DNA of 42,680 nucleotides, taken from contig CAMLLD010000057.1 of the NCBI GenBank assembly GCA_946480785.1, forward strand, positions 1-42,680. The letters run 5' to 3'. This document shows, in pieces, positions 1 to 42,680 of the stretch. The stretch comes from an uncultured Blastocatellia bacterium (GTDB lineage: Bacteria > Acidobacteriota > Blastocatellia > Pyrinomonadales > Pyrinomonadaceae). The position numbers were made by a program, and so were the translations under genes. The notes beneath the pieces are model-generated. The model ran no database searches. It was not told where the DNA came from and saw only the letters and a list, made by a program, of their open reading frames with translations. Position 1 is the stretch's first letter; the number at the start of each line of letters is the position of its first letter.

Positions 1-3000
1 CGATCTTCCGACGAAATCAGACTGAAGGGTTCAGTCGCCGGCGGCTCAACTTCATGGTGCTCGCGGAGATCGTGTTCGCGTACCAGGGCAGCAATCGTCT
101 GGCTGCGGAAAAGTTGCTGAACTGTTAGACGCAACCCACGCTCTTTCGCCATCGCCACCACGCGAACACTGCGAATTGAATCGCCGCCGAGGTCAAAGAA
201 ATTGTCGTCAACGCCTATGTGTTCGACGCCGAGTACATGCGACCAGAGCGCGGCCAAAACTTCTTCCACCTCGTTGCGTGGTTCTGCGTGTGAGCCCTCA
301 CCACTCCTCATTACTTCATCCGGCGCCGGCAGGGCGTTCTTGTCCACCTTGCCATTTACCATGAGCGGCAACTCCTTCAGGACCACGAACGCCTGCGGCA
401 CCATGTACTGCGGCACGTACTGCTGCAAATGCTCGCGCAACTCCTCGACGCGTGGCGACTGTTCTTCCGCGCAGACGAGATACGACACCAACTGTTTCTC
501 GCCGCCGGCTGCTTCGTGAAGAACAACGACTGCGTCCTTCACCGCGACGTGCCGCCTCAGTGCCGCTTCGACTTCGCCTGTCTCAATGCGATAGCCACGC
601 AGCTTCACCTGTCCGTCATCTCTTCCGAGGTACTCCAGTGCGCCCTCGCTGGTCCACCTCACCACGTCGCCCGTTTTGTAGAGTCGCGCACCCGGCTCGC
701 TGGCGAACGGGTCCGGCACGAAGCGCTCCGCTGTGAGGGCTTGTCGCCCGCAATAGCCGCGCGCTACGCCTTCGCCACCGATGTAGAGTTCGCCCGCCAC
801 ACGCTCAGGCAACAACTCCATCCGCGCATCAAGGACGTAGACCGTCACGTTACCTAGCGGCCGGCCCATCAAGGCACGCCTTGCCGCCGTCTCGCACCGC
901 CACTCAGTCGCAGCAATCGAAGTTTCGGTCGGACCGTACGAATGGCGCAGCTCCGCCCCCGGCACACGGCGCATGAACTGGCGCATCACGTCTACGGGCA
1001 ACACCTCACCGCCACAAATCACTCGCCGCAGACTTCGTCCTGCATGGTCCAGTTCTTCAGCCAGTACGACTTCACGCAGCAACGACGGTACGAAGTAGGC
1101 ACTCGTCACCTTTTCCTCAGCGATCAGCCGTAGCAGATACGCAGGGTCAGACTGCGCGTCCGGTTCGGCAATCACGCAGCGCGCGCCCACCCATAAGGGC
1201 CAGAACAACTCCCAGACAGAAGGATCGAAACCCAGCGAGGTCTTGAACAGAAAGCTGTCGGACGCGTCGAGTTTGTACGACTGCTGCATCCACTGCAGGC
1301 AGTTGACAGCGCCGCGATGAGTGACCATCACGCCCTTTGGTTTGCCGGTTGAGCCGGATGTGTAAATGACGTAGGCGAGGTTATCCGGACCTACAGCGGG
1401 AAACGAATTGATCTTCGAAGAGAGGCTGGCATTCTCGGCTTCGGTCCAGGCAGCGTCAGTAGCGGGTAACGATATGAGCGGCAGTCCATAATCCCCGAGT
1501 TGCTCCGCGAGTTCCGGCTCGGCTACGAGGGCTCGCGCTCCCGAGTCAGAGATCATGAAGCGCAGTCGTTCGAGCGGATAATCAGGATCCAGTGGGACGT
1601 AGGCCGCGCCAGCTTTGAGCACTCCCAGCAGCGCTGCCGGCATCGCCAGCGAGCGACGGCACAGCACGGCCACAGTTGAATCAACCGGAATGTCGAGCGC
1701 GAGGAGAAGTCGAGCTATCGACGATGCGCGCCGGTCGAGTTCCGAATAGGAGAGCGACTCGGATCGAAAACGAAGTGCGACAGCTTCGGGCGTCGCAGCG
1801 GCGCGCTCCTCGAACGGTTGATGCAGGCAGAGATTAGTCGCGTATGTCTCACGAGTAGCGTTGAAGTCCCCTAGCAGTCGTTTGCGATCGGAGTCGTCCA
1901 GGATCTCCAGTTTTTCGATGCTGATATTTTTGTCGCCGGCTACGGCGCTGACTAACAGATGCTGATAGTAGCGAGCAATACGCTCGACAACGTCGCGGCT
2001 CAGTTTGTTGAGATCATAGTGAAACTCAGTGTCTCCATTGCTGGAGCAGCGCAATTTAAGTGTGAAGTGTTCCGTGTAGACGCGCTGCTTGCAGCAGGTC
2101 CATTTCAAACCTCCAGCCTCGAATGAACCCGCGCGTGCGGAGAACTCGAAAGCAAAAGGAAGACTCTCGTAAATAAAATTTGGTTGAGTTTCCTTTGCTT
2201 CATCGGTCGCGAATTTGAGTTGTCGCAGAACGTCAGCGAATTTGAAGTCGTTATCAAACCGGCATTGAACGGGAACAGTGTGTGAAAACAGCCCGGGCAG
2301 ATCGGCTAGACCGTAGAAGGCGCGCCCGTCGACGGTGAAGCTCGCGGTGATTTCGGCCTGCTGCGTGAGCTTCCACAGAAGAAGGTACCAGCAAGCGAGG
2401 AAAAATAATGGCGCATCGACGCCCGCTGCGGCAGCACTCGCGCTTATCTTCTCTGTCAAAGCCGTAGGCAGGTGGTGTTCGAACACTCCCGGTTCGAAGT
2501 CGTGAAGCACCTGCGATTCAGATTCAAAGGGGAGCTTCAAACGGAACGCGTTTGAGAGATCGGGCGCCGACCAGGATTCGGCGGCATCTGCGCTCTCGAC
2601 AAGCTGATTGAAAGACTCGGAAAGGTCCGCATACTGCATCAGTTCCTCGTCGTGTTCATTACTGTGCCCATCTGCGCCAGACGAGGTTTCGTAGCAACGA
2701 GCTATCTCATGGACCAATGCGTTGAGACCTTCAGCATCCGTAGCTAACGAATGAAGATCGACATGCAGCAGATGCTTCGACGACGACAGGCTCGCAATGC
2801 CGACACGCAGCACTGGCTCGTCCTCGCCATTCGTTTCGTGATCACTTGTCCGGCGCAAAAGTGTTTCGCACGCGAGTTCGACGTCGTTCGGCTGCACATC
2901 GTCGAGACGGAGTGAGTGAATAGCGGGCATTCCGTTGTCATTAATGATCTGCACCGGCAATTCCAGACCATCCGGCCAGTGGAACTTTGTGCGGAGAATT

Positions 3001-3176
3001 TCATGGCGCTTGACAACCTCGCGCACGGCCCTTTCGAGCGCGAGCGCGTTGAGTGGTCCTTCAATCAGGTAGACCACGTGCGCACGGCGCGGCATCTTTT
3101 GGTTCGCTTGCTGTAGCGACCAGAGCCGCCGTTGTTGTGGAGACAGGCGGAAGCCTGCAATAGGCTCTGTTTGCAT
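1..3176 (-). CDS. NRPS C, 5' part only: atypical C - A - PCP - (continues beyond window)
   Basis: Third synthetase of the lipopeptide operon. About 1058 codons are visible and the frame is still open at base 1. The ATG at 3174..3176 follows an AAGGAA ribosome site (3187..3192) by 10 nt and lies 24 nt after the stop of NRPS B. Domains are an N-terminal condensation-family domain (about residues 1-430), an adenylation domain (about 470-960, TSGSTGKPKG core near 602) and a carrier domain with LGGDSIRSV near residue 998. The last visible residues (FSLISSEDR) look like the linker into another C domain. The condensation motif HHxxxDG reads HSLATDA (His142, Ser143), so the catalytic second His is missing. 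My reading of the A-domain pocket is D-P-W-Y-I-G-S-I-A, which I cannot match to a known substrate. No thioesterase is in view; product release must be encoded further left. Confidence 0.9.
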   Translation of the reverse strand, partial: MQTEPIAGFRLSPQQRRLWSLQQANQKMPRRAHVVYLIEGPLNALALERAVREVVKRHEILRTKFHWPDGLELPVQIINDNGMPAIHSLRLDDVQPNDVELACETLLRRTSDHETNGEDEPVLRVGIASLSSSKHLLHVDLHSLATDAEGLNALVHEIARCYETSSGADGHSNEHDEELMQYADLSESFNQLVESADAAESWSAPDLSNAFRLKLPFESESQVLHDFEPGVFEHHLPTALTEKISASAAAAGVDAPLFFLACWYLLLWKLTQQAEITASFTVDGRAFYGLADLPGLFSHTVPVQCRFDNDFKFADVLRQLKFATDEAKETQPNFIYESLPFAFEFSARAGSFEAGGLKWTCCKQRVYTEHFTLKLRCSSNGDTEFHYDLNKLSRDVVERIARYYQHLLVSAVAGDKNISIEKLEILDDSDRKRLLGDFNATRETYATNLCLHQPFEERAAATPEAVALRFRSESLSYSELDRRASSIARLLLALDIPVDSTVAVLCRRSLAMPAALLGVLKAGAAYVPLDPDYPLERLRFMISDSGARALVAEPELAEQLGDYGLPLISLPATDAAWTEAENASLSSKINSFPAVGPDNLAYVIYTSGSTGKPKGVMVTHRGAVNCLQWMQQSYKLDASDSFLFKTSLGFDPSVWELFWPLWVGARCVIAEPDAQSDPAYLLRLIAEEKVTSAYFVPSLLREVVLAEELDHAGRSLRRVICGGEVLPVDVMRQFMRRVPGAELRHSYGPTETSIAATEWRCETAARRALMGRPLGNVTVYVLDARMELLPERVAGELYIGGEGVARGYCGRQALTAERFVPDPFASEPGARLYKTGDVVRWTSEGALEYLGRDDGQVKLRGYRIETGEVEAALRRHVAVKDAVVVLHEAAGGEKQLVSYLVCAEEQSPRVEELREHLQQYVPQYMVPQAFVVLKELPLMVNGKVDKNALPAPDEVMRSGEGSHAEPRNEVEEVLAALWSHVLGVEHIGVDDNFFDLGGDSIRSVRVVAMAKERGLRLTVQQLFRSQTIAALVREHDLREHHEVEPPATEPFSLISSED

Positions 3177-3200
3177 TTTCGAGTTTTTCCTTGTTGCGGC

Positions 3201-6200
3201 CTAGAGATCGGTGCGGGTGAAGGGCTCGGCCATGGCGAACAGTATTCGCCGTGGTCCATTGAAAGGGGTCCTCGCGTGTGAGGTAAGAATGTTGTCCAAC
3301 AGCACCACACTGCCGGTCTCCCAGGTGAAGGTCACCATTTCTTCCCGGTATGCTTCCCGGAGTTCTTCCAACACGGAAGCTTCAATCGGGGAACCATCTC
3401 CGTAATAACTATTGGTCGGGAGATCTTCTTCCTTGAAATCCGCCAGCAAAGCGTCTCGCATCGACGGCTCGAGCGTAGTGACATGAAAGAAAGTAGCGTG
3501 ATTGAACCACGCGTCTTCACCCGTGCGCGGGTGTTTGATAACCGCCGGGCGCACCTGGCGTGTCCTCAATCCACCATCGGGCTTCCACTCCACGCTGATA
3601 GCCGCGCGTTTGCAGTAGTCTTCGACCACCGAGCGGTCCGATGTTTGAAACACCGTCTGCCAGGGCAGTCCAATGCCATTACCATAGTTACGAACCAGCA
3701 GCCATTTCTTTTCGCTGAACCGCTCTCTCAACTGCGGACTCAACCGTGCGAAAATTTTCCGCGTGTCGGCCACGGGCGTCTGCCCACCGCTCAAAGCGGG
3801 CGTCTCGCAGAAGAAGAAAAGTTTCAAGGGAAACGTCTGCGAATACGAGTGCTCGTTGTGAGGGAAGATGCTCTGATCTTCGGGATAGTCCGTCGACGTG
3901 TAGATTTGATCGCCAACGCGCGTGCGGGGCGATGAACGCTCCTGATATTCCAGCGGATCACCAGACACGGCTTTCACGAAACTACGGAACTCCGCTGCCG
4001 TGCCCAGGTCGAAACCACGGAAGAGTAGTGCACCGTGATGCAGTAATCGATCTTCAATAACCGCTCGATTCCTTTCGGCCCATCTGGCGAGGTTCACGCC
4101 ATTCATCGCCGGCCTCATGATCAGCGGCAGGCGACCTTCACCGTTTTGCGGTTCGATTGTGACCAGTTCCTCAGCGGAAAGATTGATTGGATTTCGGCGG
4201 GTCGTCCTGACCTTTTGAGAAATCGCTTTCCTCGTCTCTCGCTCGCGGGCAATCCGATCGTGAAGGTGCGATTCGGCGATCGCTCGCCACATATCTTCAA
4301 GACTAATGTCCGGCTGCGTGATGAGGTATTGCAGCAGGCTGAGGTAGCCGGCGCCAAGTTGCACAATCGTAGCGGGATTGAATAGGTCCGTGTCGTATTC
4401 GAACCAGCCCTTGATAACTCCCGCCTCTTCGCGCAGGGACAACGTCAAATCCTCCCGGGCGAACTCCATCGGATTATTGAGCACCGTGACAACCAGGTTG
4501 GGCAGTTCAATCGGGGGTATCGGAGCGTTTTGAAAGATCAGCTTCACCTGAAACAACGGCGTCAGTTGCAGGCTGCGCTTGACCTTCAGCGCGTCTACCA
4601 GGCGGTCAAACGGCAGGTCCTGATGGGCATAGGCTCCGAGTGTTACCGCACGCACACGTTTAAGCACTTCCCTGAAAGAAGGGTTGCCAGTCAAGTCAGT
4701 ACGCAACACCAGTTGATTAACGAAGAAGCCGATCAATTTTTCTGTCTCGAGCCGGTTACGATTCGCGATGTCTGTGCCGACACTGATGTCGTGGTGACCG
4801 GCTCGTTGTGCGAGCAGTATTTGAAAAGCCGCCAGCATCAGGATGAAGAGCGTTACGCCTTCACGATCCGCCAACCGCTTCAGCTCGCGCGACAACTCCT
4901 CAGGCAATTCCAGCGGCTCCTCTGCTCCCTTGCGAGACAGGACGGACGGCCGCGGCCGATCGGTCGGCAACTCCAGGGGCCTTGCGCCACGCAGTTGATC
5001 GCGCCAGTAAATCAGTTGCTCCTCCATAAACAGATACGCCATCTGCTCCCGCTGCCACGTTGCGTAGTCGGCGTATTGCATCGGTAACTCTTCAAGTGGC
5101 GATTCCTGTCCCGTACTGTACGCGGCATAGAGGTCCGAGACTTCCCGCACTAAAACACCCATGGACCACCCATCCGCGGCGATGTGATGAATGGTTAAAA
5201 CGAATAAGTATTCATCTTCCGCAAAGCGGAACAACCGCGTTCGCAGCAACGGCGCGCGCGTCAAGTCGAAAGGTCGGTGCTCCTCCTCACGTGCAAGACG
5301 TTGCGCAGTTTCTGCACGTTCGTTGACGGGGAGGCTCATGAGGTCTGTAACCGGTAATGGCAGTGAGAGCGTCGGAGAGATATGCTGCCGCACGTGTCCA
5401 TTACCGAGGTCTCGGAAGCTCGTCCGCAACACCTCGTGCCGGCGCACGATTTCGTTCAATGTCATCTCCAGCGCCACCACATTCAGGTAGCCCTTAAAAG
5501 ATACTCGCAGCTTGATATGGTAGAGCGCGCTCCCCGGCCGTAACTGTTCGATAAACCAGAGCCGCTGCTGCGCGAACGATAGCGGTGCTTTTTCCGTCCG
5601 ATCGTAGTGTCCTATCTGTGATGTCTGCTTCGCTTCGCCATTACGCTTCGAGGCTTCGAAATGCGCCGCCACCTGGGCCACGGTCGGACCTTCGAAGAAG
5701 TTTTGCAAGGTGAACTCCTGATCGAACGCCTCATGCAAACGCAAAACAACTCGCGTCGCCAGCAGCGAATGACCACCCTTCTCAAAGAAGTTCTCGTTCA
5801 CGCCAACACTCTGCACCTGCAAAACTTCGCGCCATATTCCGGCCACGATTTCTTCGGTGACAGTTTGCGGCGGCGCAGACGTCTCGACTGCCGTCAAATC
5901 CTTTGCTTCGAGTTGGCTCAGCGCAAGTCTGTCGACCTTTCCGTTGACTGTCAGTGGTAATTCCTCAAGCGTCAGGAAACGTTCCGGGATCATGTACTCC
6001 GGCAACCTGGATCTCAGGTACTCACGCAACTCGCCCGCGCTTAACTCCGCTCCGTCTGCCGCGACCAGATAAGAGATCAGTTGTTTGGAGTTGGCGTTGT
6101 CACGGGCGACCACGACGGCATTTCGGATCTGCGAGTGCGTGCGCAACACGACCTCGACCTCACCGGTTTCTATCCGGTAACCGCGTATCTTGATCTGCCC

Positions 6201-9200
6201 GTCTGCTCGGCCCGCGTATTCCAATTGGTGCTCTCGGGTCCACCTCACGATGTCGCCGGTCTTGTATAACCGTGCTCCCGGAATATTCGAGAAAGCGTCG
6301 GGCACGAATCGCTCCGCAGTTAGATCTGCGCGGTTCAGGTACCCACGCGAAACTCCAGCGCCGCCGACGTGCAGTTCCCCCCACACACCTTCGGGAACCA
6401 ATTCCAGCCCGGCGTCCAGCACGTAAAGTTTCGTGTTCGCGATGGGCCGGCCGATGGGCACTGCTCCGGCTGCGAGTTCGCCGGCCGCGCGCTCGTAAAC
6501 ACAACAGCCCACCACCGTTTCAGTTGGACCATATTCGTTGACCACTAGGGTCTCGGGAGCGTGTTCACTCCACCAACGCAACTGCTCTGCATGTAGTGCC
6601 TCGCCGCCTACTATCAGCCGTCTCACGCCGCCCGCTGTTGCGGATCTCTGCGACAGTTCTGCGCCCAACGGCTCCAGGTGCGCCGGCGTGAGCTTCAAAA
6701 GCGTAAACTCCTCCTCGCCGGTTAAACTCTGGGCCAGGTCTTCAATGACTCCCACTCCTTCGCCCACAAGTAACACGCACCGGCCGGAGATCAGCGGTAG
6801 CCAGAGACTCGTCACCGTCAGGTCGAAACCGAGCGGTGAATGCACCACGGCCCCGGACCCTTGCTGCGACTCGTACGCTTCACTGGCCCAGCGCAGATAG
6901 TTCGCGAGTCCGCGGTTCGTGACCAGCACGCCCTTCGGCACGCCTGTGGAACCAGATGTGTAGATGACGTAGGCGAGGTTCTCAGGCGAGATCTCCGCCA
7001 TCTCTGTTTCAGTCGCAACGCTCTCGTGCTCGGCATCAACGCAGATCACAATGGCCTCGTGCTCCGGCAGCACCTCGAGAAAGTTTTGTTTGGTCAGAAT
7101 CACGCTCGCCTGCGAGTCCGCCAGCATGAACCGCAGTCGCTCCGCCGGATTCGCGGGATCGAGCGGCAGATAAGCCGCGCCCGATTTCACGACGCCGAGC
7201 AAAGCAACCACCATCGCCGCGCAACGATCAATCAGCACGGCCACGATTGACTCGGGACCAACGTTGACCTGGCGCAGACGTCGCGCCAACTCTTCGCTCT
7301 GCTGGTCCAACTCCGCGTAAGTTAGCCGTGCGCCATTCTGGTCTTCCACCGCCGTTGCCTCCGGTGTGCTCCGAGCTTGCGCGCGGAACATCTCAGGCAG
7401 GGTGGCCCACGGCCAGTCTTGGGCCGTGTCATTGAAATCGCAGACCAGCCGCTGTTGCTCCTCTTCACTCAGCAGCGGCAGTGACGCAACACGACGTGAG
7501 GGATCCGCGGCGATGGCCTCCAGTAGTCGAAGATAGCTGCCGGCGAGTCGATCGATCGTGTCTGCCTCGAAGAGATCGGTGCTGTATTCCAGAGTCGCGT
7601 GCAGGTTGTCGTCCACTGGCTCGATTTCCAGGGTGAGATCGAATTTGGCACTGTTGGTCTCGACAGGTAGTGGACTCAACTGCAAACCCGGCAATTGCAG
7701 AACCGGCAATAGTGGATTCTGCATCACGAACATCACATCAAACAGCGGGTGACGATTGAGTGCACGTTCGGGTTGAAGCGCGTCTACGATTCGCTCGAAT
7801 GGCAACTCCTGCTGCGATTGCGCTTCAAGGCTCGCCTTGCGTACATGATCGAGAACTTGCAGGAAGCTTTCGTTCGCCTCAATGTGCGCCCGTATCACGA
7901 GCGTGTTCACGAACAGCCCAATCAGTGCTTCGGTCTCAGTATGGGTGCGTCCCGCTACGGGCGTGCCGACCGAAATGTCGCTTTGTCCCGAGTAGCGTGA
8001 AAGCAGCACCTGGAAAGCGCTCAGCAGCGTCATGAACAGCGTAGCGCCATGACGCTGACTGAGTTCCGTCAACGACTCCGTGAGCGAGCGCGATACGGAA
8101 AAGCGATGGCTCTTGCCGGAGAAGCTCTGCTTGTTTGGCCGCGGGTGATCGGTCGGCAATTCCAGAACTCCGGCCCCGCGCAGTTGCTCACGCCAATAAT
8201 TCAACGGAGCTTCCACTTTCTCACCCGCGAACTGCTCGCGTTGCCACACTGCGTAATCCGCGTACTGGATCGGCAGTTCTCCCAACTGCGAATCTCGTCC
8301 CTCGCAATAAACTTCGTACAGCGCCGCCATCTCTCTAACCAATTGGACCAGCGACCAGCCGTCGCTAACGATGTGGTGCATTGTCAACAACAGCACGTGT
8401 TCGTTCTCTTCAAGTCGCAACAGTTGCGTGCGCAACAGCGGCGGCTGGGTGAGATCAAAGGGCTGGCGGACCTCCGCGGCAGCTAAGTCCAACGCCTGAG
8501 ACCAGCGTTGATCCGCGGGCAGGCTTGAGAGATCCGTCAGCGGCAGTGGTAGTTCGAGAGTGGTGGAGATATGTTGTGACGGTCCGTCGCCAACGGAGAC
8601 AAAGCTTGTCCGAAGTATTTCGTGACGCCGGACCAGTTCGTTCAACGCCTTCTTGAACGCCGCGACGTTAAGCGATCCGGAAAGCTTGACGAACGCCGGA
8701 ACATTGTAGAGAGGCAAGCCCGGATCCAGTTGTTCCAAAAACCAGAGACGTTCCTGTGCGAACGAGAGCGGCAGCAGACCGTTTCTCGGAGCGCGTTTGA
8801 TGGCGAAATTTGATGGCGGCTCAGTTACTTCTAGAGTTGAAGTTGATGGGGTGTTTCCATTTTTCTCCGCCAGGGATTCTTCAATCTTCTGTCCGATGGC
8901 GCGCACGGTCGGCTCTTCGAAGATGACGCGGAATGGCAACTCCACTTTGAACCTCTTACGGAGCCGCGAAATGATTTGCGTCGCAACGAGAGAATGACCA
9001 CCCAGTTCGAAGAAATTGTCGCCTGGGCCAACTTCCTCAACCTCCAGTATTTCAGCCCAAATATCCGCAATCACTCTCTCCGTCTCTGTTATCGCTGCTG
9101 CGGAGCCGTTATCACTCGCAGACGGTTTCAACACTTCAAGCGCCGCGAGGGCAATCCGATCGACCTTGCCGTTCGGAGTCAGCGGTAACTGCTCGAGGCT

Positions 9201-12074
9201 GATGAACGCGGCTGGAATCATGTGATCGGGCAGCCATTCCTTCAGGAACTCCCGCCAGTGCTCGTGCGTCAGCTCCGCGTCCTTCTTTGTAACGACGTAG
9301 GCAACGATCTGCTTGCCTTTGGTAGTGCTGTCATCCTGCGCCAGGACCACCGCTTCGTTTACAGAAGGATGGCGGCGAAGCGCGGCTTCGATTTCGCCGA
9401 GCTCGACGCGGAAGCCTCTGATCTTCACCTGTCGATCGGCGCGTCCAACGAACTCTATAGTTCCGTCCGCCAACCAGCGCGCAACGTCGCCAGTGCGATA
9501 TAAACGTCCACCGTTCTCACCTAAGAAAGGATCAGGCACAAACGACGTGGCGGTGAGCGCCGGCTGATTCAGATAGCCGCGTGCAAGCAAAGGCCCGCCG
9601 ATATGCAACTCACCGAAGACGCCGAGCGGCACAGGCTGGCCTTCCTGATTCAGCACGTAGAGAACGCGCGACCCGACTGCACGCCCGATAGGCAACGCCT
9701 CGTTAGCTTCAGCTACAGCCTGTTTCGTAACATCGAACGTGGTCGCCGTTATCGTCGCTTCGGTCGGCCCGTAGGCATTGAGCAAACGCGCCTGGCCCAA
9801 AGATGTATTCAGCCACCGTCGTGCGGCTTCAGCAGACAACAAGTCGCCACCGACGATAACGAGTCGCAGTTCGGTGCGATCGCTAAACTCTTCCCCCGCA
9901 AGTAAGTCCTGTGTGATCTGCTGCCAGAAAGCCGGCGGGAAGTTGACTACAGTCAGCCGCTCTTCGTACAGGCATTTCAGGAAATCGCGGGTGCTCCACA
10001 CTTCGTCGCCGCGTAACACAATGCTCGCCCCAGTCAACAAGGGCGCCAACATTTGTTCAACTGAAACGTCGAAGCTCTGCGAGGCAAATTGTAGAAAGCG
10101 ATCTTCGCTGGTAAGAGCGAATACTTCCCGAATCGCGCGCAAGTGACCGGCCGCAGCTTCGTGAGTTACGGCAACGCCTTTGGGCTTACCGGTCGAACCG
10201 GAGGTATAAATCACATACGCAAGGTTGGCAGGCGAGACCGACGCCGCCAACTGTTCTGCGCTTTGGCTTGCCACCTCAATCGCGTCGAGGTGAACCACGC
10301 GCAAGCTGCGCTTCGTTAGTGGCAGCAGCTCGTTTATAGCCGAGTCAGTTACGAGCACCTCGATACCCGCGTCATCGATCATGAACTCCAGCCGGTCCTG
10401 AGGGTAGCTCGAGTCGAGTGGCAGGTAGACGCCGCCGGCCTTGAGGATGCCGAGTAATCCCTGGACCAGCGCAACAGAGCGCTTAACACAAAGTCCAACG
10501 CGAACCTCCTGGCCCACCCCAAGTGTTCTTAAGTGGCGGGCAAGTTGGTTAGCGCGCGCATCCAGGTCGGCATAAGTCACCCGTTCTTTGTTATCAACGA
10601 CTGCGACTGCATTCGGTGTTTGGGCTACCTGTCTCTCGAACAGGTCGTGTATGCAAGCGGCCGTTCTCTCGGCGCCGCTTCCACCCTGATTGAACTCGCG
10701 CAGCAACTGTTGTTGCTCGCCGGTCGTCAACGCCGGCAGTTGATTGAGGCGCTGCTCGGGATTAGCAACGAACGCTTCCAGCAGCATCGCCACGTGACCA
10801 AGCAGGCGGTCTACCAACGCATCGTCGAACCGACTACGATCGTGATGAATGTGCAGGGTCAGACGCTCGCCGGGCATGACCGCCAGCACCAACGGATAGC
10901 TCGACTGTTCGAGGCTCTCAACGTCATGAATGGTGAGACGCTTGATCCGGCCTTTCAGCGTCTCATCAATCGGGTAGTTCTCGAAAACGATGTAGTTGTC
11001 GAAGAGTTGTTGCCCGGCATCGATCTCACTCCAGCGTTGCACCTCTGAGAGCGGGCTGTATTCGAAGTTTCGCGCTCGAAACTGTTGCGCTTGTAGCTCA
11101 CGCAACCAGGTAGTAACCGTTGCCGCTCCGACATACTGTGTCCGCACCGGCAGCGTGTTAATGAAGAGTCCGACCATTTCGTCAGCCCCAGTCAACTCCG
11201 CTGGACGACCCGCTACCACGGCGCCGAAACAGACGTCCGTCTGAGCGCTGTAGCGACTCAGCATCACGGCCCACGCGCCCTGCACCAACGTGTTCAGCGT
11301 CAACTGAGCGTTCCGACCGAGAGCATGCAGGTTCGCAGTCGTCGAGTGATCCAGTCGCAACGTCCGCGTGCCGTAACCATCACTGCCTGATCTGCGCCTG
11401 CGCTCGACATTAAATGAGGTCGGGGCGCTAAAGCCTGCGAGCGTTTCCCGCCAGTAGTCTTCGGCAGCGCGAAGGTCTTGTTGTTGTAACCAGCCGATGT
11501 AGTTCTTGTAGGGCCAAACTGGTCCGAATACAGGTTCGGCGCCACGTGATAAAGCGTCATAGGCGAGCAGGACTTCTTTTAAGACGATCGCTGCGGCCCA
11601 ACCATCAAGGAGCAGGTGATGATGACTCCACACGAACTTGTACAGATCATCATCCTCACGCCACAGGGCCAGCCGCATCAGCGGCGCTTTGGCAACGTCA
11701 AAACTGAGCCGTCGATCTTCTGCCAGGAAGTCTTTGAATCTCGCTTCCCGCTCCGCGGCTGACACGCCTCGTTGGTCCATCTGCCTGATCGCTGCACGCA
11801 CACGCCGGCCCACCACCTGCAAGGGCTTTTCGACACTCTTCCAGACGAAGGCGGTGCGCAGAATATCGTGACGCTCGATTACACGTTGCCACGCCTCTTC
11901 GAAGAGCTCCGGGCGGAGCCCGCTTAGCGAACAGACGATCTGCGTAACGTAAACGCCCGAGCCCTGCTCGTAGAGACTGTGGAAGAGCAGTCCCTGCTGC
12001 ACTGGCGATGCGGGATAGGCGTCTGCAACGTTTGCAGCGGTCGACTTCTTTTCCAATTCGGGTGTTTCAATCAT
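3201..12074 (-). CDS. NRPS B: C-A-PCP-C-A(Asn)-PCP-C-TauD
   Basis: Second synthetase, 2957 aa. Domain order with approximate positions: C1 20-450 (HHHLLLDGW near 153; the opening YPASPVQQGLLFHSLY is typical of D-to-L condensation domains that follow an epimerase), A1 470-970, PCP1 (LGGHSL near 1026), C2 1090-1530 (HHIVSDGW), A2 1545-2045, PCP2 (near 2101), C3 2150-2580 (HHIAADGW) and a C-terminal TauD-type Fe(II)/2-oxoglutarate dioxygenase from about 2640 (HNE near 2741 and a distal H plus R in SHARTP...GPRR). My pocket readings are A1 D-V-E-N-I-G-A-I-T, no confident substrate, and A2 D-L-T-K-I-G-E-V-G, essentially the Asn code. The open frame extends one codon further to a TTG at 12077. I prefer the ATG at 12074, 7 nt after GAGGTG; it overlaps the end of NRPS A by 8 bp, suggesting translational coupling. 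The TauD domain suggests hydroxylation of a carrier-bound residue. Confidence 0.95.
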   Translation of the reverse strand: MIETPELEKKSTAANVADAYPASPVQQGLLFHSLYEQGSGVYVTQIVCSLSGLRPELFEEAWQRVIERHDILRTAFVWKSVEKPLQVVGRRVRAAIRQMDQRGVSAAEREARFKDFLAEDRRLSFDVAKAPLMRLALWREDDDLYKFVWSHHHLLLDGWAAAIVLKEVLLAYDALSRGAEPVFGPVWPYKNYIGWLQQQDLRAAEDYWRETLAGFSAPTSFNVERRRRSGSDGYGTRTLRLDHSTTANLHALGRNAQLTLNTLVQGAWAVMLSRYSAQTDVCFGAVVAGRPAELTGADEMVGLFINTLPVRTQYVGAATVTTWLRELQAQQFRARNFEYSPLSEVQRWSEIDAGQQLFDNYIVFENYPIDETLKGRIKRLTIHDVESLEQSSYPLVLAVMPGERLTLHIHHDRSRFDDALVDRLLGHVAMLLEAFVANPEQRLNQLPALTTGEQQQLLREFNQGGSGAERTAACIHDLFERQVAQTPNAVAVVDNKERVTYADLDARANQLARHLRTLGVGQEVRVGLCVKRSVALVQGLLGILKAGGVYLPLDSSYPQDRLEFMIDDAGIEVLVTDSAINELLPLTKRSLRVVHLDAIEVASQSAEQLAASVSPANLAYVIYTSGSTGKPKGVAVTHEAAAGHLRAIREVFALTSEDRFLQFASQSFDVSVEQMLAPLLTGASIVLRGDEVWSTRDFLKCLYEERLTVVNFPPAFWQQITQDLLAGEEFSDRTELRLVIVGGDLLSAEAARRWLNTSLGQARLLNAYGPTEATITATTFDVTKQAVAEANEALPIGRAVGSRVLYVLNQEGQPVPLGVFGELHIGGPLLARGYLNQPALTATSFVPDPFLGENGGRLYRTGDVARWLADGTIEFVGRADRQVKIRGFRVELGEIEAALRRHPSVNEAVVLAQDDSTTKGKQIVAYVVTKKDAELTHEHWREFLKEWLPDHMIPAAFISLEQLPLTPNGKVDRIALAALEVLKPSASDNGSAAAITETERVIADIWAEILEVEEVGPGDNFFELGGHSLVATQIISRLRKRFKVELPFRVIFEEPTVRAIGQKIEESLAEKNGNTPSTSTLEVTEPPSNFAIKRAPRNGLLPLSFAQERLWFLEQLDPGLPLYNVPAFVKLSGSLNVAAFKKALNELVRRHEILRTSFVSVGDGPSQHISTTLELPLPLTDLSSLPADQRWSQALDLAAAEVRQPFDLTQPPLLRTQLLRLEENEHVLLLTMHHIVSDGWSLVQLVREMAALYEVYCEGRDSQLGELPIQYADYAVWQREQFAGEKVEAPLNYWREQLRGAGVLELPTDHPRPNKQSFSGKSHRFSVSRSLTESLTELSQRHGATLFMTLLSAFQVLLSRYSGQSDISVGTPVAGRTHTETEALIGLFVNTLVIRAHIEANESFLQVLDHVRKASLEAQSQQELPFERIVDALQPERALNRHPLFDVMFVMQNPLLPVLQLPGLQLSPLPVETNSAKFDLTLEIEPVDDNLHATLEYSTDLFEADTIDRLAGSYLRLLEAIAADPSRRVASLPLLSEEEQQRLVCDFNDTAQDWPWATLPEMFRAQARSTPEATAVEDQNGARLTYAELDQQSEELARRLRQVNVGPESIVAVLIDRCAAMVVALLGVVKSGAAYLPLDPANPAERLRFMLADSQASVILTKQNFLEVLPEHEAIVICVDAEHESVATETEMAEISPENLAYVIYTSGSTGVPKGVLVTNRGLANYLRWASEAYESQQGSGAVVHSPLGFDLTVTSLWLPLISGRCVLLVGEGVGVIEDLAQSLTGEEEFTLLKLTPAHLEPLGAELSQRSATAGGVRRLIVGGEALHAEQLRWWSEHAPETLVVNEYGPTETVVGCCVYERAAGELAAGAVPIGRPIANTKLYVLDAGLELVPEGVWGELHVGGAGVSRGYLNRADLTAERFVPDAFSNIPGARLYKTGDIVRWTREHQLEYAGRADGQIKIRGYRIETGEVEVVLRTHSQIRNAVVVARDNANSKQLISYLVAADGAELSAGELREYLRSRLPEYMIPERFLTLEELPLTVNGKVDRLALSQLEAKDLTAVETSAPPQTVTEEIVAGIWREVLQVQSVGVNENFFEKGGHSLLATRVVLRLHEAFDQEFTLQNFFEGPTVAQVAAHFEASKRNGEAKQTSQIGHYDRTEKAPLSFAQQRLWFIEQLRPGSALYHIKLRVSFKGYLNVVALEMTLNEIVRRHEVLRTSFRDLGNGHVRQHISPTLSLPLPVTDLMSLPVNERAETAQRLAREEEHRPFDLTRAPLLRTRLFRFAEDEYLFVLTIHHIAADGWSMGVLVREVSDLYAAYSTGQESPLEELPMQYADYATWQREQMAYLFMEEQLIYWRDQLRGARPLELPTDRPRPSVLSRKGAEEPLELPEELSRELKRLADREGVTLFILMLAAFQILLAQRAGHHDISVGTDIANRNRLETEKLIGFFVNQLVLRTDLTGNPSFREVLKRVRAVTLGAYAHQDLPFDRLVDALKVKRSLQLTPLFQVKLIFQNAPIPPIELPNLVVTVLNNPMEFAREDLTLSLREEAGVIKGWFEYDTDLFNPATIVQLGAGYLSLLQYLITQPDISLEDMWRAIAESHLHDRIARERETRKAISQKVRTTRRNPINLSAEELVTIEPQNGEGRLPLIMRPAMNGVNLARWAERNRAVIEDRLLHHGALLFRGFDLGTAAEFRSFVKAVSGDPLEYQERSSPRTRVGDQIYTSTDYPEDQSIFPHNEHSYSQTFPLKLFFFCETPALSGGQTPVADTRKIFARLSPQLRERFSEKKWLLVRNYGNGIGLPWQTVFQTSDRSVVEDYCKRAAISVEWKPDGGLRTRQVRPAVIKHPRTGEDAWFNHATFFHVTTLEPSMRDALLADFKEEDLPTNSYYGDGSPIEASVLEELREAYREEMVTFTWETGSVVLLDNILTSHARTPFNGPRRILFAMAEPFTRTDL

Positions 12075-15000
12075 CAAAGGTCACCTCGGCCAACGCGCCC
12101 TCCAGTTGCTCACCGCTAAGTTGGACCATGGGAAAGTCGGCTGGAGTCAACTCAAACAGTTCCGGCGACTGAGTGTGCGCAAGGAGCGCGCGCAACGAGT
12201 TTTTGAAGGATTCGCTGAGCCTTTCGATCGTAACGTGGCGGTGTATGTCTTCACTGTACGTCCACTCCACGCGAAGCCGACCACCGGCAATGTAGCTATT
12301 GATTTCCAATAAGTGACTGCGCTGCGCCCGCGGACTACGAACGGGACCGACAGAGTCACTGCTAAACCGGAAAACCGCGTGTTCCGGCAAGCCCCGGTCC
12401 AACTGCCCGAGGTAGTTGAAAAGCACTTCGGCGCGCGGGCGCGCTTCGAACGCTGCGGCGCTCTCTTTGCTCAGGTGGCGCAACGCTCCGTAACCGATGC
12501 CGTGATGAGGAACCTCGCGTAGTTGCTCCTTGACACTCTTCAACACCTCGACTTCGTCACCATCCGCGCCGCCGGTTTCCAGCAGCACCGGATAGATAGT
12601 CGTGAACCAGCCGACGGTGCGTGACACGTCAATTCCGTCGAACATCGATTCGCGTCCGTGAGACTCAAGATCGATTAGAACGAAGTCCGCTCCGTACCAG
12701 CGCCACAAGGCACGTCCGAGTGCTGCCAGAAGCATTTCGACGACTCTGGTGCGGAATACCTGCGTGGTTTTGTGCAGCAGCGCGTCTGTCTCTTCGATTC
12801 CAAAATCGATTTGGAGCGTGTGCGCTGAGGCCTCACTGTTGGGTGTTGCCGCCGCTCCCCCTGTGGACCAGGGATCAGAGTCGACCGGCAACGGATCGGC
12901 TTTGAGCCAGCGCTCCGATAACCAGTACTCCGCTTCTGCGCGAGCATCGCCCGCTTCCGAATAAGCCTGCAGTCGCTCCGCCCATCGTTTGAACGACGTC
13001 GTTTTGCGAGCAAACGTCATGTTCAAACCGCCGGCCGCCTGGCCGTACACCCTCTCCAGGTCTTCGAAGAGGATGCGCCATGACACAGCGTCAACCGCGA
13101 GATGATGAATGATCAGCAGCAAGCGGCTGGCGTTTGCCGAGTCCGCCTCGAAATAGACTGCGCGAACGAGCGGCCCTTCCGAAAGATTCAAGCTCGCCTG
13201 CCATTCGGACGCGGCCAGCTCCACAGTCCTTCTCTGCTCCGCTTCGCTAAGTCCGTTAAGCTCCACGATCGTGAGCGGTATCTCGCCTTCAGGCTCTGCA
13301 TTGAACTGGCGCCAACCATCGCCCTCGTGGACAAAACGCAGGCGCAACGTATCGTGTTGTTCGAGTAGCCGGCTGATTGCTCGTGTTAGTGCCGCTCTGT
13401 CCAGAGCTTCGCGCACTTCAAGCATCACCGCTTGATTCCAGTGGTGTGCGTCTGCGAACTGCTGTTCGAAAAACCAATGCTGGATGGATGTCAATGGCAC
13501 TGGACCACTGACAGGACCAACCTCGGCGTGCACCGCTGTTGACGTGTGTTCGAGAGCCGCACTTAATTCAGCAACGGTTGGGTGCTGAAACAGATCTTGC
13601 GGCGTCATCGTGAAGCCGGCCTGACTGAGCCGGGAAACGATCTGCAGACTCAGGATCGAGTCGCCGCCGAGAGCGAAGAAGTTGTCGTAGATACCAACTC
13701 GCTCGACGCCCAATACCTGCTGCCAGGTCTCGGCCACGATTTTCTCGACCGGCGAGCGCGGCGACACTTGATCGCCGCCCGCAGTTGCACTTACCGGCTG
13801 CAGGGCCAACAACGCAGAGCGGTCGAGCTTGCCGTTGGCCGTCAACGGTAATTGGTCCAGTTGCACGAAGGCGCCCGGAACCATGTAATCAGGCAACCAT
13901 TGCTGCAACGCTGCGCGTAAAGCTGCGATCCCACCTGCCTCTTCACCGTCGGGTACGACGTAAGCCACCAACTGCGCGCGCTCGTCCTTATCGCGCAACA
14001 ACACGGCTGCTTCACGCACTCCAGCACACTCACGCAGAGCCGTCTCAATCTCTCCCAACTCGATGCGAAAACCGCGAATCTTCACCTGGTGGTCCGTCCG
14101 GCCCAGGTACTCCAGACCACCGCGCGCGAGACGTCGTCCCAAATCTCCCGAGCGGTACAACCGCGCACCCGGCTCACTTGAAAACGGATCAGGAACAAAT
14201 CTCTCAGCAGTCAGACTCGGACGATTCAAGTACGCACGAGCTAACCCAGCGCCGGCCACATGCATCTCGCCCCAGATGCCAAACGGCAGCAGTTGCTGTT
14301 GTTGGTCCAGGATGTAAATACGCAGATCATCGAGTGGCTCTCCAATCTGGCTGCCTGGACCAGCTTCCGTATCCCGGCGCACCACCTGCAATGTCGAGTG
14401 CACCGTGGTTTCCGTGATGCCGTACATGTTCACCATTGTCGGCCGCTGGTCACCGTGCCGTTCGAACCAGGCACTAAGCTTCGTCACTTCCAAAGCTTCG
14501 CCCGCGAAGATCACGAGCCGCAAACTTTTTAGCGCTTGCTTTGTCTTCCCTTCCGCTTGCATCAGTGGCCAAAAGGCTGATGGCGTCTGAGTGAGCACCG
14601 TCACCCCTTCTTCATCCATCAGTTTCAGGAACTGCTCGGGATTGCGACTCACCCAGTACGGCGCCACTACCAATCTGCCGCCGTAGGCCAACGCGCCCCA
14701 CATCTCCCACACCGAAAGGTCGAAGGCATAGGAGTGAAACAGCGTCCACACATCAGCATCGCTAAAACCGAAGGGCGTTTCCGTGGTGGCCAGCAACCGG
14801 CTGACGTTTGCGTGCGTGATAGCCACGCCCTTCGGCTCTCCGGTTGAGCCTGATGTGTAAATCACGTAAGCCAGACATTGCGGGTCCACCCGCGTTGGCA
14901 ACTCACTCGTCTCCGGCAACGTTGTCTGCTCGTCATCTACATAAACGACCTTCGCGCCGTGCTCCGGCAGCAGGTCAGCGAGTCGCCGATCGGTCAACAA

Positions 15001-18000
15001 CACCTGCGCACCTGAGTTCGCCAGCAAATAACGTAAGCGTTCCTGCGGGCAGGCTGGATCTAAAGGCACATAGGCGCCGCCGGCCTTGAGCACCGCCAGC
15101 AACGCAGCCACCAACTCGGTCGAGCGTTCCAAGAACACTGCCACCAGCGTCTCTGTTTCTACTCCGAGTGCGCGCAGTCGCTGCGCCAGTTGCTGCGCGC
15201 GCTGGTCCAACTCCCGGTAGCTGAGACGCTCAGCACCACAGCTCACTGCCTCAGCCTCCGGCGTGCGGGCCACTTGCGCTGCGAACAACTCGTGCAGGCA
15301 CGCGGTTGGGTAGCTCACCTGGATCTGATTACCCTGTTCCACTAGCTGCTGCCGTTCTGCCGTTGTTAACAGATCCAATTCCGATACTCGTCGCCACGGC
15401 TCACTGACGGCGGACTCGAGCAATTTCACGAAGTGCTCGCCCATCCGCTTGATCGTTCCCGCGTCGAACAACTCCGTGCTGTACTCCAGCGCGCCCAGCA
15501 CGCCGTCGTTCGTTTCGGCCATCGTCAGCGTTAAAAGAAATTCTGTTTCTCGTCGCTTCAAGGCGAGTGACTCGGTCTCCAGGTTGCCCAACCGCATTCG
15601 CGCTCCGGCGTGACCGAGCGCGAAACCGGCCCATTCGGTTTCGTTCAAGACATGCGCTTGCTGCCAAGCAAAGAGAACCTGAAATGGCTGTGACGGCGTG
15701 CTGTCTCTGCTGTCGCGCGCGTGCTTGACAACCAACGACAGCGGGTAGTCCTGATGCTCGATGGCCGCAAGTACCGTCCGTCGCACTTCCTGCAGTAACT
15801 CATCGAACGTTGCCTTCGCGTCGCACGTTGTTCTCAGAGGAAGAGGATTGACGAGGTAGCCAACCACGGCGGAGAAAGCTGCGCGATGACGACCTGCCGT
15901 TGGCGAGCCGACGATGATGTCGTTCTGTCCGGTATAGCGTGCGAGCAGGAGCTTGAAGACAGCGAGCAGTGTCATGTAGAGCGTCACGCTGCGCTGCTGC
16001 GCAAACGCCTTGAGTTCGGAGACGAGCTTCGCGTCGAGCTGGAAAGAGTGAGATGACGCGGCATAAGTCAGTGCAGCAGCACGCGGCCGATCGGTTGGTA
16101 TATCAAGCGACGGCGGCTCTCCCGCTAATTGCTCGCGCCAAAAATCACGGTGCCGACCACCCTCGTTACTCTCGATCATCTCCGCCTGCCAACGCACATA
16201 ATCTCCATAGCTACGTTGTAGCGGTGGCAACGGCGACGGTAAGCCCTCGGCTTCGGACGCATAGAGCACACCCAACTCATCCAACAGCAACATCAGCGAC
16301 CACAGGTCCGCGACGATGTGATGAATCGTCATCAGGAACACACTGCGGCGCGCGTCGACGGTGAAGAGGTATGTGCGCAACAGCGAGTGGTCCCCGAGAT
16401 CGAAGGTACGGTTAGCCTCTGCATTGAGCCGTTCAGTTAACGCGACTTCGTTCCATCCCGACGCATCTTCCTCGTGCAGCAAAACCTCAACGCCTTCGTG
16501 AACTACTTGCACCGGCGTGCCATTCTGTGACGAGAAAGAAGTTCGCAGTGCCGTGTGACGGTCCACCAGCTTCTGCAGTGCCCGCCGCAGGGCGCCCGCG
16601 TCCACGGTTGAGTGGATAACTACAGCACGGCTGATGTTGTAGGCGGTGTTGTCGGGCGCGAGCTGATGCAAAAACCACAGCGCCTGCTGTCCATGTGACA
16701 GCGGATACTCAAGTGCGGCGCTGATTGATGACGTGCGCGTTTCAATCGTATCCAGTTGGCGACGTAATTGCGCCGCGAGTTGGACGATGCTCTGGTTGTT
16801 GAGCAGCGCGCTGAGCGGCAGAGTTACGCTGAGTTCCGTTTCGACCCGATGCGCGAGTTCTATCGCGAGTAATGAGTCGAGACCATAACGCAGGATGGGT
16901 TTGTTGAGATCGAGCTCTGCCGGATTGATCTTCAGCGTCGCAGCTAACTCCCTGCGGAGCAAGTTCTCAATCGAATCGATATCTGGTTGCGCTGCATTAT
17001 GTGTTTCGTCCTGGCTTTCGGAAACAGATCCTGCACGCCACTCCGCGATCACGTTCAGGCTGCCTTCGAGGAACATCGCCCGACAGACGTGACGTTGAAT
17101 CTTGCCGCTCGAAGTTTTGGCGATGCTTCCCGCCCGGACTAACACGATACTGTGGGCCGCTATCTCAAACTCCTGAGTTATGCTTTCGCCGATGGCGTCG
17201 ATTGCAGCAGCCGCTTCGGCTTCGCGCCGCAACTCCAACTCTTGCACGACCACTAAACGCTCTTCGCCTGCCACCGTCACGGAAAACGCGGCGCCGCAAC
17301 CAGGGCGCAGCGCTGAATGGCAACGCTCAACATTCAACTCGATGTCCTGCGGGTAGTAATTCAGCCCGCGGATGATGATTAGATCCTTCAGTCTTCCCGT
17401 AACGAAGAGTTCTCCGTCAGCAAGAAAACCAAGATCGCCGGTGCGCAGGAAGGGACCTTCGCCGGTATCTGCGAAGTAGGCACGGAAGGTCTCTTCTGTT
17501 TGCTCTACGTTGTTCCAGTAGCCGGCAGCGACGCTCGCACTCTGCAGCCAAATCTCGCCTACTTCTCCCGGCGCGCACGTCGTTAATTGCACCGGGTTGG
17601 CAATACGGACTTGTTCATCCGGAAGCACGCGCCCGCAGCTAATTAGTGGATACTGATCTTCGCTTCCCTCAGGATCGGCGACGCGGTGCACATCGAGTGC
17701 CTTCTTCGAGACAAGCTTGATCAAAGGCGATCGCGGCTCGGGACTGCCGGAGACTATGAGCGTAGCCTCAGCCAGACCGTAACAAGGACGGAACGCTTCG
17801 CGACGAAACCCGCACAGTGCAAACTTCTCCGCAAACGCGTCGAGCGTGCCGGCGCGAATCGGCTCCGCGCCGTTGAAGGCCACTTGCCAACAACTGAGGT
17901 CAAGTGCAACGAGTTGTTCCTCGCTGATTTTTCGCACGCACAGGTCGTACGCGAAATTTGGCCCACCACTGGTCGTGGCGCGGTAACGCGAGATGGCTTG

Positions 18001-18735
18001 CAGCCAACGCAGAGGCTTTTGCAGAAAAGCCAGCGGTGACATGAGCACGCACGGCGCACCGACAAACAGCGGTTGAATGACGTTTCCGATCAGCCCCATG
18101 TCGTGATAGAGGGGCAACCAACCGACAACTACAGACTCACTGCTTTGACTGAAGGCGTGCTCGATGAGTCGTTCGTTGGCGAGGAGATTACGATGATTGA
18201 TCATCACGCCTTTTGGCGTCGTAGTGGAGCCCGATGTGTACTGCAACAGGACCAGCTCGTCTCCGCTGAGTTGCGGTGCGCGCCAACCGTCACTTTCTTC
18301 GTTGGCAATCTCGTCTGAGCAGATCCAACTGAGCCGAGCCAGGTCTGCGTCTCTCGTAATACGGGAGAGAACGTGAGTTGAAGTAAGCGCCGTCTTCGCC
18401 CGGGCATCTGTGACGAGCGTTTGCAAGCGCAGTTGATTTCGATTGTTACGCGGCGGGTACGCAGGCACAGCGACAGCCTCCGCGTAGATGCAGCCAAAGA
18501 AAGCCGCGATGTATTCCAATCCCGGTGGGTAGAGCAGCAACACGCGATCGCCCGGTGCGACTGTGCGTTGCAGTCGAGCGGCAATCGCCCGCACCCGCTG
18601 GTCCAACTGGCTCCACGAGAACGTCTCCTCTTCCTGCTCGCCGTCAGTGAGGAAGGTGTAGGCGCGACGTTCGGGCTGGTCCTGCGCCCGCTGACACAGC
18701 AGGGTGACTAGATCCCCGGCAGCGTGATGGTTCAT
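12067..18735 (-). CDS. NRPS A, loading synthetase: FAAL-ACP-C-A-PCP-E
   Basis: First synthetase of the line, 2222 aa. A fatty acyl-AMP ligase (about 1-585; core TSGSTTTPKG near 170) should adenylate a fatty acid and pass it to the adjacent ACP (GLDSL, about 618). The C domain (680-1120) carries HHIVADLWS, the variant usual in starter C domains that join an acyl chain to the first amino acid. The A domain (1135-1640) reads D-L-W-T-I-A-M-V-H, in outline closest to Thr-type pockets but not a clean match. The carrier has LGGDSI (near 1692), the form typical before epimerases. The final domain is an epimerase: HHLAVDAVSW (near 1879), ESHGRE, VGWFTTIYP and FNYLGQ. Predicted intermediate: N-acyl-D-amino acid. 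The ATG is 22 nt after the M28 stop; no clear ribosome site is visible, so coupling to the upstream gene is likely. Confidence 0.95.
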   Translation of the reverse strand: MNHHAAGDLVTLLCQRAQDQPERRAYTFLTDGEQEEETFSWSQLDQRVRAIAARLQRTVAPGDRVLLLYPPGLEYIAAFFGCIYAEAVAVPAYPPRNNRNQLRLQTLVTDARAKTALTSTHVLSRITRDADLARLSWICSDEIANEESDGWRAPQLSGDELVLLQYTSGSTTTPKGVMINHRNLLANERLIEHAFSQSSESVVVGWLPLYHDMGLIGNVIQPLFVGAPCVLMSPLAFLQKPLRWLQAISRYRATTSGGPNFAYDLCVRKISEEQLVALDLSCWQVAFNGAEPIRAGTLDAFAEKFALCGFRREAFRPCYGLAEATLIVSGSPEPRSPLIKLVSKKALDVHRVADPEGSEDQYPLISCGRVLPDEQVRIANPVQLTTCAPGEVGEIWLQSASVAAGYWNNVEQTEETFRAYFADTGEGPFLRTGDLGFLADGELFVTGRLKDLIIIRGLNYYPQDIELNVERCHSALRPGCGAAFSVTVAGEERLVVVQELELRREAEAAAAIDAIGESITQEFEIAAHSIVLVRAGSIAKTSSGKIQRHVCRAMFLEGSLNVIAEWRAGSVSESQDETHNAAQPDIDSIENLLRRELAATLKINPAELDLNKPILRYGLDSLLAIELAHRVETELSVTLPLSALLNNQSIVQLAAQLRRQLDTIETRTSSISAALEYPLSHGQQALWFLHQLAPDNTAYNISRAVVIHSTVDAGALRRALQKLVDRHTALRTSFSSQNGTPVQVVHEGVEVLLHEEDASGWNEVALTERLNAEANRTFDLGDHSLLRTYLFTVDARRSVFLMTIHHIVADLWSLMLLLDELGVLYASEAEGLPSPLPPLQRSYGDYVRWQAEMIESNEGGRHRDFWREQLAGEPPSLDIPTDRPRAAALTYAASSHSFQLDAKLVSELKAFAQQRSVTLYMTLLAVFKLLLARYTGQNDIIVGSPTAGRHRAAFSAVVGYLVNPLPLRTTCDAKATFDELLQEVRRTVLAAIEHQDYPLSLVVKHARDSRDSTPSQPFQVLFAWQQAHVLNETEWAGFALGHAGARMRLGNLETESLALKRRETEFLLTLTMAETNDGVLGALEYSTELFDAGTIKRMGEHFVKLLESAVSEPWRRVSELDLLTTAERQQLVEQGNQIQVSYPTACLHELFAAQVARTPEAEAVSCGAERLSYRELDQRAQQLAQRLRALGVETETLVAVFLERSTELVAALLAVLKAGGAYVPLDPACPQERLRYLLANSGAQVLLTDRRLADLLPEHGAKVVYVDDEQTTLPETSELPTRVDPQCLAYVIYTSGSTGEPKGVAITHANVSRLLATTETPFGFSDADVWTLFHSYAFDLSVWEMWGALAYGGRLVVAPYWVSRNPEQFLKLMDEEGVTVLTQTPSAFWPLMQAEGKTKQALKSLRLVIFAGEALEVTKLSAWFERHGDQRPTMVNMYGITETTVHSTLQVVRRDTEAGPGSQIGEPLDDLRIYILDQQQQLLPFGIWGEMHVAGAGLARAYLNRPSLTAERFVPDPFSSEPGARLYRSGDLGRRLARGGLEYLGRTDHQVKIRGFRIELGEIETALRECAGVREAAVLLRDKDERAQLVAYVVPDGEEAGGIAALRAALQQWLPDYMVPGAFVQLDQLPLTANGKLDRSALLALQPVSATAGGDQVSPRSPVEKIVAETWQQVLGVERVGIYDNFFALGGDSILSLQIVSRLSQAGFTMTPQDLFQHPTVAELSAALEHTSTAVHAEVGPVSGPVPLTSIQHWFFEQQFADAHHWNQAVMLEVREALDRAALTRAISRLLEQHDTLRLRFVHEGDGWRQFNAEPEGEIPLTIVELNGLSEAEQRRTVELAASEWQASLNLSEGPLVRAVYFEADSANASRLLLIIHHLAVDAVSWRILFEDLERVYGQAAGGLNMTFARKTTSFKRWAERLQAYSEAGDARAEAEYWLSERWLKADPLPVDSDPWSTGGAAATPNSEASAHTLQIDFGIEETDALLHKTTQVFRTRVVEMLLAALGRALWRWYGADFVLIDLESHGRESMFDGIDVSRTVGWFTTIYPVLLETGGADGDEVEVLKSVKEQLREVPHHGIGYGALRHLSKESAAAFEARPRAEVLFNYLGQLDRGLPEHAVFRFSSDSVGPVRSPRAQRSHLLEINSYIAGGRLRVEWTYSEDIHRHVTIERLSESFKNSLRALLAHTQSPELFELTPADFPMVQLSGEQLEGALAEVTFDD
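12082..12087 (-). promoter_or_regulatory. Ribosome binding site deciding the NRPS B start
   Basis: On the minus strand this reads GAGGTG and ends 7 nt before the ATG at 12072..12074. It supports that ATG over the adjacent upstream TTG (12075..12077). The site lies inside the last codons of NRPS A. Confidence 0.6.
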
Positions 18736-18757
18736 GGCAATGTAATTGTGCGGCTGT

Positions 18758-21115
18758 CTAGAAAGTGAATGACTTGCTGACGAGCGTTGAGTGGTTCGAA
18801 GACATTGAAGCCGGAATCAGGTAAGCGGGCCTGTCCGTCGCGGGCGCGCCGGGCAACTGCGGTAAGCCATAGGTGAGATCCAGCAGTCTGACTTTGAGAG
18901 GTTCTGACGTTTTGACTTCAACGTTAACGTCGACCCCTTCAGCAGGCGGCCCGTAATAACGCAATACCCAGTTCTTCGTAAAGCTCTTCAGCGCGGGGGT
19001 GTTGTCGCTGTCGATCAGTTTTCCATTTACCGTTGCCCGCAGCACTTTGACGGTGGAATCCAGAAAGAGAGTCAGCACGTTCGCCCGCCGTGGTGACGTG
19101 AGGCGGAAGTGTAGAGTCCGCACGCCGTTGTTTGATTTGTCGTCCAGCAGTTCGACATTCGGCGCTACGAGTGGCGCAATCGGTGCTGTCGTTTGCAGGT
19201 ACGGAACGGTGGTGCTCGAGAAGAACGCCGGCAAGGGCCGGCTCTCAGGATGCGGTGACAAAAAACGCGCAGTCCACTCGTCAGGCTTAGCGTCGAACGA
19301 ACCCCAAATCGCCGTCCCGGTATTCGCGTCCAGGCCGTAGAACAGACTGTCTGGCTTCGGATGTGCAGCGTCGAAATCAGGTCTCACGAGCGCAATTACG
19401 ATTAGCACGACCGAGACGACTACGAACGCGCCGGGCAGTACCCATTTATTAGGACGCGCCACCAGCGCAAGATGCGGAAGGAGGAGACCGAGCAGCAACA
19501 CGAGGAGCACAGCTACCACCCAAATTCCGTCGAGACCGAATCCGGTGAAGATCTGATAGAGCAAAGGTGTTGTCATAACTACGGCCGGCACGGCGCTAAG
19601 CAACAGAACGATCAAGAGTCCCAACGAATGCTGAGAACAGCGCTGCTTTAGACTCAACCAAAATGGCGCGAGCATAAATAACAGCGGCCAGGTGAAGAGA
19701 TAACTCGCACCCGGTAGATAAACGCACGTCACGATCATCAGGATCATCCACCAGAGCAGCGCCCCGACCGTTAAGTTCTCGACACTAACCCATCTGCTAA
19801 ATAGCGCGTAGACAGCCGCAGTCAGAGCCATCGTGAGAGCGATAAAGCTGAGCAGATAAATATCTGTGTGATAGGTCCCGCCTTGCAGGTCCGCGTTAGC
19901 TGAGTAGTGGAGCTTGTAGAGCATGCGCCAGATCAGTGTTGTCAGTCCCGCGGCGGCGCCGGCGCTGACCGCAAAAGCCAAAACACCGAGGACCAACCCT
20001 AGAAGATTGAGTCGTCCGCGCCTCAAGCCAAAGACGATCAGGCCGATCAGGAGTATGGCAACCATCGCACTTAGCCACCGCGCCCATGACACGGGGTAAT
20101 AAATCAGCTTCGTGCTCAAAAGGTCGAAGTAGACGTCGTCGGGCGCTCGCACGTTGCGCAAGTCGAGGTTGCCAAAGTGGCGTGCTAACGCGAGCGCGTA
20201 GGAGCCGTGATGTTGGAGGCTGCGCTCGTCCAGTTCGCTTACACTGTCAAGCTGGGTGTGATAGCTCGGCTGCCCATCAATGTACGCGAAATTCAGACCA
20301 GACAAACCTTTGCTCCTGAAGACCGTCAGGTCGGTGTCGTTCGGCAGCAGCTTATAAAGTTCGTAAGCCAGCGAATGCGAAACGGGGTGCGGCGCGGCTT
20401 TCGCAAACTCGCGGATCAGCCACCCGTTCTGCTCACTGGTCTCGAACATAATCGATGGCCCACGACTGCCGCGCGCCTCGAAATTGAGTACCACCCCGAC
20501 ATCCGCGGACCACGGATGCTCTTCCACGAACGCGCTGGATCCGAGCAAACCTGGTTCTTCCCCGTCAGTGAAGAGAAAGATCACGTCGTTCTTCAAGGGC
20601 GATCCGGCTTTCAACGCGCGTAACGTTTCCAGCAGCGTGACCACACCTGCGCCGTCATCGCTCGCGCCGAACGCTTGCGGCCAGGAATCGTAGTGAGCGA
20701 CCAGCAGCACCGCCTTGCCCGGTGCGGTCCCGGGGAGCCGCGCGAGCAGGTTCTCCACCGTTCCCGTTCGTAGTACGCCGCCCCAACGGCGGTTCACCGC
20801 AGTCGTCTTTTGTACTGATGGTGTGAGTCCTTCCGCGGAGATCTCTCGCAGAATGTAATCGCGCACTACATCATGTTCCAGTGAGCCGACCGGGTGTGGC
20901 CTCTGAGTAATCGACCGCAAGTGGACCAGCGCGCGTTCCGCAGAGAACACGCTGGGCGCTGCTTCCGCACCGACTGCCGCCGGAGGGCTCGAACGACGAA
21001 GGCTAAGCCACGCGAAGAGCCCGAGGAAGATCACGATCGCTACACTGACGATAACATCGCGTCTAAAATTCGGGACCGCGATGTACGGAGTAACGCTCGC
21101 AGTAATCTGAGCCAT
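18758..21115 (-). CDS. Membrane-anchored M28 family zinc metallopeptidase
   Basis: 785 aa. One N-terminal membrane helix (about 21-38) is followed by an M28 aminopeptidase-type catalytic domain. Candidate zinc ligands are H141 (AHYDS), D153/D154 (SDDGAG), E186/E187 (DGEEPG), E213 (FEARG) and H286 (SYHTQLDS). A block of several hydrophobic helices (about 345-580) and a soluble C-terminal region follow. This layout resembles multi-membrane-span M28 peptidases, with the catalytic domain probably on the periplasmic side. It lies 30 nt after the radical SAM gene and 22 nt before NRPS A, so it is almost certainly co-transcribed with the assembly line. Possible jobs are trimming of the lipopeptide during export, cleavage of an acyl-D-residue leader, or a general peptidase captured in the operon. 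The sequence supports the enzyme family, not its substrate. No strong ribosome site precedes the ATG. Confidence 0.9.
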   Translation of the reverse strand: MAQITASVTPYIAVPNFRRDVIVSVAIVIFLGLFAWLSLRRSSPPAAVGAEAAPSVFSAERALVHLRSITQRPHPVGSLEHDVVRDYILREISAEGLTPSVQKTTAVNRRWGGVLRTGTVENLLARLPGTAPGKAVLLVAHYDSWPQAFGASDDGAGVVTLLETLRALKAGSPLKNDVIFLFTDGEEPGLLGSSAFVEEHPWSADVGVVLNFEARGSRGPSIMFETSEQNGWLIREFAKAAPHPVSHSLAYELYKLLPNDTDLTVFRSKGLSGLNFAYIDGQPSYHTQLDSVSELDERSLQHHGSYALALARHFGNLDLRNVRAPDDVYFDLLSTKLIYYPVSWARWLSAMVAILLIGLIVFGLRRGRLNLLGLVLGVLAFAVSAGAAAGLTTLIWRMLYKLHYSANADLQGGTYHTDIYLLSFIALTMALTAAVYALFSRWVSVENLTVGALLWWMILMIVTCVYLPGASYLFTWPLLFMLAPFWLSLKQRCSQHSLGLLIVLLLSAVPAVVMTTPLLYQIFTGFGLDGIWVVAVLLVLLLGLLLPHLALVARPNKWVLPGAFVVVSVVLIVIALVRPDFDAAHPKPDSLFYGLDANTGTAIWGSFDAKPDEWTARFLSPHPESRPLPAFFSSTTVPYLQTTAPIAPLVAPNVELLDDKSNNGVRTLHFRLTSPRRANVLTLFLDSTVKVLRATVNGKLIDSDNTPALKSFTKNWVLRYYGPPAEGVDVNVEVKTSEPLKVRLLDLTYGLPQLPGAPATDRPAYLIPASMSSNHSTLVSKSFTF

Positions 21116-21145
21116 GGTTATCGGTGAAACAACGGGGTGAGATGA

Positions 21146-22795
21146 CTAAGCGGTGAAAGTGCACTCGCTGGCGCAACGCACCATAGCCTGCACGTATTCG
21201 TGTTGCATCGAGCTCTTGTCCGCATTGGGAACGGAGGCAATTTCGAGAGCCAGCAGCTTGTGCGCGAGCGTCATCAGTTCTTTGAACTGCGGCAGGCTGA
21301 TGCCCCTGCCAAGGAGGTAAGGGATGGTCCAGAAATCAAAGGACCACTGCGGCAGCCAGAGCGATTCCTTGACGGTGAGAAACACGCGATCGATTTGGTC
21401 CATCGCTTCCAGGCTGTCCATCGTGTTGTGACTCCACACGAAACCCTCGCCTTCGATGTTGTACTTGTCGCGCTGGTTCTGGATGGGCGTGCCCATCTCG
21501 CTATACCACATCTGGGCGCGATAGTAGTCGGGCTTGAACTGCCTGATGAACTGAATTGTCTCGTCTACCGTCTGGCGTGTTTCGCCAGGGAAGCCGATGA
21601 TGAATGACCCGAAGGTCATGATTCCGTATTGCCGCAACCACTCTATTCCCTGAGCATACTTCTCGATGGTTGCGGCCTTGTTCATGTTCTTCAGGATCGT
21701 GGGCGACCCGGACTCGATCCCCAGGAAGACTCCCTTGCAGCCGCTGCGAGCCATCAACTCGATAGCTTCTTCATCCGAGTTACTACAACGGAAGTAGGAG
21801 AACCAGTTGAAGGGATACTTCTTTCTGATGAACAGGCGGCAGATGTCTTTGAAGCGTGGGAAAGGAACGTTGAAGGTGTCGTCTATGAAAACGACGTTTT
21901 TGACTCCGCCCAGTGCCTGGATCGAATCGAGCTCTTTCTCAAGCACCTCCAGGCTCGTTAACGCCAACGAACCCGCTCTGGTTGGATAGTTGCAGAACGA
22001 ACACTTGAAGGCACAACTGCGCGCGGTTCTTGTCTGAATTGTCGCGCCCAGTTTCTCGTCGGGGAATGAGAACCAGTCGATGTAGTTCTCGTCGAGCGAG
22101 TTGTTCTCGGGAACGACTTTAGTGCGGTGAACCGTGCCATTCTCAACGTAGGCGATATTCGGAACGGCACTCAGGCTGTCGCCTTTTTTCAGACAATCCA
22201 CGATCTGCGAGAGTGTGGCTTCGCCCTGTCCTTCTATCACGTAGATGTCGGCGCCGATATCGTCAATTGCTGTCTTGAACTCGTCACCGTGATAGTTGCG
22301 AGCGTGATTGGCAATGAGTGGACCACCTACGACGATCTTAACTTGATCGTTGTGTTCCCTGATGAACTCAACCATCTCATTCACCGGCAGGTTCACAACA
22401 TAGAACGTCGTTGTGATGGCCACGCACAACGGTTGTTGCGCGAGTAGCTCGGCGAATTTCTCTTTCTCAAACTGGAATAAGTTCACGTAACGCGCGTTGT
22501 GACCGTTCCGCCGCAGAAAATTTGTCAGGTAAACTGCCGCGAGGTTTGGAATGTCACCTGACTTGAAAGTCTCTTGTGAAAACGACGTGAGTTCCGGCCG
22601 GCGCGTCTGCTCGAAGGTGTGGTTGAGGAGACCGATGTAATCTAATTTCTGCCCATCCAGATCTACAAAACTGAACTTCAGATCACGATAAGCTTCCGAT
22701 TCTTCACCGTACTTGCGGAGAAAACTTTCATACTCCGCAAACGGAATCTCGTTGTAACCAACGACTAAACAATCCAGACGTGCACTGTTGCTCAT
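21146..22795 (-). CDS. B12-binding-type radical SAM protein, PhpK-like methyltransferase
   Basis: 549 aa. An N-terminal Rossmann-like cobalamin-binding-type region (about 60-215, with VVGGP) precedes a radical SAM domain whose 4Fe-4S cluster motif is CxxxCxxC (C261, C265, C268). The opening LDCLVVGYNE and the general layout recall the PhpK family of class B radical SAM methylases, known from P-methylation in phosphinothricin biosynthesis. That match is from memory, not a search. First gene of the NRPS operon, so the likely role is methylation of a residue or acyl chain at an unactivated position. The frame is open from 22831, but I chose the ATG at 22795: it has GAGGAG 9 nt upstream, and the protein then starts directly at the family-like N-terminus. 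Confidence 0.8.
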   Translation of the reverse strand: MSNSARLDCLVVGYNEIPFAEYESFLRKYGEESEAYRDLKFSFVDLDGQKLDYIGLLNHTFEQTRRPELTSFSQETFKSGDIPNLAAVYLTNFLRRNGHNARYVNLFQFEKEKFAELLAQQPLCVAITTTFYVVNLPVNEMVEFIREHNDQVKIVVGGPLIANHARNYHGDEFKTAIDDIGADIYVIEGQGEATLSQIVDCLKKGDSLSAVPNIAYVENGTVHRTKVVPENNSLDENYIDWFSFPDEKLGATIQTRTARSCAFKCSFCNYPTRAGSLALTSLEVLEKELDSIQALGGVKNVVFIDDTFNVPFPRFKDICRLFIRKKYPFNWFSYFRCSNSDEEAIELMARSGCKGVFLGIESGSPTILKNMNKAATIEKYAQGIEWLRQYGIMTFGSFIIGFPGETRQTVDETIQFIRQFKPDYYRAQMWYSEMGTPIQNQRDKYNIEGEGFVWSHNTMDSLEAMDQIDRVFLTVKESLWLPQWSFDFWTIPYLLGRGISLPQFKELMTLAHKLLALEIASVPNADKSSMQHEYVQAMVRCASECTFTA

Positions 22796-22804
22796 TGGTC
22801 TTTG

Positions 22805-22810
22805 CTCCTC
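22805..22810 (-). promoter_or_regulatory. Ribosome binding site deciding the radical SAM gene start
   Basis: On the minus strand it reads GAGGAG, 9 nt before the ATG at 22793..22795. The in-frame ATG at 22831 has no comparable site, so the shorter protein is preferred. Confidence 0.65.
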
Positions 22811-22937
22811 GGTTTGCGCGTCATACCGCACAGGCTACCGCCAGTTGCGCGCCAACTTCCGTAAGCCGCCGTGATGTCGTTGTATTTTTGAAGCTGATGT
22901 TGCTTCGACAGGTAACCTATGAAGCAACTAACTTCCA

Positions 22938-22954
22938 GAACTTGAGAGAAGTTC
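22938..22954. promoter_or_regulatory. Inverted repeat upstream of the lipopeptide operon (candidate operator 1)
   Basis: GAACTT-GAGAG-AAGTTC has perfect 6-bp arms and a 5-nt centre. It lies in the 356-nt gap between the regulator gene and the radical SAM gene, about 145 nt before the latter's ATG. It is paired with a second dyad 6 nt away that shares the GAAGTTC core. Confidence 0.35.
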
Positions 22955-22960
22955 CTTACC

Positions 22961-22979
22961 CTGAAGTTCTCGACTTCAG
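22961..22979. promoter_or_regulatory. Inverted repeat upstream of the lipopeptide operon (candidate operator 2)
   Basis: CTGAAGT-TCTCG-ACTTCAG has perfect 7-bp arms and a 5-nt centre, next to the dyad at 22938..22954. Two adjacent dyads with related arms look like tandem regulator sites. No T-run follows on the minus strand, so a terminator is less likely. The rest of 22796..23151 shows no gene. Confidence 0.35.
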
Positions 22980-23121
22980 CGTAGGCTGGTAGCTGACAGT
23001 TATTAGCATCAGCACCTGGGTGGAGATCCCGAGTGGCGACCTATAGTCAGCGCAACATGTTACTCAAGTAGACAGCTTGCGCAGAATACATTCCTCAAAG
23101 CGTACTGTCTCGCTGAAATCG

Positions 23122-23185
23122 ACACTGTCTTAAATTTACTCTGTCTAAAATTTACTTTGTCTGAAACTTACTATGTCGTTCTGGC
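23122..23185. repeat. Imperfect 16-bp tandem repeat across the end of the Crp/Fnr-like gene
   Basis: About four diverged units of the form ACTNTGTCTNAAANTT, at roughly 23122..23137, 23138..23153, 23154..23169 and 23170..23185. The outer two are most diverged. The stop codon of the regulator gene (23152) lies inside the array, so the last residues (SKFQTK) are repeat-encoded. Confidence 0.55.
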
Positions 23186-23868
23186 TTGATCGTTTGGTAA
23201 CACTCGCAGGCGAGCCTTTCGAGAGCCTCGGGGTCAGAAATGGTGATTTTCCCCCGGCGATAACGAATTATGCCGGCGTCGCGTAGATCGTTAGCGGCCT
23301 TTGTTATGCCGGTACGAGGCGCTCCGATCATGTGAGAGATGATCTCCTGAGTTAACACCAGCGTGTCCGATCCTACTCGGTCGCGGGTGATGAGAAGTTC
23401 AGAACAGAATCTGGCTTCGATCGAATGAAATTGATTGCAAATTCTCGACTGCCCCAGGTGGTGCAGCAGAGTATTCGAATATTTTAATAATCGATCCGCA
23501 AACTCCTCGTTGAGTTTCAATTCACGTTTGAACACTTCCGCGTTAATTCTCACACCCTCACCCGGTATCTGCACCACAACCTGGTAAGGCATTACTTTGG
23601 TTCGCAACACCAAAGGCACGCCAATCATTCCGTCCTTACCCACCAGGGCGATTCCCGTAATATCTCCGGTGCGCGTCGTACCGAGCAATGAGATCAATCC
23701 ACTCAGCGGGAAATAGACGTGCTTGATCTCCTCTCTTGCCTCAAAAAGAATCTTGTTGCGAGTTAAAGGGATGGTTTCTAAATGCGGCAGCAAGCGCTGT
23801 AATTCGCTTGTGGGTAAACGATTCAGCAACTTGTTGGATGTATAAACCTGTAATGCTACAGCAGACAT
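23152..23868 (-). CDS. Crp/Fnr-type transcriptional regulator with degenerate recognition helix
   Basis: 238 aa from the ATG at 23868. A cyclic-nucleotide-binding-like beta-roll is followed by a winged helix-turn-helix. The frame is open to a TTG at 23928, but neither start has a good ribosome site. I chose the ATG because the text after it (SNKLLNRLP...) is where such proteins usually begin. The helix-turn-helix reads TQEIISHMIGAPRTGITKAA and lacks the Arg-Glu...Arg trio that CRP uses to read TGTGA, so its target is probably different. No N-terminal Cys cluster of the FNR kind is visible. It lies upstream of the lipopeptide operon on the same strand and divergent from the permease gene, so it is a candidate regulator of either. 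Confidence 0.85.
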   Translation of the reverse strand: MSAVALQVYTSNKLLNRLPTSELQRLLPHLETIPLTRNKILFEAREEIKHVYFPLSGLISLLGTTRTGDITGIALVGKDGMIGVPLVLRTKVMPYQVVVQIPGEGVRINAEVFKRELKLNEEFADRLLKYSNTLLHHLGQSRICNQFHSIEARFCSELLITRDRVGSDTLVLTQEIISHMIGAPRTGITKAANDLRDAGIIRYRRGKITISDPEALERLACECYQTIKPERHSKFQTK

Positions 23869-24085
23869 GAGGAAACCCAAGCGCACTTTTTGACTTGTAC
23901 GTGCATACCCATTGATGAATTTAGTCAACCATGCGATTATGGCGGCTCAGATACTACGAGAACGCTCAACATGCATTTTTGGCTACGACAGTTTGGCTAA
24001 GAGCTACTTCAGGCTGGGCAACAACTCGATTTTTGAGGGAGCAATTATTTGAGTTGTAGCTCACTATAAAAACCCCGACAGTTCG

Positions 24086-24113
24086 TTGTCAACCTTCAGT
24101 ACGTTTCTAGTAT
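24086..24113 (+). promoter_or_regulatory. Possible sigma70-type promoter of the ADOP permease
   Basis: TTGTCA (24086..24091), a 16-nt spacer and TAGTAT (24108..24113), about 40 nt before the permease ATG. The -35 matches 5 of 6 positions and the -10 only 4 of 6. The remainder of the divergent gap 23929..24155 shows no gene. Confidence 0.3.
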
Positions 24114-24155
24114 CTCTCACTGAAAGAAACTGCCGCATAAGCTACAGAGGAAATA

Positions 24156-26588
24156 ATGAACACATTACAGGACATTCGCTACGGATTTCGGATGTTACTC
24201 AAGCGGCCGGGCTTCACAATCATAGTGGTCCTGACGCTGGCTTTAGGTATCGGGGCTAACACCACCATCTTTAGCGCCGTCGACGCCGTTTTGCTAAACC
24301 CGCTTCCCTACCAGGATCCCGATCGCCTGGTGGCTGTGTGGGAAACCAACAGGCAGTTGAGTCCTGAGGTGTGGGACCACAACGAAGTCGCAATGGGTAA
24401 CTTTCGCGACTTTCGGTCACGTAATCAGGTCTTCGAGCAACTCGGTGCACTCTTCACTGCTGATGTGACTCTAACTGGAGTTGGCGAGGCTGAACGAATT
24501 AGGAGTTGTGTTGTCACTACCAATTTCTTTCAGTTGCTCGGCGTACAACCCATGATCGGGCGCTCATTTCTTCCGGAAGAGGAAAAGCTAGGGAGCCCGC
24601 GCGTAGTAATTCTCAGTAGCGGGCTGTGGGAAAGACTCTTCGGTTCTGATCGGAACCTAACGAACAAGACGCTCACGCTTAACGGCAATCCCGCTACCGT
24701 GGTTGGCGTAATGCCTCCGAATTTTGAGGTTCAATTCCCAACCAATATACGCGTGGATATGTGGGTGCCGCTGCGCATCGACCCGGCTAATTCTGACCGC
24801 AACAATCATTTTCTCTACGCACTAGCGCGGCTCAAGCCTGGTGTCTCGCGAGAGCAAGCTCAAAGCGATATGAGCCTTATCGCCGCTCAGCTTCAACAGC
24901 AGTATCCCGACACGAATGCACAGAAGGGCGTCAATATCGTCCCCTTGCGCAAACAGCTCGTGGGAAAAGTTGAGTCATATCTCTATCTACTGTTTGGCGC
25001 GGTGGGCTTTGTCTTGCTGATTGCGTGCGCGAATGTTGCTGGTTTGCTCCTGGCTCGCGTCACGGCGAGGTACAAAGAAGTTGCCGTTCGTATTGCCCTC
25101 GGGGCCAGCCGCTGGCGCATCATGCGGCAGTTGCTGACGGAGAGTATCATCCTGTCCGCTCTGAGCGGCTTGTTGGGCCTGCTCTTCGCATACGCGGGAA
25201 TCAAACTGCTGGTGGCCTTAACACCACCAGAAGTGCCTCGACTTCATGAGATTGGTTTACATGTCCCGGTTTTCCTCTGGACACTGGCGATTTCGATATT
25301 TACGGGAGTGCTGTTTGGACTCGCTCCAGCGCTGCAAGCTTCAAGGCCGGATCTGAACGACGCGCTCAAGAAAAGTGCCGGGAGAGGCCAGGTAGGGTTT
25401 CAGCGTGGCGGCTTACGAAATCCGCTGATCGTTTCCGAGGTAGCGCTCGCGCTGCTCTTATCAGTCGGCGCGGGATTGATGATCAAGAGCTTCATGCGCT
25501 TGCAGCAAGTTAGCCCGGGGTTTGAGCCAAATAATTTATTAACCATGAATATCGCTTTGCCCCGCCAGAAGTACAAGGAACCACAGCAGGCAAACGCTTT
25601 CTTCGATCAACTTGCTGAGCACATCAAAACTCTACCGGGAGTTAAATCCGTTGGCGGCACCGATCCGCTTCCTTTCAGCAATAGCAATGTGTCAACCGGC
25701 TTTGTCGTTGAAGGAGCGCCGGACGTGCCGTTGTCAGACCGTCCGGACGTCGGCCAGCGGGCTGTTACGCCTACCTACTTTGAGACGATGGGTATCCCCG
25801 TCTTAAAAGGCCGAGCATTCACCGCGCAGGATCGTGATAACACTCCGCAGGTCATTGTTGTGAATGAAGCGCTGGCGACTCGGTATTGGCCCAATCAGGA
25901 CGTCATCGGCAAGCGGCTCGGCTTCGCAGATGATCCGAGCAAACAGTCCTGGCGCGAGATCGTTGGTGTCGTTGGCAACGTTAAGCATTTCGGGCTGGAC
26001 GCCGAAGCAAAGCCGGAAGTCTATTTCCCATATCAACAGTTGCCGAAGAATTTCATGAGCGTTGTCGTGCGCACTTCTTCGGATCCAATGAGTATGATTC
26101 CGGCAATACGGGGCCAGATCGCTATTATGGACAAGGACCAACCGGTCTTTGACATCATGACCATGGACCAGCGGCTTGCCAAATCGGTCGCCTCGAATCG
26201 TTTTGTGATGTTGCTGCTGGGCACCTTCTCTGTGCTGGCGTTGGGTCTGGCTGCGGTCGGTCTTTATGGGGCAATGTCCTATCTGGTAACCCAGCGGACG
26301 CAGGAGATAGGTCTCCGTATGGCGTTAGGTGCGAGCAGAATGGACGTGTTCAAATTAGTAGTTGGCAAAGGAATGCGTCTGGCGCTCATTGGAATGGCAA
26401 TTGGCCTGGTCGCCTCTGTAGCACTTACCCGCGTGATGAGGTCTGTGTTATTTGAAGTGACTCCCACTGATGCTATTACGTTTGTAATCGTGTCGGTGGT
26501 CTTGCTTATTGTGGCGCTGCTCGCGTGTTACATTCCGGCACGTCGGGCCACGAATGTGGATCCACTGACGTCACTGCGATACGAGTAA
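24156..26588 (+). CDS. ADOP-type orphan ABC permease (MacB/FtsX family)
   Basis: 810 aa. The start of the protein (LQDIRYGFRMLLKRPGF, then a membrane helix and GIGANTTIFS) is the signature of acidobacterial duplicated orphan permeases. The layout is an N-terminal helix, a MacB-like periplasmic domain, an FtsX-type three-helix block (about 270-400), then a second periplasmic domain and a second FtsX block (about 680-800) ending in PARRATNVDPLTSLRYE. The ATG has AGAGGAAATA before it. No ATPase gene adjoins, which is usual for this family. It is the only plus-strand gene and converges on the next gene with an 11-nt gap. Its substrate is unknown; nearness to the NRPS operon makes peptide export or resistance conceivable but not shown. 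Confidence 0.9.
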   Translation: MNTLQDIRYGFRMLLKRPGFTIIVVLTLALGIGANTTIFSAVDAVLLNPLPYQDPDRLVAVWETNRQLSPEVWDHNEVAMGNFRDFRSRNQVFEQLGALFTADVTLTGVGEAERIRSCVVTTNFFQLLGVQPMIGRSFLPEEEKLGSPRVVILSSGLWERLFGSDRNLTNKTLTLNGNPATVVGVMPPNFEVQFPTNIRVDMWVPLRIDPANSDRNNHFLYALARLKPGVSREQAQSDMSLIAAQLQQQYPDTNAQKGVNIVPLRKQLVGKVESYLYLLFGAVGFVLLIACANVAGLLLARVTARYKEVAVRIALGASRWRIMRQLLTESIILSALSGLLGLLFAYAGIKLLVALTPPEVPRLHEIGLHVPVFLWTLAISIFTGVLFGLAPALQASRPDLNDALKKSAGRGQVGFQRGGLRNPLIVSEVALALLLSVGAGLMIKSFMRLQQVSPGFEPNNLLTMNIALPRQKYKEPQQANAFFDQLAEHIKTLPGVKSVGGTDPLPFSNSNVSTGFVVEGAPDVPLSDRPDVGQRAVTPTYFETMGIPVLKGRAFTAQDRDNTPQVIVVNEALATRYWPNQDVIGKRLGFADDPSKQSWREIVGVVGNVKHFGLDAEAKPEVYFPYQQLPKNFMSVVVRTSSDPMSMIPAIRGQIAIMDKDQPVFDIMTMDQRLAKSVASNRFVMLLLGTFSVLALGLAAVGLYGAMSYLVTQRTQEIGLRMALGASRMDVFKLVVGKGMRLALIGMAIGLVASVALTRVMRSVLFEVTPTDAITFVIVSVVLLIVALLACYIPARRATNVDPLTSLRYE

Positions 26589-26599
26589 CGGAAGAGCGT

Positions 26600-27985
26600 T
26601 CATAACCAGTCGGACTGCGGACGCATCTCGCTCAACATCGTTGGAATCAGCTCCGAGACTGTTGGATGAATCGGCACGGTCTGCTGCAACACGTCGTATT
26701 GTAGACCGGAGTGCATGATGTCGAGAACGCCGTGAATCGCTTCGTCTCCGCCGGTGCCGAGGATCGCCGCTCCTAAGATCTTGCGCGTCTCAGCGTCTAC
26801 GACGATCTTCATCAACCCTTTTGTTTCGCCCTTCTCGATAGCACGGCTCACGCTGCTCATCGCACGCCTCCCGACAAGGAGTGAGCGACCGCTTGCACGA
26901 GCCTCGCGTTCCGTTATCCCGGCGCGGCCGAGCGGCGGATCGATATAAAGCGCGTAACCGGGAACCCGTTCACTCACGCGCCGGCTCTCGCCATCGAGCA
27001 GGTTGGCCGCGACGATCTCGAAGTCGTTGTACGCGGTGTGCGTGAAAGCGCCACGTCCATTGCAGTCGCCGAGCGCCCAGATGCCGGGCACGTTCGTGGC
27101 GAGCCCGTCGTCAACCTTGATGTAACCTCGTGCGTCCGTCTCGACGCCCGCTGCTTCGAGGCCGAGGTCGTCAGTGTTCGGGCGACGGCCCACCGCCAGC
27201 AGTACGTGCGAGCCAACAGACGTGGGCTCGCCATCCTCGCAGTCAATACCGACTTCGACACCCTGCTCGTGCGGCGCGAGGCTGATGCACTCAGCGCTGG
27301 TGCGAACGTTGATACCCTCGTCGATCAGAATCTGGCGTATCGCTTCTGATATTTCTTCGTCTTCGCGAGCGATGAGGCGTGGAGACATTTCCACGACCGT
27401 CACTTCTGCGCCGAAGCGACGGTACATTTGCGCGAACTCGAGTCCAACGTAGCTGCCGCCCACGACGATCAAGTGCGCAGGTAGTTGGTCCATTTCGAGT
27501 ATGGAGCGGTTATTGAGGAACGGGACTTCATGAACGCCGGGCATGTCGGGCACTGAGGCGCGGCCGCCGACATTGATAAAGACGCGCGGAGCGGTGAGCA
27601 ACTCGTCGCCCACGCGCACGCGCTGTGGTCCTTCAAAGCGCGCCTGCCCTTCGATAACAGTGCAGCCCTTCATCTCGCGCAGACGACGCTCGACTCCCTC
27701 GCGCGACTCAGTGACTATGGCATCGGCGCGCGCCTTGACCTTCTTCATGTCCACGCGAACCAGACCATCGAGGAGAACACCGAAGTCCGCGGCGCGGCGC
27801 GCAAGGTGTGCGGCGTAGGCGCTGGCGACAAGGGTCTTCGTCGGCGTGCAACCGGTGTTGACACACGTCCCGCCGAAGAATTTCCGCTCGACGAAAGCCA
27901 CCGTCATGCCGGCGCCGGTTAGCCGCCCGGCGAGCGAAGGGCCGGCCTGGCCCGCGCCAATGATGATCGCGTCAAACTCTCTCAT
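26600..27985 (-). CDS. FAD-dependent pyridine nucleotide-disulfide oxidoreductase (MerA/Lpd-like)
   Basis: 461 aa. The FAD-binding GxGxxG motif is in IIGAGQAGPSLA, the redox-active disulfide is CVNTGC in GGTCVNTGCTPTK, the NAD(P)-binding region is VVGGSYVGLEFA, and the second FAD motif is ALGDCNGRGAF. The C-terminal dimerisation domain has the HPTVSE motif of this family. It looks like a mercuric-reductase relative, but there is no N-terminal metal-binding domain, no C-terminal Cys pair and no mer gene nearby, so mercury reduction is not supported. The frame is open to a TTG at 28015; I chose the ATG at 27985 because AGGAGAGG lies just upstream. It is 62 nt after the VOC gene and may share its transcript. 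Confidence 0.9.
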   Translation of the reverse strand: MREFDAIIIGAGQAGPSLAGRLTGAGMTVAFVERKFFGGTCVNTGCTPTKTLVASAYAAHLARRAADFGVLLDGLVRVDMKKVKARADAIVTESREGVERRLREMKGCTVIEGQARFEGPQRVRVGDELLTAPRVFINVGGRASVPDMPGVHEVPFLNNRSILEMDQLPAHLIVVGGSYVGLEFAQMYRRFGAEVTVVEMSPRLIAREDEEISEAIRQILIDEGINVRTSAECISLAPHEQGVEVGIDCEDGEPTSVGSHVLLAVGRRPNTDDLGLEAAGVETDARGYIKVDDGLATNVPGIWALGDCNGRGAFTHTAYNDFEIVAANLLDGESRRVSERVPGYALYIDPPLGRAGITEREARASGRSLLVGRRAMSSVSRAIEKGETKGLMKIVVDAETRKILGAAILGTGGDEAIHGVLDIMHSGLQYDVLQQTVPIHPTVSELIPTMLSEMRPQSDWL

Positions 27986-28047
27986 CGCGCCGCCTCTCCT
28001 ATTTAGTAGCGTCAATTCTGAAGACGATCAGTCACGCCTGAGGATCA

Positions 28048-28698
28048 TCAACTATCTCTCCCCAGCATGTATCGGTCGGCGGCCGCTGCTGCCTCTTCGG
28101 GACTACTGCCGTTCTGGCGCGCGCTCAAGTATGGCGCATACCAATTCCACCAGTTGTGCTTCGCGTGCGTCTTCTCATAGCCGTCGTGATGCTCCGACGT
28201 CTCGTGGAGCAACTCGGCGAGCGTGCCGACGTCCGTAGTCTTGGACTTCCACTCGCGTCCGGGAAGCCGCGTCGTGATCTCCTGAAGCAGCCACGTGTTC
28301 CCGTCCGGATCCGCGAACGAGGCAAACGAAAAGTAAGAACGATTCTCCGGATCGCGGCCGGTCACGCGTGCGTTCTCCACGGTATCATTGAACGGACCAG
28401 CGGCGAAGTGAAAGACCTCGCTCACATCAACGCCGCGAGCGATCAGGTCGTTGCGCGCTACGTCGACGTCGTCGACAGCAAGCACGAAGGTGTGTGCCGC
28501 GCCAGGTTTGACCGACTTGATTCCCTTGCCGAAGATGATCGAGGCTTCCGAGTTGGGCGGCGTCACCTGCACGCCGCGGAAGTCGCCATTCGCGATGTCG
28601 ATGTCGAGCCGCCAGCCGAGATTCTCGTAGAACTTCTTCGTGCGGTCGACATCAGAAACGCCGAACAGAACGACCTCGAGCTTCATGTCGACGGTCAT
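28048..28698 (-). CDS. VOC (glyoxalase/bleomycin-resistance) family protein with C-terminal extension
   Basis: 216 aa. An N-terminal vicinal-oxygen-chelate domain (about 5-135: LFGVSDVDRTKKFYENLGW ... SFADPDGNTWLLQE) is followed by a roughly 70-residue tail rich in His, Trp and Tyr (HHDGYEKTHAKHNWWNWYAPY ... PEEAAAAADRYM). The tail looks like a separate small domain that I recall seeing attached to or beside such proteins, but I cannot name its function. The ATG at 28698 has AAGGAG 6 nt upstream, so the start is well supported. The enzymatic role is open: isomerase, dioxygenase or antibiotic binding are all found in this superfamily. Likely co-transcribed with the following flavoprotein gene. 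Confidence 0.85.
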   Translation of the reverse strand: MTVDMKLEVVLFGVSDVDRTKKFYENLGWRLDIDIANGDFRGVQVTPPNSEASIIFGKGIKSVKPGAAHTFVLAVDDVDVARNDLIARGVDVSEVFHFAAGPFNDTVENARVTGRDPENRSYFSFASFADPDGNTWLLQEITTRLPGREWKSKTTDVGTLAELLHETSEHHDGYEKTHAKHNWWNWYAPYLSARQNGSSPEEAAAAADRYMLGRDS

Positions 28699-28801
28699 GG
28701 TGTTCTCCTTTGAATAGTTTAGAGTTCGAATCTACAAAGGTAGTACACCACAGGCTGGCAGGCGAAGCTATTGGACCAAAGTATCGATCGGTACCTTAGT
28801 G

Positions 28802-30367
28802 TCACTTAGGATGGCATTCGACACATTGAAACATCGAAATGTCGCCGAGATTGATGGGGTGTTTGAAGGGCTCGTTGGCCTTGTGGCAGGTTTCGCACTT
28901 GCGGTTCGCGAGCCCGCCGAGGTCAACCGGATGCTGAAACGGAATCGTCTGCGGAACTGTCGAAGGTCGCGCTGAATCGGACAACACGGTGTGGCAGATG
29001 TTGCAGTCGTTGCGAATCACCTTCCCGGTGTTACTCACGTGCTCGCCGTCGTGACAACGAAAACAACCTGACGAGTAGAGATGCCCGATGTTGTTTGGGT
29101 GAGTGGCCCAGTTCGTCTTCATCTCCGGGAAGAAGTAGGTCTTGAAGATGCGTTGCGTTTCGCTGATGGCGGCTTTGATCGCGTCTGTTTTTTGTCCGTA
29201 CAACTGAGTGTAGTTGGTCCGATAAAAGCCATCGAGATCGGAGGCAATCGCATTGAGCGCCTCTTGTTCGGTGCCGTAGGGTTTGTTCAATACTTCTACG
29301 GCTTTCCTTTTCAGATACGGCAGCGCCGGGTCGAGTCGTCCCGCAGAAAATGACTGGTCCAACGCTACGTCGGGTGGTAAGTACGCGTGCGCCGGACGAT
29401 TATGACAGTCCATACAATCCATGCGGCGTTTTTCGGCGGTGGCAATTTGTTCCGCAGTGAGCGGCCGCACTCGATCCACGTATTCAGTTACATTGCCGTT
29501 TTGATCCTTCACGCGAATCCACGGAATGACCTGCCGTTGCTGGTCCGTGGCGATGAACGTGATCTCATTCGCCAGATTCATGTGCCAGTGAATGCCCGCG
29601 ACTGGACCACTCGACGGATCACCGCCGCCCACATTGATCAGCATCCGCGTTTGCCGCAGCGAGTTTTGCTCGTCATAAGCGTAGTGACTGAACGTCTTGA
29701 GCTGTGTGCCATAAAACTTCGCCGGCCAATGACACTGCTCGCAAGTCTGATTCGCGGGCCGCATGTTTCGCACCGGCGTTTCGATCGGTTTTGAGTAGGT
29801 ACCGCCGATCAAGGCGAACAACTGGCGCGCGCCTGACAGTTTGGAACGAGCATACGACTCCGCGCCGTGGCCCACGTGACAATCAACACAACGGATCCGT
29901 GAGTGTGAGGTCGCGTGGAAAGCGACAAACTCAGGCTTCATCACCGTGTGGCAGGTTTGGCCGCAAAACTCGACCGACTCTGTGTACTCATAAGCGCGAT
30001 AACTGCCAAAGGCACTCGCGCAAACGAATACGAAAGAGAGACCGAGGATCGCGATCGCAAGACGACGTTGGCGAGGCTCGTTTAGATCAAGTTTTGGGTA
30101 AGGCGGGATGGCGGAATCGGGCGAGCGCCTTCTTCTGCGTCTCTCGATCAACATCCCTGCCACGATCACCAGCAGGCCCAACACGAGAAACGCCGGCAGG
30201 ATGATGTAGGTGACGATACCGAGGTAAGGATTATTCGACGCCTCCGTCAACTCGATCAGAAACAACAGCAGAATGCTTACCACCGCGGCGATGACTATCA
30301 ACGCGCCGGCGAAGCTTGCGTAGTTTCGAAAGAGTGTCGGGGACCGTCTGGCGGAGTTTTCGCTCAT
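28802..30367 (-). CDS. Membrane-anchored octahaem cytochrome c, NapC/NrfH-like
   Basis: 521 aa. Three N-terminal membrane helices (about 17-40, 48-72 and 104-121) are followed by a periplasmic part with eight haem sites. The first is CGQTC-H (CX3CH, near residue 133) and the other seven are CXXCH (CVDCH, CEQCH, CMDCH, CFRCH, CNICH, CETCH, CVECH). The first two plus the PEF...HSRIRCVDCH pattern resemble NapC/NrfH-type quinol dehydrogenases, with four extra haems further on. Predicted role: exchange of electrons between the quinone pool and periplasmic cytochromes. It starts 8 nt after the monohaem cytochrome gene, so the two form one unit. The ATG has only a weak ribosome site, consistent with coupling. 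Most likely the inner-membrane end of the multihaem chain to its right. Confidence 0.88.
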   Translation of the reverse strand: MSENSARRSPTLFRNYASFAGALIVIAAVVSILLLFLIELTEASNNPYLGIVTYIILPAFLVLGLLVIVAGMLIERRRRRRSPDSAIPPYPKLDLNEPRQRRLAIAILGLSFVFVCASAFGSYRAYEYTESVEFCGQTCHTVMKPEFVAFHATSHSRIRCVDCHVGHGAESYARSKLSGARQLFALIGGTYSKPIETPVRNMRPANQTCEQCHWPAKFYGTQLKTFSHYAYDEQNSLRQTRMLINVGGGDPSSGPVAGIHWHMNLANEITFIATDQQRQVIPWIRVKDQNGNVTEYVDRVRPLTAEQIATAEKRRMDCMDCHNRPAHAYLPPDVALDQSFSAGRLDPALPYLKRKAVEVLNKPYGTEQEALNAIASDLDGFYRTNYTQLYGQKTDAIKAAISETQRIFKTYFFPEMKTNWATHPNNIGHLYSSGCFRCHDGEHVSNTGKVIRNDCNICHTVLSDSARPSTVPQTIPFQHPVDLGGLANRKCETCHKANEPFKHPINLGDISMFQCVECHPK

Positions 30368-30375
30368 CCGGAGTC

Positions 30376-30702
30376 TCAGGGAGCCGATCTCAGTTGCTTC
30401 ATGTGGGCCAACAATGCTTTTGCCTGTTCGGCGGTCACGCCTTTCTCACCGTACGCCGGCATGTAGGGAGGCTTCTCCGGTTTCTTGCCCTTCAATATCG
30501 CCTCAACGTATTGCTCGTCGGTGAGTGAAGCGTCAAACCGCTTCTCTGCTTTTGGCCCATGACAGGCCACACACTTCGCTTTGTAGAAAGCCGCAGGGTC
30601 TGACGGCTGCGCCTCGTCCTGGGCCGAAGCGAGGCTGTAAAAGACCGCACTCGACAAGAAGATTGCGGTAAGGATTATGGTTAAGGTGTTTGCTCTTTTC
30701 AT
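30376..30702 (-). CDS. Small monohaem cytochrome c
   Basis: 108 aa. A signal peptide (MKRANTLTIILTAIFLSSAV..., likely cut after SLASAQ) is followed by one CVACH haem site and a Met (MPAY) in the position of the sixth ligand, the class I layout of small soluble c-type cytochromes. The ATG at 30702 has GGAGG a few nt upstream; an in-frame upstream ATG (30732) is ignored because it has none. Probably a periplasmic carrier between the octahaem membrane protein and the larger cytochromes of this locus. A CRP-like palindrome lies just before the ribosome site. Confidence 0.88.
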   Translation of the reverse strand: MKRANTLTIILTAIFLSSAVFYSLASAQDEAQPSDPAAFYKAKCVACHGPKAEKRFDASLTDEQYVEAILKGKKPEKPPYMPAYGEKGVTAEQAKALLAHMKQLRSAP

Positions 30703-30717
30703 CGCGCCTCCAGTAGT

Positions 30718-30733
30718 GGTGATCCGCATCACA
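30718..30733. promoter_or_regulatory. CRP-like palindrome before the monohaem cytochrome gene
   Basis: GGTGA-TCCGCA-TCACA matches the CRP consensus TGTGA-N6-TCACA at 9 of 10 arm positions. It is 15 nt upstream of the ATG, which is too close for ordinary activation of that gene from a TSS in the gap. A repressor-type role or a chance match are possible. The rest of the 135-nt gap 30703..30837 shows no gene. Confidence 0.4.
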
Positions 30734-30837
30734 TCCGTGTAAGTGCAACGTCGATGCCATCGAAAAACGGCTCAAAAACGTAACCAATCAACCTGCCGCG
30801 CGGGCTTTTGCACACCTCACTGCGGAACTTTTCACAC

Positions 30838-32592
30838 TCAGAAATGCCAGGCCGAACCCTTGTGACAACGCTTGCACGCAGAGAAGTCGTCACCACCGAA
30901 GGCGCGTTGGCCGTTATGGCAAGTCGCGCAAGCGAACGTGTTCCCCGGTGCGTGGTGATTTAGCGGCGCAGGCGCAGACACTTGCCGGCCCACCGGCAAG
31001 CCTGCCCGCACGTGATGGCACGCTGCACACGCGAGCTTCTCAGACGCATCGTGACGCGCATGACTGAATCCGACTCGATAAGCAGACGCTTGCTCGGAGG
31101 TGCGAACAAAACGTCCGAGCTGATGACACGTGCTGCACGACGAGATGTTTTTGCCGTTGGCCTGAGCGTTCGGCGTGTGACAGCCAAAACAAGTGACGTG
31201 CGCGTTCAGTTTCGCGGGAATCGACAACGCAACGCCGCCACGAGTTTGCCGATGACAAGTCACGCAACCGGCCGTTGTGTGTGTCGCGTGATCGAACTCA
31301 ACGTTGAAACTGCGCAACGGGGGAAAGGCTTTGACTTTTCCGCTCTGCACGTCTGTGTGACAGATCGTGCAGATCGGACTCGCAGTATTCGAGAATTGCT
31401 GTGCGTGACAGCCTGTGCACGGCGCATGTGCTGCTTTGCCGGGCAGAGTCGGTTGCGGTGAGTTGTTCTCGCGTCGATGACAAAGCAAGCAAGGCAACCG
31501 CGCGTGATTGCGATCGTCATGTTTGAACTGTGAGAAGTCAGTGGTTGCCGATTGCAACGCTGCATGCGCGAAGAGTATGCGTTCGCTTCCCGCGGCCGCC
31601 GCCTTCGGAATCGCGTTGACGTGACTCGCAGGCACTGGTTTGTTACCGAAGACAAGGTGGCACTTGGTGCAGACAAACGTCGCGCTCTTCTTTCTTTGGT
31701 CAATCTCGTAGTTGAGAACTCCACCGTCATCGAGTGTCGCCGTGACGTGGCAGCTTTCGCCACCGCCGCACGATTTCACCGGCACTTTCTTCGTCGCGTC
31801 GCTGGTCGTGTTCATCGCCGTGACGTTGTGACATTGAGCGCACTTCAAGTCCGTATGCGGTTCGTGTCGAAACGCGCCGGCCGAGATGCGATTGCGCGCA
31901 GCCGTGAGTGTCCACCAATCCTTCGCGCCCATCGTGGCCGCTGACTTTTCATCGAAATCTGCGGCGAGCGTTTCAGAGCCTGGTAGCTTGTGACACGCGT
32001 CGCAGCTTTGCGGCAGAGGCGCGAGCTCGCTCTCCTGGTTGTGACACGTGAAGCAACTCGCGTGAGTAAACGGTCGTGACCGAAACGTTCCCTTGGCCTG
32101 CTTTTCATATAACTTGTGGCAATCCGCGCAATCCGAATCCGCGTGTTTGTCGTGCGGGAAAAAAACGCGAAAGTCTGAAACAAAATTTGCGGCCTTCGCG
32201 GTTGCGAGAAATGCTTCGCCAAGACTCGGGAACGGATAGCGTGATGTCTCGCTCGGTGTGGCTTTCACGTGGCAGTTGGAACAGATCCGCGGAACCGGTC
32301 GCTCGCGCGCGAAGAACTGCGGTCGATGACAGTTCAAACAAGACGCGTGCTCGGGAAACTCGGCCACATCCGGAAACGCCGCGTCGCCTTTACGAACTTC
32401 CTTCCAGTTCTTAGTGGGAAACTTGTGACACGAGACGCACGCGAGTTTTTCTTTGGACACGTGCGTGGTATGAGAAAAGCTCGCGTAATCACTCGGCGTG
32501 GGGCGTTGACGCGACGGCGCGCGCCGTTGAGCCGTGGCCGGCATGACGGTCCAAACAAGAACGATCATTGCGAATGTTGTTGGTCGCAGCAC
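30838..32592 (-). CDS. Large multihaem cytochrome c (17 CXXCH plus one CX5CH)
   Basis: 584 aa with a signal peptide (MLRPTTFAMIVLVWTVMPATAQ). I count 17 canonical CXXCH sites from CVSCH to CKRCH and one extra CGGGESCH (CX5CH, first Cys at residue 275). No lipobox Cys follows the signal peptide, so a lipoprotein anchor is not indicated. The start is a GTG at 32592, 3 nt after the stop of the barrel gene; no clear ribosome site is seen, so translational coupling is likely. A later in-frame ATG would leave an unusually short signal peptide. Many His residues lie between the haem sites, as expected for bis-His ligation. It may be the outer partner of the porin-cytochrome conduit or a periplasmic electron store. 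I recognise no catalytic motif. Confidence 0.88.
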   Translation of the reverse strand: MLRPTTFAMIVLVWTVMPATAQRRAPSRQRPTPSDYASFSHTTHVSKEKLACVSCHKFPTKNWKEVRKGDAAFPDVAEFPEHASCLNCHRPQFFARERPVPRICSNCHVKATPSETSRYPFPSLGEAFLATAKAANFVSDFRVFFPHDKHADSDCADCHKLYEKQAKGTFRSRPFTHASCFTCHNQESELAPLPQSCDACHKLPGSETLAADFDEKSAATMGAKDWWTLTAARNRISAGAFRHEPHTDLKCAQCHNVTAMNTTSDATKKVPVKSCGGGESCHVTATLDDGGVLNYEIDQRKKSATFVCTKCHLVFGNKPVPASHVNAIPKAAAAGSERILFAHAALQSATTDFSQFKHDDRNHARLPCLLCHRRENNSPQPTLPGKAAHAPCTGCHAQQFSNTASPICTICHTDVQSGKVKAFPPLRSFNVEFDHATHTTAGCVTCHRQTRGGVALSIPAKLNAHVTCFGCHTPNAQANGKNISSCSTCHQLGRFVRTSEQASAYRVGFSHARHDASEKLACAACHHVRAGLPVGRQVSAPAPLNHHAPGNTFACATCHNGQRAFGGDDFSACKRCHKGSAWHF

Positions 32593-32595
32593 GCA

Positions 32596-34776
32596 CTATT
32601 CACGACGGCCGAAGTAAAGACGCAACGATGTGTAAGGCTGATGCGCGTGATAGTTCTGTGGCCGCGGTCCCACGATCGTGCTTTCGTTGTAGTTGTAGTA
32701 CTGATAGCCAATGTTCCAATCGAGCCGCTGGTGCAGCTTGATCGCGACGCGCGCTTCCGGCGATTGAAAACTCATCGGATACGAAGCGATCAGCGTGCCC
32801 GGATTGCCCGTGGGATCGGCGACTCGACTTCCCTGCCCGTTGTCCTTATTGATCCGATAAGCAGTAAAGAGGGTCACGCGCGGAGCCACACGAGCCACTG
32901 ATTCGACGAAGAAGAAATTGTTCCTGACGAAGTAAAGACTGTTGCCCAGCAGGTGCTGGACGTTATTGAAGAAATAGTCGAGCTTCGCGTTGCTGTTGAT
33001 CCAGTGGTAGTTGTAGCCGGTGCTGATCGAGAAGCGCGAGGTCGCGGTCCAGTCGAGTGACGACGAAAAGATCCTCGACTTCACGCTTACGCCAAAGTCT
33101 TCCAGCGAGACGCCGGCAATCTCCGAAGGATTCGAGTTGTTCTTCGTGATCACGGCGAGGTTGAAAGCGATTCGCGAGGTCGGCTTGTACCGGCTCTTGG
33201 CGCGAATGTTGGTGTAGTCGTAGTTGCCGATGCGCGTGAAGACGTTATCGGCGGTGCCATGCTCGGCGTCGAAATAGATGGTCCAATCGTGAAGCGGCCG
33301 GGCTTTGAAGCCGCCGAGAACAGCGTGCGTGTTGTTGTGCTCTATTTCATCCTCGGGGACGAGCGGTGTGGGCGAGTTGGAGTTGAGGGCAAACCCGCTG
33401 ATCGCTTCTTCGATGCGTCGCGCGCCGTAGCGATAACCGAGATGAAGCGAGTAGTCTTTGTTGAACTGGTAGTCGCCTTCAATCGTGTTCTGGATTTTTC
33501 GGTACTCGGTCCGGGTATCGACGTCGCGATTGCTGAACGCGATCGTGTCGGTCCGCGTGCCGCGGGTGAGTGAGAAGAAATCGGCGAACAGCGCCGCACC
33601 GTTGATCTCGAACGTTTCCACTCGGAACGTATTCGAGAGGCGCAACTTGTCGGTTGCCAGCCACGTGAGGCCGACGTCTCCCAGCCAGTTCGGCCGTTCC
33701 GTGTCGCCGCTCAGATTGTATTGGCCCAGGTTGAGAATATTTGGCGTCGCGCCCGGCGGGCTCGGCGGAAAGCCGGTGATGCGCGGGTTCCAATTGCGAC
33801 CAGTAAAACTCTCGAGCGAAACGAAGTTCTGTTTCGCCTTGCTGTAGATGATGCGCCCGGTGACGTCGAGTCGCTTTGCGATCAGCGTTTGCAAACTGAA
33901 ACGCGTGTAGTTCACGCTGCCGCGCGCCGGTTCGTTGCGATCGAAACTAGTCAAACTCGCAACCGTCGGGTTGAGATTGATTCCCGGCGTGACTCCGAGA
34001 TCGATCGCACTGTCGTCACGAAAGCGCCGAAAGCCCTGCAGGAAGGAAAAGTTCAGCGGACCGAGTTTGCCGTCGGCGCCGACGCGGAAATCATTGGCGC
34101 GCGAGCGGAGTTGCGACAGGAGCAGAAATTCGTTGCCGCCGGAGTGGTAGTTTGTGAATGCTGGTCCACTGTAACGTTCGGGCGAGTAGCCGACGTTAAA
34201 GCGAATGAAACGGTTCTTGGGGAGCAGCGTGAGATCAAAGTCTCCCAGTTTCACGCGCGTGTTGTAGCCGTGGTCGCCGGTTGTTCTCTTGGGCGCGACA
34301 TTGAACGTCGCGGGACTAAACACCCAATTCGGGTTGGCGAAGTCGTTAAGAAAGCGAAAGTACTTGAAGCGTCGATAGGTGGCATCGAAGCGATACCACT
34401 TCGATTGTTCGACACTCACGCGCAGATTGCCCTGCGGATCGGCGCCCCAGCCGGTGGAAGTGGCGAGCAGTGAATCAAAGAGACCGCCCTTGCCGTCCGA
34501 AGACTTGAGCAGGAAAGAACTGTCGAAGACTCTCGGGCCGGCCTTGTAATTCAGATCGCTTTGATACTTGTTCAGATCGCCGTCGACGCGCAGCCCGCGA
34601 TAGCCAAACTCCAGACTCGAGACGACGGTGAAGTCGCCGGCCTTTTCCCCTGTTTCCGACGGCGTCTCGGTGTACTCGGATTTGGCGGGCGAAGGTGACG
34701 GAGCAGATTGTTGAGCCGAAGTCGAACCCGCCACCAGCAACAGAAACACGACTGTGAATGTGTACAGTTTGGTCAT
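32596..34776 (-). CDS. Outer-membrane beta-barrel, MtrB/PioB-like
   Basis: 726 aa. After a signal peptide (MTKLYTFTVVFLLLVAGSTSAQ) there is a long run of alternating hydrophobic and polar residues typical of amphipathic beta strands, ending in a strand that closes with SLRLYFGRRE. I see no Cys in the protein, unlike Shewanella MtrB with its N-terminal CxxC. The gene sits 13 nt after the decahaem cytochrome gene and 3 nt before the large cytochrome gene, as in mtrCAB/pioAB-like loci. The predicted role is a sheath that holds the decahaem protein across the outer membrane. The assignment rests on barrel-like sequence plus context. GAGG precedes the ATG. Confidence 0.8.
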   Translation of the reverse strand: MTKLYTFTVVFLLLVAGSTSAQQSAPSPSPAKSEYTETPSETGEKAGDFTVVSSLEFGYRGLRVDGDLNKYQSDLNYKAGPRVFDSSFLLKSSDGKGGLFDSLLATSTGWGADPQGNLRVSVEQSKWYRFDATYRRFKYFRFLNDFANPNWVFSPATFNVAPKRTTGDHGYNTRVKLGDFDLTLLPKNRFIRFNVGYSPERYSGPAFTNYHSGGNEFLLLSQLRSRANDFRVGADGKLGPLNFSFLQGFRRFRDDSAIDLGVTPGINLNPTVASLTSFDRNEPARGSVNYTRFSLQTLIAKRLDVTGRIIYSKAKQNFVSLESFTGRNWNPRITGFPPSPPGATPNILNLGQYNLSGDTERPNWLGDVGLTWLATDKLRLSNTFRVETFEINGAALFADFFSLTRGTRTDTIAFSNRDVDTRTEYRKIQNTIEGDYQFNKDYSLHLGYRYGARRIEEAISGFALNSNSPTPLVPEDEIEHNNTHAVLGGFKARPLHDWTIYFDAEHGTADNVFTRIGNYDYTNIRAKSRYKPTSRIAFNLAVITKNNSNPSEIAGVSLEDFGVSVKSRIFSSSLDWTATSRFSISTGYNYHWINSNAKLDYFFNNVQHLLGNSLYFVRNNFFFVESVARVAPRVTLFTAYRINKDNGQGSRVADPTGNPGTLIASYPMSFQSPEARVAIKLHQRLDWNIGYQYYNYNESTIVGPRPQNYHAHQPYTSLRLYFGRRE

Positions 34777-34789
34777 GGCCCAACCTCAC

Positions 34790-35791
34790 TCAGCGGAAAA
34801 AGACAGGGCTCGTGCGCGAGCCGTGAATCTTGACGTGACAGTTCGTGCAGTTCGCATACTGCGCGTTCAAATTGTGTTGCGGACCAGCGGGCTCATCAGC
34901 GCCGACACCGTGCGCCGTGCTGTGACACGTCAAGCAAAGCTGTGCGACGCGGCTCGTAATCAACAGTCGCGGATTAGACGAACCGTGCGGCGTGTGACAC
35001 GCGATACAGCCGTCAGTCTTCACCGGCGCATGCTCGTAAACAAAAGGCCCTTGCTTATCTGCGTGACACTTGATGCAAGCAGCGTCAGCGCCCGTCGCGA
35101 GTCTCGTTTGCTTGAGTTCGAAACCGCCGTGCGGGTTGTGGCAATCGCTGCACTTCATCGCGCCTTCGAGTACCTTGTGATGAAATGGCAGGTTGAACTG
35201 GTGCTTCGTCTCAGCGTGGCAACTCAGACAAAGCTGCGGTTCGCTCACCTTAAGCATTTTGATATCGGAGAAACCCGGCTTTTGCGCATTCGCTCGTGAG
35301 ACAAACACATTCGAAGCCGCGAGTTGACGTCCGCTCGGTTGTGAGTGTGGCGAGTGGCAATCGGTGCAACCGATGTCGTTGCGCCAGTGCTCGCCGCGGC
35401 GGAAGTTGTTGTGCTCTTCCCTGCCCGAGTGACAGGCCAGACACGTCTCCGAGATCTCTTTCGAGGACTTGTTCTTGAACGAGATGATCTTCTTCGGATC
35501 GCCTTCTTCACTGTGAGCTTTGCCTGGACCATGACACGACTCGCAACCCGTCACCTTCTCCTTCCAACTGGCGAGCGAAGTGAGCTCGGCGTGTGAAGTA
35601 TGCGAGAAGGCTTTGAACTGATCTTCGTGGCAGTCTTTGCAAGCAGCGCTGCCGACGTACTCTTCAGACTTGTAGGTGGCGGGTTTGGTCTGATCGGGTG
35701 GAACGGAGTGCGACGAAGTGCGCGAAGTCAACCAACCCACAGCCGCGACCAATATGGCACAGACGAGGAATGCTTTGATGAGTTTATACAA
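34790..35791 (-). CDS. Decahaem cytochrome c, MtrA/DmsE family
   Basis: 333 aa with an N-terminal hydrophobic signal segment (MYKLIKAFLVCAILVAAVGWL). Ten CXXCH sites are visible: CKDCH, CESCH, CLACH, CTDCH, CLSCH, CSDCH, CIKCH, CIACH, CLTCH and CTNCH. Length, haem number and the CxxCHxPHG-type repeats fit the MtrA/DmsE/PioA group that sits inside an outer-membrane porin. The start codon is TTG at 35791, supported by GGAGG 9 nt upstream. First gene of the cytochrome series, 97 nt after a Crp-type regulator gene and about 86 nt downstream of a CRP-like palindrome. Confidence 0.9.
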   Translation of the reverse strand: MYKLIKAFLVCAILVAAVGWLTSRTSSHSVPPDQTKPATYKSEEYVGSAACKDCHEDQFKAFSHTSHAELTSLASWKEKVTGCESCHGPGKAHSEEGDPKKIISFKNKSSKEISETCLACHSGREEHNNFRRGEHWRNDIGCTDCHSPHSQPSGRQLAASNVFVSRANAQKPGFSDIKMLKVSEPQLCLSCHAETKHQFNLPFHHKVLEGAMKCSDCHNPHGGFELKQTRLATGADAACIKCHADKQGPFVYEHAPVKTDGCIACHTPHGSSNPRLLITSRVAQLCLTCHSTAHGVGADEPAGPQHNLNAQYANCTNCHVKIHGSRTSPVFFR

Positions 35792-35800
35792 GCTAGGGGT

Positions 35801-35805
35801 CCTCC
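35801..35805 (-). promoter_or_regulatory. Strong ribosome binding site deciding a TTG start
   Basis: On the minus strand it reads GGAGG, with a 9-nt spacer to the TTG at 35789..35791. It makes that TTG the likely initiation codon of the decahaem cytochrome. Confidence 0.65.
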
Positions 35806-35877
35806 GTGGATTGCCTGCGTACTGTCCCCCGGGTTCGAATGCGGTGAAGTATTCTAGGTTTTTCCCGCTGCGCTTAA

Positions 35878-35893
35878 TGTGACGACCGTCACG
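35878..35893. promoter_or_regulatory. CRP-like palindrome before the decahaem cytochrome gene
   Basis: TGTGA-CGACCG-TCACG matches TGTGA-N6-TCACA at 9 of 10 arm positions; the inner GTGACG...CGTCAC arms are perfect. It overlaps the stop codon of the Crp-type gene and lies 86 nt before the cytochrome start, a workable place for an activator site. The neighbouring regulator has the RETVTR helix expected to bind it. Confidence 0.5.
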
Positions 35894-36599
35894 TTCCTTC
35901 CGCGATGTGCTCCAACGCGCAGCGATTACAAATCAAAATGCTGTCGGTGGTGACGCGAATCACCTGCTGCTTAGTCAGACTTGCCAGGAGACGTGTGACT
36001 GTCTCGCGCGACGAACAGATCATTTGCGCGATCTCTTCGTGAGTAAGCACGCGATCCACACGCGCTGTCGCCGAACCATTTTCCTTGCTCCATTCAAGCA
36101 ACAGCTTTGCTAAACGGCCGTTTACTGTATGGGGCAGGAGCAATGCTTTCGCGCGCTCGGTGAGCTCACTCAGCTCGCGGCTCAACAGTTCTGAGATCGT
36201 CGAGGCTATCGCATGGCTCTGGTCCTGGAGCTCGATCAATTCCGAGCGAGCGAGGAAATCCGTGCGACAGGGTTCGAGTGTCTTGACCGTCGTATCGTAA
36301 GGACGATTCTGCAGCACTGAGTTCAAACCCAGCACATCACCGGGTTGCGCCAGACGCAGCATGATGACTCTTCCTTCACGCGAGGAGATCGAAACGGTGG
36401 CTCGGCCCGTTCGCAGTATGTACAGACCACGGGCGGGCTCACCCTCGGCGAACAGGACTTTACCGCGACCGTGCAACGAATTCAAATTCCCGTTGTTCGA
36501 GGGGCGAAGCGCGCGCAAGATCGACGGGAGATCAGCGCGCTGTTCGTCTAGCGGTATAACTAACGGCTCTTCAATTTCTCTGTGTTGTGCGCTTGGCAT
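35889..36599 (-). CDS. Crp/Fnr family regulator with CRP-type recognition helix
   Basis: 236 aa. An N-terminal sensor beta-roll (about 40-140: GKVLFAEGEPARGLYILRTGRATV) is followed by a dimer helix and a winged helix-turn-helix with THEEIAQMICSSRETVTRLL. The RETVTR stretch aligns with R180, E181 and R185 of E. coli CRP, the residues that read TGTGA. The N-terminal part has no Cys cluster, so an FNR-type Fe-S sensor is unlikely; the ligand is unknown. It lies directly upstream of the decahaem gene on the same strand, so it is the natural candidate to control the cytochrome locus. ATG with GGAG 9 nt upstream. Confidence 0.88.
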   Translation of the reverse strand: MPSAQHREIEEPLVIPLDEQRADLPSILRALRPSNNGNLNSLHGRGKVLFAEGEPARGLYILRTGRATVSISSREGRVIMLRLAQPGDVLGLNSVLQNRPYDTTVKTLEPCRTDFLARSELIELQDQSHAIASTISELLSRELSELTERAKALLLPHTVNGRLAKLLLEWSKENGSATARVDRVLTHEEIAQMICSSRETVTRLLASLTKQQVIRVTTDSILICNRCALEHIAEGT

Positions 36600-36632
36600 G
36601 TCTCGCTCCGGCTAAAACCTGAGTCAACCCTG

Positions 36633-36647
36633 TAAGCGCAACGCTTA
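36633..36647. promoter_or_regulatory. Inverted repeat upstream of the Crp-type regulator
   Basis: TAAGCG-CAA-CGCTTA has perfect 6-bp arms and a 3-nt centre, 33 nt before the regulator ATG, in the 127-nt gap after the GCS2-CBS gene. It could be an operator. A terminator is less likely because the stem is short and no T-run follows. Confidence 0.35.
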
Positions 36648-36726
36648 TGCCAAGCAATAAAGGCTCACAATCGTTAAGTTTTCGGTTTCCTGGTAAGAGA
36701 CTGAGTGGAAATTTGCGCACGCGACA

Positions 36727-38667
36727 TCAAGTCTGCGAGGGATTCCCCACCGTGTCCTTACCGAAGTGTTGCTGGAACAGTTTTGCGGCCGCATCGAGGA
36801 AGTCGTAAGACGTGACGATACCAACCAACTGATCGCCTTCAACGACGGGCAAACAGCCGACGCGATTGCTGCGCATGATCTCGATCGCTTCCAGCGAGGA
36901 CGTGGAAGGACAAACCGTCAACGGATTGCGCACCATGACCTGCCGCACCGTGATGGGTTCGCTTTCAAGAGAGCGGTTTCCGTTGCTGACCATGCGCAGC
37001 AAACCACGGTGAGTTACCAGTCCCACCAACCGCCCTTCCTGATCTTCGACGGGCACATGCCTGATGTGTCGCCAGTCCATCACACTCGCCGCCAGATCGA
37101 TCAAGTCGTCGGGCTTGACCGTGAAAAGATCCGTCGACATGAACTGACCGACCATGCGATAGCCGTGTTCCCATTCTTCAGACTCCGCGCTTTCGCCGAG
37201 GGGCCAACAATGGATCGGCTCGCCTTCTTTCTGGTTTGTCAGCATCGCAGCGGTGAGTCTTCTTCGGCCAGCGTCTTTAGCAGCGGAGTTTCCGTTGGCG
37301 GAAAGCGACTGCATGATCCACCGCGCGCCGGTTTGGCCGCTTCGTGTTCGTTCCTCGATGATGCCGAGATACTTGTCCACGTCATCACTCGCTACGTGCG
37401 AACTGGTCAAACCCTCGCGCGCGAGCGGAACCAACTCGTCGAGGATCAGCGATCGCGCGTTGAGACTCCGTCCGTCAAGCCACTGAAACTGAGCATCGAG
37501 CCCATGTCTCGCAGCGCGGAAAAAGTTCAGCTTCGCATCGTCAAACAACATGCGCTGCGACATCTGGCCGTGCACGTGCGGCAGCGCCACCATCAAGCCC
37601 GTGAAGAACGCGGCATTCGCAATCTCATCGACGATTGTTGGTCCGGAAGGCAGCGCGCGGTTCTCGATCCGCAAATGCGCGACACCGTCACTCACGCCAT
37701 AGCAGGCGCGGTTCCAGCGCCACACGGTTCCGTTGTGCATGCGCAACGCGGAGAGTGAAGGCATCTCACCACGCGCGAGAACGGCGAACGGATTCTCGTC
37801 CGGCGCCGAAATCATGATGGGACGAAAACGAACGACCTGGTCCTGAAAGAGTTCGAGCACAGAGTTCTCCAGCCAGCGGTCGCCGAAGTTGACGCGCGTT
37901 GGTTGGTTGCGCGCCATTTGCGGCCGCGAACGCTCGTCCGTTGAATGCTGAAATAGCGCGACTCGAGTTTCCTGCCAGAGGCGTTGACCAAATAACAGCG
38001 GTGAATTGACGGCTGCGGCCAACACCGGCGCGGTGATCGCCTGCGCGACGTTGTAATGATTCGCGAACTCCGCGGCGTTGCTCTGGAAATGAACCTGGAA
38101 ACTGGTGTTGCACGATTCCATCATGATGTTGTCGTGCGTCAGGTGCAGCTCGTCCAGGCCTTTGATATGAATCGAAAGCGGGCCGCCACGCAGCCCGATC
38201 ACACCACGATCTAATTCGTGATAGCGTGCGACCGGAGTCAGATTGTCCAGAGTCAAATCTGATTTCTGCAGCGTCGGCAGGATGCCCGCGAGCAGAACAT
38301 CGGCGCCCTGAGTTGCGGCACTGGTTCGCGCGAGCTCGACCACTTCGACAAGCTCTCGTTCCATGCGGCTGAAACAATTCTGCTCGAGTTTGAGCGGTGT
38401 GAGGTTGGCTTCGAGATTGAAGCGGGCGATCTCAGTGGTTAACCGCGCATCCTTGGCATGATCGAGAATCGCCAAAGAAACCGGAGCAGGTCGCAGATGT
38501 CGATCGATCAAAAACATCTCCTGCTCCGCTCCGATTCGCGTGACGCCGCGCTCGATGCAACCACTCTCGATCATGCAAGCGAGCGCGCTCAAGTCTTCCA
38601 ACAGCGCCCGCATGAACGCCTGCGACTTCTTCTCATCGACGTGCTGTGTGACGTTATGTTCTCCCAT
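36727..38667 (-). CDS. GCS2-like carboxylate-amine ligase fused to two CBS domains
   Basis: 646 aa. The N-terminal part (about 10-400) resembles the glutamate-cysteine ligase family 2 fold (IGAEQEMFLIDRHLRP, RFNLEANLTP, ESCNTSFQVHFQ). The C-terminal part (about 505-635) is a CBS pair (GQFMSTDLFTVKPDDLI ... VRQVMVRNPLTVCP ... VVEGDQLVGIVTSYDFLD), usually a sensor of adenine nucleotides. The likely role is ATP-dependent ligation of an amine to a carboxylate under energy-state control; the substrate cannot be read from sequence. The frame is open to 38772, but I chose the ATG at 38667, 14 nt after the preceding stop with AGGTG just upstream; the longer form would overlap that gene by about 90 bp. 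Last gene of the five-gene operon. Confidence 0.85.
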   Translation of the reverse strand: MGEHNVTQHVDEKKSQAFMRALLEDLSALACMIESGCIERGVTRIGAEQEMFLIDRHLRPAPVSLAILDHAKDARLTTEIARFNLEANLTPLKLEQNCFSRMERELVEVVELARTSAATQGADVLLAGILPTLQKSDLTLDNLTPVARYHELDRGVIGLRGGPLSIHIKGLDELHLTHDNIMMESCNTSFQVHFQSNAAEFANHYNVAQAITAPVLAAAVNSPLLFGQRLWQETRVALFQHSTDERSRPQMARNQPTRVNFGDRWLENSVLELFQDQVVRFRPIMISAPDENPFAVLARGEMPSLSALRMHNGTVWRWNRACYGVSDGVAHLRIENRALPSGPTIVDEIANAAFFTGLMVALPHVHGQMSQRMLFDDAKLNFFRAARHGLDAQFQWLDGRSLNARSLILDELVPLAREGLTSSHVASDDVDKYLGIIEERTRSGQTGARWIMQSLSANGNSAAKDAGRRRLTAAMLTNQKEGEPIHCWPLGESAESEEWEHGYRMVGQFMSTDLFTVKPDDLIDLAASVMDWRHIRHVPVEDQEGRLVGLVTHRGLLRMVSNGNRSLESEPITVRQVMVRNPLTVCPSTSSLEAIEIMRSNRVGCLPVVEGDQLVGIVTSYDFLDAAAKLFQQHFGKDTVGNPSQT

Positions 38668-38681
38668 CGCACCTAAACTTG

Positions 38682-39587
38682 CTAAGACAATGACTGCGCG
38701 GCGGCACTGATTGCCTCCCGGTTCGTGATCGTAACCGCCGGTCGCAACGGGCGTGCAACCAACACCGGACACGGCGCCTGGCGTAGCACGCGATCGACAT
38801 TCGATCCAAACAGCGCGCGCATTCCGAACCCGGCGCCGTGCGCACCCACACTGATCAAGTCGATATCGTTACTCTCCGCGTAGTTGAGAATTTCGCGATA
38901 AGGATGTCCTTCTCTCACGGCCGTCTTTACGTCGCACCAGAGATGAACCTCGGCCGGCACCACCCGTTGCAGCCGGCGAGCGGCGTTGTGATAGGCGGAT
39001 TCACCCGCAATCGGATACCAGGCGATCTCCGGATCGCTGACCGAGTTCGGCGGCAAGACGTGGAGCAGATGCAATTCCGCCTGATGCTCCTGCGCGATCG
39101 ACAACGCATACTTCAGACCGAGCTCGGAATGATCGGAGAAGTCATACGCGACGAGAATACGTTTCAGATTCACGCGCAATTCATCGTTTACAAACTCACG
39201 CTGATCGTGATGCATCACCAGCACCGGACACGGAGCGTTTCGGCAAACTGATTCCGCCGTGGAACCCAGCAACGCCGCACGATGCGGCCGGCGTCGCGAG
39301 CGCATCACAATCAGGTCGGCATTAGCAGCCTGGGCCTGGGCGATGATCTCCTCATCGACGTCCTGCGCGGGCGCGATGACAAAACGCCATCCGGAATCAG
39401 AAGGCTGGATGTATTCCGCTACGGATGTTGTCAGGTTGTATTCAGCGTGACCGTATACGTCGTTGGTGCAGTGCAACAAGATCAGTTCCGCCTGTTGAGC
39501 GCGCGACAGCGCCAACGCATAACGCACCGCTTCCGTGGAGTGTGGCGACAAGTCAGTCGGACAAAGAATGCGTTTGATATCAATCAT
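38682..39587 (-). CDS. Tandem universal stress protein (two UspA domains)
   Basis: 301 aa with two UspA domains. The first starts at MIDIKRILCPTDLSPHS and the second near residue 150 at KRILVAYDFSDHSELG. The ends of both carry the nucleotide-binding glycine region (MRSRRRPHRAALLGSTAES, then GAHGAGFGMRALFGSNVD). The frame is open upstream to 39764, but the ATG at 39587 begins at the usual Usp N-terminus and lies 5 nt after the dehydrogenase stop, so it is preferred. Such tandem proteins respond to starvation, redox or hypoxic stress in other bacteria. It shares an operon with another Usp and redox enzymes. Confidence 0.9.
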   Translation of the reverse strand: MIDIKRILCPTDLSPHSTEAVRYALALSRAQQAELILLHCTNDVYGHAEYNLTTSVAEYIQPSDSGWRFVIAPAQDVDEEIIAQAQAANADLIVMRSRRRPHRAALLGSTAESVCRNAPCPVLVMHHDQREFVNDELRVNLKRILVAYDFSDHSELGLKYALSIAQEHQAELHLLHVLPPNSVSDPEIAWYPIAGESAYHNAARRLQRVVPAEVHLWCDVKTAVREGHPYREILNYAESNDIDLISVGAHGAGFGMRALFGSNVDRVLRQAPCPVLVARPLRPAVTITNREAISAAAQSLS

Positions 39588-39592
39588 GACTT

Positions 39593-40648
39593 TCAGGGCC
39601 TTATCGCTACCTTCATGACACCGTCGAGGCGCTCGCCAAACAGATCGTAAGCCGCCGCGATGTTGTCCAAAGAAAAGGTGTGTGTGAGCAACGGCGTGAG
39701 ATCGACGCGACCATGACGAATCATCTCCATCAGCCGTCGCATGCGCTCTTTGCCTCCGGGACACAGCGTCGTAACGATGCGGTGATCGCCGATGCCTGCC
39801 GCAAAAGCTTCATACGGAATTGCGAGCTTGCCGGAGTAAACACCGAGACTCGAAAGTGTTCCCGCCGGTCGCAAACTGCGTAGCGCGCTCTCAAATGTTT
39901 GCTGTGTACCGAGCGCCTCGATCGACACGTCGGCGCCGCCGCCGGTCAGACGTTTTACTTCTGCCACCACGTCAACATCGCGATAGTCGAGCGTGACGTC
40001 AGCACCCATGCGTTTCGACATCGCGAGGCGGTGTTCGTCGCCATCGATGCCGATGATCAGTGATGCGCCCATCAGCTTCGCGCCGGCCGTGGCGCATAAA
40101 CCAATCGGTCCCTGCGCGAACACGACAACCGAATCGCCGATCTTGATGCGAGCGGATTCCGCGCCGCTGAAACCGGTAGACGCGATGTCAGCCAACAGGA
40201 CCACCTGTTCGTCGGTGAGCTCGTCGGGAATCTTTGCGAGGTTTGCCTGAGCGTATGGCACCTTCAGAAACTCAGCCTGAGCGCCGTTTATCGTGTTGCC
40301 GAAGCGCCATCCTCCGAGCGCTTCGTATCCTTCGCCGTGACCGCATTGCGAGGAATGTCCCGACAAACAGCCGCGGCATTGGCCGCACGGTGTGATGGCC
40401 CCGACGAGCACGCGGTCACCAACGTTGTAACCGGAGACACCTTCGCCGAGCTCTTCGATCACGCCGACCGGTTCGTGCCCGATGATCAGGCCGGGAGCAA
40501 CCGGGTATTCGCCTCTGACGATGTGCAGGTCGGTGCCGCAGATCGTCGTCAGCGTCACGCGAATTACGGCTTCACCCGCTGCCGCGCGCGGCTTCGTGAC
40601 TTCTTCGATTCCGATCTTGTTCTTGCCTCGGAAAACGTTCGCTTTCAT
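39593..40648 (-). CDS. Zinc-dependent medium-chain alcohol dehydrogenase
   Basis: 351 aa. Catalytic zinc ligands are visible as the Cys in TICGTDLHI and the His/Glu in IGHEPVG. The four structural-zinc cysteines lie in CGQCRGCLSGHSSQC. The cofactor-binding segment is AQGPIGLCATAGAKLMGA, and GIDGDEHR at the end of the following strand suggests NAD rather than NADP. Substrate is unknown; relatives act on secondary alcohols, glucose or formaldehyde adducts. The frame is open to 40759, but the ATG at 40648 has AGAGGTG 5 nt upstream and begins the normal family N-terminus (MKANVFRG). It is in the operon, 17 nt after the flavoprotein and 5 nt before the tandem Usp. Confidence 0.9.
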   Translation of the reverse strand: MKANVFRGKNKIGIEEVTKPRAAAGEAVIRVTLTTICGTDLHIVRGEYPVAPGLIIGHEPVGVIEELGEGVSGYNVGDRVLVGAITPCGQCRGCLSGHSSQCGHGEGYEALGGWRFGNTINGAQAEFLKVPYAQANLAKIPDELTDEQVVLLADIASTGFSGAESARIKIGDSVVVFAQGPIGLCATAGAKLMGASLIIGIDGDEHRLAMSKRMGADVTLDYRDVDVVAEVKRLTGGGADVSIEALGTQQTFESALRSLRPAGTLSSLGVYSGKLAIPYEAFAAGIGDHRIVTTLCPGGKERMRRLMEMIRHGRVDLTPLLTHTFSLDNIAAAYDLFGERLDGVMKVAIRP

Positions 40649-40665
40649 TTCGACACCTCTTTCAA

Positions 40666-41793
40666 TTACGAATGCGAGTGTTCCCAATACCGCTGCTGGA
40701 CGCGCTTGGCCCAACTCCAGAAGCGATTCTGTCTGACGGTGGCCGGCTCGTCTGTCCAAAGATGCTTTCGCAGGTAAAGACCGTCGCCACCGACTTCCTC
40801 GATCACAAACCTCATTTCGTGCTGATACTGCGTGACGGGTTCGTGTCCTTCGATTGTCGCCGCGAGGTTCGCCGCCGCAACCTCAGCCTGACGCACTGCC
40901 ATGTGGCCCATCTTTGGTCCGTCGAAGTTCACGCAATCACCAACGGCGTAAAGTCGTTCGTGACCGAGGACACGCATCGTCGCATCGACGTTGATGTAGC
41001 CTTCCGGGTTCGTGATGCCCACGTATGAGGCGGCGGAAGATCCGCGGAATGGCGGCACGAGCATCAGCAGGTTGTAATTGATTCGATCTCCGCTGCTCGT
41101 GATAGCTGAGTTCTCTGTGAGCGATTCAATGCTCAGGTTTGGTAGAAACTCTATTTCATGGTGGGCGAGTGCTTTCCTGATTATGGTAGCCGCAGTCGCG
41201 TCGCCCAACTCCGATTCCAGCGTGCACGGGCTGACTATCGTTATTCTGACGTTCTTGCGTTGGCCCTTCTCTTCCAGCAGGCGTGCCAGAGCAAACGCGC
41301 TTTCGTAAACGGGAACAGGCAAACGCGCGCCGGGGCATTGACCAAACACGGCTCGTCCTTCTTTGAACGTCTTGATGGCGTTACCGAATTTGATCGCTTT
41401 ATCGACACTCAAAAGATGTTGCGCGTGTTCGTAAAAGCCATGAATGCGTTCGGTTGCCAACCGGCGACCAAGCGCAAAAACGAGGTAGTCGTAGCCGAGC
41501 TTTCCTTCGACTTCACCATGCGCGATGGTTACGGTTCTTTCGAATGGATCGATACGCGCGACCTCGGCTTCGATGAAGTTGATGCGCCGGTTCAACATGG
41601 CATTCCGCAGGTCAAAGGAAACGTCCTCCGGCTCGCATTTGCCGAACGCGAGCCTGACCAGCGCCGGATAGAAAACGAAATTCCTGCTGCGCGACACGAG
41701 CGTGATTTGATGCTCGTCGCTGAGCTGCGCGGCCAGACGCTCAGCCGTTACCACGCCAGCAAACCCGCCTCCGAGGATGAGTACTCTCGCCAT
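40666..41793 (-). CDS. FAD-dependent oxidoreductase, NDH-2/sulfide:quinone reductase-like
   Basis: 375 aa. An N-terminal FAD motif (LILGGGFAGVVTAERL), the ESAFALARLLEEKG region and a C-terminal FAD motif (LYAVGDCVNFDGPKMGHMA) are typical of single-subunit NADH:quinone and sulfide:quinone oxidoreductases. Cys residues are at about 52 (FGKCEPED), 152 (GQCPGA), 188 (SPCTLES) and 292 (GDC), but they do not fall in an obvious SQR trio, so NADH or another donor is as likely. The amphipathic tail (FWSWAKRVQQRYW) could hold it at the membrane. It begins 2 nt after the upstream Usp stop. It could feed electrons to the quinone pool used by the cytochrome locus, which is inference from context only. Confidence 0.85.
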   Translation of the reverse strand: MARVLILGGGFAGVVTAERLAAQLSDEHQITLVSRSRNFVFYPALVRLAFGKCEPEDVSFDLRNAMLNRRINFIEAEVARIDPFERTVTIAHGEVEGKLGYDYLVFALGRRLATERIHGFYEHAQHLLSVDKAIKFGNAIKTFKEGRAVFGQCPGARLPVPVYESAFALARLLEEKGQRKNVRITIVSPCTLESELGDATAATIIRKALAHHEIEFLPNLSIESLTENSAITSSGDRINYNLLMLVPPFRGSSAASYVGITNPEGYINVDATMRVLGHERLYAVGDCVNFDGPKMGHMAVRQAEVAAANLAATIEGHEPVTQYQHEMRFVIEEVGGDGLYLRKHLWTDEPATVRQNRFWSWAKRVQQRYWEHSHS

Positions 41794-41795
41794 CG

Positions 41796-42293
41796 CTACT
41801 GCCCTTTCGTTTTCTCTTGCTGTTGGTCTTTGGAGGTTTCCTCAACCGCGGGACAACGGACCACTTCGACCGAGCACTTCGCGTGAGAGACAACTGCCTG
41901 CGAAACGGAACCGAGCAGCAACCGTTTCCACCCGCCGTAGCCATGCGAGCCCACCACGATGAGATCGGCGCGCCAATGTTCGGCTTCGTCTAAAATCGTC
42001 GGCCGCGGTGAACCCGGCGCCAATAAAGCGTCGGTTGAGACGGTCTTATTGGATTTGAGCTTTTGTAGTGCGTGCTCGACGATGTTTCGACCTTGCTGTC
42101 GCAGCGCACCATCGAGTTCCTCAAAGTAATGCGGTGGCAATGCCCAAACCTCGGGAGTAATCGGCACAGTGGGCGTGCTTTCCACCGCGGTCAGAACCTT
42201 CACCGTTGAGCCTTGCGGCCAGGGCCGGCGGGCGACCTCCTCAACCGCCGCATCGCTGCAAGGCGAACCATCGATTGCTAATAAAATTTTCAT
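41796..42293 (-). CDS. Universal stress protein (single UspA domain)
   Basis: 165 aa. The opening MKILLAIDGSPCSDAAVEEV and the ATP-binding loop GSHGYGGWKRLLLGSVS (Gx2Gx9GS type) are both present, so it should bind ATP. A charged tail (SKDQQQEKTKGQ) follows. First gene of the five-gene operon that ends at 36727. GAGG lies about 8 nt before the ATG. Presumably soluble and cytoplasmic. Confidence 0.92.
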   Translation of the reverse strand: MKILLAIDGSPCSDAAVEEVARRPWPQGSTVKVLTAVESTPTVPITPEVWALPPHYFEELDGALRQQGRNIVEHALQKLKSNKTVSTDALLAPGSPRPTILDEAEHWRADLIVVGSHGYGGWKRLLLGSVSQAVVSHAKCSVEVVRCPAVEETSKDQQQEKTKGQ

Positions 42294-42413
42294 AACACTA
42301 CCTCGCGCAGGACGCTGTGCACGACCCGTTCCACTTGCGGGTTGATTAATTTTTCGGGGAAAAGCAGGAGGGAGTGCGAGGTATTTCGCAGCGTAATTGA
42401 AATTTCGCGCAGT

Positions 42414-42483
42414 GGTTGAACTCCGAAGGAGTTCGCGAATTCGAGCCCGGTTGAACTCCGAAGGAGTTCGCGAATTCGAGCCC
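42414..42483. repeat. Perfect 35-bp direct repeat, two adjoining copies
   Basis: Copies at 42414..42448 and 42449..42483 are identical. Each contains two small palindromes, AACTCC-GAA-GGAGTT and CGAATTCG, so each copy can fold into hairpins. Confidence 0.85.
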
Positions 42484-42500
42484 AGGGTTTCTACCCTGGG
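42481..42500. repeat. Perfect hairpin (8-bp stem, 4-nt loop)
   Basis: CCCAGGGT-TTCT-ACCCTGGG directly follows the 35-bp repeats. No T-run follows on either strand, so it is listed as part of the repeat mosaic and not as a terminator. Confidence 0.8.
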
Positions 42501-42521
42501 TAATAAAAGAACGCGCGCGCG

Positions 42522-42579
42522 AAACGCTGAAAGCGTTGGCGAACCCGGTTCGCGATCCTAGCCAACGCTTTCAGCGTTT
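42522..42579. repeat. Long inverted repeat (19-bp perfect arms, 20-nt loop)
   Basis: Arms at 42522..42540 and 42561..42579 are exact reverse complements, with the core CGCTGAAAGCGTTGGC. The loop holds another small palindrome (GAACC-C-GGTTC). Confidence 0.85.
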
Positions 42580-42605
42580 GCAGGCTCTCTGATGGTCTTC
42601 TTCCC

Positions 42606-42630
42606 AGGGTGGTCGCTACGCTCCGACCCT
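42606..42630. repeat. Imperfect inverted repeat
   Basis: AGGGT (42606..42610) pairs with ACCCT (42626..42630), and GGTCG pairs with CGACC inside it. It resembles the other short-repeat modules next to it. Confidence 0.5.
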
Positions 42631-42653
42631 GATGTTATGAAGCAGCGCCTCCA

Positions 42654-42676
42654 TTCGTGAGTGCTAGACTCACGAA
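42654..42676. repeat. Inverted repeat (9-bp perfect arms, 5-nt loop)
   Basis: TTCGTGAGT-GCTAG-ACTCACGAA, ending 4 nt before the window edge. It may continue as part of a larger repeat outside the window. Confidence 0.75.
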
Positions 42677-42680
42677 CAGT

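Follow-up and report, generated by a model that had tools for sequence, protein, structure and literature searches.

Among described electron conduits, those closest to the gene set analysed here are Shewanella MtrCAB, for which the complex has been solved (6r2q), together with Geobacter ImcH and CbcL and with c7 polymers of the GSU1996 type. MtrCAB is known from five Acidobacteriia (Baker et al. 2022, PMC8805035), and an acidobacterial PCC was reported from Holophaga (PMC7399161), where it is also expressed (PMC11748539). A wastewater study found multihaem proteins in all MAGs, Pyrinomonadaceae included (PMC8100337), and the main text of a machine prediction of outer-membrane multihaem cytochromes makes no mention of Acidobacteriota (PMC11475568). 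Neither this gene set nor a described electron conduit for Pyrinomonadaceae was found among open-licence PubMed Central papers. Pyrinomonadaceae are common in soils. If the reading given below is true, the set offers a testable basis for the exchange of electrons between soil Acidobacteriota and minerals or other cells, and screens based on MtrC would overlook conduits of this kind.

The window, i.e. the whole stretch of 42,680 nucleotides that was analysed, from an uncultured member of Pyrinomonadaceae, carries five genes (Table 1) that have the MtrAB core in common with Shewanella MtrCAB. They differ from the latter in having no MtrC/OmcA and in including a fused 17-haem wire (C17, the halves of which correspond to separate genes of relatives, 8h and 9h) and an ImcH-like protein. 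A sequence-only reading of this DNA had placed the five open reading frames on one strand, with 36 canonical or CX3CH haem motifs plus one CX5CH; the positions were borne out and a recount gave identical numbers (35 CX2CH and one CX3CH, plus the CX5CH). The motifs are distributed as ten in the 333-aa protein, none in the barrel, 17 and the CX5CH in the 584-aa protein, one in the 118-aa protein, and seven and the CX3CH in the 521-aa protein. They are not a product of chance, since shuffling the three large cytochromes left on average only 0.10, 0.15 and 0.02 CX2CH. From the decahaem to the octahaem gene the intergenic gaps are 13, 3, 105 and 8 nt, and none of the five proteins shows a lipobox, by a simple pattern, within its first 45 residues.

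Our preferred reading, to which we give a probability of roughly 0.55, is that the five genes form one trans-envelope electron conduit, probably directed outward, with C17 most likely at the outer end in the place of MtrC. The conduit itself is the firm part: it is real and conserved, a variant of the Mtr-type systems in which the usual outer protein is missing and a long fused many-haem protein may be its substitute. The direction of flow, the completeness of the path and the side of the membrane on which C17 operates are what we infer. The ImcH-like protein, judging from its family, would draw electrons from quinol in the inner membrane; these would cross the periplasm, perhaps through the monohaem cytochrome C1, and reach the decahaem MtrA-type protein, which would sit within the modelled MtrB-type outer-membrane barrel. 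C17, a probable c7-like haem chain working as a protein wire, would hand them to an extracellular acceptor.

Table 1. Features of the conduit gene set and its putative regulatory region in the window
Feature	Position	Strand	Basis
CRP-family regulator, likely regulator of the set	35889..36599	-	PF00027 and PF13545 above cut-offs
CRP-type palindrome TGTGACGACCGTCACG	35878..35893		TGTGAN6TCACA with one mismatch, located 86 nt upstream of the decahaem gene
Decahaem MtrA/DmsE-family cytochrome, 333 aa, TTG start, N-terminal hydrophobic stretch	34790..35791	-	TIGR03508, 6r2q_A, 10 CX2CH
Putative MtrB-type barrel, 726 aa, Cys-free	32596..34776	-	fold model, context
C17, 584-aa cytochrome, 17 CX2CH and one CX5CH, '8h'/'9h' fusion	30838..32592	-	alignments, profile match
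N-terminal portion of C17 (residues 1-330), counterpart of the separate 8h gene	31603..32592	-	alignment A2
C-terminal portion of C17 (residues 351-584), counterpart of the separate 9h gene minus its signal sequence	30838..31542	-	alignment A3
CX5CH (CGGGESCH), residues 275-282, probable haem site	31747..31770	-	column alignment with orthologues
C1, class I-type monohaem cytochrome c	30376..30732	-	PF13442, 1 CX2CH
ImcH-like inner-membrane octahaem cytochrome, 3 helices, CX3CH then 7 CX2CH	28802..30367	-	PF03264, ImcH features

The decahaem protein has both marks of the MtrA/DmsE family, ten CX2CH and a hydrophobic stretch (residues 4-22 by hydropathy); it scores 236.7 bits against TIGR03508 (curated cut-off 192.2) and matches chain 6r2q_A with an E-value of 2.7e-31. 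Its partner is less easily placed. The modelled barrel gives its best structural alignment with MtrB and its predicted fold is of the MtrB type, at 12% identity across the alignment and with two siderophore receptors ahead of MtrB in the Foldseek ranking by E-value. No match to PF11854 was obtained up to E 1, and six of the 19 rows of alignment A5 did match this family (best 7.8e-8). The 726-aa protein is thus best described as MtrB-like by predicted fold and context, not as a PF11854 member. Its relatives support the earlier proposal of an MtrAB-type conduit in an acidobacterium: the named organisms among the listed ones (81-94% identical) are Pyrinomonadaceae MAGs, and all 17 genome loci with the barrel belong to Acidobacteriota MAGs, 11 of them titled Pyrinomonadaceae.

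As the decahaem protein passes the DmsE-family model and the window encodes no MtrC, the set might instead be a DmsEF-type terminal reductase for a soluble acceptor, with the other cytochromes acting as carriers or stores. We regard this as very improbable: no molybdenum reductase was found among the searched window genes or the selected neighbours of relatives, and barrels of this family are elsewhere associated with MtrC, since the two lie within 15 kb of each other in 27 of the 28 genomes that have both.

The octahaem protein had been labelled NapC/NrfH-like; its three helices stood, and the label can be sharpened to ImcH-like. The match to PF03264 (33.5 bits, cut-off 24.1) is accompanied by hydrophobic stretches at residues 20-38, 55-73 and 103-121, a CX3CH at residue 135 and seven CX2CH, which agrees with the published definition of ImcH (three N-terminal helices, an adjoining CX3CH and 5-9 CX2CH; PMC6295460). 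The resemblance to Geobacter ImcH is one of features; identity to nine relatives of the window protein is 53-78%, and in several relatives the cluster also encodes a CbcL-like protein. The same survey found no imcH adjacent to mtrAB or mtoAB (PMC6295460). Unlike in that survey, an ImcH-like gene and MtrAB here share one cluster, and this linkage recurs: the gene lies within 20 kb of the barrel in 23 of the 29 genomes where the barrel is matched strongly (best E <=1e-70, out of 68 barrel genomes, the 39 weaker ones being left out).

C1 matches PF13442 with 39.7 bits (cut-off 27), and ATG at 30729 or 30702 is a possible start instead of GTG at 30732. Cytochromes of this class I monohaem type often serve oxidases, which would suit an inward or two-way flow, in which an extracellular donor, for instance Fe(II) or a second cell, supplies C1 and the respiratory chain by way of MtrAB and C17. 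PioAB works inward and MtoAB was proposed to do so (PMC8805035), homologues of CbcL/MtrH/MtoC, one of which occurs in relatives of the cluster, are found both in Fe(III) reducers and in Fe(II) oxidisers (PMC6295460), and Acidobacteriota were newly listed among the potential electroautotroph phyla (PMC12575090). We nevertheless consider inward flow unlikely, because the homologues of ImcH have so far been linked to quinol oxidation alone (PMC6295460); this is the one argument for the outward direction.

The sequence-only reading had staked the conduit on a gene order shared with relatives, and the order proved to be conserved. Three loci (L002, L004 and L043, the last with extra genes) have the decahaem gene, barrel, 8h, 9h, 4h, C1 and the ImcH-like gene in this succession. 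In another (L075), the barrel (cut), 8h, 9h, C1 and an ImcH-like gene encoding a protein 83% identical to that of the window follow one another. In more distant relatives (L011, L013, L014 and L044) the decahaem-barrel pair and the 8h-9h-C1-ImcH group stand on opposite strands. Of the 16 loci examined around 8h, every one has an adjacent 9h as well as a barrel on its contig; an ImcH-like gene is present in 14, and the remaining two (L051 and L058) carry a CbcL-like gene instead. Two loci (L006 and L017) have the barrel and C1 without 8h and 9h in between, and a paralogous 8h-9h set is found at a distance from MtrAB in four (L071-L074). Within a phylum sample of 396 Acidobacteriota genomes, 8h is present in 20 (E 1e-40), the barrel in 68 (E 1e-20, weaker matches spanning only part of the model) and the ImcH-like protein in 172 (E 1e-60); the barrel accompanies 8h in every one of the 20. 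Among 119 genomes of the family of G002, titled Pyrinomonadaceae, C17 was matched in 54.

For the large cytochrome, the 17 canonical sites of the earlier reading stand; what it overlooked is the fusion, the nature of CX5CH as a probable haem site of altered spacing, and the CRP-type site ahead of the set. Aligned with its relatives, C17 is evidently a fusion of 8h and 9h, with the junction at about 31543-31602, where the signal sequence of 9h is absent. Among the best 120 of 1844 related database proteins, 50 have 17 CX2CH, two have 16, 55 have 15, five have 14 and eight have 8-13; no ratio of fused to separate forms follows from these figures, as they cover the best 120 only and separate 9h proteins fell outside the length limit of the search. 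That C17 results from a frameshift or an assembly error was rejected in view of the relatives with 17 or 16 motifs. The 15-motif forms look like fusions without motifs 7-9 of the first half, as judged for P0178 from its sequence and alignment, and for the others from BLAST ranges. When 134 rows of the 9h part were placed in a tree by a quick method, with many weak branches, two changes between the separate and fused states were required, and the fusion thus arose once or twice; excluded from the tree were database proteins with 8-13 motifs or with a 9h part shorter than 220 residues, as well as separate 9h proteins with a motif count other than nine. The possibility that some of the 119 family genomes contain an unrecognised fused gene was rejected: the two halves gave separate matches, and of the junctions in the 54 matching genomes, those of two loci (L003 and L008) were read and showed stops. 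Open frames of up to 882 aa across 8h-9h were likewise set aside, as there are stops between the genes. At L075 the 8h and 9h frames overlap by four bases, which looks like a pre-fusion state. The separate, the fused 17+1-motif and the fused 15-motif forms would make a natural length series of wires.

The CX5CH motif occupies the same alignment columns as a CX2CH of distant orthologues, and we infer that it holds a haem, which would give C17 18 haems. Fourteen of the 25 8h orthologues have nine CX2CH without CX5CH and eight have CX5CH; one has CX6CH (L052), one CX4CH (L058), and the motif of the last (L054) was left unassigned in the count. All 31 fused proteins examined, that of the window included, carry CX5CH. 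A chance motif was rejected on these columns and counts, and no paper on CX5CH was found among open-licence PubMed Central papers.

The best solved relative of C17 (profile A7) is the dodecahaem c7 polymer 3ov0 (E 1.7e-11), matched over profile positions 386-596, i.e. the C-terminal half; PF14522 is matched in four stretches with 106.8 bits, and the AlphaFold2 model of C17 is of low quality (pLDDT 34.8). The loss of three motifs at once and the presence of 15-motif 9h proteins (L011, L049 and L057) would fit a triplet build of the whole chain. C17 would share with polymers of the GSU1996 type the many c7-like haem groups per chain, and differs from them in being a two-protein fusion, in its 17 CX2CH and CX5CH, and in its place inside an MtrAB cluster. 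The structure 3ov0 is that of Geobacter GSU1996, which is described as a wire in the periplasm, built of four triheme domains (PMC10138318), and this kinship raises the question of the side on which C17 acts. It might be a periplasmic bridge of the same conduit, from the ImcH-like to the decahaem protein, the latter or another surface cytochrome meeting the acceptor as in MtrAB systems without MtrC. Wires of this kind may act away from the outer membrane, since the paralogous 8h-9h set lies away from MtrAB, and in the distant relatives with divided strands 8h, 9h, C1 and ImcH form an operon of their own. C17 itself has no lipobox, and both 8h and MtrC are missing from 20 of the 68 barrel genomes, so an outer partner can be dispensed with. 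We hold the periplasmic bridge to be a serious possibility somewhat short of even odds; the outer position, at about even odds, is only somewhat likelier.

What fits replacement, and with it the preferred outer position of C17, better than a periplasmic bridge is the complementary distribution of 8h and MtrC. No match of C17 to TIGR03507 (MtrC/OmcA) was found at E 0.01; by this comparison C17 is outside the MtrC family and could be a functional stand-in at most. The same model found MtrC/OmcA in 62 of the 396 phylum genomes (57 passing the family cut-off), a positive control for the search of the 119 family genomes, where none was matched at E 1e-30, a result that is no proof of absence. None of the 20 genomes with 8h has MtrC/OmcA, as against 28 of the 48 barrel genomes without 8h (Fisher p 1.8e-6, uncorrected for kinship; 27 of the 28 exceed the family cut-off and G109 is below it). 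The first half of C17 and MtrC are mutually exclusive in the sampled genomes; we take this as replacement, and it may also be that both traits follow the species tree. Five Acidobacteriota MtrCAB loci (L060, L061, L066, L068 and L069), with genomes outside the 20 with 8h, are instructive: the barrel is present in all five, and the decahaem, ImcH-like and CbcL-like proteins in four each, and unlike the window they have a true MtrC (TIGR03507, 451-504 bits).

The earlier argument that a missing lipobox sets the outer partner apart from MtrC/OmcA did not survive, because a Cys ahead of the haem region is likewise missing from the five MtrC/OmcA proteins examined that are encoded next to such barrels in other Acidobacteriota; for the same reason the missing lipobox does not speak against an outer role. 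Among 25 9h proteins, a lipobox-like Cys was found by pattern in 12. In nine distant relatives (L011, L014, L047-L051, L053 and L057) it closes the hydrophobic stretch, which weighs against a periplasmic C17, although lipoproteins may also face the periplasm. In three (L002, L043 and L054) it lies inside the stretch and is doubtful, and the pattern gave no convincing lipobox in the 9h of close relatives. A wider proposal, which we put forward tentatively, is that Pyrinomonadaceae and related lineages exchanged the MtrC of an MtrAB-ImcH conduit for an unrelated c7-type wire, at first two proteins and then an 18-site fusion, as a second design of the outer end with a CRP-family regulator of its own.

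The neighbouring CRP-family regulator probably controls the gene set, to judge from its own helix and from the sites. The helix, SRETVTRLL, resembles the recognition helix of E. coli CRP. A perfect TGTGAN6TCACA precedes the decahaem gene in 16 of 26 related upstream regions; in three more of the 26 (L048, L050 and L051) a perfect site is located where the reading frame begins, and one (L057) has a site with one mismatch. Neither site nor regulator was found in six of the 26 loci (L001, L002, L004, L008, L056 and L058). An FNR-type site before the decahaem gene was rejected (at least three mismatches), and another near-match within the window, at 30718, was set aside as being at chance level by estimate. 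Over 33 loci, 40 perfect sites occur in 557,906 bases, against 0.53 expected under equal base use; they are not 40 independent events, since some of the loci are close kin (L012 and L015 are from one MAG, and L048, L050, L051 and L053 are alike). Control of conduit genes by CRP is a known principle, as Shewanella CRP binds the promoter regions of omcA and mtrC (PMC4417206). Twenty of the 40 sites stand at the start of the decahaem gene, 12 before a separate 8h operon (L011, L013, L014, L044-L046, L048-L051, L053 and L057) and eight elsewhere, two of these inside 8h.

Further genes lie in or beside the conduit (the MtrAB-containing cytochrome cluster) in loci from relatives. In locus L044, the ResB and cytochrome c assembly genes are divergent from 8h, the separate cytochrome gene equivalent to the N-terminal part of the fused C17, with the promoter region carrying the CRP-site (a TGTGAN6TCACA-type palindrome) between them. 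They apparently represent a maturation set tied to the conduit; other distant loci carry genes of similar size. A cytochrome b gene with an adjacent 9-haem cytochrome lies inside or beside the conduit cluster of L043, a pair reminiscent of the Geobacter CbcBA type. Similar pairs, their partner matched by size, occur in L005, L047, L052, L054, L056, L059 and L077, and none is present in the window.

Features of the window and of loci from relatives
Feature	Location	Basis
ResB and cytochrome c assembly genes	L044:10957-14847	Pfam (L044 only)
Cytochrome b gene and adjacent 9-haem cytochrome	L043:10855-13291	Pfam for cytochrome b (L043 only)
Paralogous 8h-9h pair	L071-L074 (G002:C2, G389:C8, G007:C24, G358:C6)	
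Large NRPS genes for proteins of 2958 and 2222 aa	window 3201-18735	
GCS2 (glutamate-cysteine ligase-like) region and CBS domains, one protein	window 36727-38772	
Flavoprotein, distantly similar to type III sulphide:quinone reductase	window 40666-41793	

Paralogues of 8h and of 9h (the equivalent of the C-terminal part of C17) form pairs in L071-L074, where the 8h paralogue is 29-31% identical to 8h and MtrAB is absent from the fetched stretches around the pair. A 4-haem gene accompanies it in L072-L074, and an HbpS-like protein of ~720 aa adjoins it in L072 and L073; L073 also has a 7-haem protein with an FHA domain nearby, together with a cNMP-binding iron-sulphur protein. One MAG, G006, contains two conduit clusters, L006 and L075 (67% and 83% identity, respectively, to the window's ImcH-like protein), reflecting either an extra copy in one genome or a bin of mixed origin.

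Among the window's other genes, the GCS2/CBS protein has relatives near the conduit in 6 of the 17 loci found by the barrel and in 4 of the 16 fetched around 8h. The flavoprotein scored under the type III sulphide:quinone reductase cut-off (161.5 vs 525 bits), and genes for Usp and Zn-alcohol dehydrogenase belong to the same gene run. The first NRPS carries a TauD-like domain at its C-terminal end, and the N-terminal region of the second is fatty acyl-AMP ligase-like.
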